Assembly: GCA_947561585.1 (NCBI GenBank)
Contig: CANNZV010002358.1
Span: forward strand, 37,898 to 101,897
Reading direction: 5' to 3'
DNA from: Caprella mutica
Taxonomy: Eukaryota > Arthropoda > Malacostraca > Amphipoda > Caprellidae
Length of the DNA stretch: 64,000 nt
Below are positions 1 to 64,000 of the stretch, piece by piece. Under the pieces are notes generated by a model. It searched no databases. It was given only the letters and a program-made list of their open reading frames with translations, and was not told the DNA's origin. The stretch's first letter is position 1; each line of letters starts with the position of its first letter. The position numbers and the translations under genes are program-made.

Positions 1-37
1 TTTTTTTAATAACACATTACCGCATGTTATTATACAA

Positions 38-109
38 TCTTTATGAATTTTGGGTAAACCATACATTACCCCCGGTGAAGAGCTGGACAGCCTCAGATAG
101 TCGTGTACA
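38..109 (-). repeat. Inverted internal fragment of the Penelope-like element
   Basis: The reverse complement matches 1770-1842 of the same element, the stretch encoding the SSPGVMYGLPKIHK motif of the RT, with about one mismatch. It abuts the left pseudo-LTR at 110. Bases 1-37 do not match the element and may be flanking DNA. Confidence 0.85.
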
Positions 110-829
110 GTAAATTAACATCTTTAATTAGTATGTTTTATCCTCAAATCGATCCTAAATTCATTTTCAATTCTTCTAACACTATTGGCAATATGTTTAA
201 GTATAAGGACAAACTCCCACCTTTACTTGTTTCCAACATCATTTATAAATTCACTTGCGGTCAGTGCTCCGCGGCCTACATAGGCGAGACAAGGAAAAAA
301 TTAAAGGTTCGAGTTTGTTAACACAGAGGGGGTTTCCTTCAGAAACCCCTTTACTGTTTTATCTAATCAAGAAAATAGCAAAATTTTAAACCATTCATAT
401 GATAATAACCATCAAATTTCGGAAAATGATTTCAAAATTTTATCAACCTGCAATAGTTACGATTTGAGGACATTGGAATCCATTTTTATTTATGAACAGA
501 AGCCCCAATTAAATTCACAAGGGGCTTCAACTGATTTATTTATTTTAAAATGATTTTTTCTTTTATATGTAGATTGTTTTTCACTGAGTTCATTTATTTG
601 TTTATTTAAATTAATTAATTGTAACATAGTGATATTTACTGATTTCTGTATCCTAGATAGGAGACATTTTGTATTTATATAGTAGAATTAAGATATGTTT
701 AGGTTTCCTGAGGATGATTTTTTGAAAAAATCGAAAGCTTGAAGAAATATGGACTTTTTTATTACCACCCTTGTTTTTATCTTCATTATTAAAATTCGGT
801 TTCCACGGAACAAATCTATTATTGAAACT
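110..829 (+). repeat. Left pseudo-LTR of the Penelope-like element
   Basis: This is a copy of 2819-3530, covering the C-terminal coding part (the endonuclease core) and the 3' untranslated tail. The coding part is dead: a CAA-to-TAA change creates a stop at 319-321 and one extra G follows at about 330. The match ends near 829, where the left copy continues into the element's 5' coding region while the right copy ends at the copia LTR. Confidence 0.85.
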
Positions 830-1132
830 TTACGTTACCGCTATGGAGAACAAGTAGTGAAATTATTTCGAAATTGTGAAAAGTTAGACTTCAAAATCAA
901 GAAGACTGAAGAAGACATTTATTTTCTGACATCGTGCATTAAGAACAAGTTAACTCCAAAATTTGTTAATTTCAAGCTTTATTCGAGTAGGATTCGTCGC
1001 ACCTCCTTTTACAGCGATTTCCAGAAGAAACTTCTGGAAGATGAATTAAATGAAAAAAGAACTCAAAACGCACATTATTATCAAGATATTCCATACTTTG
1101 TAGTGATCTGCAAGCAACAACATCATGGATAG
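749..1132 (+). CDS. Penelope-like element, N-terminal ORF fragment
   Basis: This 127-codon frame starts inside the left pseudo-LTR with a short hydrophobic stretch followed by a basic region. It precedes the RT frame and is offset from it. The RT frame is open from about 1054, so the two overlap at 1054-1132. A single frameshift in that overlap most simply explains why the N-terminal region and the RT are apart. The N-terminal part of Penelope-like proteins is poorly conserved, so the assignment rests on position and frame continuity. Confidence 0.6.
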   Translation: MDFFITTLVFIFIIKIRFPRNKSIIETLRYRYGEQVVKLFRNCEKLDFKIKKTEEDIYFLTSCIKNKLTPKFVNFKLYSSRIRRTSFYSDFQKKLLEDELNEKRTQNAHYYQDIPYFVVICKQQHHG

Positions 1133-1221
1133 ATTTCAATCATCTCTTCTCATATATCAACAACCACAACAGTAACAAAATAGATGAAGTTAAAGAAATT
1201 CATAGACGTAAACTTTTTAAT

Positions 1222-3261
1222 TTGGGATTACGAACAGCAAGAGATGAGCTTGACCCTAGTAACTTAATATTTAATTACTCAAGAAAAAGATTATCAACAA
1301 ATGAAGTAAATGCCCTAGCTAATGGACTCAAATTTGGACTTCCTCCTAAGAAAATATATTATCACAAATTTTTCCTCTCTTTTGAAAAACAATTCACTGA
1401 TTTGAAAAATAATGACATCTCACCACTTCTTCCCGATGGTTTAAATCGAGTAAGGACTTCATTGAAACACCTTGCTTACAGCACATTTTACTCCTTCAAC
1501 CCTCACAGTCTCAACCCGGATAAGAAACTAGTTAGCACACTTCAAAATTTGAGCAAAGATAAGGATATCGTTATTTTGAAACCAGATAAAGGAAACGGCA
1601 TAGTTATTTTGGATAAAGAAGATTACAACTCAAAGATGCAAGAGATTATTTCGGACACCACCAAATTTAAAATTATAAATGAAGACTGGTTTAAAGTTAC
1701 ATTAAGACACGAAGACAAAATTAATCGATTTTTGGCAAAACTTCTTAAAGAGAAGCACATCAGTCAAGCTGTACACGACCATCTGAGGCTGTCCAGCTCT
1801 TCACCGGGGGTAATGTATGGTTTACCCAAAATTCATAAAGTTAATGTCCCTTTACGACCAATTTTATCATCAATAGGCACAGCTGGTTATAAAATCTCTA
1901 AATTTCTTCTACCATATTTAACTCCACTCACTTCTAACCAATATACTGTTCAAGATAGTTTCTCATTTGTTAAAGATATAATCAACACTCCAAATAGTAA
2001 TAAGTATGTAATGGCTAGTTTTGACATTAAGTCACTTTTTACAAATATTCCCATAAATGAAACTATTAATATTGCTTCCGATTCATTGTACGACAACAAT
2101 ATTTATGATGTCCCTTCTTTTTCAAAATTATATTTTAAGAATCTTCTGGAAATGGCTGTAAAGGAGGTGTTATTTATTTTTAATAATGTTTTATATTCTC
2201 AGTTCGATGGTGTAGCTATGGGTAATCCCTTAGGTCCAACGCTAGCGAACGTTTTCTTGTGCTATCATGAAGTAAATTGGCTCAATAATTGTCCTTCTGA
2301 CTTTAAACCAGTAGTTTATAAAAGATACATTGACGATACTTTCATACTTTTTAGGCACAGTTCTCACATTACAAAATTTCTAAACTATTTAAATTCTCAA
2401 CATTCTAATATTAAATTCACTTGTGAGACTGAAATTGATTCCAAATTAAATTTCTTAGACGTTTTAATAAGTAGAGAAAATGATAAATTTATTACTTCTG
2501 TATATCGCAAGAAAACGTTCACTGGCCTTGGTATGAAATTTAATTCTTTTATTCCTTTTAGTTTTAAACTCAATATTATTTCATGTTTAGTTTATAGGGC
2601 CTTTAGGATTTGTTCTAATGTAACTTTGTTTGAAAATGAATTGTCTTATCTTAGGGAATATTTTTTGAGAAATAAGTTCACAAACAAAATTATAGATAGT
2701 ATGTTTAGGAAGACCATAGATAATTTATATAATCCACCTCCTTCTAAAATAACTTGTTCTAGGAAACCAATTTATGTTAAATTAGAATATTTAGGCCATT
2801 ATTCCAATGTCCTCAAACGTAAATTAACATCTTTAATTAGTAAGTTTTACCCTCAAATCGATCCTAAATTCATTTTCAATTCTTCTAACACTATTGGCAA
2901 TATGTTTAAGTATAAGGACAAACTCCCACCTTTACTTGTTTCCAACGTCATTTATAAATTCACTTGCGGACAGTGCTCCGCGGCCTACATAGGCGAGACA
3001 AGGAAACAATTAAAGGTTCGAGTTTGTCAACACAGAGGGGTTTCCTTCAGAAACCCCTTTACTGTTTTATCTAATCAAGAAAATAGCAAAATTTTAAACC
3101 ATTCATATGATAATAACCATCAAATTTCGGAAAATGATTTCAAAATTTTATCAACCTGCAATAGTTACGATTTGAGGACATTGGAATCCATTTTTATTTA
3201 TGAACAGAAGCCCCAATTAAATTCACAAGGGGCTTCAACTGAATTATTTATTTTAAAATGA
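1222..3261 (+). CDS. Penelope-like reverse transcriptase with GIY-YIG endonuclease
   Basis: This 679-codon frame is the catalytic polyprotein. It copies element RNA into DNA at a nick made by its own endonuclease. Visible features, numbered from 1222: the KPDKGNGIVILDK motif typical of the family near 120; a PGVMYGLPKIHK block near 197; RT motif A with Asp268 in FDIKSLF; motif B GNPLGPTLAN near 334; and the catalytic YIDD at 369-372. The C-terminal GIY-YIG nuclease has an IYKF strand near 577, YIGET near 589 with a downstream Arg, and a Glu in LESIFI near 655. The first codon at 1222 is TTG and the frame is open upstream to about 1054, so the true start is upstream, across a frameshift. No stop lies inside the RT or nuclease. 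The 3' end of this frame is duplicated in the left pseudo-LTR. Confidence 0.92.
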   Translation: MGLRTARDELDPSNLIFNYSRKRLSTNEVNALANGLKFGLPPKKIYYHKFFLSFEKQFTDLKNNDISPLLPDGLNRVRTSLKHLAYSTFYSFNPHSLNPDKKLVSTLQNLSKDKDIVILKPDKGNGIVILDKEDYNSKMQEIISDTTKFKIINEDWFKVTLRHEDKINRFLAKLLKEKHISQAVHDHLRLSSSSPGVMYGLPKIHKVNVPLRPILSSIGTAGYKISKFLLPYLTPLTSNQYTVQDSFSFVKDIINTPNSNKYVMASFDIKSLFTNIPINETINIASDSLYDNNIYDVPSFSKLYFKNLLEMAVKEVLFIFNNVLYSQFDGVAMGNPLGPTLANVFLCYHEVNWLNNCPSDFKPVVYKRYIDDTFILFRHSSHITKFLNYLNSQHSNIKFTCETEIDSKLNFLDVLISRENDKFITSVYRKKTFTGLGMKFNSFIPFSFKLNIISCLVYRAFRICSNVTLFENELSYLREYFLRNKFTNKIIDSMFRKTIDNLYNPPPSKITCSRKPIYVKLEYLGHYSNVLKRKLTSLISKFYPQIDPKFIFNSSNTIGNMFKYKDKLPPLLVSNVIYKFTCGQCSAAYIGETRKQLKVRVCQHRGVSFRNPFTVLSNQENSKILNHSYDNNHQISENDFKILSTCNSYDLRTLESIFIYEQKPQLNSQGASTELFILK

Positions 3262-3530
3262 TTTTTTCTTTTATATGTAGATTGTTTTTCACTGAGTTCA
3301 TTTATTTGTTTATTTAAATTAATTAATTGTAACATTAGTGATATTTACTGATTTCTGTATCCTAGATAGGAGAATTTTGTATTTATATAGTAGAATTAAG
3401 ATATGTTTAGGTTTCCTGAGGATGATTTTTTGAAAAAATCGAAAGCTTGAAGAAATATGGACTTTTTTATTACCACCCTTGTTTTTATCTTCATTATTAA
3501 AATTCGGTTTCCACGGAACAAATCTATTAT
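2819..3530 (+). repeat. Right pseudo-LTR of the Penelope-like element
   Basis: This is the intact counterpart of 110-829. It contains the last ~150 codons of the RT/nuclease frame and a 3' tail containing a GATGATTTTTTGAAAAAATC inverted repeat near 3420. It is shared base for base with the left copy apart from small indels. It terminates at the junction with the copia LTR. Confidence 0.85.
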
Positions 3531-3634
3531 TGTTATTTAAACAATAGGTAATTTAATATAGCTGAGCTAGTCTAACAGGAAGTTAACATTAAACATATAA
3601 AGAGTGTGTAATACATTTAAACTAAAATTTCAAC
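3531..3634 (-). repeat. Truncated 3' LTR of copia copy 1
   Basis: Matches 8296-8400 of the 5' LTR of the same element. On the minus strand it begins TGTTGAAATTTTAG next to a purine-rich GTGAGGAGGAG tract (3635-3645), the likely polypurine primer. The remaining ~235 bp of the LTR are missing at the boundary with the Penelope-like element. Confidence 0.85.
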
Positions 3635-3652
3635 ACTCCTCCTCACACGACA

Positions 3653-6600
3653 TTATATATTTTTCATGCCTATTAATTCAACTAATTTGGTAAATCTATC
3701 AGTAGGCAACGGTTTAGTGAATATGTCAGCAAGCATAGTTTCACTGGGGCAATACACAAGTTTAATTGTGTTTGAAGCAACAAGATCTCTAATGTAATGA
3801 AATTTAATATCAATGTGTTTCGATCTAGGATGATTTTTAGCATTTTTAGCAATACAAATAGCTGACTAATTATCCTCAAACAAAACTATAGGATTCTTAT
3901 TAGGTACTTTAAGATCTAATAGTAATTTATTTAGAAATACAGCTTCTTGGGAGGCACCAGAGAGGGAAACATATTCAACTTCAGCCGTTGATAAAGCAAC
4001 ACATGACTGTTTCACAGAGCGCCAAGAAATAATGGAATTATTTAACATAAAGCATTGGCCAGAAGTACTTTTCCTATCAACTCTGTTACCTGCCCAGTCG
4101 GCATCAGAATAACCAATCAACTCAGAATCTTCATTACCATAGGAAATGCCAAGATCAGGTGTGCCCTTTAGGTATCTAAATATTCTCTTAATTGCAGACC
4201 AGTGCTTAGTGTTTGGATTGGAACAAAATTTAGAGACATTTCCAACTGCATAAGTTATGTCCGGTCTAGTTTTAGTAGATAGATACAGTAAAGCACCTAC
4301 AGCTGACTGATATTTAGTTTTATCTACTAGTTCACAATCATCAGTAGTTGGTTCCAAATGAGAATTAACATCAGCAGGGGTTGAAACCGGTTTACAATTA
4401 TTGAATTCAAATCTATCTAATAACTCGTTGACAAATGAAGATTGATTTAGGGCTATTTTATTTTCGTCTTGTACGACTTTTATGCCTAAGAAATAGGATA
4501 ATTTTCCTAAGTCTTTCATCTCAAATTTAGCACTTAAATCAGTCTTGATTTTAGTCAGGTCATCATAGTTCTTACATGCTACAATAATATCATCTACATA
4601 CACAGAAATGAAGCATGGAGAGTTATTGATTACTTTAACATATATACATGAGTCACAAGAGGACTGAATAAATCCTAAGGATTTAAGATATGCATCCAAA
4701 GCATCATTCCAACATTTGGGTGATTGTTTTAACCCATACATAGATTTATTTAGTTTACATACTAAATCTTCTTTTCCTGGAATAGCATAGCCAGGAGGCT
4801 GTCTAATATAAACATTTTCTTTAAGATCCCCATTCAAAAAATCAGAATTGACATCCAAGTGATGTACAAATAATTTTTGGTTAGCTGCTAAAGATAACAT
4901 GGTTCGCACCGATTCAAATTTCACTACAGGAGCAAAAATTTCTTCATCATAGTCGATTCCAGGTCTCTGTAAAAACCCTGAGCGACTTATCTAGCTTTAT
5001 ATGAAACCACTCTACCATCAGATCCCTTTTTTCTTTTAAACACCCATTTAGATTTAATTATGTTTAAATCTGAGGTAGGTTTTACGAGTTCAAAAACTTT
5101 ATGTTTCTCAAAAGCATTTAATTCCCTCTCCATGGCATGTTTCCATTTAGAGGATTCAGAACCGCTATTAAGAGCCTCAGATACCGACCTAGGCTCGATA
5201 TTGATATTCCCATTTACTAATAAACCCTCCTCCTCCTCAAACTGATCATACTCCCAACTACCATATCTAATAGGAGCTCGACGAATTCTAGACGATCGTC
5301 TAAGATCCTCATCAGGACTGATAGCTGGTACAGGTTGCGCATCAGGGAGGATTATTTGAGGATTATTTTCAGGAGTTTGGTTCTCAGGCCCAGCAGGTTC
5401 TGAATCTTCTGAAGGGAACACCAGTGGAGAGGTAGGAGTCTCAATCAGTTGAGGATTCTCAATCTTAGATGAAATTGATTCATCAAAGGTTACATTCCTG
5501 GAAAAGAAGATTCTTTTAGATTCAACATCATACATCTTATACCCTTTAGTAACTGTGCCATAGCCAATAAACAGACATTTGGTAGCTTTATTTTCTAATT
5601 TTGATCGTTCATCTCGAGAAATATGCGCATACCCAGTGCATCCAAAAACTTTTACATGACTAACATTAGGTTTTCTAAGATTTAAAGCTTCATATGGAGT
5701 TTTATTTACTAAAAATGAATTAATGCATCTATTATTTAGATAATTTGCAGTATATAGTGCTTCACCCCAGAATTCCTCATCAATTCCTGAATCAGATAAC
5801 ATACATCTAACTTTTTCCATAATAGTTCTATTAAATCTTTCAGCTAACCCATTTTGTTCAGGAGTTTTAGGAATAGATTTCTGGTGAATTATACCTTCAT
5901 TTCGTAAATATGATTCAAACTTATTTGAGGTATATTCTCCTCCATTATCTGACTGCAAGGTTTTAATTTTCCTTTCATAAATATTTTCAACCATAGCTTT
6001 CCATTCCAAAAACTTCTGAAACACATCACTCTTATGGGCAATAACATATATCCAGGAGTATCGAGTAGCATGATCAATAAAGGTCAGAAAATATGAATTA
6101 TTACCCCTGGAAGTGGGAGTAATTTTCCCACAGACATCTGTGTGGATTAAATCAAGAGGTTTACAATTTTACTTAATGCTTGTAGAAAAAGGTATTTTAT
6201 GCATTTTCCCATTACAGCAGTGTTCACACACGCCTTCTATAGCTTTTAATTTACTATCCAGACCATTTACTGATTTAGTTTGGATCATTTTAGTCAAGTT
6301 ATCGTTACCTATATGACCGAGCCTTCTATGCCATAGAATGTTTACTTTATTTTGATCAACAGTTACTGCAGCTTTATGAACTAAAGTATTTAGATAATAG
6401 AGTTGACCAACACAGTTAGCCTCAGCAATTAACTCTTTATTTTCGTTCAATATTTTACATTTATCATTTTCAAAAATAATAGATTTATTATTATTTGTCA
6501 TTTTTGACACTGATAGTAGATTAAAAGCTAGATTTGGCACATATAGTACATCATTTATTGAACATTTTCTACTTCCACCACCTGGTATATTCACAATAAC

Positions 6601-7567
6601 AGAAACATTTCCTAGTGAAATAGCTTGCAAGACATCTCCATTACCTACTTTAACATTGATAGGTTTGCTAATATTTGCAAAATCTTTACATAAATTTTTA
6701 TCACCACTCATGTGTGATGAAGAGCCTGAATCTATTATCCAAATATTACTGTCGGCATATTTGTTACAAAGAGCGATATCATTAGCATACATTGTGTGAT
6801 TAAGTTCTATATGACTTACATTTACACCATTTGGCTGGTTTTGAGTTCTGTTAGTTTGAGAATACCGTTTAAATTTAAAGCAGTCTTTCTTCACGTGTCC
6901 CAATTTTTTGCAAAAATGGAACTTGATTGACTGTTTATTTACTGCAGCATCAATCTGAGTATTTGATAATGCCAAAGCATCATTGGATTTAATACTCAAC
7001 TTTTCAGCTTCTCTCCGGAGTGTGTCAGCTACGGTAATCCAGGTAGGTATGTCTATCTGTGCTTCAAGTGCGGTAACAAGCACTTCAAACGGCTGTGGTA
7101 GTGATGATAGGAGACAAATAACTTTATCCTCTTCACTGATCACTTGATTTAACAAGGCAAGCTCTTGAAAAACTTCAGTTAGTTCTTTCAAGTGGGAGTT
7201 GAGTAGTTCGGGAGACTTCAATTTTAAGTTGTAAAGCTTCTTCTTCAGACGAAATTTGTTCGCCCAAGTGTTTTTTCTGAAACGTTTCTTGAAGGGTGGT
7301 CCAGACAGCTTGTGGATCCGTGGGTTGTCCAACTAAGTACAATTGATCCGGTGAAATAGATAGTACTATATCTGCCAGAGCTTTATTCTTGTTATTAGCA
7401 TAGGCAGCTTTAACATCAGTTGAAGCGGAATCTATTGGAACTGGTTTAGTTCCATCAGCAAAATCCATCAGTTTCTCTCTTAAGAGATACATCTTCATCT
7501 GTACCCTCCATGTGGGGTAATTATTTCCGTCTAGGGGAACAATCCCCGGTAACTTATTTGAAGACAT
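3653..7567 (-). pseudogene. copia gag-pol, inactivated
   Basis: The domain order is Gag, CCHC knuckle, aspartic protease (IIDSGSSSHMSG), integrase with its HHCC finger, reverse transcriptase (VYVDD) and RNase H. Comparison with copy 2 shows the breaks. An extra T in the run at 7271-7276 shifts frame in Gag. Stops lie at 6169-6171 (between the HHCC finger and the integrase core), 4987-4989 (before the RT) and 3866-3868 (in RNase H). One base is lost from the A run near 4971 and three bases are gained near 4945. The first zinc-knuckle cysteine is replaced by Phe. The start at 7567 (MSSNKLPG) is chosen because it matches copy 2; an in-frame ATG nine codons upstream also exists. The stop is at 3653-3655. 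Confidence 0.92.
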
Positions 7568-8048
7568 GTTTTCAAAGTATTTATTATCATTCAATACTTA
7601 ACAAACATAAACAAACAAAGCAGTTAAATTGATTAACTGTTTAACTGAATTGATGTTTTAAAATTATTCTAATTTATAAGAATAACTTCACTGAATATAA
7701 TTATTAATATTGGAACAGCAACACAAGTCTTAGTTCGCAAGAACCTTTTGTTGAAAGACTGTTTACCAAAGGATAAGGTCACAGATTTAAAGGTAATTTG
7801 TGACCTCTCTTGACACCTCTTCCGCACAAATACTAAATAATTATACTATAAAAACAAGTACATTTTCGCTAGAGCAGTCCATATAATCGACCTCATTAGC
7901 GCGTTAACACGATATGCTTACACAAGCGTTCGTGCGTATATGTTTCATTTAGTTTAACACTTTTTCACTGCACTTCGTTTTTATTGATTACTGTTATAAA
8001 CTTCTAACTTGTTTAAACATAATTTGATTTATAAACTCTTATCGTTCA

Positions 8049-8062
8049 CTGGGCCCATAACC
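8049..8062 (-). other. Primer-binding site of copia copy 1
   Basis: On the minus strand, GGTTATGGGCCCAG lies immediately inside the 5' LTR. This matches an internal segment of initiator Met-tRNA, the half-tRNA primer known for Drosophila copia. The same string occurs at the equivalent place in copy 2. Confidence 0.85.
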
Positions 8063-8400
8063 TGTTAGAATTAGGTTAAATTACAGTGGGTTAACAACGT
8101 TAAGACATAGAGTTTATTTAAAGAGTAATATGTTATACAGAGAGAAGTCTATTGGAGAGATGAGTGGAATACATCTCTCACTGAGTAATGCAAAGAACCG
8201 ACTGACTTAAGAATTTACATGCGGTGTTATTTAACACGCGCCGGAACTGTAATGGACTTTAGACCTTAAGTCCGTTTCTCATAAAAGTAATACATTGTTA
8301 TTTAAACAATAGGTAATTTAATATAGCTGAGCTAGTCTAACAGGAAGTTAACATTAAACATATAAAGAGTGTGTAATACATTTAAACTAAAATTTCAACA
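8063..8400 (-). repeat. 5' LTR of copia copy 1
   Basis: A 338-bp LTR, beginning TGTTGAAATTTTAG and ending CTAATTCTAACA on the minus strand, with TG...CA termini. It matches both LTRs of copy 2 (17506-17843 and 29974-30320) with scattered substitutions. Confidence 0.9.
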
Positions 8401-9429
8401 GAAATCGCTACTTCCTCTCTATTTGGATCCATGCAATCAATGGTGTCTCCAAGTTTGTCTTCTGTTTCTTCAAGCAGTTACTTGAGCTTATCACGGCAGG
8501 CGTGAGATGGATGGTGAAACTAGTTGTTTGATAACTCTTCTATGTATTTCTATCCTTAAGAAAAAACACACAGTTACCTGCAAGAAATTGCAGGATTCAG
8601 CAAAAGAAGAGTTTAACTTAATAGAACACTTGGGTATAAAATATAACTCTATGCCAACACAATAATGAATGACACTGAAACTAATGTTATATAATCTAGT
8701 ACGTTAATAACTCAAGGTTATTTTACCTATTGACCTACTATGTATATATTAAATTGACGTAAGTTACTTCTTGGTGTTTTTTAGAATGGCCACGTGTGGA
8801 GGGAGAAGTAACAGGAACCATTCGGAATGGTGACAAAGTAACTACTGAGCTTACTTTGATATAGCTACTATTATGAGTATATAAAATAATATATAGCTAC
8901 TTAGGAATGTTGAGCGAGCGGCTCGCACAACATTGAACCGCGAGAAACTAATAATTATCACTCCACGATAATAACTAATTCATTTAAATTAAAGGACTAT
9001 AAGAGGGAAAAACTACGGAATGAAGGAACGGAAAAATAGTAAAAAAAAAGGATAGTAATTAAACTCAAAAATAATCGATACGGTGACAGATCTCGCTGTT
9101 AAAAATGTTCTCTTCCTTTTCAATGGTAAATTATTTTCCCAATTTAATGGTGTAGGCATGGGAATTTAATCCTCTCGATCCGGTAGCCGGTAAATTGCTC
9201 GATATAATTATATAATGAATCTGTATTTGATAACGTTCGCTCTTGATTTGATATATTAAATCTACATTTAAAATAAATACATAGTTTTTCCATAAGTCTA
9301 TGGATCTTTGAGCGTATTAGTATACGCAATATAGGTAGGTATTTATCAATACCTACCTACCGACCTTCAACTGTTCATCAAAAGCCAAATAGTTACCTGT
9401 GTTCATCAATACATACCTATTCACCATTT
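8401..9429. other. AT-rich non-coding stretch
   Basis: No convincing gene is visible apart from the short RT scrap at 9085-9165. A few short inverted runs occur around 9330-9370 (repeated CCTACC). Nothing else supportable. Confidence 0.6.
9085..9165 (+). pseudogene. Remnant of a second Penelope-like RT
   Basis: About 27 codons translate as DLAVKNVLFLFNGKLFSQF followed by NGVGMG. This aligns with the segment just before RT motif B in the element at 1222-3261 (MAVKEVLFIFNNVLYSQF then DGVAMG). The two differ at many residues, so this fragment comes from a different Penelope-like family. It ends within motif B, before the GNPLGP core is complete. Its short length limits certainty. Confidence 0.6.
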
Positions 9430-9960
9430 CAATAACAGATATCAACCATGTGTAATTTACCACATTACAACCATATGTAAATTTCTATTTAAATAACAGA
9501 TGTTAACCATATGTAATTTACCACATTACAACCACATGTCAATTGTCATTTAAATAGCAGATGTTAACCATTTGCAATTTACCACATTACAACCACAACA
9601 TCTGTTATTGTAATGGTAATTGGCATGTGGATATAATGTGGTGAATTACATATGGTTAACATCTGTTATTGAAATGGTATTTGGCATGTGGTTATAATGT
9701 GGTAAATTACATATGGTTAACATATGTAATCTAAATAGTAATTGACATGTGGTTTTAATATATATAATTACATATCTGTACCATATGGTTTCAGTATGGT
9801 TTTAAACATGTGGTTATTATATTGCGTAACCACATGTTATTTTAGTGTTTAGGTTGTTTCAATGTGGATGATACATCTTGAAAACTTATTGCCACATTAT
9901 AATCACCCAACCACATGGCAGCCATGTGTAAGCCATGTGGAATTGTTTGCAGGGATATTT
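9430..9960. repeat. Palindromic 61-bp minisatellite
   Basis: Three ~61-bp units on the left (9432-9595) carry TTACCACATTACAACCA. Three on the right (9596-9775) carry the inverted form with ATGTGGTTATAATGTGG, meeting near 9596 so that ~345 bp could fold into a hairpin. Degenerate CATGTGG motifs continue to 9950 and end with TTGTTTGCAGGG. The end resembles TGTTTGCTGGG at 46449, which closes another minisatellite. Confidence 0.75.
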
Positions 9961-12900
9961 CTATACTAATATGTGATAAGCTACCATTTTATCCGAAGCC
10001 TGGAGAGAACCTTCTTACAGTTTAAAACTCATCTCCAGGCTCCGGGAAAAAATGAGTTCATTATCACTGAGAGAAATAATTTTTGGTCATCAAACAACAC
10101 ACTGTAGTTTAACTCATTGTGGGTTGATTATACGCTAAAATAGTTAATTCTTGTTATGTGCTAGGTTTAGATGAACTACAGCATGTGGTTTAATTCTCTA
10201 GTCAGTATAAACTCACAAAATATAGGTAAAATTTTATATTTCTGTGATTAGAAATACGCATCATCTATGTCAGTTCACCTTACCTACAAAACAAATCAAA
10301 ATTAAACTTGCATGTGGGTAAATTATTTTCCTTTGTCAGTATATATAACCGTCGTCTATGTAGTTAGAGTATTACTATGAAATTATTAATCACATGTATG
10401 TAAATTTAATGTAAATCAGGCGGGAAACTGGAGTGAATCAGACGGGAAACTGGAGTGGCGCGTCAGTTTCAGTGAAATATCAAAGAAGGTAGGTGTGTAA
10501 TTTGGTAGTAACCTTAATTTAATTTCAGCTATGTCCAGTGCTTAAATTTATAGAAATAGCTATATATATCAGAACATAAAATAGGCTAGAATAGTTTTCT
10601 GTGATCAATTCATTCTGAAAAATAGAAAATCAGCCTACCTATTTATAAATGGGAAAGGTCCAAGGCAGAATCTCCAATAAATTGCAGCATAGCCTTTAGG
10701 CAGCTGACTATAATCTTTAGTTTGCTCTAGCCTCTACTTCTAGGGTGCTTGTATGTAATATAATCCTAATTACAATATAGTATATTGGTGTAAACTTTTT
10801 AAAGTCTCTGTCAGACTGTCTGCCACAGTCTCACTCTTAATTTCTGACTCTCTGCCCTGGCCAGATTGCAGAAACTGGTAAAGTGCTTTCCAAGAAATCC
10901 TCTATGTTTTCCTTCTCTTCTAAGAAAAATACATGTATATAAGAGAAGAAATCAATAACTGTTTGCACAGATAATGTTAAAATACAGACTGATGCCAAAG
11001 TAAAATTATGTGGTCCATGAACTCTCCAATTTTTTCACCAGTTCTCCCAGATTGTATTTGATGGTAAACTTGTTTGTTTTTTCTTTTCTCATAAATTAAT
11101 ATTCTTTATATATCACTATTTTGCCTTTAATATTGTGAGTGAAAATTGCTAAATCAATAATATTAGTCAGTTATCTAGTGCATGGAAGACTAGCCAATTG
11201 AATTAATTTGTTTCCTGGCTTTTTCAAGATTTTTTTTTTAAAAGTAAGAGTACCTAGTTCTGTGCACCACTTCAGACTAATAATTATCTTCTAAATTTCA
11301 TAATTATCTCTTTTGACTTGATTGTTCTGTTGGCAGTCTGCAGAATATGGAATATTTTTTATCCTTTTCTGTGAAAATTATCTTTAGGTTTCTTTTACTT
11401 TTATTTCAATGAGAAGTTGAGAACAATAATCAAAATAGATTTTTTTGAGATCAGTTTCTATGGACTTTGATATATGATGATCAGTTAATGGGATTTTTAA
11501 AATCCAGTGCATTTAATATATTCAATTGTAACCTGTATGCCAAATAAATTTTTAAATAGTGTATTTTTTACTATCAAATATTTTAATTTAAACACCAGAT
11601 TACTGAAACTGGTAAATTGTTCTAAAATTAATTCTCTATTTTGCATTCTGTTTTCAACAAAATAAATTTAAATTGAAGAAAACAAGTATTTTTTGCACAG
11701 AAAATATTTAAAAAATTAATATTCAGCAGATTTGATTTGAGATAGTTACTTTCTGGCTCTTGGTAACAATTTAATTAATTGGGACTGAAATGCTCTCTGA
11801 AATCAACCTAAATTTCAGAATCTCCCACTGCTTCTATAGAATTTTAACTTTTTATAGATACCATGACTTTCATATGGCTCTTTTTCAGAGAAATATTATA
11901 TGAATTTTTGGTAACAGTAGCTACAAAGTGATTGAAATTCAGTAGCTAGTACTACTTCTTTACATTTAATTCTATGTTGTCATCAATAGCTGCGTGATAG
12001 CTAATTGATTATTTTTCTCATTCAATTTTATTAATTCTCTGCTTTCAAATCTACTATATTTAATTCTAATTTAGAGAAGTCCATTGGATAAAGGAAATAT
12101 GTTCTTGCTGTTACCTAATCTAAGACTGTTTATATATCTCTTGCGGATGATTATTTTAACAATTAAGTCAATTATCATTATATTCATAGTGCATTTTAGT
12201 TTTTTTGCTAATCATTGCTACATAGCTAGTCAGTAATTAGCCTTAATCTCTCAATTGTACTAACTATTCTCAACAATTTCCTAATTTCATATTTTTTGCA
12301 GACACCAGAGACATTCTAATGAAGACTTTTGGGGTGGCTTGCCTACTTTTGCTAACATCATCACAACAACAAGAGATTGAGGCCCACTACTGCTGATGTT
12401 GGTGTTAACTTTTAGAGGTAAGTTTCTGTAAGTTTTACCTATTTATTTGACTTTTAGCTAACTATGAATGGGAAGATCTTCATTAATCGATGCTTTGTAA
12501 TTTTCTTTTCAGTCATATGGCTAACTATTGAAGAGGATAGGTTGGCTAGAGAAGTAATCTTCCTTCTTAGTCTCATTCCAGCCACCCATCTTCAAAGTCT
12601 TCTGAAGTTGATCAATATTATGTTTCCTCTGATGACATTATGTTTTGGGTCCCAACACTTTTTGAAGGCGATTGATGTAGCATTTTAAATTATTCCAAGT
12701 TTTGAATTTGCAATATTGCAAGGAGTGCTAAAACATTTTTTTACTTTACTGTGAACATCATTGTACGATATTCTTTCAATGTTATGTTATGAAAGCTCCA
12801 TGCGTCACTGTTTTGGTGAATCGCTTTGAGAAATAGCTAGCTGTGAACAATTCAGTTCATGAACTACTAAATGACTTTTTATTTGTTTGGGTACTTAAAT

Positions 12901-13789
12901 CTTGGAGCTACAAGGAAGCTGTATTTGGGCCTTTTTAAACATAACTATATATAACTTCTTCTTTAATCCTCGAGTTATAATCTAGTTGCAGTTTCTCCTT
13001 TGATGGTGTGATCTCACATTTAGTAATCTATTAAATGAGTTAATAGAATTGTTATATTTCTTGAATATTTTATTTATGTTTAGTAATACATAAATTGGTA
13101 ACTTCAATTTTTATAGCTTCTGAGAAACTATTATAATTTTCTACTTACTAATGTTTACCAAGTAATGTGTGTTTCTGAAATTGTTCATTTTATATTAAAT
13201 GTAATTAATTACAATGATTTGTTAAATATGGAAAGATTTGCTAAATATCCAATTTAATTATTTATATTGTATCTATTTTAACTAACTTAACAGAAGTATT
13301 ATCACTCTATATTTAATAGTTAATCTTCATGCTGTATCATTTATGTATTCTTATGAATTTGATTACTACAGTATTTTGTAATTGAGTGTAGCTAAAGTAA
13401 ACATTATCCAAGTGACTAAAATATAATGCATGTAGGTAAAATTGCTTAACGACTGTATTTTGAAGGATTAGTTTATCAGTTAAAAATTCTTTTACATGAG
13501 GTTTGAATTGCATGCATGTTGGTAAAATAGACAGCCCGCTGTAGTTTAATTAATAAGCATGTAGGTAATGTTTAACCACAGCTGTGGTTTGAATTGCTTG
13601 TATGTAGGTCAAATAGATATTCAGCTGTAGTTAGAATGGTGATAGATGTAGGTAAGATAAAGTACATGCATGTAGGTAAAATTACATTATAAATTCATGA
13701 TGTTGGATTCAAACCACAGCTGTGGTATGGTTTAAAAACAACCAACATTGTGGTTTGTATGAAACTATATATAGGTTCGGTTAAGTACA
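9961..13789. other. AT-rich non-coding stretch with one exon-like segment
   Basis: No long frame is present. At 12302-12417 a 116-bp segment has a textbook acceptor (TTTTTTGCAG) and donor (GAG|GTAAGT). One frame reads EDFWGGLPTFANIITTTRD before a stop, and another begins with a short hydrophobic signal-like peptide. I cannot identify either. Around 13420-13700 a degenerate GCATGTAGGTAAAAT minisatellite occurs. Around 9985-10070 there is an isolated inverted pair of CCTGGAGA-type ends like those of the TTAA miniature elements. Confidence 0.5.
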
Positions 13790-13975
13790 CTTTTCTTTCA
13801 GTGTACATAATATTATAGAACTAAAGTCTAATATCATTATTCCGCAAACCGCATACAATTCTGTTCAGTATATATTTTATTATTTAATATTTACCTTTAA
13901 AAGTTTTTAACACTCTGAGTGCAACAATTGAGTGAATCAATAACCTGACGCTGAAGAAGAAGATTGTAGGGGAGA
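13790..13975 (-). mobile_element. Diverged fragment of the TTAA miniature element
   Basis: The reverse complement aligns with the interior of the 608-bp elements at 38834 and 40332: the segment with CAATTGTTGC, TATATATTGAACAGAATTGT and CGGTTTGCAGAATAATGA. Neither terminal repeat is kept. Divergence is clearly greater than between the two full copies, so this is an old insertion. Confidence 0.7.
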
Positions 13976-14384
13976 ACCGGGTGAGTTCGTACATTTTTCC
14001 TTTCAAGGCTTATAGAATCTAAACTATTTTGGATACAAGTTAGTTCTAACTCAATCGAATCTATAGGTATTCAACTGCTTACACACAGAGAAAGGATTAG
14101 TTGAATCAAATCATATTTGATTTGTTTTGACTAAATTTTATGGTTTATCTGTGCGCCTACCTACGTGGTGAATTGCTGTTACTATTTAATATGAGTTAAA
14201 TTGACGTTGGTTAAAACAACACATATGTGAGTTGATTATTTTTAATTCCCGATGGTCACAACAACTATCTGTGATAGTCAAAACTACTCGTGATGGTTGA
14301 ACTAATTAAATGTGATGGTTAAAACAACTACAGAACAAGGTTTAATCAACTATTTGTGTATGTTTCTCCAATCACTCCTATGTG

Positions 14385-15580
14385 TTATACCAACTACTCG
14401 TGTAGGTTATACCAACTACTCGTGTAGGTTATACCAACTACTCGTGTAGGTTATACCAACTACTCGTGTAGGTTATACCAACTACTCGTGTAGGTTATAC
14501 CAACTACTCGTGTAGGTTATACCAACTACTCGTGTAGGTTATACCAACTACTCGTGTAGGTTATACCAACTACTCGTGTAGGTTATACCAACTACTCGTG
14601 TAGGTTATACCAACTACTCGTGTAGGTTACATTAACTACTCGTGTAGGTTATACCAACTACTCGTGTAGGTTATACCAACTACTCGTGTAGGTTATACCA
14701 ACTACTCGTGTAGGTTATACCAACTACTTGTGTAGGTTATACCAACTACTTGTGTAGGTTATACCAACTACTCGTGTAGGTTATACCAACTACTCGTGCA
14801 GGTTATACCAACTACTCGTGCAGGTTACATTAACTACTCGTGTAGGTTATACCAACTACTCGTGTAGGTTATACCAACTACTCGTGTAGGTTATACCAAC
14901 TACTCGTGTAGGTTATACCAACTACTCGTGTAGGTTATACCAACTACTCGTGTAGGTTATACCAACTACTCGTGTAGGTTATACCAACTACTCGTGTAGG
15001 TTATACCAACTACTCGTGTAAGTTATACCAACTACTCGTGCAGGTTATACCAACTACTCGTGCAGGTTATACCAACTACTCGTGTATGTTACATTAACTA
15101 CTCGTGTAGGTTATATCAACTACTCGTGTAGGTTATATCAACTACTCGTGTAGGTTATGTCAACTACTCGTGTAGGTTATATCAACTACTCGTGTTGGTT
15201 ATATCAACTACTCGTGTAGGTTATATCAAAAATCTCGTGTTGGTTATATCAACTACTCGTGTTGGTTATATCAACTACTCGTGTTGGTTATATCAACTAC
15301 TCTTGTAGGTTATATCAACTACTCGTGTAGGTTATATCAAAAATCTCGTGTTGGTTATATCAACTACTCGTGTTGGTTATATCAACTACTCGTGTTGGTT
15401 ATATCAACTACTCGTGTTGGTTATATCAACTACTCGTGTTGGTTATATCAACTACTCTTGTAGGTTTTATCAACTACTCGTGTAGGTTATATCTACATTT
15501 CGTGTTGGTTATATCAACTGCTAGTAAACTAAGTAAATGTATATCAACTATTAGTGTAGGTTGAAATATCGGTCCGGTAA
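14385..15580 (+). repeat. 22-bp satellite array (left arm)
   Basis: About 53 tandem copies of a 22-bp unit built on CCAACTACTCGTGTAGGTTA. The early part is near-uniform (TATACC form) and the later part changes to a TATATC form with a GTTGG variant, suggesting two rounds of expansion. Frames that stay open through it are by-products of the repeat. The equivalent place in the right arm (33848-33990) has only about six copies. Confidence 0.95.
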
Positions 15581-16169
15581 GCAGTAGCCAGACTTTTTAC
15601 ATGACTTTTTCAGTCACTATATTTACTCTACCAAATTATAATATCGAGTTAGGTCCCGGTATCAATTAGATTAGACTATTTATTTTCTAGGACCAAATCT
15701 AACATGTTCATTTATTTTCTACTTTTTCTTCTGTGATATGCATACTATTTTGATTTTAAAACAATAAACCTAGACCTATCCTTGCTTTTTGAAATGTTTT
15801 CGATCCGATGAATTGATATATGGTTATTAGTAGTAAATTAATAGATTAGATTGAATAAGTAACTACATCAGGTCAGTTTATAAATAAGTAGTTAGATGAC
15901 GTAAATAACTATACGTAGTGATAAATAGGTAGGCTTGATGAATTAATTAACCAGGCTAGATTACAAAAGTTGATAGAATAAATCTTTGATATGCTGCAAT
16001 TATACTATAACTTAATGAATAATAATAAAGCCTTCATTTTCCAAACCATATTTTAGTGCAATTGATCTTACTCGTAGGCACTGATATAGAGATATGCTAA
16101 TAGAATTACCAAGGTCAAATTGAAAACGAAATATTTACATTTAAGTTTTAGATTTATTATTTAGAAGTA

Positions 16170-16891
16170 CAATTTGAATTCTTGTCACTGTCTTTAATTC
16201 ACGACTATAGGTTGCCAATTCCTGAAATAAGAGATTCGTATACTAATATATATATTGAATAGAAATTCATACATAGTATCGTTCATATACATTATCAATT
16301 ATATCACCAACTCTTTTTCCTTTTAGTGATGAGATAGCGACAGCTTCGATATTCTTTTCATGTCTGGAATCCCTAAAAGTATATGATAAAGTAAGAGCTA
16401 ATCCTATTGCAAATACACATTTAAAAATCATCTAATATTTTCAAATACTTACTTTGACCTAGAATAATTGTTCCTGAATCATTCAAAGGAATTGAAGAGG
16501 ACTCCGATAGTTAATGACGTTGATCTACTCCATCAATTTTTCATAAAGATCTGAAAGTAGATTCAGAAAATTTAGAAAACCATATTAATAAAGAAATGAA
16601 GAGAATTTTTAAATGAGAATTGTTTCATATAGGTAAATTATTTATATAAAATGTTAAACTAATTATAAATCTTCAGATGCAGTATAAATTCAGCTCTAAT
16701 AAATGCAATGGATTCTCCTTGCTAATCCTCATAATTTAGTTTATTATACACTCTTAATTTAGACTTTAATTAAATACCAAAAAAGTATATATCAAAAGGC
16801 TCACCTCTGGTTGGAGTTGTCCCTGCTAAATCCCTGGACGGTGTTCTCCTCCGACTACCTCCCTGGATGGAGTTCTCCCGGTCATAGAAAA
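16170..16891 (-). pseudogene. Decayed multi-exon gene, left-arm copy
   Basis: Three segments match the right-arm exons. One is 16805-16891, bordered by CCTAG and GAG|GTGAGC, with a frame reading SRRRTPSRDLAGTTPTR. The next ends at 16372, after TTTTAG, with a frame beginning DSRHEKNIEAVAISS. The last ends at 16221, after TTTCAG, reading NWQPIVV and then a stop. The middle exon near 16475-16560 is also recognisable. Frames are interrupted or shortened relative to the right arm: the last exon stops early, before the acidic tail. Function unknown. Confidence 0.6.
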
Positions 16892-17283
16892 CTAGGGTCA
16901 AGTATAGGTAAATTGGGGCACTTTTACTAACTGCGGTCTCTTATCTCAGAAACATTAATAACCATCATGGCTTCCATCATAGAACCTATCATAAATTGAG
17001 CTTATTGTGATATTCAGCAATTCAATATATAGCTAAACTAATTTCAGAATGATTTTGAGACTTTCTTAATAGGGTCACAATTCAGAAATTAAAGAACCGA
17101 AGTTACCTGTGTAACCCTACCTATAGGTAGACTAACTAGTTTTAAAATATATAGATTATCAGACCACTTTACTTAAGATACGAGGATAAGTTCAGAAATA
17201 TCAGACGGTTCCACATTTTCGGTCGCCAAAGAAAAACTATATAAAATAATTAATAAACTTTTATTTTGATTAGCTATTAGGTA

Positions 17284-17505
17284 CACAGAGAAAAAAGTTT
17301 ACTCATATTTAATGGGTCAACAATTTATGCTTTGAATCAATTTATTACGTGAGTTAGTTGGACTTTATTCATGTTTTCACGTGTGTCAAAACAACTATGA
17401 CGTGGTGTGTCACCAAACATAGTTAATTCAAATAATTTTATGAATTGAATCAACTTACTATGAGAGTTAGAGTTACATTTTGGGAGTTTGAACATATGTT
17501 AAAAC
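17284..17505 (+). repeat. Start of a ~117-bp tandem repeat, split by copia copy 2
   Basis: The zone begins ACACAGAGAAAAAAGTTTAC, echoing the ends of the big inverted repeat. It then holds one ~115-bp unit starting AAAACAACTATGACG. Three further units follow at 30321-30680. The copia element entered exactly at a unit junction (AAAAC duplicated). Confidence 0.75.
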
Positions 17506-17843
17506 TGTTAGAATTAGGTTAAATTATAGTGGGTTAACAACGTTAAGACATAGAGTTTATTTAAAGAGTAATATGTTATACAGATAGAAGTCTATTGGAG
17601 AGATGAGTGAAACACATCTCTCACTGAGTAATGTAAAAGACCGACTAACTTAAGAATTGACATGCGGTGGTATTTAACACTCACCGGAACTTGTAATGGA
17701 CTTTAAACCTTAAATCCGTTTCTCATAAAAGTAATACATTGTTATTTAAACAATAGGTAATTAATATAGCTGAGCTAGTCTAACAGGAAGTTAACATTAA
17801 ACATATAAAGAGTGTGTAATACATTTAAACTAAAATTCCAACA
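17506..17843 (-). repeat. 3' LTR of copia copy 2
   Basis: A 338-bp LTR with TG...CA ends. On the minus strand the purine-rich GTGAGTAGGAG at 17844-17854 lies directly before it, the expected polypurine tract. Confidence 0.92.
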
Positions 17844-17860
17844 CTCCTACTCACACGACA

Positions 17861-20800
17861 TTATATATTTTTCATGCCTATTAATTCAACTAATTTAGTA
17901 AATCTATCAGTAGGCAGAGGTTTAGTGAATATGTCAGCAAGCATAGTTTCACTGGGGCAATACACAAGTTTAATTATGTTTGGAGCAACAAGATCTCTAA
18001 TGTAATGAAATTTAATATCAATGTGTTTCGATCTAGGATGATTTTTAGCATTTTTAGCAATACAAATTGCTGACTGATTATCCTCAAACAAAACGATAGG
18101 ATTCTTATTAGGTACTTTAAGATCTAATAGTAATTTATTTAGAAATACAGCTTCTTGGGAGGCACCAGAGAGAGAAACATATTCAGCTTCAGCCGTTGAT
18201 AAAGCAACACATGACTGTTTCACAGAGCGCCAAGAAATAATGGAATTATTTAACAGAAAGCATTGGCCAGAAGTACTTTTCCTATCAACTCTGTTACCTG
18301 CCCAGTCGGCATCAGAATAACCTATCAAATCAGAATCTTCATTACCATAGGTAATGCCAAGATCAGGTGTGCCCTTTAGGTATCTAAATATTCTCTTAAT
18401 TGCAGACCAGTGCTTAGTGTTTGGATTGGAACAAAATTTAGAGACATTTCCAACTGCATAAGTTATGTCAGGCCTAGTTTTAGTAGATAGATACAGTAAA
18501 GCACCTACAGCTGACTGATATTTAGTTTTATCTACTAGTTCACAATCATCAGTAGTTGGTTCCAAATGAGAATTAACATCAGCAGGGGTTGAAACAGGTT
18601 TACAATTATTGAATTCAAATCTATCTAATAACTCGTTGACAAATGAAGATTGATTTAATGATATTTTATTTTCGTCTTGTACGACTTTTATGCCTAAGAA
18701 ATAGGATAATTTTCCTAAGTCTTTCATCTCAAATTTAGCACTTAAATCAGTCTTGATTTTAGTCAGGTCATCATAGTTCTTACATGCTACAATAATATCA
18801 TCTACATACACAGAAATGAAGCATGGTGAGTTATTGATTACTTTAACATAAATACATGAGTCACAAGAGGACTGAATAAATCCTAAGGATTTAAGATATG
18901 CATCCAAAGAATCATTCCAACATTTGGGTGATTGTTTTAACCCATACATAGATTTGTTTAGTTTACATACTAAATCTTCTTTTCCTGGAATAGCATAGCC
19001 AGGAGGCTGTCTAATATAAACGTTTTCTTTAAGATCCCCATTTAAAAAAGCAGAATTGACATCCAAATGATGTACAAATAATTTTTGTTTAGTAGCTAAA
19101 GATAACATGGTTCGCACCGATTCGAATCTAACTACAGGAGCAAAAATTTCATCATAGTCGATTCCAGGTCTCTGTAAAAAACCCTGAGCGATTAATCTAG
19201 CTTTATATGAAGCCACTCTACCATCAGATCCTTTTTTCTTTTTAAACACCCATTTAGAGTTAATGATGTTTAAGTCTGAGGTAGGTTTTACGAGTTCAAA
19301 AACTTTATGTTTCTCAAAAGCATTTAATTCCCTCTCCATGGCAAGTTTCCATTTAGAGGATTCAGAACCGCTATTAAGAGCCTCAGATACCGACCTAGGT
19401 TCGATATTGATATTCCCATTTACTAATAAACCCTCCTCCTCAAACTGATCATGGCTATAATCCCAACTACCGTATCTAACAGGAGCTCGACGATTTCTAG
19501 ACGATCGTCTAAGATCCTCATCAGGACTGATAGCTGGTACAGGTTGCGCCTCAGGGAGGATTATTGGAGGATTATTGTCAGGAGTTTGATTCTCAGGCCC
19601 TGGAGGTTCTGAATCTTCTGAAGGGAACACCAGTGGACAGGTAGGGGTCTCAATCAGTTGAGGGGTCTCAATCTTAGATGAAACTGATTCATCAAAGGTT
19701 ACATTCCTGGAAAAGAAGATTCTTTTAGATTCAACATCATACATCTTATACTCTTTAGTAACAGTGCCATAACCAAGAAACAGGCATTTGGTAGCTTTAT
19801 TTTCTAATTTTGATCGTTCATCTCGAGAAATATGCGCATACCCAGTGCATCCAAAAACTTTTACATGACTTACATTTGGTTTTCTAAGATTTAAAGCTTC
19901 ATATGGAGTTTTATTAACTAAAAATGAATTAATGCATCTATTATTAAGGTAATTTGCAGTATATAGTGCTTCACCCCAGAATTCCTTATCAATTCCTGAA
20001 TCAGATAACATACATCTAACTTTTTCCATAATAGTTCTATTAAATCTTTCAGCTAACCCATTTTGTTCAGAAGTTTTAGGAATAGATTTCTGGTGAATTA
20101 TACCTTCATTGCGTAAATATGATTCAAACTTATTTGAGGTATATTCTCCTCCATTATCTGACTGCAAGGTTTTAATTTTCCTTTCGTAAATATTCTCAAC
20201 CATGGCTTTCCATTCCAAAAACTTCTGAAACACATCACTCTTATGGGCAATAACATATATCCAGGAGTATCGAGTAGCATGATCAATAAAGGTCAGAAAA
20301 TATGAATTATTACCCCTGGAAGTGGGAGTAATTTTCCCACAGACATCTGTGTGGATTAAATCAAGAGGTTTACAATTTTTCTTAATGCTTGTAGAAAATG
20401 GTATTTCATGCATTTTCCCATTACAACAGTGTTCACACACACCTTCTATAGCTTTTAATTTACTATCCAGACCATTAACTGATTTAGTTCGGATCATTTT
20501 AGTCAAGTTGTCGTTACCTATATGACCAAGCCTTCTATGCCATAGAAGGTTTAATTTATTTTAATCAACAGTTACTGCAGCTTTATGTACTAAAGTATTT
20601 AGATAATAGAGTTGACCAACACAGTGAGCCTCAGTAATTAACTCTTTATTTTCGTTCAATATTTTACATTTATCATTTTCAAAAATAATAGATTTATTAT
20701 TATTTGTCATTTTTGACACTGATAGTAGATTAAAAGCTAGATTTGGCACATATAGTACATCATTTATTGTACATTTTCTACTTCCACCACCTGGTATATT

Positions 20801-21775
20801 CACAATAACAGAAACATTTCCTAGTGAAATAGCTTGCAAAACAGCTCCATTACCTACTTTAACATTGATAGGTTTGGTAATATTTGCAAAATCTCTACAT
20901 AAATTTTTATCACCACTCATGTGTGATGAAGAGCCTGAATCTATTATCCAAATATTACTGTCGGCATATTTGTTACAAAGAGCGATATCATTAGCATACA
21001 TTGTGTGATTAAGTTCTATATGACCTACGTTTACACCATTTGGCTGATTTTGAGTTCTGTTAGTTTGAGAATACCGTTTAAATTTAAAGCAGTCTTTCTT
21101 CACGTGTCCTAATTTTTTACAAAAATGACACTTGATTGACTGTTTATTTACTGCAGCATCAATCTGAGTATTTGATAATGCCAAACCATCATTGGATTTA
21201 ATACTCAACTTTTCAGCTTCTCTCCGGAGTGTGTCAGCTACGGTAATCCATTTAGGGATGTCTGTCTGAGCTTCAAGTGCAGTAACAAGCACTTCAAACT
21301 GCTCTGGTAGTGATGATAGGAGACAAATAACTTTATCCTCTTCACTGATCACTTGATTTTACAAGGCAAGCTCTTGAAAAACTTCAGTTAGTTCTTTCAA
21401 ATAGGAGTTGAGTAGTTCGGGAGATTTCAATTTTAAGTTGTAAAGCTTCTTCTTCAGACGAAATTTGTTCGCCCACGTGTTTTTCTGAAACGTTTCTTGA
21501 AGGGTGGTCCAGACAGCGTGTGGATCCGTGGGTTGTCCAACTAAGTACAATTGATCCGGTGAAATAGATAGTACTATATCTGCCAGAGCTTTATTCTTGT
21601 TAGTTGCATAGGCAGCCTTAACCTCAGTTGAAGCGGAATCTGTTGGAACTGGTTTAGATCCATCAGCAATATCCATCAGTTTCTCTCTTAAGAGATACAT
21701 CTTCATTTGTACCCTCCATGTGGGGTAATTATTTCCGTCTAGGGGAACAATCCCCGGTAACTTATTTGAAGACAT
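17861..21775 (-). pseudogene. copia gag-pol with two nonsense codons
   Basis: A single 1305-codon region encoding the complete copia polyprotein, interrupted only by TAA at 21359-21361 (TTA in copy 1) and TAA at 20561-20563 (CAA in copy 1). Numbered from 21775: Gag with the knuckle CHFCKKLGHVKKDC near 215; protease IIDSGSSSHMSG near 278; integrase HHCC finger near 430-465; integrase catalytic Asp in IHTDVCGK near 477, Asp in SDNGGEY near 540, Glu in NGLAERF near 575; RT with DVNSAFLNG and VYVDD (Tyr990); RNase H with GYSDADWAG and STAEAEY. It starts at MSSNKLPG. Copia elements use one long frame and make excess Gag by splicing; I did not find a clear signal for that here. Confidence 0.95.
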
Positions 21776-21949
21776 GTTTTGAAGTATTTATTATCATTCA
21801 ATACTTAACAAACATAAACAAACAAAGCAGTTAAATTGATTTACTGTTTAACTGAATTGATATTTACTCAGGAATAATTATTCTAATTCATAAGAATAAC
21901 TTCACAGAATATAATTAGTAATTATTCAAATTGGAACAGCAACACAAGT

Positions 21950-22843
21950 TGTTTCGTTTCACATACGAATGCTATTCTTGTTTCAATTATGGAGGTTTAA
22001 ATGAATTCGAAGAATTTCAGCGAGGCGTTTACTTGACCTTAGGCAAAGTACCTGTAGAAGTACGAACAATAAATAGGAGGACTAGAACTACATACATTTC
22101 ATCAAACTTCAATAGTCCAGAAAAAAGTTATTTTATTTAGGCTAGCTGAGTAAAAAAAATTAATTTTAATCTATATGTTGGTAAAAAACAGGATTGAACA
22201 CATTAAACCGTGAAATTAATATAAGTTTTAACGCCTGCTTGAAAACAGAGTTGATCATATCACTGACGTTAAATAGAAATGAAATACAAGAGACTGAAAG
22301 AAGAAGATAGACAGAAAAGTGGTTATATGAATAAAGGAACATAGGGTAGAAATAAAGTAAACTAAATCGAATGAGCCGAACTAAATCAATCATGAAATAA
22401 CTACCACGAAAAATTAACAGAACATGAATTCCTACAGCAAAGCAATAAATTTTTAAATAAAGAATTTTCATATATAAAATATTCATGAACGAAATGAAAG
22501 TTTAAATATGCATGGTATCAAGTGAACTACAGATATCTTTATGGGCAAAAGGGCTAAAAGATAGAAAAGATGTAACCTTTTAATTCCTCTACCCAACAAC
22601 TTTAAAAGTTTAACTATTACAAATGTTAACAAACTAGAACTTACCAATTTTTAATTTAACCAGACACTTGAGTTTGGGTTACTAACAGGTTTTCGCATAC
22701 AATAACATATTAAATAATCAGCTTCAGAAATCAAAGAAAAAGTAATTAAATTTAGGAAAGGAAACTGTTATACTGTATCACCTGCTAAGGATTGAAAATT
22801 TAAATTGAACTGCTTTATTTATTTAGACATACAATACAGCACA
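21950..22843 (-). repeat. 3' LTR of the BEL/Pao element
   Basis: 894 bp, starting TGTGCTGTATTG and ending CGAAACA on the minus strand. Internal positions 22225-22345 resemble the SINE-like repeat seen at 32935 and 35335 (shared CATATCACTGACGT and ACAAG-GACTG-AAGAAG blocks), so part of this repeat is embedded in the LTR. Confidence 0.95.
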
Positions 22844-22852
22844 CTACCCCCC
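22844..22852 (-). other. Polypurine tract of the BEL/Pao element
   Basis: On the minus strand GGGGGGTAG directly precedes the 3' LTR start TGTGCTG, in the place where plus-strand DNA synthesis is primed. Confidence 0.8.
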
Positions 22853-22982
22853 GGTGCGCTAGTGCGTATTGCATTAACGCGCAACAAACTCATAAATCAC
22901 TACCAAAAAATAAACATATTACACAAAGCTTTATTAAAAAAAATACATGTAAAGGAGGAACTTATCCACACCACAATTATAA

Positions 22983-25900
22983 TTAAATGTCATCATTAAG
23001 GAGCAATACAAGGTTATGGATGGATCTGCTGAAAATTTTTCCATTCGAAAGTTTAACGTTGGCACTCCTGACCAAGCCATCAGCACTAAGCTTCACGTCA
23101 ACAATTCGACCGATAGGCCAGTTGTTCCGCTTCTCTGTTTTGCTAACCATGAGCACCACATCATTCTTAGCCAGACACTTTTTCTTGGAGGTCCATTTAT
23201 TACGCCGCTGTAAATTTTGCAAATAATCCCTTCTCCAACGAATCCAAAACTGATCAGAGAGGTACTGGATTCGTCTCCAACGTCTCTTGCCGTAAGCTAG
23301 AAGGTCTTCCTCAGAGAAGTTTTCCTCAGTAGTGTGTGGAACTTCCTTCATTGTGAGCAGAGCTGCAGGAGAAAGAGGTGCGGGATCATCGGGATAGCTA
23401 GATATCTCCCATAGGGGTGTGTTGTTTACAATGGCTGCGGACTCCTGAAGTAGCGTGCTTAACTCGTCACGGGACAGAGACCTGGTGAGCATAAGAGTAA
23501 GTGACGCATCCATGACTCTCTTAACAGAGCCTACCTTTCTCTCCCATGCTCCACCACAATGACTTGCTAGCGGAGGGTTGAATAACCACTGTATATTTCG
23601 GTTCAGAAGATCTCTTCTAATTTCTTCAACGTTTACATCAGCTGTTTTCATTTGGTTGGAAGCAGAGAGGAAGTTGGTTCCATTGTCACTACGCAAGATT
23701 CTGATTGTACCCCTCAAGGCAATGAATCGATGTAGTGCATTGCGGAAAGATGTGGTGTCCATTTGAGGCAACATCTCCAAGTGGATGGCTCTTGACACTA
23801 AACATACGCAAATAAGGACCCAGACCTTCCTCGCAGCATTGTAATTTCTGGTTGATCTCCCATCATGTACATAGTAGGGACCAAATGCATCTATACCACA
23901 ATTGGAAAACGGAGGAGTTTCTTCCAAACGATCGACTGGTAGTTCAGCCATTTGTTGCTCCATAGTCTTAGCTCGAAGTTTCTTGCACACTACACACTTG
24001 TCTAACAGACTACTTATGACCTTGCGACCCTTTACAATGTGGAAACCTTCCAATCTTACAGCACCATGAGTAAGATGCCGACCTTGGTGTTTCACACTCT
24101 CATGTAGGTGTCTAATGAGCAGGTCAGTCACTATGTGTTTTTCAGGCAAGATTATTGGATGTTTTTGGTCCGCAGGAATCGTAGAATTTTTTAGACGTCC
24201 GCCGACACGAACTAATCCCACATCATCTATGAATGGAGACAGCATGCCAAGTGCATGCCCACCTGGTAGAGCGTTGTTTGATTTCAACATTGTAACCTCT
24301 GAACCATACACGTCTTTCTGAGCTAGACGAATCAGGGTATTCCTAGCAACAGATCGCATAGCGACAGGATTGATAGGAACAATTTTACTCTTTAATTTTA
24401 TTTTTGATACCCAACTGAAGATTTTATCAAGAACCCTTAATACTCTTCTCCAATCATTTACCCTTCTGCACATTTCGATAACTTCAGTTGAAGACTCTTT
24501 TTCAGTTTTGAGAACGGTACAGACAGTTTCTTCTTCAGGTAGATTCACATCATACACATTGTCTTTCGGGAGAACAGCTGTGTGTTCCTTCAAGAAACAA
24601 GGTCCAGTGAACCATTCTGATTGAAGCAATTCTCGAGGAGAACATGGTCTAGAGCTTAGATCTGCAGGGTTTTGTTTTGTGGCAACATACTTCCATCTCT
24701 CACATTGAGAAACTGATAGAATAATGTTCACTCTCCGTGTGACGTATTTAGAGAACTTTCTATTTTGATTGGAGAGGTACCCTAGTACTATTTTACTGTC
24801 AGAGTAATAGTGAATGCTATGTATATCATAACAGAGTTCCTTCTCAATCTTTGATACAGCCAGAGATGCCTCCAGAGCAGCACAGAGCTCCAATCTTGGT
24901 ATTGAAGTTGCCGCTCTTGGCGCTACCTTTGACCCTCCAGTGACAAAGGAGACATGGATTTCGTCCTGAATAACGAACCTTAGATAAACGACGAATCCAA
25001 TGGCTACCTCCGATGCATCAGCAAATACATGAAGTTCTATACGATCACCTTGATGTTCTCTATTGGGGAAGTAGCAGCGAGGCACCTTAACTGCATTTAG
25101 ATCTAATAAAGATTCTTTCCATCTTTCCCACTCTGAAAGATGATTGAAAGGAAGCGCATCATCCCAATCACATTTCTTCAGATCTTCATCGGTACTCTTA
25201 ATCTTAGCTGGCATTATTTTGCGGCGGAAAAGATGGCCACCCAAAACTACTGGGGCCACGAAACCCAAGGGATCATATAAAGAATTAATGACCGACAGGA
25301 TGCCTCTCTTTGTGAATTCACGCAATGGAACAGAGACTTCCATGAAGAACTCGTCTTGCTGAGCATCCCACAGAATTCCCAAAGTACGTTGAGTTGGGAT
25401 CTCTTCGCATTTCAAATCGTAGCACCCTTCTACTCTTTCTGTTTCTGGGAAAGCTGCAAGCACATCAGCAGAGCTAGATAAAATTTTATGCAATCTTACA
25501 TTGTACCCAGACAAAACATTGATGGAGCTCTCGAGAGTAATTATAGCTTCATCTACACTATTAGCAGAGCCCAACCCATCGTCTACATAGAAAGCAGATT
25601 CTATGTACTTCTTCGCTGGATTTGAATCACTCTCATTTCTAACTGTATACTTTAAACAAAAATTAGCCACGGCTGGACTTGAGGTACAGCCGAATATGTG
25701 AGATTTACTTCGATACTCTACAATAGGATTACTAGGATCGTTCTTGTCAAACCAAAAAAATCTAAGGTAATTTCTGCAATCATCGGTTACCCTAAATCTA
25801 TTGTACATTGCTTCCACATCTGCTACAAAACCAATCTGACCCTGTCTAAACCGCAGCAAAACTCCCCTCAGTTGATTATTAAAATCAGGCCCTTTTAACA

Positions 25901-28676
25901 ATTTTTGATTAAGACTTGTGCCGGAGTAAACAGCTGACGCATCATAGACTAGTCTAGTTTTATTCTTTCTAGGATGAGTTACCGGGAACATAGGTATCCA
26001 CCATGCAAATCCATTTTTTGGATAGAGTTCATTTCTAGGTACTATTTCTACATAATTAGATTCAAGGCTTTTTCTCATTATCTCAACACATTGAACTAAT
26101 TTGTCGTTTTGCAATTTCAACCTATCAAAACAATTCTTGGATCTACAATAGACTTCTTTCCTATTATTCGGCAACTCTTTTTCGTTATTGAATGGAAGGG
26201 GAACTACTAAATTATTTTCATTGTCAACGTTTATATGGTCATTCATTATCATTAGGAACTTCTTATCTTCAACTGATAATCCATTTTCATTGTCGTCTAA
26301 AAACTCTTTGAATACGTTACTTTCAAGCAAACTATTTTCAAATTGTTCTTTAAGAGAAAAGTTAGTTTTTACGTTAAAGTGTTCATGACTAATACTTGTC
26401 CGCAGTACAGTACCATCCCTAGAATGCAAACCTGACCGCTGACAGACCCTTCCCACCAGAGCATACCCTAGTGCAGTGTGATGTACCCATGGAGCCTCTC
26501 TTGTAAGACATTTAGTACCCATCGCCTCAGTACAGTCACGTCCGATAAGCATCATCACCTCTGCCTGTTCGTCGAGAGGAAGGAAATGGCGTGACCACTT
26601 TCTAATAGATTTGATTTTCCGTGCCAGCAGAGGTGTAGCCACTTCATTTTTTGTATCAGGGATCGTATCATTCGTAAGTGATGGAGGTACATCGATTGTA
26701 AGTTTTTCTTTTACACCCTTGACCTGTAAACCTGATACTAACATACCCTTGGTAGTTACCGATAGACCGTTCTTACTGTTTGCGTTCATAGTGTTCAGCT
26801 TATATGAACGAATTGGGAAATCTTTACCAAAGAATTCAGGTACCTTTGGATCAATCAGAGTACAGTCACTTTGTTCGTCAATGATGACATATGCTCTTAA
26901 TGTTTTGTTTGGAACATCTTTCATAGAGATCTCAGCTAACACAGTTTTTGAACAACTTTTATTGACACTGATGTCACCACACAATGTTGTGCATAATGAT
27001 GTACCATCATCATTGAACTCCTGCCTTCGGCTCTTGAAAGGAGACCCCTTCATGATGTCACGATGCAGGGTAGTATGATGACCTTTTGAACACTTTTCGC
27101 ATGAAAGTTTCGATTTGCACTGCGCGGCAACGTGCGCACCTAGACATAGGTAGCAAAGCTTATGGTCGTATACGACTTTTCTTTTCTCTTTTTCGTTCAT
27201 ATTGAGAAATTTCTTACACTCGACAGTTTCATGGCTCGAACTTTCATGAACATAACAAAACTTCTTCGTAGAATCTTGATTGAGCTTCTCTGTAATAAGA
27301 GTTTTGAATGCTGCACGACTATCGTTCTTGGTCCTCTCTCTCGTTTCAGACGAGAATCCCCTATAGTTTGAATTGTTCAATTCTCTCACCTGTCTGCTCA
27401 GAAAATCGACAAGGACACTAAAAGGCGGATGCCCTCCACTATGCCGATCTTCATAAGCTTGGCCAGTGGATCGCCACTTATCATGGATAAATACAGGAAA
27501 CTTTCTTCTTACTAGTTCAGCTCCTGTAGAGACGTTAAGAAACTGTAGTTCTGGATTGTCGGTCATATTGAACATGATCAATCTACATAGATCAAGTAAA
27601 TCCTTCATTTGTGAATCAATATTAGGAGCCCTTATTGCCGGGAACTGATCTAGCTTAGCCAGAAGATCTCGAGAGACCTTTCCGCTAGAACCATAGCGCT
27701 CCACTAACATGTCAAACATCTGTTGTGCCTTCTCTGCATTAATTATTCCGCTTGAAGATACGAAATTAAAAATAAGGCTCTTGGGTTCACCTGCTGAATT
27801 AGATTCTAGAATCTGAAGATACTCTCTTGGGGTAACTGAAAGTGCCTCTACTCGAACGTTGATTTCTTGAATCCATGACCAGAATTTATAGGAGCATCCA
27901 CTATATAGCTCTATACTATTCTTGATGAGGTCCTTTGTTAGCAATTGCCGAGCTAGAATGCTTTGTATGTCCTCATTGTTCACTGGCAAGACGTCGCGTT
28001 GGAAGTTTGGTAATGTAGGATGCACAGGGTTCGTTGGTGCAATTTCAGCAGTTCTGTTAAACACAGGGGCTAACGGATTTAGATCACCCTGTGGAGCCGA
28101 CCTTTTGATTATCACTGGCTGCCATCCTTCACGTCTAGATTGTTCGCCATCTTGTTCATGAACAGATGGTGCATCTCCAGTTTCATCTTGACCATTGTCA
28201 GGCATAAGATCCAGAAACTCGAAGACCTTCTCTTTGCTAGTCATAGGACGCTCCGGTTCGCTGGTAGCATTGAGAGTCTTCTTGGGTATTGCTCCCTTTG
28301 CTATCTGCAGGTCGACCTGACTAATATTGTCCAGATTAGATATAACGTCTTCTCCGGCAGTGTTTAGTAGAGAGTTAACCACAGCCAGAATTTCTGAACA
28401 ATCAGCAAACAACGCATGACGTTCGGCGCTCAACTCAGCAACTCTGCTCATCGCTCCACATTTCACCATGGAAGATGATAGATTACGACTGTCATTGGCA
28501 AAATGTCGGTAGGCTAACTTCAAATTTACTGCATGAGCTTTTGCTTCAGACGTGTCTGAAATCTGATAGGCATTCATCTTCAGTAGATGAGATAAGATTT
28601 GAAAAGAAGATTCGAAGTTACTTTCCAAGATCTTGATTGAAGGTTGCCTCAATCTAGCATTAGAAACTAGTTCCAT
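22983..28676 (-). CDS. BEL/Pao Gag-Pol polyprotein
   Basis: 1897 codons from the first in-frame ATG at 28676 (MELVSNARLRQPS); the frame is open further upstream into the LTR. The N-terminal half is Gag of the DUF1759 type (ELYSGCSYKFWSWIQEIN). It is followed by Cys-His knuckles near 475-520 (CYVHESSSHETVEC, CYLCLGAHVAAQC, CEKCSKGHHTTLH). A pepsin-like protease of the DUF1758 type lies near 597, with DEQSDCTLI instead of the common DTG or DSG. RT: motif A VADVEAMYNRF, motif B FGCTSSPAVAN, and YVDD at 1030-1033. RNase H: HVFADASEVAIGF and IPRLELCAAL. Integrase: HESVKHQGRH with CVVCKKLRA, catalytic Asp1596, Asp1664 and Glu1712 (AWERK). The C-terminal DUF5641 domain includes WIRWRRDYLQNLQRR. No stops or frameshifts. 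Confidence 0.97.
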   Translation of the reverse strand: MELVSNARLRQPSIKILESNFESSFQILSHLLKMNAYQISDTSEAKAHAVNLKLAYRHFANDSRNLSSSMVKCGAMSRVAELSAERHALFADCSEILAVVNSLLNTAGEDVISNLDNISQVDLQIAKGAIPKKTLNATSEPERPMTSKEKVFEFLDLMPDNGQDETGDAPSVHEQDGEQSRREGWQPVIIKRSAPQGDLNPLAPVFNRTAEIAPTNPVHPTLPNFQRDVLPVNNEDIQSILARQLLTKDLIKNSIELYSGCSYKFWSWIQEINVRVEALSVTPREYLQILESNSAGEPKSLIFNFVSSSGIINAEKAQQMFDMLVERYGSSGKVSRDLLAKLDQFPAIRAPNIDSQMKDLLDLCRLIMFNMTDNPELQFLNVSTGAELVRRKFPVFIHDKWRSTGQAYEDRHSGGHPPFSVLVDFLSRQVRELNNSNYRGFSSETRERTKNDSRAAFKTLITEKLNQDSTKKFCYVHESSSHETVECKKFLNMNEKEKRKVVYDHKLCYLCLGAHVAAQCKSKLSCEKCSKGHHTTLHRDIMKGSPFKSRRQEFNDDGTSLCTTLCGDISVNKSCSKTVLAEISMKDVPNKTLRAYVIIDEQSDCTLIDPKVPEFFGKDFPIRSYKLNTMNANSKNGLSVTTKGMLVSGLQVKGVKEKLTIDVPPSLTNDTIPDTKNEVATPLLARKIKSIRKWSRHFLPLDEQAEVMMLIGRDCTEAMGTKCLTREAPWVHHTALGYALVGRVCQRSGLHSRDGTVLRTSISHEHFNVKTNFSLKEQFENSLLESNVFKEFLDDNENGLSVEDKKFLMIMNDHINVDNENNLVVPLPFNNEKELPNNRKEVYCRSKNCFDRLKLQNDKLVQCVEIMRKSLESNYVEIVPRNELYPKNGFAWWIPMFPVTHPRKNKTRLVYDASAVYSGTSLNQKLLKGPDFNNQLRGVLLRFRQGQIGFVADVEAMYNRFRVTDDCRNYLRFFWFDKNDPSNPIVEYRSKSHIFGCTSSPAVANFCLKYTVRNESDSNPAKKYIESAFYVDDGLGSANSVDEAIITLESSINVLSGYNVRLHKILSSSADVLAAFPETERVEGCYDLKCEEIPTQRTLGILWDAQQDEFFMEVSVPLREFTKRGILSVINSLYDPLGFVAPVVLGGHLFRRKIMPAKIKSTDEDLKKCDWDDALPFNHLSEWERWKESLLDLNAVKVPRCYFPNREHQGDRIELHVFADASEVAIGFVVYLRFVIQDEIHVSFVTGGSKVAPRAATSIPRLELCAALEASLAVSKIEKELCYDIHSIHYYSDSKIVLGYLSNQNRKFSKYVTRRVNIILSVSQCERWKYVATKQNPADLSSRPCSPRELLQSEWFTGPCFLKEHTAVLPKDNVYDVNLPEEETVCTVLKTEKESSTEVIEMCRRVNDWRRVLRVLDKIFSWVSKIKLKSKIVPINPVAMRSVARNTLIRLAQKDVYGSEVTMLKSNNALPGGHALGMLSPFIDDVGLVRVGGRLKNSTIPADQKHPIILPEKHIVTDLLIRHLHESVKHQGRHLTHGAVRLEGFHIVKGRKVISSLLDKCVVCKKLRAKTMEQQMAELPVDRLEETPPFSNCGIDAFGPYYVHDGRSTRNYNAARKVWVLICVCLVSRAIHLEMLPQMDTTSFRNALHRFIALRGTIRILRSDNGTNFLSASNQMKTADVNVEEIRRDLLNRNIQWLFNPPLASHCGGAWERKVGSVKRVMDASLTLMLTRSLSRDELSTLLQESAAIVNNTPLWEISSYPDDPAPLSPAALLTMKEVPHTTEENFSEEDLLAYGKRRWRRIQYLSDQFWIRWRRDYLQNLQRRNKWTSKKKCLAKNDVVLMVSKTEKRNNWPIGRIVDVKLSADGLVRSANVKLSNGKIFSRSIHNLVLLLNDDI

Positions 28677-28739
28677 CTTCGAACCTGTTGTTTCACTTCT
28701 GCTAGCAATCCACAAACTCTTCTGATTAAAAATTGGTAC

Positions 28740-29633
28740 TGTTTCGTTTCACATACGAATGCTATTCTTGTTTCAATTATGGAGGTTTAAATGAATTCGA
28801 AGAATTTCAGCGAGGCGTTTACTTGACCTTAGGCAAAGTACCTGTAGAAGTACGAACAATAAATAGGAGGACTAGAACTACATACATTTCATCAAACTTC
28901 AATAGTCCAGAAAAAAGTTATTTTATTTAGGCTAGCTGAGTAAAAAAAATTAATTTTAATCTATATGTTGGTAAAAAACAGGATTGAACACATTAAACCG
29001 TGAAATTAATATAAGTTTTAACGCCTGCTTGAAAACAGAGTTGATCATATCACTGACGTTAAATAGAAATGAAATACAAGAGACTGAAAGAAGAAGATAG
29101 ACAGAAAAGTGGTTATATGAATAAAGGAACATAGGGTAGAAATAAAGTAAACTAAATCGAATGAGCCGAACTAAATCAATCATGAAATAACTACCACGAA
29201 AAATTAACAGAACATGAATTCCTACAGCAAAGCAATAAATTTTTAAATAAAGAATTTTCATATATAAAATATTCATGAACGAAATGAAAGTTTAAATATG
29301 CATGGTATCAAGTGAACTACAGATATCTTTATGGGCAAAAGGGCTAAAAGATAGAAAAGATGTAACCTTTTAATTCCTCTACCCAACAACTTTAAAAGTT
29401 TAACTATTACAAATGTTAACAAACTAGAACTTACCAATTTTTAATTTAACCAGACACTTGAGTTTGGGTTACTAACAGGTTTTCGCATACAATAACATAT
29501 TAAATAATCAGCTTCAGAAATCAAAGAAAAAGTAATTAAATTTAGGAAAGGAAACTGTTATACTGTATCACCTGCTAAGGATTGAAAATTTAAATTGAAC
29601 TGCTTTATTTATTTAGACATACAATACAGCACA
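28740..29633 (-). repeat. 5' LTR of the BEL/Pao element
   Basis: 894 bp and apparently identical to 21950-22843, with constant 6790-bp spacing between matching points. A typical tRNA primer site directly inside this LTR was not obvious; the internal region starts GTACCAATTTTTAATC on the minus strand. Confidence 0.95.
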
Positions 29634-29638
29634 CAAGT

Positions 29639-29973
29639 CTTAGTTCGCAAGAACCTTTTGTTGAAAGACTGTTTACCAAAGGATAAGGTCACAGATTTAA
29701 AGGTAATTTGTGACCTCTCTTGACACCTCTTCCGCACAGAATAATAAATAATTATACGATAAAAACAAGTACATATCGCAATAGCAGTCAGTATTATTGA
29801 CCTCAATAGCGCATTAGCAAGATATGCTTACACAACCGTTCGTGCGTATATGTGTCATTTAGTTTAACACTTTTTTCACTGTACTTCGTTTCACTTGATT
29901 ACTGTAATAAACTTCTAAATTGTTTAAACATAATTTGATTTATAAACTCTTATCGTTCACTGGGCCCATAACC
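29639..29973 (-). other. Leader and primer-binding site of copia copy 2
   Basis: Continues the copia leader cut at 21949 and parallels 7728-8062 of copy 1. It ends with the initiator-tRNA half-site GGTTATGGGCCCAG (minus strand, 29960-29973) directly inside the 5' LTR. Confidence 0.85.
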
Positions 29974-30320
29974 TGTTAGAATTAGGTTAAATTATAGTGG
30001 GTTAACAACGTTAAGACATAGAGTTTATTAACTTTATTTAAAGAGTAATATGTTATACAGATAGAAGTCTATTGGAGAGATGAGTGAAACACATCTCTCA
30101 CTGAGTAATGTAAAAGACCGACTAACTTAAGAATTGACATGCGGTGGTATTTAACACTCACCGGAACTTGTAATGGACTTTAAACCTTAAATCCGTTTCT
30201 CATAAAAGTAATACATTGTTATTTAAACAATAGGTAATTAATATAGCTGAGCTAGTCTAACAGGAAGTTAACATTAAACATATAAAGAGTGTATAATACA
30301 TTTAAACTAAAATTCCAACA
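29974..30320 (-). repeat. 5' LTR of copia copy 2
   Basis: 347 bp; differs from the 3' LTR at 17506-17843 mainly by a ~9-bp insertion near 30025 (ATTAACTTT) and a single change near 30292. Confidence 0.92.
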
Positions 30321-30680
30321 AAAACAACTAGGACATAGTGTGTTGAAGTAACTCACAAAGATTGTTAATTCAATGTATCTGGTGTAAGAATTAACTTACT
30401 ATGAGAGTTGGAGCTACTTTTTTGAAGTTAAGGTGCAAGTTAAATCAACTATGACGTAGTGTGTTATAGTAACCCACAAAGACTGTTAATCCAATGTATT
30501 CTGCAGTGTATGAATTAACTTACTGTGAAAGTTGGCGCTACTTTTTTAGAAGTTTAGGTGCGAGTTAAAACAACTATGACATAGTGTTATAAAGTAACCC
30601 ACAAAGACTGTTAATCCTATGTATCTGGTGTTTAAATTAACTTACTATGAGAGTTGGCGCTAATTAGGTGTGAGTTAAAT
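30321..30680 (+). repeat. ~117-bp tandem repeats (remaining units)
   Basis: Three units of 115-125 bp, each with AACAACTA-GAC-TAGTGT, CCCACAAAGACTGTTAAT and ACTTACTATGAGAGTTGG. They continue the unit before the copia insertion at 17392-17500. The following ~450 bp to 31138 show no feature. Confidence 0.8.
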
Positions 30681-31138
30681 TAAATGTGTATGTGGCAACA
30701 TATATGCTTTCCTCAAAGCCAATTAATCGGTTGACACTTTACAGTTCAAATCTTGTTTCAAGTGTGTTACGTGTTGAATGTGAACGCTCCTCAATACCAT
30801 TTTAGTTCAAGTGCAAACAATAGCGTTATATGCACTAAATAGTATTATCGCTGCCGATTGATTATTAATTATTAATCAATTCCATTAATACATTGATAAA
30901 TGCCTGCCTAAATATTCTAAAAAATTGGGATTGATAGGGTGGTGGTTATAATTTAGGTAGATATTTGAAGAGCTGATTATCAGTATATAACTTTTCATAA
31001 TGATAAATTTTGATTACTGCCTTCCAGTTTGTAAACTGATATCCAAACTAATTTTCCTATATTATTTATATGTTTAACTTATTTAAGCATCATACCTACC
31101 TAGCTATTTTTTTCAGTTTCAATACTCAATACCTTCTA

Positions 31139-31219
31139 CATAGGCTAGGCAGTTATTGCGCTGTCCTTAGAAAGGGTAAGTTCCAAATTATCAGGTGATT
31201 TCACATTTTCGGTCATGTA
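31139..31219 (-). pseudogene. Inverted relative of the first right-arm exon
   Basis: On the minus strand an ATG opens MTENVKSPDNLELTLSKDS and runs to TAG after 23 codons. It aligns with the exon at 31295-31348 (ATENVEPSDNSELILVSQ), which lies head to head with it about 75 bp away. The two therefore form a small imperfect palindrome at the inner end of the right arm. Confidence 0.55.
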
Positions 31220-31294
31220 TGAAATATAGTATATAGCTACCTAATAGCTAATTGAAATAAAAGTTGATTATTAATATTATATAGTTTTTCTTAG

Positions 31295-32660
31295 GCGACC
31301 GAAAATGTGGAACCGTCCGATAATTCGGAACTTATCCTAGTATCTCAAGTTAAGTATTCTTATAATTTATATATTTCATAACTAGTTAGTGTACCTATAG
31401 GTAGGGCTACACAGGTAAATTCGGTTCTTTAATTTCTAATTTCGACCCTATTAAAAAAGTCTCAAAATCCATTTGAAATTAGTTTAGCTATATATTGAAT
31501 TGTTCAACAGATCAATTTATGATAGGTTCTATTTATTTCACGAGTACCTTGAAGCCATGATGGTTATTAATGTTTCTGAGATAAGAGACCGCAGTTAGTA
31601 AAAGTGCCGCAATTTACCTACTTGACCATAGTTTTCTATGACCGGGAGAACTCAGTCCGGGGAGCAAATAAGGAGAACACCGTCCAGGGATTTGGCAGTG
31701 AAAACTCCAACCAGAGGTGAGCCTTATATACTTTTTTGGTATTTAATTAAAGTCTAAATTAAGAGTGTATAATGAACAAAATTTGAGGATTAGCAAGGAG
31801 AATCTATTGCATTTATTAGAGCTAAATTTATACGGGTGCAAGTCATAACCCCCCCCCCCCGGTCACGAACCCCCCTGTTTTTAAATCCCTAATTACCTAT
31901 ATTATTTATTCCTTATTGACACTTTTGGAGTTCATTACTGATTATACATAAGATATATGTATATATATGAACCCCCTGCCAGGTCATTAATCATTATGTG
32001 TGCAGTACAACAAACTAGCGGATACAACAAACTACATCAGCAACTCTCAGTTATTTCTATCTAAGTAGTTCTTCATTTGTTTAACAAGGTAAATAAAGAT
32101 TAGAAAAACAGGGAGGAGGGGCTCTTGACTGTACCCCAATTTATACTACATCTGAAGATTTATAGATAGTTTAACATTTTATATAAATAATTTACCTATA
32201 TGAAACAATTCTCAGTTAATAATTCTTTTCATTTCTTTATTACTATGGTTTTCTATATTTTCTGAATCTACTTTCAGATCTTCATGAAGAATTGGAGTAG
32301 ATCAACGTCATCAACCATCGGAGTCCTCTTCAATTCCTTTGAATGATTCAGGAACAATTATGCTCTGACAAAGTAAGTATTTGAAAATGTTAGATGGTTT
32401 TTAAATATGTATTTGCAATATTATTAGCTCTTACTTTTTCATATGCTTTTAGGGATTCCAGACATGAAGAGAATATCGAAGCTGTCGCTATCTCTTCACA
32501 AAAGGAAGAAAAGAGTAGGTGATGTTATTGATAATGTATATAAACGATACTATGAATTTCTATTATATATATATTAATATACGAATATCTTATTTCAGGA
32601 ATTGGCAACCTATAGTCGTAACAGACAGTGACGAGGATTAAAATTGTACTTCTAAATAAA
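31295..32660 (+). pseudogene. Decayed multi-exon gene, right-arm copy
   Basis: A series of exon-like segments with consensus splice borders. 31295-31348 (TTCTTAG...CAA|GTTAAG) reads ATENVEPSDNSELILVSQ. 31632-31716 (CATAG...GAG|GTGAGC) reads on in the same phase with RRTPSRDLAVKTPTR. 32278-32372 (TTTCAG...AAA|GTAAGT) encodes SESSSIPLNDSGTIM in one frame but holds a stop in the continuing frame. 32453-32518 (TTTTAG...TAG|GTGATG) reads DSRHEENIEAVAISSQKEEK. 32599-32641 (TTTCAG) reads NWQPIVVTDSDED and then stops, with AATAAA at 32655-32660. The last two exons join in phase and give a short acidic C-terminus. No known family recognised. Coding quality is better in this arm than in the left arm, but the frame conflict at the third exon suggests a pseudogene. 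Confidence 0.6.
31833..32137. mobile_element. hAT-type miniature element with 8-bp TSD
   Basis: 305 bp flanked by AATTTATA on both sides (31825-31832 and 32138-32145). The left arm has the empty site with a single AATTTATA near 16685, so the insertion is proved by comparison. Ends are imperfect inverted repeats: CGGGTGCAAGTCATAACCCC against GGGGTACAGTCAAGAGCCCC, both followed by CCCTGTTTTT. No coding capacity. The 8-bp duplication points to hAT, although the outermost bases are not a clean CAG. Confidence 0.85.
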
Positions 32661-32934
32661 AAAATCTAAAACTTAAATGTTTATATTTCGTTTTCAATTT
32701 GACCTAGATAAATTCTATTAGCATATTTCTACATCAGTTCATATGAGTAAGATGAATTGCATTTTAGAAGACAAAGGCTTTATTATTATTCATTAAGTTA
32801 TAGTATAATTGCAGCATATCAAAGATTTATTCTATCAAATTTTGTTCTTGTAGTCTGGCCGGGTAATTCAATTTATCTAGCCTACCTATTTATCACTACG
32901 TAAAGTTATTTACGTCATCTAACTACTTATTTAA

Positions 32935-33444
32935 TTTATTTATTTATTAGGGGGTTTAACGTCTGCTTCGGAACCAAAGGCCATATCGCTGACGTCAAAA
33001 GGAAATTAAATACAAGGGACTGGAAGAAGTAGTCAGAGAGGAAAGTGGCTCCATGAACAAAGTCACTTACCACCGTCGGTGACAATGCTCATGGATGCAG
33101 AAAAGCTACTCCGTGAATACAGTCACTTACCAAGGAATGTGACGAAACAGGACACAAGCACCGGTGGCTGCACTCACGGATGGAAGAGGAAAATGAAGAG
33201 GTGATAGTAAATGAAGCCTACGAGCCTACCTAACACAAAATCTAAGACCTCGTAGTTGAAGAGCATAACCCTAGCGCTATCCTCTAAAACTGCAAGTAGC
33301 GTTAAAAAAATGATAAACATGGTAAAAATGAAAAAAGACAATCCATAATCCAAATTACAACAGTTCGGGGCCCAAGGGACGCCACCCCCCTTCTGTTCCA
33401 TTCACCACAGACAGCTTCAGGATAGAGCCCCTGGGGGCAACTAG
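32935..33444 (-). mobile_element. SINE-like retroposon with 12-bp TSD
   Basis: 510 bp flanked by CTACTTATTTAA at 32923-32934 and 33445-33456; the left arm has the uninterrupted site near 15880. On the minus strand the 3' end is GCAGACGTTAAACCCCCTAA followed by an AAAT-rich tail, which with the long variable TSD indicates target-primed retroposition. A partial match to a pol III B box (GGTTCCGAAGC) lies close to the 3' end. I see no clear tRNA-like head, so a 5'-truncated LINE tail is an alternative. Related copies: 35335-35715 and both halves of 50050-50682. Confidence 0.75.
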
Positions 33445-33847
33445 CTACTTATTTAAAAACTGACCTGATGAAGTTATTTATTCAATCTAATCTATTAAAT
33501 TACAACTAATAACCATATATCAATTCATCGGATCGAAAACATTTCAAAAAGCAAAGATTAGTCTTGGTGATCAATTATTTTCTAAAATCAAAATAGTATG
33601 CATATCACAGAAGCAAAAGTAGAAAATAAATGAACATGTTAGATTTGGTTGCAGAGAATAAATAGTATAATCTAATTGATACCGGGACCTCGGGCTAACT
33701 CGAGATTATGATTTAATAGAGTAAATATAGTGAGTCATTAGTGACTATAAAAGTCATGAAAAAAGTTTTGCTACTGCTAACCGGACCAAGATTTCAACCT
33801 ACACTAATAGTTGATATACATTTACTTAGTTTACTAGTAGTTGATAT

Positions 33848-33990
33848 AACCAACACGAGTAGTTGGTATAACCTACACGAGTAGTTGGTATAACCTACAC
33901 GAGTAGTTGGTATAACCTACACGAGTAGTTGGTATAACCTACACGAGTAGTTGGTATAACCTACACGAGTAGTTGGTATAACACATAGGA
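33848..33990 (-). repeat. 22-bp satellite, short array (right arm)
   Basis: About six copies of the reverse complement of the left-arm unit (ACACGAGTAGTTGGTATAAC). It sits at the position homologous to the ~53-copy array at 14385-15580. Confidence 0.92.
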
Positions 33991-34297
33991 GTGATTGGAG
34001 AAACATACACAAGTAGTTGATGTAACCTTGTTCTGCAGTTGTTATAACCATTACACATAATTGGTTAACCATCACGAGAAGTTTTGACTATCACAAGTAG
34101 TTGTTGTGACCATCGGGAATTAAAAATAATCAACTCACATATGTGTTGTTTTAACCAACGTCAATTTAACTCATTTTAGATAGTACCTGCAACTCACCAC
34201 GTGGGTAGGCGCACAGATAAACCATAAAATTTAGTCAAAACAAACCAAATATGATTTGATTCAACTAATCCTTTCTCTGTGTGTAGCTATATACAGT

Positions 34298-34640
34298 ATA
34301 CAGGGTGTCCGACACTTGTGTTGCCAAACTGTAACATAAAGTTGCATTCGTCGAAATAAACATCTTTTATTCCATGAAGGTATAGTCTAAAATGCTTAGT
34401 TAAAGAGTTACAAGGTTAGGAAAGTAGTATCTGTACCATTTATTATTATTAGTTAACATTATTTTTTTAATGTTGCGATAAGAAACAAAACATTTTTAAC
34501 AGTAATTATAAGGAGCACAAAAAACATAATCTTAAATTAGGTTACATGTTTACAGAATGTGTTCAATTTGCCGCTCATTTGTTGCGATGCAAGCGTTCAA
34601 ACGTTTGTCCCGCAAGAATTTGTGAAACTCCTGGTGTCTG
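34298..34640 (-). pseudogene. 3' remnant of a mariner-like (DUF4817-type) DNA transposon
   Basis: The minus strand at 34556-34640 reads EFHKFLRDKRLNACIATNER, then QIEHIL and a stop. This matches the C-terminal signature (R...C....G/N..IEH.L) that I associate with DUF4817/mariner-related insect transposases. About 250 bp further, the sequence ends in ATACAGGGTGTCC, the usual terminal sequence for that group. The 5' part and other end are missing. The identification rests on a short peptide plus the terminal motif. Confidence 0.5.
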
Positions 34641-35334
34641 CACATTCAATTTTAGGAAAGAATCGAAACAGCAATAGTAGCGCTATCTATCACTCTTGTA
34701 TTTGCTTACCTCTTGTCAGTAGTGATTCTCTCGTGCCTCTTAGGTCTGCTTTCCCTCTGAATAGGTCTCACGCTCTTGCCAGTAACTGCATTCATACACT
34801 TTGTGATCTTCTGAGTCAATTCCCTGAAGTCAGAGTATGATATGATAAGAAAGAGAAATGAGATGGAAAATTTTAAACAAATTCATGAATAAGATATAAG
34901 CAAATCCCTTGTAAATAATTAATTAATTGTATCTGAAAATTCATGGTTCTCTTATAACTAAGATTTGCCAATTGCATTACTGTAAAGACCAGAAGCTCAA
35001 CTATCACTGTTCTCACCTGTTTTGTCTCAGTCCATTCATGAATATCACAGAAGACAACATTGTTCCTGTCTTTCTCATCATTGATCAAGACTTTGAATTT
35101 TTCTTCAGCGTCTTCAGTGATATGAAATCAGGAAAGTTTGCCTGATGGATGAAACAATAATCATTACTAAATTATTGCAGAAGTAGTGTAATATACCTCG
35201 TATAGCTATACAAAAAATAAAAGCTATTGAGTATTGATGTAACTAGAATATTATAGACTATAAGTATAATATTTATTCAAATAGAGCGTTAAAGGTAAAG
35301 GATAATAATAATTTTTAAGAAATTGAAATTTGGT

Positions 35335-35715
35335 AGGGGTTTAACGTCTGCTCTGACCATTTCTGGTCATATCACTGACATCAAAAGGAATAAGTACAAG
35401 GGACTGAAAAAAGCAGTCAGAAAGGACAGTGGCTACATGAGCAAAGTCATGTACCACCGTCAGTAACATGCTCATGGATGGAGAAAAGCGACTCCGTGAA
35501 TACAGTCACATACCAAGTAATATAACGAAAAGAGACACAAGCACCAGGGACTGCACTCACGGATGAAAGAGGAAAATGAAGAGGTGATAGTAAATGAAGC
35601 CTATGTAACCCAAAATCTAAGACCTTGTAGTTGAAGAGCATAAACTGAGAGGCTATAGGCTCTCCTTTTCTTCCATTCACCACAACCAGCTTTAGGATAG
35701 ATCTCCTGGGGGCAT
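35335..35715 (-). mobile_element. SINE-like repeat copy in a pseudogene intron
   Basis: Same family as 32935-33444: the 3' end on the minus strand is AGCAGACGTTAAACCCCTAC, and shared blocks include GAGGTGATAGTAAATGAAGCC, here split by small indels. It lies between the exon-like blocks at 35017-35141 and 35776-35992. No clean target duplication was recognised, and the AAAT tail is absent. Confidence 0.75.
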
Positions 35716-36177
35716 AAAGGTTATCGAAAGCATGCTAACACACGTTAATAAAGGCAATGCACGACTTTCTTTACCTGTTAAGAAATTCTCAATCTTCTTT
35801 CCTCAGAGCTTCTGATTGCAGGCAGAGTTCTAGAGTTGCACCTCTCCCTCCTTATTGAGCGGAGATTTCAAAGACCTTCTCTCAGGTGCGCTCAATCTCT
35901 GCAATGTGAGCGTACATTTCGATCTGCTCTTCCTTCAGGTGATCCAGATTGATGACGTCACACATTTAGCACACGACGTACTTAAGCTGAAAAGATATAA
36001 AAATTATTGACCAAAACAATACCCATGGAAAAAAGGCTATCTTGTCAAATAAACAAAATTCATATTGAGAGTTGATTACATCATTCAAAATTTTAATTAA
36101 TTATAGAAGATATTTTCAAGATCAACCTTACATATCACTCACAAGAACATGTGATATATTCAAAGTGAACCTTGCAT

Positions 36178-36262
36178 GTAATACAGTAAAATTCCTCTAT
36201 AGTGAATGTAGATTCCTGAGTAAGAGAACTACCCTGAATAGTGAACAAATTTTCTTTAAACT
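36178..36262. mobile_element. Possible pogo/Tigger-like terminal fragment
   Basis: ACAGTAAAATTCCTCTATAG at 36182 resembles the ends of pogo-type elements, and the following TAGTGAAC-rich sequence is shared in style with 44537-44640. No transposase and no second end are visible. Weak call. Confidence 0.35.
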
Positions 36263-36649
36263 ACCATGAATGGCCATCAGTTTTAGAAAATAATGGCCCT
36301 TCATCGCAGACTACGATTTTAAATGTATGCACTACCCAAATTCTTGAGTTAATACATTTATATAAGGTTCTTACATTAAAAATTATTGCTTTATATGAAA
36401 GTTATTCAATCACAGTTAATCATTATCTAGAGTTAAATGAATGATGAAGACACACCTGCAATATCCACAGAGGAGAAGGCAGCATAGACAGGGTCTGCCT
36501 CTCCTCCTCCTAGAAGACAGAGACTGAAGTTCTTCTTGCCAATCTTCATCGACACCATGCAGTCCATGGCTATTCCTTTTAGGGATTGTGGCGGAAGAAT
36601 GCCTGCATACCTCATCAGCAGCTAACTCTAAAGGAAATTGTTGGGTGTC

Positions 36650-38833
36650 AGTATTATGGAACAGTCATAAAAACTTAACAACAATCATCTTACAGCTATT
36701 TGTCAAAAAGATAATCACAACTTTGCAAGCTTGAGAATGAAGTCTACATATGAAATATGTATTCATAATCGTTCTTTCAAAATTAATTTCAAAACAATTT
36801 CTATAAATTATGAGTTTAAATTTGTATTGAATTTTCCAAATAAAATTATCTCAATTTCACCCAATTAATTGCACACTTTCAATGCTGTCCATTGTTATTG
36901 GCATGTAAATGGATTATAAACTTCATTCAATTTTCAAAATAGGTTCAATCCTTTTTAGTCATTTGGTGGATACTATATTTGTTTATCTTATCTATAGTTA
37001 GCAAGCTAGCTATATCTCCAAACCGTATGCAATAATTACATGTAAATATAGGAATTATTTATAAAATAGTACCCAAGATCTTGCAAAGATATATTTCCCC
37101 TCAAAAAACATTTTCAAATATCTTTGGTGACATTGACACTCTTTGCAAACTGGTATATTACTAATATTAGCAGTACAATCTTAATTATTAGCAAAAATTT
37201 CAGAGTTGTGCTTAAAGAAATACCTACTATTAGCAAAAATAATGCATTCATTTCAATGCACCCAGTAGGCAGTAGCTACCTAGTCCTAACCATCAATTTT
37301 TTTGTATTATTTTTTTATAAATTGATATACAGGTATATGGTGAAGAATTTAATCATACAATCACATATACTAATTAGTAACCTTGGTGACTAACTAGTAC
37401 AATCAGACATTGAAACTCTAGTTGATTGATAATAGGCTATATTAACTATTAATAATTAGGTTAAGCCTTAAATGTAGGCATTATTACTATTGTATTGGTG
37501 TCCAAGTCTGTTTTGGTGCACAAAAACCACTGACTTTTCAAAAAGATAAAACAATTTACATATATATATATAATTCCAATAATTATAATAAGGCTGATTC
37601 ACCAATATTCTCCCAAGTTAACCATTAAAAATAATTGTAACACAGAAATAAATAGCTGAATATCCACAGACTTTGCTAGAATTATAGAATATTATTTTCA
37701 AAGGGGAAAAATTTCACTGATAAGTTGGTGGAACTGTGGAATTTACTAAGTCCACTATCCATGACAAGATGACGCCCAGTCTGTATTAAGTGCACTGAAC
37801 TCCTTTGACTTTTGGCCATGTTTCAGGATAAGATAGTTGAAGGCTTGCCTTACATTTCCCAGTCTCCAAAACATGCACTATCACTATCAGTCTCCAGATA
37901 TTTAATTTTTGGGACAATTTCTCTCCAAAATGGCTCAAAATTGCAAAATACTCTCCAATAATTACATGTAAAATAGAAATTAATTGGAAAATTGTCGCCG
38001 GATATTGCAGAAGGTCAATTTTAAGGCCTCGTTAATTTCCGGATAAATTTCACAACTTCACCAATCACCCATCTTTTGCAATCGTCATTTCATGATTTCA
38101 AAGGGTCATAAACTGAGATTAAACTCAGGTACCATGTCTAATTAGTTTCAAATTTAGAATTAATTCCTATGTTCTCATCAATGATCATATTCATATCCCA
38201 TAATCCCATATAAATTTTCAGAAATCCTTTTAGATTTAGGTTAAGCATTTAAGCTCAAAATTGGCAATTGGCCTACAGTTTGCCAGTCTCTACTATTCTA
38301 TAAAATGGGGGGATTAAAACAAAAATCAGCAAAAAAGCTACCAACATTTTCACTTAATTGAAGTTAATTTGGCTAATCTTCCAACCCTTGAAACTTCCAA
38401 CATTTTTCCTCCAAAAATAAGAAGTAAAATTAATGGTATTATTGGTATATACTGTTATTAATTAGGTAGTAATTAATATATGGGAATATATAGCAAAAAG
38501 TACTCTTGACACAAATATTGCATACATATTTCTCCAAAATAAAGTTTCCTGTCATGTCAGTCGACAGTCGTCAGAGGACTTTTAGCTATTTAATCCTATA
38601 TTAGTTATTACCAAAAATTTAAGCATGGGAAATATTGGAGGATTAGCCAAAATTATGGAAAATTGATGACATTTTTACTCCAGATTCTTTAATCTTAGAA
38701 AGTCTGAGAATAGTGAAGAGTTCACAGTTCAGTGCACCAAATAGCCTAAAAGGTACCTAGCTTAGCTACAGAGTACAGACAAGACTAAGACTTCATGAAC
38801 ACCAGGTTTAGGTTACAGCAACACTAATAATGT
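36650..38833. other. AT-rich non-coding stretch
   Basis: No frame, splice-bounded block or repeat that I can support. A short TA repeat lies at 37560-37572. Confidence 0.6.
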
Positions 38834-39441
38834 TTAAAGGTCCCCTCCAAGCAAATATTTTTATTGGATTATTCAACGAGGCTAATGTTTTTTATCATTT
38901 TGCTGCAAACCGCATCGAATTTGGTAGCATATTTTTAATTTTATATGCTTTTAAAGATTTTTATAATCAAAACTCTACAAAACCTATTTTACTTCCGTCA
39001 TACTAATTTAAGAAATTTTCAGCCTGAAGAAAAAGAATGTACACCATTTGTTTTGATTGTCAACTAGGTATTAGGTTTAATAAATCCATTTAATATTCGT
39101 GTAAAGGTATAAAATTGAATGAACTAATAATAGAAGCGTTTATATACTTTAGGAAATAGTTAATATCTAAAATAATTTAAATAAAGGCCGAAAACGCATG
39201 GTTTGTTTATAAAATTCAAATTTGTAATCAAAACAAAGAGTGTACAATCTTCTTCTTGAGCATCAGAATAGTGATTCGCTCAATTGTTGCTCACAGAGTA
39301 TTAAAAAACTTTAAAAACAAATTATAAAATATATATTGAACAGAATTGTAAGCGGTTTGCAGAATAATGATCGTAGACCTTAGTTCTATAATATAATGTT
39401 ATAAACTCCTTTTTTCCCCGGAACCTGGAGAGGACTTTTAA
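38834..39441 (+). mobile_element. TTAA miniature element, copy A
   Basis: About 600 bp between TTAA duplications (38834-38837 and 39438-39441), with inverted ends AGGTCCCCTCCA and AAGTCCTCTCCA. Almost identical to copy B at 40332-40941 and non-coding. TTAA target specificity suggests mobilisation by a piggyBac-like transposase, although the terminal bases are not the classic CCC. Confidence 0.85.
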
Positions 39442-39629
39442 TGTCTACCAGGAGGCAGGAACCTACCTTAAGCCTTAAGGTTCAACCTAGGTAATTAATA
39501 ATTAGACCCTAATATTTTATAAATTATATCATATTATCAATCAAGCAGAGTAAGTTTGGCTTAAGCCAAATTAACAATGACACTTCATAAAATGCTATTT
39601 CGCATAACGGATAGCATATCTAGTAGTTA
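39442..39629. other. Short spacer between miniature elements
   Basis: No feature seen. Confidence 0.5.
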
Positions 39630-39637
39630 GTACATAC

Positions 39638-40188
39638 CAGGGTACAGGAACATAATCGGGTATAGTACCTAGTAGACGACACAAAAATATGACGTCACCA
39701 CAACAACACATTCCTTGTTTGTGACCGAGCGGCTCATAATTCCTCGTATTTGCATGTTAATATCGAGTAGTTTGAAGTCATTTTATAAGGGTTTCGTGCA
39801 AAAGAAAAGCGGAAATGGCGATTGCACCTTAAAGTTGAATATATAGATATAATGCAGGAGTGTTTTTATTGTTCATTTATTAAACTTATCTATAAAAAAT
39901 AGGGTCTTGAAAAAATGCTACCTAGGAGCCTAAACTAGGTAGTGCTTGTTAACTGCTAAATTGTAGTTCCTATGAATAACTAATATGGAAAAAAATAATG
40001 GAAATACAATTTAAGCAATGCCTAGTTAGTAATTGATAAGAAAAAATTAAATTTAGAAGTGACTAAGTTTAAGTAGGTTTTTCCATGTTTCAAAGTGTGG
40101 TCAGAGTCGCCATTTCCAGTCACTCGGTGGTCACGTCAAACTATAGATTCGATCAGCTGATTACCATACCCTATGTTACTGTATCCTG
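39638..40188. mobile_element. hAT-type miniature element with 8-bp TSD
   Basis: 551 bp with a perfect 8-bp target duplication, GTACATAC, at 39630-39637 and 40189-40196. Inverted ends are CAGGGTACAGGAACATAATC against CAGGATACAGTAACATAGGG. A GTGACCGAG motif near one end recurs inverted near the other (39722 and 40122), as expected for subterminal transposase sites. Non-coding. Confidence 0.88.
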
Positions 40189-40331
40189 GTACATACCAAG
40201 GTAGGTAGGTATGAGTTTTATTATAAATTAAAATGAAATACACGGAGATTGTAGGTATTTAAACTAAAGTCATACCTAACGGTCATAGCCTACATGACAG
40301 GTAGGTACTGTGGTACATAGGTATACTTACC

Positions 40332-40941
40332 TTAAAGGTCCCCTCCAAGCAAATATTTTTATTGGATTATTCAACGAGGCTAATGTTTTTTTTATCATTT
40401 TGCTGCAAACCGCATCGAATTTGGTAGCATATTTTTAATTTTATATGCTTTTAAAGATTTTTATAATCAAAACTCTACAAAACCTATTTTACTTCCGTCA
40501 TACTAATTTAAGAAATTTTCAGCCTGAAGAAAAAGAATGTACACCATTTGTTTTGATTGTCAACTAGGTATTAGGTTTAATAAATCCATTTAATATTCGT
40601 GTAAAGGTATAAAATTGAATGAACTAATAATAGAAGCGTTTATATACTTTAGGAAATAGTTAATATCTAACATAATTTAAATAAAGGCCGAAAACGCATG
40701 GTTTGTTTATAAAATTCAAATTTGTAATCAAAACAAAGAGTGTACAATCTTCTTCTTGAGCATCAGATTAGTGATTCGCTCAATTGTTGCTCACAGAGTA
40801 TTAAAAAACTTTAAAAACAAATTATAAAATATATATTGAACAGAATTGTAAGCGGTTTGCAGAATAATGATCGTAGACCTTAGTTCTATAATATTATGTT
40901 ATAAACTCATTTTTTCCCCGGAGCCTGGAGAGGACCTTTAA
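40332..40941 (+). mobile_element. TTAA miniature element, copy B
   Basis: About 98% or more identical to copy A by eye, between TTAA at 40332-40335 and 40938-40941. The right TTAA was the target of the next element, which begins at 40941. The near-identity of the two copies points to recent movement of this family. Confidence 0.85.
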
Positions 40942-42597
40942 GCTTGTCGCCCACCTGATCGGAAACGACGCATCGGAACGGACACGAAGCATCAGACAAA
41001 AATCTAACCCATACATTTGAACGTGATAACGCCCACCTGCTCGGATCGGATACAAAACGACGCGTCGGATCGGAACGGAAACGACGCGGATATCTTTGGA
41101 AGAATATTTTTCTGATAGTTCTGATGCGTCCGAGAGATTGCGCATGCGCAGAAAGGTGTATGGAGAGGCTGTGATGGATATGGAAGATTGGAATAGCTGT
41201 GAATATTCTACTGCGTGATGAATATGTTGATATTAATACACAATCAATTATTTTCATTCAATTAACTTTAATGATTATAAATCAGATCACGAAAAGTTAT
41301 TGAAATAAGAAGAATAACATTTTATTTGAATAAATTTTATTTACATAAATTTTATTTACATAAATTTCATTTACATAAATTACATTTACATAAATTTCAT
41401 TTACATAAATTTCATTTACATAAATTTCATTTACATAAATTTCATTTACATAAATTTCATTTACATAAATTTCATTTACATAAATTTCATTTACATAAAT
41501 TTCATTTACATAAATTTCATTTACATAAATTTCATTTACATAAATTTCATTTACATAAATTTCATTTACATAAATTTCATTTACATAAATTTCATTTACA
41601 TAAATTTCATTTACATAAATTTCATTTACATAAATTTCATTTACATAAATTTCATTTACATAAATTTCATTTACATAAATTTCATTTACATAAATTTCAT
41701 TTACATAAATTTCATTTACATAAATTTCATTTACATAAATTTCATTTACATAAATTTCATTTACATAAATTTCATTTACATAAATTTCATTTACATAAAT
41801 TTCATTTACATAAATTTCATTTACATAAATTTCATTTACATAAATTTCATTTACATAAATTTCATTTACATAAATTTCATTTACATAAATTTCATTTACA
41901 TAAATTTCATTTACATAAATTTCATTTACATAAATTTCATTTACATAAATTTCATTTACATAAATTTCATTTACATAAATTTCATTTACATAAATTTCAT
42001 TTACATAAATTTCATTTACATAAATTTCATTTACATAAATTTCATTTACATAAATTTCATTTACATAAATTTCATTTACATAAATTTCATTTACATAAAT
42101 TTCATTCACATACATTTCATTTGAATACATTTTATTTGCATACATTTCATTTGAATACATTTTATTTGCATACATTTGTTTATATTTTTTTTTGTATACA
42201 TTTTTTTTATGTTTCTTATATAATTATTCTAAATAAAAAAAATTCACTCATATTTTTTTAAACATATTTTTCTTTATATATTTTTTTGGGGGAAAAAGCA
42301 TTAATTTTGATTGGGAAGTACACTAATATGGTAATAAATTAGAAAGATTCGAACTGAAAATTAAGATAACAACGATGCTACCGATTTTTTTTATCTAATA
42401 CCTATCGGATAAAATAGTTGTTATGATCGATAAAATTTAACTTTTAATTGTTATATTCTTATAAGTATTGTGATGTTGGCACCGTTTCCCTTCCGAAGTC
42501 GTCTGAACTGGTGTGTGTACGAGCGTCGTGTCGTGTCCGTTCCGAGACTTCGTAAGCTTCCGCGTCGTTTCCGATCCGATCATGTGGGCGACAAGCT
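40941..42597. mobile_element. PIF/Harbinger-like element filled with a satellite
   Basis: Inverted ends AGCTTGTCGCCCACCTGATC and AGCTTGTCGCCCACATGATC, both followed by CGGAAACGACGC, with a 3-bp target duplication TTA (40938-40940 and 42598-42600). The 3-bp TTA duplication fits PIF/Harbinger. Near the left end the GCCCACCTG-TCGGATCGGA motif is repeated. Most of the interior is the 15-bp array at 41325-42180, and no transposase is present. It lies inside the right TTAA of copy B, so it is younger. Confidence 0.8.
41325..42180. repeat. 15-bp satellite array
   Basis: About 53-56 copies of TTTCATTTACATAAA, essentially perfect from 41400 to 42105 with degenerate copies at both ends. Because 15 is a multiple of three and the unit lacks stops in one frame on each strand, long low-complexity frames exist on both strands; these are not genes. 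Confidence 0.97.
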
Positions 42598-42600
42598 TTA

Positions 42601-42970
42601 ATGGGCGGCTCTTTAAAATTGAAAAACTTAGTACCAGGTAGGCTAGGTAGGTACTTTACCGTACTTACCTATCTTGTTACCTATTTGTGTTAGGTAGCTA
42701 GGTATAAAACTGGATTGAAAATTCTCTTTGGATCTAGGTACTACACTTTTTTATATTTCGATAACATGGGTACCTAATTATAACTCATACGAAGTACAAT
42801 TAGTCTGATTAACAAATTTATGGTACTACCTATTTAATATTTAACTGGCGTTATATGACAGATTTAGACTGACGTTGCAGTGACGCTACATATATTTTAC
42901 TCTGTGCTCGAATTGTTCCAATAATGTTGACGCTAGTATAGTTCACGATAACTAATTCTAGGTACATATA
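42601..42970. other. Non-coding spacer
   Basis: No gene or repeat recognised; several short GTAGGTA-type runs near 42640-42720. Confidence 0.5.
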
Positions 42971-42978
42971 GATATAGC

Positions 42979-45516
42979 CAGAGCTGGGCGTTCCGCAAGA
43001 ATGTTCGCGAACCTTTATTCGCGAACCGGTTCGGACTGGAAAATGGGTTCGGACATTCGGATTCGGAACCTCTTCAAAAACGGTTCGGACTTCAGTGTTC
43101 GGAACGTCTTTTTCGCAAGTCCGAACCTCCGTACCCGGGGAAAACTGACCTGTTCATTTAATTATTTTACGTTCTGAACATGTACCGTACCTCTCGGCTA
43201 CTATTATATACCTAGGTTTCTGCTTAACACTGAAGCGAAGAACATGCGTCTTTCCCCACTTTTCCTCCATTACATTATTCATTCTTTCTTGAATAGCGGT
43301 AAGTTTTATAATAATCTTAACAAGTTAATTCTTTAATAACGGATTATGTTCCCTCAAATCTCAATTAAAATTGCTTGAAATATGTAGAACTACAGGTAAG
43401 GTTATAAACGTATATATTACTAATTAGGTAACATTACATAACACCCTATCCTAGTACCTTACCGTTGGCTAACCAGTCCTCATGGAAAAATAATAATAAC
43501 TCAAATTCAAGACCGATTTTAAAGCTGTCTTTTCAATCGTTTAATTTTTCGCATAAATACATACGATTAGACAAAAACGAAGGTGATGAATGGTAATATA
43601 CTCATATTATGAGCATTTATTCAAATCTATAATAATATTAGGAATATACCAGATATCTTTCCAGGCATTAGATGCAAGAGTGTTTTTCAGTATATAAGGG
43701 TGAATATTTCACTATAATCAGTTACCTGTTACTCTTATAGCGGCTTAGAGAGATCAAATATGTGCGAGAATAATTGCGCACACCAAGCTTCTTAGAATAA
43801 CATCTTATAAATATTTGTTTCTTGTCTTAGCTTGTTACTTTTATTTTGAATGATAATTTTTTCTTTTGCTTTTACTAATGTATGAGTAAATATCAAATGA
43901 AGGTTTTTAAAAGAGAATATATTGAAATAGCTCAAATAAGCAAACTTTTGACGGGTAAGTAGGTTGGCTGAACAGATAATTTAAGATCAAGTATTCGGCT
44001 ATTCGCTTTAAAATTGAATTGATTATAATTTATATATAGGTATTATAATATTATATGTATATAAGTTATAATATAACTTAGAGAAATATTCACAATAATC
44101 TCCACTGTTTGACCTTTCTAATATATTGAATAGAAGAAAAAGTTAAGTAAATAGAGTATTGGAATACCGTACAACGTATTGTATCTATAGAACTTTCATA
44201 TTCAAACAAAATGCAAAAAGTTTTTATATCATCAGTTCTCTAGATAGAATTAAATTAATCAAAAATGTTGTAATATAAATGAAAATTTGAAAACTAATAG
44301 TAAAAACTTAAAAATTATTTAATTAGATAATTGGATAATTCAATATGGATACATTATCTTGCATTATTATGACGACAGAGTTGGTCTTAATTTTTCTTTG
44401 CATGAAATTCGGAGGTCAGAAGAAAATTCAGAATAACAACTTAAACTGCGTATTGGAGTGGAGACTGGAGGGGAACTTTAAAGATACTTAATGCTCATTC
44501 AGTCATACTCAATGATACTAACTTATTAAGTATAGTAAGTACAGTGGAACTCCCTTATAGTGAACTCCTGTATAGTGAATCACGCTGAATAGTATAATCC
44601 GGTATAGCGAACTTACCTCTATAGTGAACATATTTAGGTTAGTCTACACAAATATTCGTAAGTTTTCTATGAATCTCTTATTTCTATTTAGTAAATTCTC
44701 TAAATTAGTTGTATTTCATGAAATAGCAGTTCTACCAGTCACAGTATAATTATTATTATAAATTTATTATATTAACCCTAATGAATTTGACGTATGTTTT
44801 ATAGGCATATCTTTTTTAAATTACTTTATATATTTCATGTCATTTCTTTAAATTTACTGGCCTTTCTTGACTTTGTTCCTACATAAATACCAACTATATT
44901 TTTTAATTCAAAAGTGAAACATTTACGTATCGACGTAATTCAGCGTAAATTATGGAATTAATTGTACCTTAGTAACGTGTGGCAACGTAGAAATACAGAT
45001 TTGTTACCCAATACACAAGAATGTGTCCACGTTTTATGTAGTAGAGACAAATGCGCGAGCTGTGATTGGTTCACACTCCATCCAATAACAGTTCAGCTCA
45101 CTCAGTTGCCAATATCTTATATAGCTATGTATTTATTTCTCCTTATATATTCAATATTTGTACTTGAAATTTGGTACACATTAGTTAAGTACAAAAACTA
45201 ACAACTTGTAAAAATACAGTAACGTAGGTTTATAAATAAGACATGTGTTTTTTTAACATAGAGTGAAACCTTCTCGTTGTAACTTGTTTCTGACAAATAG
45301 TTAGTATCTTGTTGAAAAAACTGTTTTTTATATAGGTTGCCCTAATAGCCTTAAAATCAGAGGTTAGCCTACAAATGTTCGGACTAAATGTTTGGTTCGG
45401 AACAAATGTTCGGACCAAACTTTACCAAATTGGGTTCGCTATACGGAGGTTCGGAACCCAAAATCGACGAAGATTCGGATTCGGAACCTAAAAAAAGGTT
45501 CGCGCGCCCAGCTCTG
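42979..45516. mobile_element. Non-autonomous hAT element, 2.5 kb
   Basis: Perfect inverted ends CAGAGCTGGGCG (42979-42990 and 45505-45516) and a perfect 8-bp target duplication GATATAGC (42971-42978 and 45517-45524) identify hAT. Both subterminal regions are packed with GTTCGGAC and TTCGGAAC motifs (about 42990-43140 and 45370-45500), likely transposase-binding clusters. The interior has no transposase frame, so movement would need help from elsewhere. Confidence 0.93.
44537..44640. mobile_element. Possible pogo/Tigger-like fragment
   Basis: ACAGTGGAACTCCCTTATAG followed by several TATAGTGAA repeats, similar to 36178-36262. It lies inside the hAT element. No coding content. Confidence 0.35.
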
Positions 45517-45524
45517 GATATAGC

Positions 45525-46119
45525 ATTACAATTTTCATCCAGTAACCAAAGTATTTCTCAAAAATTTGTACTGGATAATTTCAATCAGTGAATAAAATCT
45601 GAGGTCAAGTTTCCCAATAATATTTAAATTATCGGTATAAAGGCTTTTTTAAAAGAAAATTCTAGATACCTAATATATAATTGCAAAATTAATGTATGTT
45701 TTATGAAGAAGTTCGTAATATGAACGAAAAGAACTTATATATCACAGAATATATACCTACATTTTGTTCTCACTGTACATAGGTTTTGTTGATTTAATGA
45801 TTTTTATTTTTAATATTACTAGGCTAATTCAAAACTCTTTATATGATTTATAAATGATAGCAATAAACAATAGAACGAAACATGTAACTCTATTTAATAT
45901 TTTTTTACATAGGCCTAGGCATGAATTTGTACATAGTTTTTCTATATAACTTTTTACATACATTTTTGATATAGGCCTACATTAATTACATATTTTTTTT
46001 CGAATTAATATTTCTTTAGCTACCAAAAAAAAATTTTATATAGGTACTTCTTTTTTACATAATTTTTTATAAAAAAATTTACATTCATTTTTTTACATTC
46101 ATTTTTTACATAGTAAGCG
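45525..46119. other. AT-rich non-coding stretch
   Basis: Low-complexity TTTTTTACAT-type repeats at 45900-46110; otherwise nothing recognised. Confidence 0.5.
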
Positions 46120-46458
46120 GCTGTTATTTGTTTTGTCAACATCGCAGCGACAAATACTTAATATTAATTTGTATGTATAATTATAGTTGTTTTGCCAACA
46201 TCGTGCCAACACTTGAAATCCATCAAGCGGCCGATTTTTGGGTATTGACATCGTGCCGACAAATAATATTAGTCTGTCGGCCGACTGTTGCAGGAACGAC
46301 GTCCTGCCGAAACATAATATCCATCTGATGGCCGTATGTTGTGTAGCCGACGTTGTGCCGATGTCGAAATGAATCAATTTGCCGATGCACGACGTTGCCA
46401 TAAGGTTACCGATGCACGCCAGCATACGGCCGACGTTGCAATGTTTGCTGGGAACAGC
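46120..46458. repeat. GC-richer degenerate minisatellite
   Basis: Five or so ~65-bp units with CATCGTGCCGACAAATAATAT and GGCCGACTGTTG themes, ending at GCAATGTTTGCTGGG (46439-46453). Composition differs sharply from the AT-rich surroundings. The closing TGTTTGCTGGG is like the end of the 9430-9960 repeat, so both may be one class of element with an internal minisatellite. Confidence 0.65.
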
Positions 46459-46467
46459 CTAACTAAG

Positions 46468-46562
46468 TTAAAGGTCCTCTCCAGGCTCCGGGATAAAAAT
46501 GAGTTTATAACATAATATTATAGAACTAAGATCTACGATAATTATTCTGTAAACCGCTTACA
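46468..46562 (-). mobile_element. Terminal fragment of the TTAA miniature element
   Basis: TTAAAGGTCCTCTCCAGGCT followed by about 75 bp matching the right end of copies A and B in inverted orientation. The other end is missing. Confidence 0.8.
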
Positions 46563-47079
46563 ATCATGGCCGTCTATAGTTTATCAGGCCAGCTCATCAT
46601 GGCGTTTATAGTTCAATCAGCTGTTCAATGTGGTCCTATGATATCTAATTACTGTCGCTAAAATTAATGGATTCGGTTTTTATGCCATTGCACTCTTCAT
46701 GATGGTTTTTTTCCCTTGTGCTTTTCATGATGTAAATTGAGGAATGTTCCGGATTATTTGCAATCAAAATTATGTGAATTTATTCATTATAATATATATA
46801 AAAGTGGTTTTTAACTGAACGAATTGTCCAGCACCGGAGGCAAATCAGAGACTCGGAAGTTATCATCATATGATAATAATCCTTGTTAGGATTTAAACAT
46901 TTATTCTTGTGTTGTTTTGTTAACTAAGTTCTCTAGTTAGTTTGTTAATTAGGACTGATATGCCTAATTGAGTGATAATTTTGTAGCCTTCAGCACTGCC
47001 TAGGCTATAGATTCCAATTTGGAATATTTTCCAAGTCTATCTTGACATAAATCTGAGCCTAACTTTAGGAATTTTAGAT

Positions 47080-48185
47080 CTCTGAGGGAGATCTTGATTT
47101 AATTCCTATGTTACCATTAAATTAGCTGAGGGTGACATTGATTTAATTCCTATGTTACCATTAAATTAGCTGAGGGTGACATTGAATTAATTAATTAATC
47201 AGACTGCAGAATATGGAACATTTTCCAAGACTCTGCCACAAATCTGAGCTCAACTTTAGAAATTGTATATCTCTGCGGGAGATCTTGAATTAATTCCTAT
47301 GTAACCATTAATTTAGATGCGCCGATGTGGGAGATTTTGAATTAATTCCTATGTAAGCATTAATTTCTGAATCTGCTACTGTGAGTGTGAGACTTGTGAG
47401 CACAGAACATTGAATAGAAGAAGAAGTGTAGATCCCATTATATTACTCTTGAGTGCCGTTTACAGTGACGTCACTTCAACTAGAGCCACTCAGCCAATCA
47501 GAGGGCAGAGGCTTCGTTTCACCAGTTCTGTTTGAGTCCGTATTTTGAATGCGTATTACAACCGAAATGGTGTCAGTTTGTGTTTTTTGCAAAGAAGATT
47601 AGTTTATTATTGCTTAGTAGCTGGGCTATAGAATATAGATAATTGTGTACTTAATTTGGTAGGAAGATAGGTATGACTTCCAGCAAAGATAATGAGCTGA
47701 GGTAGAATGCACGCCCAAACTGTTTTCGAGAGAGTGTTTATAGTGACGTCAGTGATCAATGGACGTGATTGGTTGAAATTTTACGACTGTGTACACCATG
47801 TGTACACGTTCGATCTGAGCTTCTTCTTATTCAATGTTCTGTGCTTGTGAGTCACTGAGTCAGAGAGTAACTGTCTCTCAAATTAAAATCTCTGACTCTG
47901 CAGGAGGGGGAGAAGAGACTCATTATGCTTTATGCAGAGTGGTGGCATGATACCATCCAGTCTGCAGAATATGGAACAAATCTGAGCCAAATTTTAGAAA
48001 ATTAAGATCTCTGGGAATGATCTAACTGATTACTGATCTTGAATTAATTTCTATTCTATGTTACCATTAATTTAGCATTTTAGCTGAGGATGATTTCGGA
48101 TTAATTCCTATGTTACCAAGGGGGAGATTTTGTATTAATTCCTATGTTACCATTAATTTAGCTGAGGGAGATTTTGAATCTGCTG
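47080..48185. repeat. Degenerate ~44-bp repeats, interrupted by a miniature element
   Basis: Multiple copies of TTAATTCCTATGTTACCATT joined to AATTTAGCTGAGGG and GAGATTTTGAATT, at 47095-47400 and 48010-48180. A longer block with CTGCAGAATATGGAACA (47204 and 47962) is also repeated. Function unknown. Confidence 0.7.
47401..47843. mobile_element. hAT-type miniature element carrying promoter-like motifs
   Basis: 443 bp with a perfect 8-bp target duplication CTTGTGAG (47393-47400 and 47844-47851) and inverted ends CACAGAACATTGAATA followed by AGAAGAAG. The ends lack the usual CAG-G but fit hAT spacing. Inside are two TGACGTCA palindromes (47466 and 47742), each followed by a CCAAT box or its complement, as in CRE/CCAAT promoters. 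Between them is a short ATG frame of 11 codons (MVSVCVFCKED). Confidence 0.85.
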
Positions 48186-49334
48186 CTTAGAGTAACTCTC
48201 TCTCAAATTATAATCTCTGAGAGTTAGGAGACCACTCTGGAAAATACCTAAGGCTAACAGATGAATTTTAGAGGCTAATTGCTGCAGATTATACAGTTCC
48301 CATTAATTTATTATTGTATTTTAAGGTTTGCTAAACTCCAACAGAATAATTAATCCATCAGAAAAGACCACTCTTTCCAGAGTGGTCAGGAGACACATTA
48401 TGCAGATTGGGTTATCATTAATTTGGCTAAGTGGCCACTAAGGGAGATTCTCTGCATCTGAATCTCCCTTCAGTCACCTGGACCTTTTGGATGGTAACCA
48501 GTCCTTTTGCCCAAAAATTTTTTTTGCTGCACGACTCTTTCATGCCTCATGGAATCATGGTATGTCACTTGTGCCCCAAAAAATTAAAATGCTATAAATT
48601 ATAAATATAATGAGATATAGCAAATGTAAGTCCAGGTCCCCCACCCAAGTTTGTAAGTGACAAGATTTATACTCTACTGTTTTTTACTATAAAATGAATA
48701 TACCTTATTTTGCTAAATAATTGTCATATTGCCAGCAAAAGTGTTTCGGCGAAAAGGACCTAGAACTACTTTGGACCTACCTAATTGTTGGTTGATTTAT
48801 TTATAACATCCCTATTTTGAACCAATAATAATAAGAGAAACTATTTGCTGTGTGGTAGAAAATAATCTGAAATCTAAATATAACTGATTGAGAGAAAGTA
48901 GGAATTAAATCAAATATATACACTATTGTGTAGCTATAATAACTTTAATTCGGATTTGCATACTTGATGCTATAAAAAATGGAGTTCTAGATTCTGTTGG
49001 CAATATAATCTGGATGATTCAATACCCATTAATTCACTAGTATTGGTGTCTGAACCTAATCCTTATTTTCATTTTTGCAGATTTGTGATCTCCTAACTAG
49101 TTTAATATATTTACATGTTCTTCATATATCTAGTTACCTAGCTACTGATGAGCAAAATATTGTCTACAGACTAAAGTGAGGTTGTATAGCAGCTGTTGAT
49201 TCAACTTTTAAAGGTAATTATAATAGTTGAAGAATATGTTTTAAAATAATCTTCATATGATTAGGTACTTAAAATTAGTATGTAAAATTTGTAATTCTCA
49301 ACTAATTAAATTAAACACAAACATTGACAGTGTT
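48186..49334. other. AT-rich non-coding stretch
   Basis: No gene or well-bounded element recognised. Confidence 0.5.
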
Positions 49335-49639
49335 TGATTATAGGGGAAAGTCCCCATTTATCGGCCACTTAAGAGGTTTCCTTCAAACTTATTATTGTTT
49401 AACTCTCCTCTCTACTAATGCATAACGACAGAACCAACTAAAAGATGAAATTCAAATCTTTTAAACCATATAAAGTACTATGCAATTACTTTAGTATAAA
49501 TTAATCTACATTGAATCAAATATTATATCTGAAAAACTCCAATTATCGACATGTTGAAACCAAATATCGTCACATGTTATTACCCATTTATCGTCATGCG
49601 TCGATATATCGTCCACAGAATAAAATTTTCATTGAACAG

Positions 49640-50035
49640 CTTGCAGGATGGGGGAAAATCAGATAGAATGGGGAAAATTAGGTAGAATGGGGAAAATCAG
49701 GTAGAATGGGGAAAATCAGGTAGAATGGAGGAAAATTGGATATAATTGGGAAAATTATGTAGAATACAGGGAAAATTAGGTAGAATGCAGGGAAAATCAG
49801 GTAGAATGGAGGAAAATCAGGTAGAATGGAGGGAAATTAGGTAAAATGTGGGAAAATCAGGTAGAATGGGGGATATTAGATTGAATTGGGGAAAATCAGG
49901 TGGAATTGAGAAAATTAGGTAGAGTGGGGGAAATTAGGTAGAATGGAGGAAAATCAGGTTGGAATGGGGAAAAATCAGGTAGAATGAGGGAAAAATTGTC
50001 TTAGTAGGGGAAATGATGCCAGAATGGAGAAATTA
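49640..50035 (+). repeat. ~20-bp minisatellite
   Basis: About 18 imperfect tandem copies of GGGGAAAATCAGGTAGAAT. Purine-rich on this strand. Confidence 0.9.
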
Positions 50036-50049
50036 TTGATTGCAGCTAT

Positions 50050-50682
50050 AGTAGGTAGGGGGTTTAACGTCTGCTTCAGAACCAAAGGCCATATATCGCT
50101 GATGTCAAATAAAATTGAATGAAAGGGACTCAAAGAAGCAGTCAGAAAGAAAAGTGGCTTCATGAACAAAGTCACCTACCACCGTCAGTGACAAAGCTCA
50201 TGGATGTAGGAAAGCTACTCAGTGAATGCAGTCCCTTACCAAGGAATGTGACGAAAATGGTCACTCTGAGCCCTGAACTGTTGTAATTTGGATCATGAAA
50301 TATTTTCCCCATTTCATCCAAGTAAATCTTTTGTAACGCTACTAACAGTTTTAGAGGGTAGCGCTGGGTTTATGTTCTTCAACTACGAGGGCTTAGTTAG
50401 TTTTTGTGTTAGGTAGACTCGTTGGTTTCATTCACTATCACCTCTTCATCTTCCTCTTCGATCTGTGAGTACAATCACCGGATATACCGTATACGTATAC
50501 TTCTTTGTCACATTTTTGTAACGTGACTACATTCACGGAGTAGCTTTACTGCATCCATGAGCAAGACACCGACAGGTGGTATTTGACTTTGCTCATGAAT
50601 CTCATCTTAATAAATTTATATTTTGAAGTCAGTGAATAGGCATCCGATTCTGCAGCAGACGTTAAAACCCCTACATAAGTAA
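50050..50682. repeat. Fold-back pair of SINE-like repeats
   Basis: The left half (50057-50275) has the same orientation as 32935 and 35335, opening GGGGGTTTAACGTCTGCTTC. The right half (50285-50680) is a longer copy in the opposite orientation, closing GCAGACGTTAAAACCCC. The pair forms a large imperfect hairpin. Either two insertions occurred head to head, or the family can exist as an inverted dimer. Confidence 0.75.
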
Positions 50683-50699
50683 TTAATCAAAGCGACTAT

Positions 50700-50885
50700 A
50701 TTTTTAATTTTCTTCTCATTAAATTATCTTGAGTATAACAATAGTGTTTCGTACTATTGGGTCACACAGAGTATTAAAAACTTCAAAAAGAATGAAAAAT
50801 ATGTAGTAAACTTTATTTTAAGCGGTTTATATAACATATTCAAAGTTTCCCGGACACTGGAAATGGCATTTAAGATAATATTATT
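50700..50885 (+). mobile_element. Diverged relative of the TTAA miniature element
   Basis: Matches the right half of copies A and B: CACAGAGTATTAAAAACTT, AAGCGGTTTATATAAC and a CCCGGACACTGGAAATGGCA end before TTTAA. Poorly conserved; the left end is absent. Confidence 0.55.
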
Positions 50886-52373
50886 GATTAACAATAATTA
50901 ATTTATGATATGAATAATTTCAGCTGAAATCAATTTATTTTGAGAGGAAAAAGATTTAGAAAACCACAATCGTATCGAAATTTTGATAGATCACGTTGTT
51001 TGTTTTTCCAAATAGATGAAGTTCACAAAATATATATCATCGTAAACTGTGTGAATAAAAATTAACCGAATCTCAGAGAGATGTAAACACTAAACTATCT
51101 ACTAAATGATTTTAAGATAAATATCAACTTTATATTAATTATTAAAATCACACGCAGATGTGCAAACATTCTTTGGATAACGTGTATTATGTATGGCAAT
51201 ACAACTACATGATATGACGTCTAAAACTTGTGAAATTTAGTACGTTTTATCAAATTAGATGACACTTTTTCCAATTAAATCAAATTATATTTTTTACTAA
51301 TCATTATTTAGATGAACAAGGTATTTTGAATAGTATAATCAACTATTCTGATTCTATTATATATGTATAGGTTCCCCCCTCTAATTACCCCCCCCCCCCC
51401 CCTGCTTACCACCCTAATTAAGTTCTAGTAGGTCGATAAATGGGTAAAAGCTATTTAAACATAGAAAATTGTATAAATATTGAGATTTAATATATTTACT
51501 AACCATGAAACTGTTTTAAAACAACTATTGCGAAATTGATCAAAATACCATTTATCGTCACCCCGTGACGATAAATGGAAAATCCTCTTTATTGATACCC
51601 AAATATCGACACATCGATTTATTTTAAATATTGATGACTAAATTAATTTCTGATTTTATATTTAAGAAATGCAATTAAACGTGAGTAAAACTGTATGAAC
51701 GTTATTTTGAAAAAAAAATTATTTGAAGCGTAAAATCGCGCATAACAAATTCTCTATACCTAATCAATTTCGGTAGGTTTGTCCTGAATGTACCGTATTT
51801 TCATACATCTCATCAGTTAAACTGACACTCTGATTGTAATTTTAAATGAAATTACTTACATTTTTGTAACAATAAAAAAAATATATGGAGACATCGATTT
51901 GTAAAATACCTAAACCATAGAAATGTTTCTAAGTCTTGTTATTGACGAAAATAACTGAAACGTGACGATAAATGGAGAGGGACGATACAAGGAGCCCTTA
52001 CCCTATCATTTGAAGATTACATAAATACCATAAAGTGAAACTTTATTCTATCTAGAATAAAAGAAACCTTTTTCATTCAGTCTTTCAATTTATTTTATTT
52101 TGGGATAGGTACTTATAGTTTTTATTGCATTAACATATGATTTTTTCAACTTAGTAAAAATGATGCATGTATCTATGCTTTTCAAAAAAAACAATATCAC
52201 TATATAATAATAACCAATAATTTCTAATATTTTGTCAAAAGCTTCAATTGAATTACATCGAATATATTCATTTTATATTTTCTTTGTAATTTAATACAGT
52301 CGGAGCAAAACATTCTCATTAACATTGAAAGATTTTTTTTCTAAATTTATCTCTATTTTCAACATTTCAGAAG

Positions 52374-52456
52374 ATGGGAGGCAATAAATGCTGTGTTCCT
52401 GGCTGTAACTGCTATTACAATCTGCAGGATGAATACACTTCTGTTTCCAAATGATT
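52374..52456 (+). pseudogene. THAP-domain N-terminal exon fragment
   Basis: After a TTTCAG acceptor, ATG opens MGGNKCCVPGCNCYYNLQDE and runs YTSVSK before TGA. CCVPGC near the N-terminus is the start of the C2CH zinc-binding THAP fold found in P-element-type transposases and host DNA-binding proteins. The rest of the domain (second Cys, His, AVPTF) is absent, so this is a truncated or broken copy. It could come from a DNA transposon or a host THAP gene. Confidence 0.55.
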
Positions 52457-52459
52457 TAG

Positions 52460-54981
52460 ACAGAAAGATTATTGAGGATAAATGATGTTCATAATACTGT
52501 TCTTTTGTTTGTATTGAAGTTGTAGAAATAAATATTAGTTAACTTTAACAGAAACAAATGCCTGACTGAAGGTATATGTAACTATTGTTACCAGAAACTT
52601 TGTCCAATTAAAAGTAGCTATTGTATACAAAACTGCTTGCAAAGTGTTATTTTTTATTATCCCACAAGAATGTGCGTTGAAAATTAATGAAAACAATGAG
52701 AATTTTAATATTAATAAATCCACAATAATAATTGAAAAAATATATATTTGAAACTTTTCCAAGTGGTATAACTAAAGAGATAATTTTTTTTAATTTTTGA
52801 ATTTATAAGCTTTTAGACAAAAAAAAAACAGTTTGATAACTATATTTTATTAAAATAACTGATCAGCATGTATAATAGTCCATGAAGGGTTTCAAAATAA
52901 TAATTAAAATCTTGTTGAATCAAACTTCACTAAGGAACTGGAAATATTTCATAGGTCTAAACTCTAAAGTATAAACAGTAAGCAACTATATTTTAAACTA
53001 AATAAAGCTGTTTGAAGATGACATACCAATTTTAAATGATTAATAGAATATGTTGATATCTTATCTGAAGGGATGTGGAACCTTTTCCAGAAGTGTTTTT
53101 TTTCATTATTTAACACTAAAAATAGTACAATTGAGAGGTTTTTTTGAATGATTGGAAGTCCTTTCAGAATTCAGACTAATTTGCAATGTAGCTCTAAAAA
53201 ATAAGATTTAGCCCACATCTCTTCTACAAGAGTAGCCATATCAATAATGTATCTTGCAGAATTTGACTAGCATTATGAAAACCATTTCATAAAAAATTCA
53301 ACCTTCAAGTGACTGCAATATATGGGAGAAAGATATGACCAAGATATTTCAGCAAAAGTAGGTGTTGTGCCAGGCCATGAGTGGGGTCCATGCTTACTAT
53401 GAATCATTTTTGAAAACATTAATCTGGAAAAGAGATCAATATTTATAAATTTATTCTATTAGCTATAGATACATGAACTAGCCCAAGAAATGAATTACTA
53501 TCATTATGAAGTTGATTATGAAGATATGAAAATAACCATGATATTGATTTCATTATTAAGGTATGAGATATATTCTATTATTAAATAATGAATTCAAGTT
53601 TAATCTATATATAAATATATATTAATGATTTCTGGTCGTCTTTACCTTCGTAGGCTTCGTTCCTTGGAAGGCAGCAGCAAATTTATTTCACTTGATATGT
53701 TTGAGGACCTTAATTTAGCAGAAGTTCTGAAAAACATAATAAATTTTTGTATAAATAACTTAACATTCAAATAAAATGAATAAGGATTAATACATAATTA
53801 TTTTTGAATCATTTAATAATGAAGGGTAATACATATTGTGGCTAAGTCATGATGGTTTTATTTAAACAACTCACAGAGATAGTAGATGAGTTTGAGCATA
53901 AGTTTTCAAGATTAGATGTATATAATACATTACTTGCAGTACCTTTAGGCTTTAACTACATGATTTTTTACATAGATTTCTGAAAAGAACAGTTAATAGA
54001 ATACATAATGAACTTCACTGAGTTATACATACAGTAAATTACCAGCACAAACAATTTCAAATGTTTTTCTATTCACTCTATTATTATCTGAGATGAATGA
54101 TATAACTCATAGTTAAGCACAGAGAGATTCTCTAGTTAAATTTTTCATAGGATATAGAGTAGAGCTACTAGCTATATCTTAATTTGAATTTGATGACTTG
54201 ATGGTTCCATATGAATTTCATCAATCAATAGGTAAAATAACATCTCATTATTATTCAGCACATCTATTTTCTTTTGTAAGTAATTTCTGTTAGATTGTTG
54301 CATTCCTATTTTTAGAATGTCTCAATTAAATTATAATTTTTTAATGTAATATGGGCAAGGCATCTTTTATAAATGTGAATCTCTAATTAGTATTAGTTTA
54401 TAAACTTGAGGACCTCCTGAATTTACTTAAATAAATAGTTACCTATACTATATAGGCTATACCATATACAGTATACTGAAAATAGTAATTAGGTACCTAC
54501 CTACCCTCTCCTGAGTCTTGATTTGAATAGAAAGTAAAAAATGATAACTGATACCTCTGTTACTGTTATTATATATATTTGATTATTAATGATAAACAGA
54601 TAATATTAGGTAAGATTCTGCAACCTTTTGAAGAGAAATTGTCTTTAAAAAAATAAAATCTTGGGAGACATATTAGTCATACTTTGCAGCCTGGCAGTAG
54701 GCTAGTCACAATAGTAGTGGGGAAACTGGGAAGTGGACCCAGAATTTTATATTTGTTATCAAAATCTCTTTCTGACAGTCTTATCATATTATTTAAAACA
54801 TTAATTATATAGGTACTTATTTAATATCTATGAAGAAAATATCTTTGATCTGTTCTGTTTTGTAACAACCAAGCTTCACCCAGCTTCAGCTTTAAAGTAG
54901 ATAGTAGAACTTCACGTAGATATAATAGTAGATATTACTTTCACTCCAGTAATGTTAACAAAATGTTTTTATGATAGCGAG
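52460..54981. other. AT-rich non-coding stretch
   Basis: No frame or element boundary that I can support; several poly(A) and poly(T) runs. Confidence 0.55.
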
Positions 54982-55234
54982 TGTCTAATTACCTCTAATT
55001 ACCTGCTAGAGTTTAAGCGAGAAAAACAAGACAATTAGTAGTAATTAGTTACTATCACAAGGGACAATGGAACCTCTAATTACCTGCAAGAATTCATCTA
55101 ATTACCTGCAAGATTTTTCGGTAGAAAAACAAAGCAATTAGTGTTATCCTTACTAACACAATGAAACGCCAAAGTTAGCTCAAAACCTTGACGTACCCTA
55201 ACCTTGTACCTAGAAGGTTGGAGAGTAGTTAAGG

Positions 55235-55241
55235 TATATAA
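55235..55241 (+). promoter_or_regulatory. TATA box of the LTR
   Basis: TATATAA within GGTATATAAGGATC, well placed to start transcription around 55265 and give an R region that runs to the AATAAA at 55543. Confidence 0.6.
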
Positions 55242-55542
55242 GGATCTATCACCTAACTAGAAGAGAGTGTGAAATCGGATTCCTAGTTGTGACCAAGTTT
55301 TCTCGTGAGAAATTCCCTCGTCTCAACTCTTACTTAGACTCAAAATTTGTTGTACTAAATTTTATCGACAGTATTGAATAGTGAATGTTTCGTTTCTTAC
55401 AAGTGTTTTATTATCCCCATATATCTACTCTCTTATCTCAATTATTAAACTGTTCAACCATAAGGCTCTTCAGGCCCTAAGACTAAAGAAACTTGTAGTA
55501 TACTTCTGCAAGTTACCTTAGGCAAAGAACCTATAGAACTAG

Positions 55543-55548
55543 AATAAA
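55543..55548 (+). promoter_or_regulatory. Polyadenylation signal of the LTR
   Basis: AATAAA about 12 bp before the LTR end. In the 3' LTR the same signal would direct cleavage of the genomic RNA. Confidence 0.55.
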
Positions 55549-55560
55549 GAGTTCTATCAC

Positions 55561-55578
55561 TGGCGCCCAACGTGGGGC
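55561..55578 (+). other. tRNA-Lys primer-binding site
   Basis: TGGCGCCCAACGTGGGGC, an 18-base match to the 3' end of tRNA-Lys(1,2), the primer known for several retroviruses. It lies one base inside the LTR, where minus-strand synthesis starts. Confidence 0.93.
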
Positions 55579-56104
55579 CTGATGATAGTTATCGGTTAAC
55601 ATAGATTGAGAGAGAAGATATCTGGGAGAAAAATAACAAATAAGAGTCAAGAGTTAAGAGGTGAAATAAAACTCCGTATTAATATAGTGTCGTTTTAACG
55701 CGCCGAACCACTACAATATTTTGAGTGGGAGACTAGAGAGTGCAGCTAAGGCAGTGGACTCTGCAGCTTAGCACTCAACTCACGGAAACAGTTAGCAAGA
55801 TCTACAGGGAGATCTGTTACAACATCACCCGACAGAAGAGGTGATACCGGTAAGAATTTAGAAACCTACCGGACAAATAACATAGTGAACCGTACCTTAG
55901 CCTTATACGAAACGGATCTGCAAGTAAATCCGTGAGGATTGGGTCCTAATACGTATTATAAGTCCATCAAGAGAGATCGTGAGATCTGGACCAGCTTTAT
56001 TGAAAGGCTGGGCTAAGAAATACGAGTTCAGCTAAAAGAGAGAACACACTAGGAAGAACATAAGGTCAGTTACTCAAAGGTTAAAATACCTGCTCGTCAA
56101 ATTC

Positions 56105-56590
56105 TAAATACGTAAGAGCTGGGAGCCAGTACAGTGACGTTCAAGAGAGCTGACTAGATTAACAGGTGGTGTACGTAAGAGCCAGGGGCCAGTATACTGA
56201 CGATCAAAAAGAGCTGACTAAATCAACGGATTGTGTGCGTAAGAGCTTGGAGCCAGTACAGTTAAATTCAAGAGAATCAACCAGATCAGCAGAGAATTGT
56301 ACATAAGAGCTTGGAGCCAGTACAGTTCAGTTCAAGAGAAGCAACGGATCAGCAGATAATTGTACATAAGAGCTTGGAGCCAGTACAGTTAAATTCAAGA
56401 GAACCAACCAGATCAGCAGAGAATTGTACATAAGAGCTTGGAGCCAGTACAGTTCAGTTCAAGAGAAGCAACGGATCAGCAGATAATTGTACATAAGAGC
56501 TTGGAGCCAGTACAGTTAAATTCAAGAGAACCAACCAGTCCAGCAGAGAAGAGCACGTGAGAGCTTGGAGCCAGTGCAATAACCTCACAG
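56105..56590 (+). repeat. Tandem 63-64-bp repeats in the leader
   Basis: Seven to eight units, each with CGTAAGAGC or ATAAGAGCTTGGAGCCAGTA, then CAGTT..ATTCAAGAGAA and a GATCAGCAGA block. The array lies in the 1.4-kb untranslated leader between primer site and gag. The position matches that of the insulator array in Drosophila gypsy, but the sequence does not show the gypsy core motif. A packaging, splicing-enhancer or insulator role would be speculation. The rest of the leader (55579-56104 and 56591-56992) has no long frame. Confidence 0.88.
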
Positions 56591-56992
56591 GAGACAACAC
56601 AATAACAAGGCGAGGTCACTGTCAGGATATCTGGGAGAGAAGCAGCGGAGTCAGTCGTCGAATAGACTTGTTGAAGTAAGGTATCAGACTGAACAAGGCA
56701 ACAAGTGAGTACCCGTCATCTTAGACAAATATTTACCAAGGAAGCAGAGCACAGCCTCACAGGAATAATTGTGTTTATTGTAGTTACATTATAAGAGTAT
56801 ATTGTTATATTATTGTACATGGTAGAATATTGTGTCAAATAGTAGTAAATGCAAGTGTCGGTGTCAGGCAATTAATGCGTCAGAAATCAAAGATTCAATA
56901 TCGAAATAAAGAGCGCACACTAAGAACTCGTGATATAATTAATTTAATAAAAGTGTACGGGATCGAGTGTTTTAGAAATAAAATACGGCAAT

Positions 56993-58330
56993 ATGCAACA
57001 GCTGCGTCAAGTTACTATCTTAGATGGACTACCTAGGTTCTCAGGACTTCCATGTAGTGGTGAAGCTCCGGGATCTGGGCAGACCATAGATATTCGTAAC
57101 TTCCTACGCGCTGTTGATGGGCACATTGCCCTACACAACATCCAAGAGGATGGTCAGAAAGTGCGAATCTTAAATTCGCTAATTGACCCGAATGTTGGCG
57201 ACGCAAGAAAGTATATCGCTTCTTATGCGGGAAAACCGATCTCTTATAGACAATTATGTAGTGATTTGTTGAAAATATACCCGTGTTTTGCAACCTCCGA
57301 TCTAAAGGTTGCCGCAGCTGCGTTGCTAAAAAACGGGCTTGAAAATCCCGTTACAGATATAGCGCAGTTACAAGCCCAGAGTCGCTCGGTAGTAGACGCA
57401 TATCTTTGTAATAATAAAATGCGCGCCCTCCGTATAGGAGCCCATAGTGTAGTAGCAGAGCCGCGAATATTAGCTAGGGAGAGAAGAGCCAGACCCGGGG
57501 GGCCACCGCCTCAGGATGATGAAGGAGGAAGCGATGAGGAGGATCCAGATGTGGACATCAGACTGACCAGGGCGACAACACCGGAGGCGTCAACGTCAGC
57601 AAGATCACCACCACAACCTCCAGAACCGCAAGATGAGTCGGAACCCGAAGGACCAGAGGAACAACCAGCGGGAGAAGAGGAACCAACCGAGATAGAAGGG
57701 AGAGCACCTCAAATTGGGCTGGGAGAGATCCTTCAGAACCTTCTCATGCACCTGGTCATGTCTGTGCGCCTTCCAGAACCTGTATACAAAAAAGTAGCGA
57801 AGATTACTCCAGATACCACTTCCACCACTCTAATGGCGGAAGCGATAAATTGGTCAAAGAAGGAAGACGCTACGCAGGAGGCAAATCGAAGAAAAAGGAC
57901 GCCTGTAGCTACCTCAGAAGTGCTGTACGCAATGCAAGCGGAACCCAAGAGATTCAACCGTGGAGAACAGAATTGTTTCTACTGTGGGAGATCAGGTCAT
58001 TGGGCCCGCGACTGCAAAACCAAAAACAACAAAGTAAACAATTGTAATTACTGCAACAAGAAAGGTCATCAAATAAAAGACTGCAGGAAAAGGCGGAAGG
58101 ATGGAGTACCTTACTGCTACAACTGTGGGAGGCACAACCATGAGGAAGAAAAATGTCGCGCTAACTGCGGACAATGCGGTCGCAGAGGCCACACAAAGAA
58201 ACAATGTCGGACAAGGTCCGGGAACAAGCCCCAACAATATCGGTATAATGATAGGAAACGGGAGCAAATAAACCAAGTACAAGAAGAAGAAGACTCACCT
58301 GACCATATAGAGTCAGACGAGAGCGAATGA
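56993..58330 (+). CDS. gag: Gag of the errantivirus-type element
   Basis: 445 codons from ATG at 56993, ending UGA at 58328-58330. The N-terminal half resembles retroelement capsid. The middle (about 160-250) is acidic and proline-rich (EGPEEQPAGEEEPTEIEG). The C-terminal part has four CCHC zinc knuckles in a row near 328, 351, 375 and 392: CFYCGRSGHWARDC, CNYCNKKGHQIKDC, CYNCGRHNHEEEKC and CGQCGRRGHTKKQC. Four knuckles is unusual, since retroviruses normally have one or two. Gag would assemble the particle and bind genomic RNA. The reading frame continues past the stop into the protease, see 58328. Confidence 0.93.
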   Translation: MQQLRQVTILDGLPRFSGLPCSGEAPGSGQTIDIRNFLRAVDGHIALHNIQEDGQKVRILNSLIDPNVGDARKYIASYAGKPISYRQLCSDLLKIYPCFATSDLKVAAAALLKNGLENPVTDIAQLQAQSRSVVDAYLCNNKMRALRIGAHSVVAEPRILARERRARPGGPPPQDDEGGSDEEDPDVDIRLTRATTPEASTSARSPPQPPEPQDESEPEGPEEQPAGEEEPTEIEGRAPQIGLGEILQNLLMHLVMSVRLPEPVYKKVAKITPDTTSTTLMAEAINWSKKEDATQEANRRKRTPVATSEVLYAMQAEPKRFNRGEQNCFYCGRSGHWARDCKTKNNKVNNCNYCNKKGHQIKDCRKRRKDGVPYCYNCGRHNHEEEKCRANCGQCGRRGHTKKQCRTRSGNKPQQYRYNDRKREQINQVQEEEDSPDHIESDESE

Positions 58331-58333
58331 CTA
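58328..58333 (+). promoter_or_regulatory. Probable UGA-CUA stop-codon readthrough site
   Basis: Gag ends in UGA followed directly by CUA. UGA-CUA is an established high-readthrough context in alphaviruses and some cellular genes. The same frame continues 84 codons into the protease, including its catalytic Asp-Thr-Gly. The alternative is a chance sense-to-stop mutation. Confidence 0.6.
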
Positions 58334-58585
58334 AGAGGAGCACAAGACGCCGGAAGGAGGCATAGTCCCACAGTAAGAATTATCTTTAACGGACAAAAAC
58401 GAAAAGGAATTATAGATACCGGCGCAACAATAAGCCTTCTCAGCGAGAAATTGATAGATAAAATGGGTAAAGGAATTAAATTGAAACCACAAAATAGAAG
58501 AGTGTTAGACGCTCAAAGTAAAGAAATCCCAATTAAAGGAAAGTTGGAGTTAGTAATAAAAAACCCAGGGGGACAATTTCTATAG
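58331..58585 (+). CDS. Protease N-terminal part, in the gag frame
   Basis: The frame after the gag stop encodes an aspartic protease: IIDTGATISLLSEKLIDKMG with catalytic Asp-Thr-Gly at 58415-58423, then a strand-rich stretch, ending at TAG 58583-58585. The C-terminal protease strand (FQILLGMNVL, 58627-58656) lies in the -1 frame together with pol. The enzyme matures Gag and Pol. A full-length protease is therefore only made if ribosomes shift frame just before the TAG, or the copy is broken here. Confidence 0.75.
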   Translation, partial: LRGAQDAGRRHSPTVRIIFNGQKRKGIIDTGATISLLSEKLIDKMGKGIKLKPQNRRVLDAQSKEIPIKGKLELVIKNPGGQFL

Positions 58586-58602
58586 GGGAATTCCTTGTCT
58601 TC
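58558..58602 (+). promoter_or_regulatory. Candidate -1 ribosomal frameshift signal
   Basis: A-AAA-AAC at 58558-58564 is a canonical slippery heptamer and sits exactly in phase with the protease frame (codons AAA AAC). The zero-frame stop follows 18 bases later. Four bases downstream, GGGGACAA (58569-58576) can pair with TTGTCTTC (58595-58602), an 8-bp stem with two G-U pairs and an 18-base loop. A -1 slip leads into the pol frame. The stem is my own pairing and not a computed fold. Confidence 0.6.
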
Positions 58603-58641
58603 AAGAATAACAGAGACCTCAAATTTCAGATCCTACTTGGA

Positions 58642-61600
58642 ATGAACGTGTTACAGCATACTATATTAAATTTCCCAGAACAGAAGATAAACTTTACGAA
58701 TAAAGGGGAAAGTCAAGGAAAAGAACCTCAGCTAATCCAAATGAGCATGCAGATTTTATCTACTGAATTTGAATATGGAGAAACTCATGCCAAAATAAAT
58801 GTAATCGAGGAAAACAGAGAAGATAGAAGGATAGTAGAAACACCCAGGAACATACATCTCAAGGAAACTCTTAAAATTCCGGCTAATTCGGTGAATACCC
58901 TCACCTGCCATATTTCAGCAAAAGGACTACGGGATCAACAGGAGATTCTGGTCCACCGTCGTCAAACCAGGACCGGACTGGTAATTGCCAACACGGTGAC
59001 GCAGGTGGAAGGAAATAAAATTGTGATAAGTGTAGCTAACTTAATAGATCACGATGTCGTCTGGAAACAAGGATCGCTGCTATCCACAGCAGAAGTGGTA
59101 AGTTCAGAAAACATAAATCAACTAACGTCAAAGGACGTAGGTCAACCGGAGAGAGAAGGACAAGAGGAGCTGCCACCTTTAAGGATGGAAGACATAAGAT
59201 GTCCTAATAAGGAGATGAAGTCGAGGGTGCTGAAGCTACTCAACACCTACCGACAGGTATGTTGGCAGGAAGGAGAGCCTCTAGGCCATTACCTAGGAGA
59301 GCAACTGCAACTTCCACTTACGGATGACAAGATAGTCAACAAAAGACCTTATCAGATACCAGTGGCAGAACAGGAACCACTCAACAAGGAAATCAAGAAA
59401 TTATTAAAGGAGAAGATAATTCACAAGTCGAAGAGCAACTACAACGCACCGATGTTGATCGTAAAAAAGCCCGATGGAAGCATAAGACCCTGTCTTGACT
59501 ACAGGGAATTGAACAAAAAACTTGTACCCTTAAAATTCCCAACTCCCAAAATATCAGAAATTATATCGTCCATAAAACATACGACGTTCATGTCTTCTCT
59601 TGATTTGGCTAGTGCCTACAACCAGATTTCAATCTGTCCGAGAGATCAATACAAGACCGCCTTTACTGTTGGTAACTCTAAGTATGAGTATGCCCGTATG
59701 CCGTTTGGCTTGTCCACGGCACCCGGGTTCTTCAGTAGAGTGATCAACGAGGCGCTGTATGAAGTGATCGGAATGGAATGTCTGTCGTATATGGACGACA
59801 TCCTGGTCTTCTCGGAAGACGACGAGTCGCATTTATCAAAATTAGAAGAGGTACTACAAAGGTTGGCAGAAGTTAACCTAAAGATTAAAGTAAAGAAATG
59901 TGATTTCTTCACGACAGAAGTCAAATTCCTAGGATACACTATAAATCGAGACGGTCTTAAGATGAATGAAGAAAGGATCAGAAGCGTGAAAAATCTACCC
60001 TACCCAACTTCAAGGAAAACCGTCCAGTCATTCCTTGGAGCAACCAATTACTACAGGCGTTTCGTGCGACAGTTCGCACAAATAGCAGACCCTTTGTATC
60101 AGCTCCTTAAGAAGGGAGTAAAGTTTAAATGGGGAGAGGAAGAAAAGAAGGCAGTAGATACGCTGAAGGAGAAACTATGTTCTCCACCTGTATTAGCTTT
60201 TCCTGACTTCGGAAAAGACTGGTTCCTCTTCACCGATGCTTCGGACAGGGGTCTAGGTGCGGTTTTGATGCAAACCAAACAGGGGATACTGCACCCTATT
60301 TCCTTTGTATCGAAGAGTCTCAACAGCGCTCAAAGGCAGTACTCCACCACCAAAAGAGAGGCCTTAGCACTGATTTTTGCGTTGGAGCAGTTCAGGACAC
60401 TGATACTCCACTACAACGTCACTGTTTACAGTGACCATAAGCCGTTGGTAAACATCATCCACAAAACAACGAAGGATCACGCAATTAACCGTTGGATGCT
60501 CTTAGCTCAAGAGTATAAGATACAGTTAAAATACCTACCGGGTAAGGAAAACCTGTTTGCAGATGTATTATCAAGACTAGTAGAGATCGAGAAACAATGT
60601 GAGGATGTACCGTTATCGCTGGATGAAAAACTGATTGAGAAAGTGAATGCATTGGAAGAAACCCAGAACGGGAAAACAGAAACCCAGAACGGGAAAACAG
60701 AAACCCAGAACGGGGAACCAGAAACCCAGAACGGGGAAACCGAAACCAGTGACCAAGAGGAAGGAGGGTTACAATCATACCTACCACCTAAGGTAAGCTG
60801 GACGGAATTAGAACTACGAAAGGGACAGAAAAAGGATCTACAATGTCAAAGGATAAGAAAAGACATGAAAGAAACCAAAATAGACCCAACGGGTAAGATA
60901 GAGCGGTATAAAATACTAAGAGATATAATTTACGTTGTCCGTAAAATTACGCGAGCACACCATTTAACAGATACTTATCTAGTACCGTATATACCCGACA
61001 ATCTAATGCACAAAGCTTTCAGTATAGTACATAACGATACAACCGCGGGGCATAAGGGACAAAGAAGGACCATGAAGACGTTCCGGAAAAGTTTCTACAA
61101 CAAACAGGAAACTAATCTAATAGAGGGGTTTATCGCGCAATGCGAGCCGTGCTTGAGAGCGAAAACCACCCCGAAACCCATACCGCAAGGTGAATATCCC
61201 ATTCCAGGAAAACCGTTCTCAGCGGTCACAACAGATATCCTCGGACCGTTACCAATCACGGAGAAGGGTAATAGGTATATAATATCATTTAGAGATTACT
61301 GCACAAGGTATACGGTCTTATGGCCAATCCCAAATAAAGAAGTAGACAGTATTCTAGAAGCCCTGAGGATGGTGATAGCGCAATATGGATCATTCGAGGT
61401 ATTGCTAAGCGACAATGCACCTGAATATGTAGGAGAAAAAATGGCAAAATTCTGCCAGTATTATAACATCAAGAAGAAGGAAATAGTTCCGTATCATCCT
61501 CAGTCTCAAGGTTTAGCAGAACGAATAAATAGGGAGACGGCAAAATTGCTTAGGATATATACGAACACGCTAGCAGTAAACGACTGGGACGAACTAATGC

Positions 61601-62130
61601 CAGTCATTCAATTAGCAATCAATAACAGTTATAACGCTTCGTTAGGAGAAACACCTTTCTTTGCGTTATTTGGGTTCGACAGCCCGACAGAGTCGTTGGT
61701 ACCGCCGCGTCTAGATTATGGTGAAGATGATCTAGCTATTAGACTAAGGCGAGTTACGCAGATTCGGGAACATTGTAAAAAGCATCTGGAGAAAATTCAG
61801 GCAACCGTGACGCAAAATACTAATCAAAATCGAACAAACAAAGATATAACGGTAGGCAGTCGTGTATATGCTAATCTGAAAAAACAAGTTAGTCATCGAA
61901 AACTAGATATGCCAATAACAGGACCGTTCGTTGTCGCGGACAAACAAGGAAACCGGATAAAAATACGAAAAGTAGGATCAACGGAGACATACGTGATCCA
62001 TCCGGACAAATTAATTGCCAGACATGCGATACAAATAAAACCCGATGAAGTAGAGATAGAAGCTGACAAAGGAGTAAAAACGATAACCAAGCCTAAAATG
62101 AAGCGAACGTATAACTTAAGGCCCCGGTAA
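58642..62130 (+). CDS. pol: Pol: reverse transcriptase, RNase H and integrase
   Basis: 1162 codons from the first ATG, but the frame is open upstream and is presumably entered by frameshifting near 58558, so the ATG is not the true start. Numbered from 58642: end of protease (ILLGMNVL); RT motif A with Asp321 in LDLASAYNQI; motif B MPFGLSTAPGFF; YMDD at 383-386; RNase H starting FTDASDRGLGAVL near 531, with YSDHKPLV. A linker near 672-700 has four tandem ETQNGK/E heptads. Integrase: HHCC finger (HNDTTAGHKGQ and CEPCLRAK), Asp865, Asp924 and Glu960, exactly D,D-35-E. The C-terminal tail is basic (MKRTYNLRPR). No stops inside, so pol looks intact. Confidence 0.96.
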   Translation: MNVLQHTILNFPEQKINFTNKGESQGKEPQLIQMSMQILSTEFEYGETHAKINVIEENREDRRIVETPRNIHLKETLKIPANSVNTLTCHISAKGLRDQQEILVHRRQTRTGLVIANTVTQVEGNKIVISVANLIDHDVVWKQGSLLSTAEVVSSENINQLTSKDVGQPEREGQEELPPLRMEDIRCPNKEMKSRVLKLLNTYRQVCWQEGEPLGHYLGEQLQLPLTDDKIVNKRPYQIPVAEQEPLNKEIKKLLKEKIIHKSKSNYNAPMLIVKKPDGSIRPCLDYRELNKKLVPLKFPTPKISEIISSIKHTTFMSSLDLASAYNQISICPRDQYKTAFTVGNSKYEYARMPFGLSTAPGFFSRVINEALYEVIGMECLSYMDDILVFSEDDESHLSKLEEVLQRLAEVNLKIKVKKCDFFTTEVKFLGYTINRDGLKMNEERIRSVKNLPYPTSRKTVQSFLGATNYYRRFVRQFAQIADPLYQLLKKGVKFKWGEEEKKAVDTLKEKLCSPPVLAFPDFGKDWFLFTDASDRGLGAVLMQTKQGILHPISFVSKSLNSAQRQYSTTKREALALIFALEQFRTLILHYNVTVYSDHKPLVNIIHKTTKDHAINRWMLLAQEYKIQLKYLPGKENLFADVLSRLVEIEKQCEDVPLSLDEKLIEKVNALEETQNGKTETQNGKTETQNGEPETQNGETETSDQEEGGLQSYLPPKVSWTELELRKGQKKDLQCQRIRKDMKETKIDPTGKIERYKILRDIIYVVRKITRAHHLTDTYLVPYIPDNLMHKAFSIVHNDTTAGHKGQRRTMKTFRKSFYNKQETNLIEGFIAQCEPCLRAKTTPKPIPQGEYPIPGKPFSAVTTDILGPLPITEKGNRYIISFRDYCTRYTVLWPIPNKEVDSILEALRMVIAQYGSFEVLLSDNAPEYVGEKMAKFCQYYNIKKKEIVPYHPQSQGLAERINRETAKLLRIYTNTLAVNDWDELMPVIQLAINNSYNASLGETPFFALFGFDSPTESLVPPRLDYGEDDLAIRLRRVTQIREHCKKHLEKIQATVTQNTNQNRTNKDITVGSRVYANLKKQVSHRKLDMPITGPFVVADKQGNRIKIRKVGSTETYVIHPDKLIARHAIQIKPDEVEIEADKGVKTITKPKMKRTYNLRPR
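60655..60747 (+). repeat. 21-bp in-frame repeat in the pol linker
   Basis: Four copies of a 21-bp unit (GAAACCCAGAACGGG plus six bases) encode tandem ETQNG heptads between RNase H and integrase. Unit number probably varies between copies. Confidence 0.85.
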
Positions 62131-62241
62131 TGTAACGGGAGTAAATTTAATGTATAAGAAATAATGTATTGAAAATAGAATGTAAGTTACTATAAAGATA
62201 TATATATATATGTACTAGATTTAACACATGTGGACCTTTCA

Positions 62242-62243
62242 GT
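62242..62243 (+). promoter_or_regulatory. Putative env splice acceptor
   Basis: CCTTTCAG ends at 62241, immediately before the sequence encoding a hydrophobic signal-like stretch that lacks its own upstream ATG. Insect errantiviruses make env from a spliced RNA whose first codons come from a 5' exon. The donor was not identified. Confidence 0.5.
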
Positions 62244-64000
62244 GTGGGCGCCCCAGGCCATCGCCGCGCTCAGCTGTGTCTGTTGTGCAACCCTGGCGGC
62301 AGACGTAGTACCTATGTCAGCTTGGCAGTGGGACGGATCGGCCAGGACGGAAGGTGTGATACTTTTAGCTCCAATTCAATTAAAATTCGTCACAGATTTG
62401 TGCAAACAGATAATTCTGAACCTCCATTTAACACACAAAACCATAGAGTCTCTTCTTGGTTCGATGGTTCTAGGTAGTGTTAAGGAGAATGATCTTTTTG
62501 TTCGTAGAATCTCATTTGTACTTTTTAAGATAGAAATGTCTTACATAGAAATTGTAGATTATCTAAATTTCAATATGCTGTGTTATAGTTTACACGACGA
62601 AATAAACGCAAATTATGGAAAACTGCAACAAAGACTGAACAAAACCTGGACTATGTTGGACAACGAAAATAATGACATTCCAAATAACGTAGCCTCGTAT
62701 CTAGGTGAAGCCAGACCGCAGGGTATAGTTAATCCTAATGACCCACACGCTTTTGTAGGACTGGGAGTTGGATTAGCAGTAGGAGCAATAGGGGGAGGAG
62801 TAGTCGGATCTCTATTTGGAGGGACCGATCACACTGACGAGATTAAAACTATAAATGAAAATATCTCAAAGGTAGATAAAAAGATTCATATCACTAATAG
62901 CCGTATTGACATGCTAGCTAAGAATACGTCAGATTCGATTAGAGACGTAAAAGTGATCTTGAAAAATTTAAACAATGCTCTAGAAAATAGTGAACGTAGA
63001 CAGATGTTTAACTGGAACTTCGACCAGTTGAAACAGGCTTGTCTCCAAGCTATAATGCTCATTCGAATAACAGAGAATACATTGACGTTACTTAGATCGG
63101 GAAACTTGAATACCGTTATGTTAGACGTTAAAACAATTAGAGCAGTGGTAGAGGAAGGACTCAAGTTTTATCCAGAGTTAGAATTTCCCATAGAAAATAT
63201 AGATAGATTCACGATAGATCAATTACTTGCTTACATAACTATTAAGAATCTAGGAAGACTAGAATTCATGGCACAAATCCCATTAGTATATAAACAGAAA
63301 TATAAGGTAGTAACGTTAACTCCTCACCCAATGAAGTTGGAAAACAGGTTAGTCATACCAATCGTTCAGAACACGTTTTTGTTTGATAGTAAACAGTATA
63401 TAAGTACAGACAAGACAAACTTATATTCACTAGATAATCAAACGCATATATTACGAACTACAGAACCAGCGTGGATATTTAATCACAGTTCATGTGAATT
63501 AGCTGCATTTTTAGGTGACGTCGAAACAATAGTTCAACTTTGTAACTTTAAGAAATTAGGAACAAAAGATGGATTTTACTTGGAAAGCACAACAACTAAC
63601 CGACTAATATACACTGTGACTAGAATGCCTATTGAGTTAGAATGTCCAACAGGTATAGTGAGAGATAACTTATTAGGGTTACATTACGTGCCACTTAACT
63701 GTGACATAAAAACTGAGCAGGTAACATGGCATGCAAAACTGAGACATGAAATAGATATTGAACGTTTAGTGACAGAGAAGAGGGAAAACCCGTTTGATAT
63801 CACAGACTTACCAATTATAAATATAAATGAAAGTTTCACAGTCCATGAAACTATAAAAGAATTGATAGATGAATTACCATCCAATAATCCATTCGTAATA
63901 CCTTTTGATGACATGGATCTCACCATCGAAGAAGTACAAACATATTCGATAGTAACACAAGGAAGTTTATTAGTATTGGTAATCATAAATTTGTTATTGG
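62242..64000 (+). CDS. env: Env-like membrane fusion protein (3' end outside window)
   Basis: An unbroken frame of about 586 codons from 62242 to the window edge (open from 62179; first internal ATG at 62314). Visible in order: a hydrophobic signal-like segment (AIAALSCVCCATLAADVV) before the first in-frame ATG, implying a spliced start; a glycine-rich, fusion-peptide-like stretch GLGVGLAVGAIGGGVVGSLF at 62758-62817; a long heptad-repeat helical region (ISKVDKK to LNNALENSERR); several Asn-X-Ser/Thr sites; and a hydrophobic segment from about 63961 that is probably the membrane anchor, cut by the window. The order resembles the F-type envelope proteins of errantiviruses and baculoviruses. No canonical RxxR furin site was seen just ahead of the glycine-rich segment. 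Stated from motif layout, not from a database match. Confidence 0.8.
   Translation, partial: MWAPQAIAALSCVCCATLAADVVPMSAWQWDGSARTEGVILLAPIQLKFVTDLCKQIILNLHLTHKTIESLLGSMVLGSVKENDLFVRRISFVLFKIEMSYIEIVDYLNFNMLCYSLHDEINANYGKLQQRLNKTWTMLDNENNDIPNNVASYLGEARPQGIVNPNDPHAFVGLGVGLAVGAIGGGVVGSLFGGTDHTDEIKTINENISKVDKKIHITNSRIDMLAKNTSDSIRDVKVILKNLNNALENSERRQMFNWNFDQLKQACLQAIMLIRITENTLTLLRSGNLNTVMLDVKTIRAVVEEGLKFYPELEFPIENIDRFTIDQLLAYITIKNLGRLEFMAQIPLVYKQKYKVVTLTPHPMKLENRLVIPIVQNTFLFDSKQYISTDKTNLYSLDNQTHILRTTEPAWIFNHSSCELAAFLGDVETIVQLCNFKKLGTKDGFYLESTTTNRLIYTVTRMPIELECPTGIVRDNLLGLHYVPLNCDIKTEQVTWHAKLRHEIDIERLVTEKRENPFDITDLPIININESFTVHETIKELIDELPSNNPFVIPFDDMDLTIEEVQTYSIVTQGSLLVLVIINLLL

What the first reader, a model, noticed from the sequence alone, without database searches (positions are those of the whole stretch)
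58328..58602. Two stacked recoding signals in one retroelement: UGA readthrough, then -1 frameshift inside the protease
Gag ends UGA-CUA and protease follows in the same frame. The protease frame then meets TAG six codons after an in-phase A-AAA-AAC heptamer, with a plausible stem-loop four bases downstream, and pol lies precisely in the -1 frame. Known elements usually use one device at gag-pol and one at most at pro-pol. A slip site within the protease fold, coupled to stop-codon readthrough, would set two successive ratios (Gag : truncated protease : full Pol). One of the two sites could instead be a mutation; each independently matches a known signal, which is what makes the coincidence worth testing.
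Basis: partly seen in the sequence, partly recalled or inferred. Interest (0 to 1): 0.88.

Follow-up and report, generated by a model that had tools for sequence, protein, structure and literature searches.

The report
One readthrough stop, one private lesion
A retrovirus-like element in an unnamed, apparently animal genome seems to make its enzymes by reading through a leaky UGA stop codon that its diverged sister families keep, while the supposed second recoding signal is a change seen in this one copy, whose protease gene it breaks.

Summary
The letters are as reported: gag ends UGA-CUA (58328), protease follows in frame, an in-phase A-AAA-AAC lies at 58558, TAG at 58583, pol in -1. They are not two stacked signals. 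In 39 other copies from the same genome (all that one search scored besides this one), UGA-CUA is present in 39, the heptamer in none, and protease and pol share gag's frame in 38; the 39th is broken elsewhere. This copy carries a private length change inside the protease, and the heptamer lies in the same short stretch, so one event probably made both. The hairpin is no stabler than shuffles. The first site is real: in diverged families of that genome (protease 35-53% identical) the gag stop is UGA-CUA in frame with protease in 22 of 22 and 16 of 18 junctions; a fourth family has UGA-CAC in 4 of 5. Flanks match at only 17-27 of 69 positions. Best reading: a clade of Ty3/gypsy-like elements makes Gag-Pol by UGA readthrough (inferred; no translation measured), and this copy's protease is broken.

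The parts
55561..55579 (+). primer-binding-site-like 19-mer after the presumed 5' LTR (looks like a tRNA-Lys site; the label is recalled, not tested)
   Evidence: read
56109..56575 (+). tandem repeats of about 64/127 bp in the untranslated leader
56951..58330 (+). gag frame (stop to stop) with CCHC zinc knuckles, ending in UGA
   Evidence: 459 codons; Pfam zf-CCHC 3e-09, three stretches at a loose cut-off; relative P0055, 41% over 343 positions
58328..58333 (+). UGA-CUA gag stop: conserved readthrough-type hexamer
   Evidence: 39 of 39 sister junctions; family C 22 of 22, family B 16 of 18, further family A copies 13 of 14
58331..58585 (+). N-terminal half of protease (active-site DTGA) in gag's frame, ending early at TAG 58583
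   Evidence: (gag-asp_proteas 2.1e-06)
58550..58605 (+). stretch holding this copy's private length change (501 against 499 bases aligned); in 58200-58549 and 58606-58700 the window has no base that differs from all 38 copies of 499 bases
58558..58564 (+). A-AAA-AAC, in phase; absent from all 39 sister junctions examined; lies inside the stretch of the private change
58569..58602 (+). weak hairpin downstream of the heptamer, no more stable than shuffles
58537..62130 (+). pol frame: C-terminal half of protease, reverse transcriptase, RNase H, integrase
62179..64000 (+). env-like ORF (so called from its place and a glycine-rich stretch), open to the end of the contig
   Evidence: no Pfam family at its cut-off and no PDB match; contig ends with the window

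Best explanation
This is one copy of a high-copy Ty3/gypsy-type retroelement with an env-like ORF. In the family, gag and one continuous pro-pol frame are separated only by a leaky UGA-CUA stop. Ribosomes that read through the UGA make Gag-Pro-Pol and the rest make Gag (inferred from anatomy and conservation; no translation was measured). In this copy a small private length change inside the protease, not a multiple of three, ends the readthrough product at a TAG halfway through the enzyme and leaves the rest of pol out of frame. The A-AAA-AAC heptamer lies within the same short stretch and is most simply a by-product of that change (inferred), not a programmed signal.
For: Second site private: heptamer in 0 of 39 other junctions, protease and pol in gag's frame in 38 of 39; 38 copies align over 499 bases, the window and one other over 501, and that other copy has a different frame break nearer the UGA. 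No window base differs from all 38 same-length copies in the 350 bases before or the 95 bases after the stretch. In one search the window copy's protease frame is 84 codons, the shortest of the 59 places (window included) that match the whole query at 95% or more; 17 of the 59 keep at least 1197 codons open (hand count). In databases, 24 of 29 related pol proteins carry this protease segment in one ORF, 23 of the 24 with one spacing; a slip product would be one residue longer. Hairpin z-scores +1.10 to +1.72. First site real: UGA-CUA is the first in-frame stop before protease in family C 22 of 22, family B 16 of 18, further family A 13 of 14, with gag's zinc-knuckle frame open up to the stop in 21, 15 and 12 of these loci. 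Hexamer 6 of 6 alike between A, B and C, flanks 17, 24 and 27 of 69. UGA-CUA is a listed type II readthrough context (PMC3542737, passages), and UGA-CUAG drives readthrough in mammalian reporters (PMC4132726, passages).
Against: No ribosome profiling or reporter data exist here. No 3' stem-loop stronger than chance was found in one representative each of four families (z -1.84 to +1.18 over five stretches each) or in the window (z -0.14), although type II sites often have one. Family D has UGA-CAC (4 of 5). The -1 frame between heptamer and TAG encodes residues as protease-like as the 0 frame (7.4 against 7.7 bits; 1 of 2238 wrong-frame peptides reaches either), so the residues alone did not decide. 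Conservation within family A means little by itself, since its copies differ by a mean of 2.7 bases in 499. That one event made heptamer and frame break is inferred. An assembly error in this copy cannot be told from a true mutation.
Confidence: 0.9

Rival explanations
1. Two stacked programmed signals: UGA-CUA readthrough, then -1 frameshifting at A-AAA-AAC inside the protease.
For: In-phase canonical heptamer, 0-frame stop six codons on, pol exactly in -1; the -1 peptide is protease-like.
Against: Heptamer in 0 of 39 sister copies and one continuous frame in 38 of 39; hairpin weaker than most shuffles; product one residue longer than 23 of 24 relatives allow.
Confidence: 0.02
2. The lesion made its own weak suppressor: the change that broke the frame also left an in-phase slippery heptamer, so this copy may still make traces of Pol by -1 slipping.
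For: Heptamer and frame break are both private and lie in the same short stretch; AAAAAAC is a known retroviral slip site (table passages of PMC3835772).
Against: No hairpin better than chance; Pol would arise only after readthrough, as a product of two rates, with an altered protease segment.
Confidence: 0.06
3. The UGA is the mutation and the slip is the real device.
For: A nonsense mutation could in principle arise at a sense codon; no call supports it here.
Against: UGA-CUA in 39 of 39 sister junctions and in families B and C; heptamer in 0 of 39.
Confidence: 0.01
4. The frame break is an assembly error at this locus.
For: It is seen in 1 of 40 scored copies; homopolymer runs lie in the stretch.
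Against: Interrupted copies are common here: 41 of the 58 other family A places have an open frame under 1197 codons, contig ends included (hand count), and two Copia copies in the window differ by 13 gap openings in 4.2 kb.
Confidence: 0.15

Closest known systems
Type II stop-codon readthrough (UGA-CGG or UGA-CUA, e.g. alphaviruses, tobraviruses, coltiviruses; UGA-CUAG in mammalian OPRL1, OPRK1, MAPK10, AQP4)
   Same: Same stop and 3' triplet as the UGA-CUA class; a G follows in 36 of the 38 family B and C loci that have the hexamer.
   Different: In the passages seen those are viral replicase or other viral genes and cellular extensions, not a retroelement gag-pol junction; no extended 3' stem-loop was detected here.
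Gammaretrovirus and epsilonretrovirus gag-pol readthrough
   Same: Gag and pol in one frame separated by a leaky stop.
   Different: Those use UAG (type III), with a compact pseudoknot in gammaretroviruses and an extended stem-loop in epsilonretroviruses (PMC3542737 table passage); here UGA-CUA and no structure detected.
Tca2 of Candida albicans (gag-UGA-pol)
   Same: UGA between gag and pol in an LTR retrotransposon (PMC2194720, abstract).
   Different: A fungal element whose junction sequence did not direct readthrough in S. cerevisiae.
Double recoding: betaretroviruses and deltaretroviruses (gag-pro and pro-pol frameshifts); a giant-virus release-factor gene with readthrough and frameshifting
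   Same: Two recoding events in one gene or transcript (PMC3835772 passages; PMC5009743 passage); the same AAAAAAC heptamer in MMTV, HTLV and BLV.
   Different: The retroviral sites lie at gene junctions; here the heptamer lies inside the protease and is private to one copy.

Membership tests
Ty3/gypsy (Metaviridae) element | gag with CCHC; protease, RT, RNase H, integrase in that order | tested here: met
   Pfam; listed relatives of the clade 40-51% identical with these domains; best solved match to the pol profile is Ty3
Ty3/gypsy (Metaviridae) element | two long terminal repeats | not testable with these tools
   contig ends at the window end, inside the env-like ORF
Errantivirus-like (insect retrovirus-like) element | env gene of errantiviral type | tested here: inconclusive
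   long env-like ORF but no Pfam family at its cut-off and no PDB match
Errantivirus-like (insect retrovirus-like) element | -1 frameshift between gag and pol (recalled feature) | tested here: not met
   gag and pro-pol share one frame in 38 of 39 sister copies
Type II stop-codon readthrough | UGA followed by CUA or CGG, with an extension in frame | tested here: met
Type II stop-codon readthrough | conservation of the hexamer beyond its flanks | tested here: met
   hexamer 6 of 6 between families A, B, C; flanks 17, 24 and 27 of 69, no chance expectation computed
Type II stop-codon readthrough | 3' extended stem-loop | tested here: inconclusive
   z -1.84 to +1.18 in one representative of each of four families; a structure was not needed in the mammalian cases
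Type II stop-codon readthrough | measured readthrough product | not testable with these tools
   no translation data
-1 programmed frameshifting | in-phase X-XXY-YYZ before the 0-frame stop, next ORF in -1 | tested here: met
-1 programmed frameshifting | downstream stimulatory structure beyond chance | tested here: not met
   hairpins only; pseudoknots were not searched
-1 programmed frameshifting | site and frames conserved in other copies | tested here: not met
   heptamer in 0 of 39, split frame in 1 of 39 and that one elsewhere

The most novel reading that the evidence does not exclude
A clade of Ty3/gypsy-like animal elements with an env-like ORF uses the UGA-CUA(G) hexamer, with no detectable 3' RNA structure, as its gag-pol device. 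It has kept the hexamer while the surrounding sequence turned over almost completely, a use of the type II readthrough motif that I did not find described for retroelements.
Probability: 0.5. Interest if true: 0.45.

Novelty: new member of a known kind. Interest (0 to 1): 0.3.

Why it matters
It removes a false 'double recoding' element: sister copies in the same genome show that the slip site and the frame break are one copy's accident. It leaves a clean, testable case in which short-hexamer stop-codon readthrough seems to set the Gag to Pol ratio across several diverged retroelement families of one genome. That would be a natural series for asking how much of UGA-CUA readthrough lies in the hexamer itself.

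Tried and rejected
Viral-contig scans with the pol protein and with a 15-row profile gave no relatives. The gag search found one relative, whose protein ends before the junction can be judged. Residue scores between heptamer and TAG did not discriminate between the frames, so an earlier lean on a 5.4 against 1.3 bit gain was dropped as weak. Rfam at its gathering scores and ARAGORN found nothing in the window. Structure 3' of the UGA was not beyond chance. Literature: searches for UGA CUA with readthrough and retrotransposon, for readthrough and frameshifting with gag-pro-pol and for UGA, stop codon, gag, pol, readthrough and Metaviridae returned nothing; some searches returned listings. Of the papers listed I opened six: PMC5009743 (passages and section 45), PMC12440569 (outline and passages; not this lineage, no env there), PMC4132726, PMC3542737 and PMC3835772 (passages), PMC2194720 (abstract and outline). 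Not done: structure prediction of the protease, because its two halves would have had to be joined.

Full report
What was checked. Gag ends in UGA at 58328-58330 followed by CUA. The same frame runs on through the first half of a retropepsin-type protease to TAG at 58583. A-AAA-AAC at 58558-58564 is in phase six sense codons before that TAG. The rest of the protease and pol (58537-62130) lie in the -1 frame. Pfam sees the protease N-half, RT, RNase H and integrase. The element continues into an env-like ORF that runs off the contig, which ends exactly at the window end.

Is the second signal more than chance? Weakly at best. In this A-rich element an in-phase slippery heptamer occurs in 106 of 2200 48-base coding windows, and the identical heptamer lies in phase inside gag at 57328. 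The downstream hairpin is less stable than most dinucleotide shuffles (z +1.20, +1.10, +1.72; 179, 176 and 196 of 200 shuffles at least as stable). Pseudoknots were not searched.

Relatives from protein databases. I took 29 pol proteins as the clade: 26 that score 660 bits or more, and P0005, P0012 and P0015, listed only (together P0001-P0015 and P0056-P0069). Nineteen of the 29 hold the active site and the rest of protease in one ORF. Five more start after the active site but still span the segment where the window changes frame, and five start later and say nothing. In 23 of those 24 the segment has one fixed spacing; P0066 is longer. A slip at the heptamer would give the window one residue more. 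Scored piece by piece, the 0 frame stays protease-like to the residue before the last codon ahead of the TAG (50.7 to 56.6 bits), while reading pol from the heptamer adds one bit (42.4 to 43.4). The residues themselves do not decide it: both frames encode P-x-G-x-hydrophobic (7.7 and 7.4 bits, each reached by 1 of 2238 wrong-frame peptides). In the 15-row pol alignment this copy departs from 14 of 205 columns that are invariant in the other rows, more than any other row (0 to 10); most of these are like-for-like changes, and it is also one of the more distant rows.

Other copies in the same genome. After repeated busy answers, searched the 903-Mb genome with window 58200-58700. It scored 40 of 62 candidates, at 99-100% identity. 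The window and one other copy align over 501 bases and 38 copies over 499. I fetched all 39 others. UGA-CUA: 39 of 39. A-AAA-AAC: 0 of 39, there or elsewhere in those stretches. Protease and pol in gag's frame: 38 of 39; the exception has a different frame break nearer the UGA. Two copies have one extra stop in gag. Each of the 39 does have one other in-phase canonical heptamer, AAATTTC, after the UGA; in the window one lies in pol's open frame at 58668, with no split to serve. No window base differs from all 38 same-length copies in the 350 bases before or the 95 bases after the stretch 58550-58605. Heptamer and frame break are thus both private to this copy and sit in the same few dozen bases; one event is the simplest cause (inferred).

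How ordinary is such damage? In one search (150 of 416 candidates scored) 59 places, window included, match the whole protease query at 95% or more. Of these, 17 keep a frame of at least 1197 codons and the window keeps 84, the shortest; the other 41 are interrupted or cut by contig ends (hand count). Two Copia copies in the window are 96.1% alike with 13 gap openings in 4.2 kb, with changes of frame between them.

The first signal is conserved. Within family A conservation says little, since its copies are nearly identical (mean 2.7 mismatches in 499). But one search also found diverged families in the same genome. I fetched 60 further loci, chosen by me to span the list and none of them among the 40; the other rows were not examined in this way. 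Clustered by DNA: family C (protease 35-40% identical to the window's) has UGA-CUA as the first in-frame stop upstream of protease in 22 of 22 (UGA-CUA-G in 20). Family B (43-53%) has it in 16 of 18; the two exceptions have another stop nearer the protease, and one of them has the hexamer further upstream, the other has none in reach. Further family A copies: 13 of 14; the exception has another stop nearer the protease and the hexamer upstream. One family A fragment (L131) had no stop in reach. Family D (38-39%): UGA-CAC in 4 of 5, UGA-AUU in the fifth. The gag zinc-knuckle frame is open up to the stop in 21 (C), 15 (B), 12 (A) and 4 (D) of these loci. Between families A, B and C the hexamer is 6 of 6 alike while the 69 flanking positions match at 17 (A-B), 24 (A-C) and 27 (B-C); no chance expectation was computed. 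An island of that kind points to selection on the hexamer itself (inferred). No 3' structure stood out in one representative of each family (z -1.84 to +1.18 over five stretches each).

How it most likely works. Shown: one continuous pro-pol frame after an in-frame UGA-CUA in the family, its conservation between families, and the loss of frame in this copy. Inferred: that the UGA is read through at a few per cent to make Gag-Pro-Pol. The inference rests on the motif's known behaviour. UGA-CUA is a type II context in alphaviruses (PMC3542737, passages), and UGA-CUAG gave efficient readthrough in mammalian reporters with 12 bases 3' of the stop enough for maximal readthrough (PMC4132726, passages). 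In this copy the readthrough product stops halfway through protease.

Comparison with what is known. Retroviral gag-pol readthrough is listed as UAG type III; beta- and deltaretroviruses use two frameshifts (PMC3835772, passages); a giant-virus gene combines readthrough and frameshifting (PMC5009743, passage). Tca2 has gag-UGA-pol, but its junction did not direct readthrough in S. cerevisiae (PMC2194720, abstract). I found no paper on UGA-CUA at a retroelement gag-pol junction (searches returned none), but the library lacks most subscription journals, so this is a weak statement. The profile of the protease has its best solved relatives in retroviral-like aspartic protease 1 and DDI1.

Verdict. 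The stacked pair is not a feature of the element. The readthrough hexamer is, and it is a new member of a known kind.

Noticed in passing
window 57328-57334: An identical in-phase A-AAA-AAC inside gag; a useful control for how often such heptamers arise here.
   Followed up: partly
window 56109-56575: The element's leader carries 64/127-bp tandem repeats before gag.
   Followed up: no
window 60657-60747: 21-bp tandem repeat (4.3 copies) inside pol, between RNase H and integrase, coding for a QNGKTET-like repeat.
   Followed up: no
window 62179-64000: Env-like ORF with a glycine-rich, fusion-peptide-like stretch (likeness recalled), but no Pfam family at its cut-off and no PDB match.
   Followed up: partly
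window 3553-7800 and 17761-22000, minus strand: Two Copia copies 96.1% identical, with 13 gap openings and frame changes between them.
   Followed up: partly
window 21950-29039, minus strand: BEL/Pao element with a single 1921-codon ORF and direct repeats identical over the 300 bases compared.
   Followed up: partly
window 110-3532: 735-codon RT ORF (1054-3261) with long direct repeats 2708-2709 bp apart around it; looks like a Penelope-like element (label recalled).
   Followed up: no
window 41314-42177: 15-bp satellite (57.5 copies) that happens to be open in several frames on both strands.
   Followed up: no
L098, L117, L118, L129: Family D has UGA-CAC instead of UGA-CUA at the same gag-protease boundary, still in frame: a natural contrast for readthrough tests.
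   Followed up: partly
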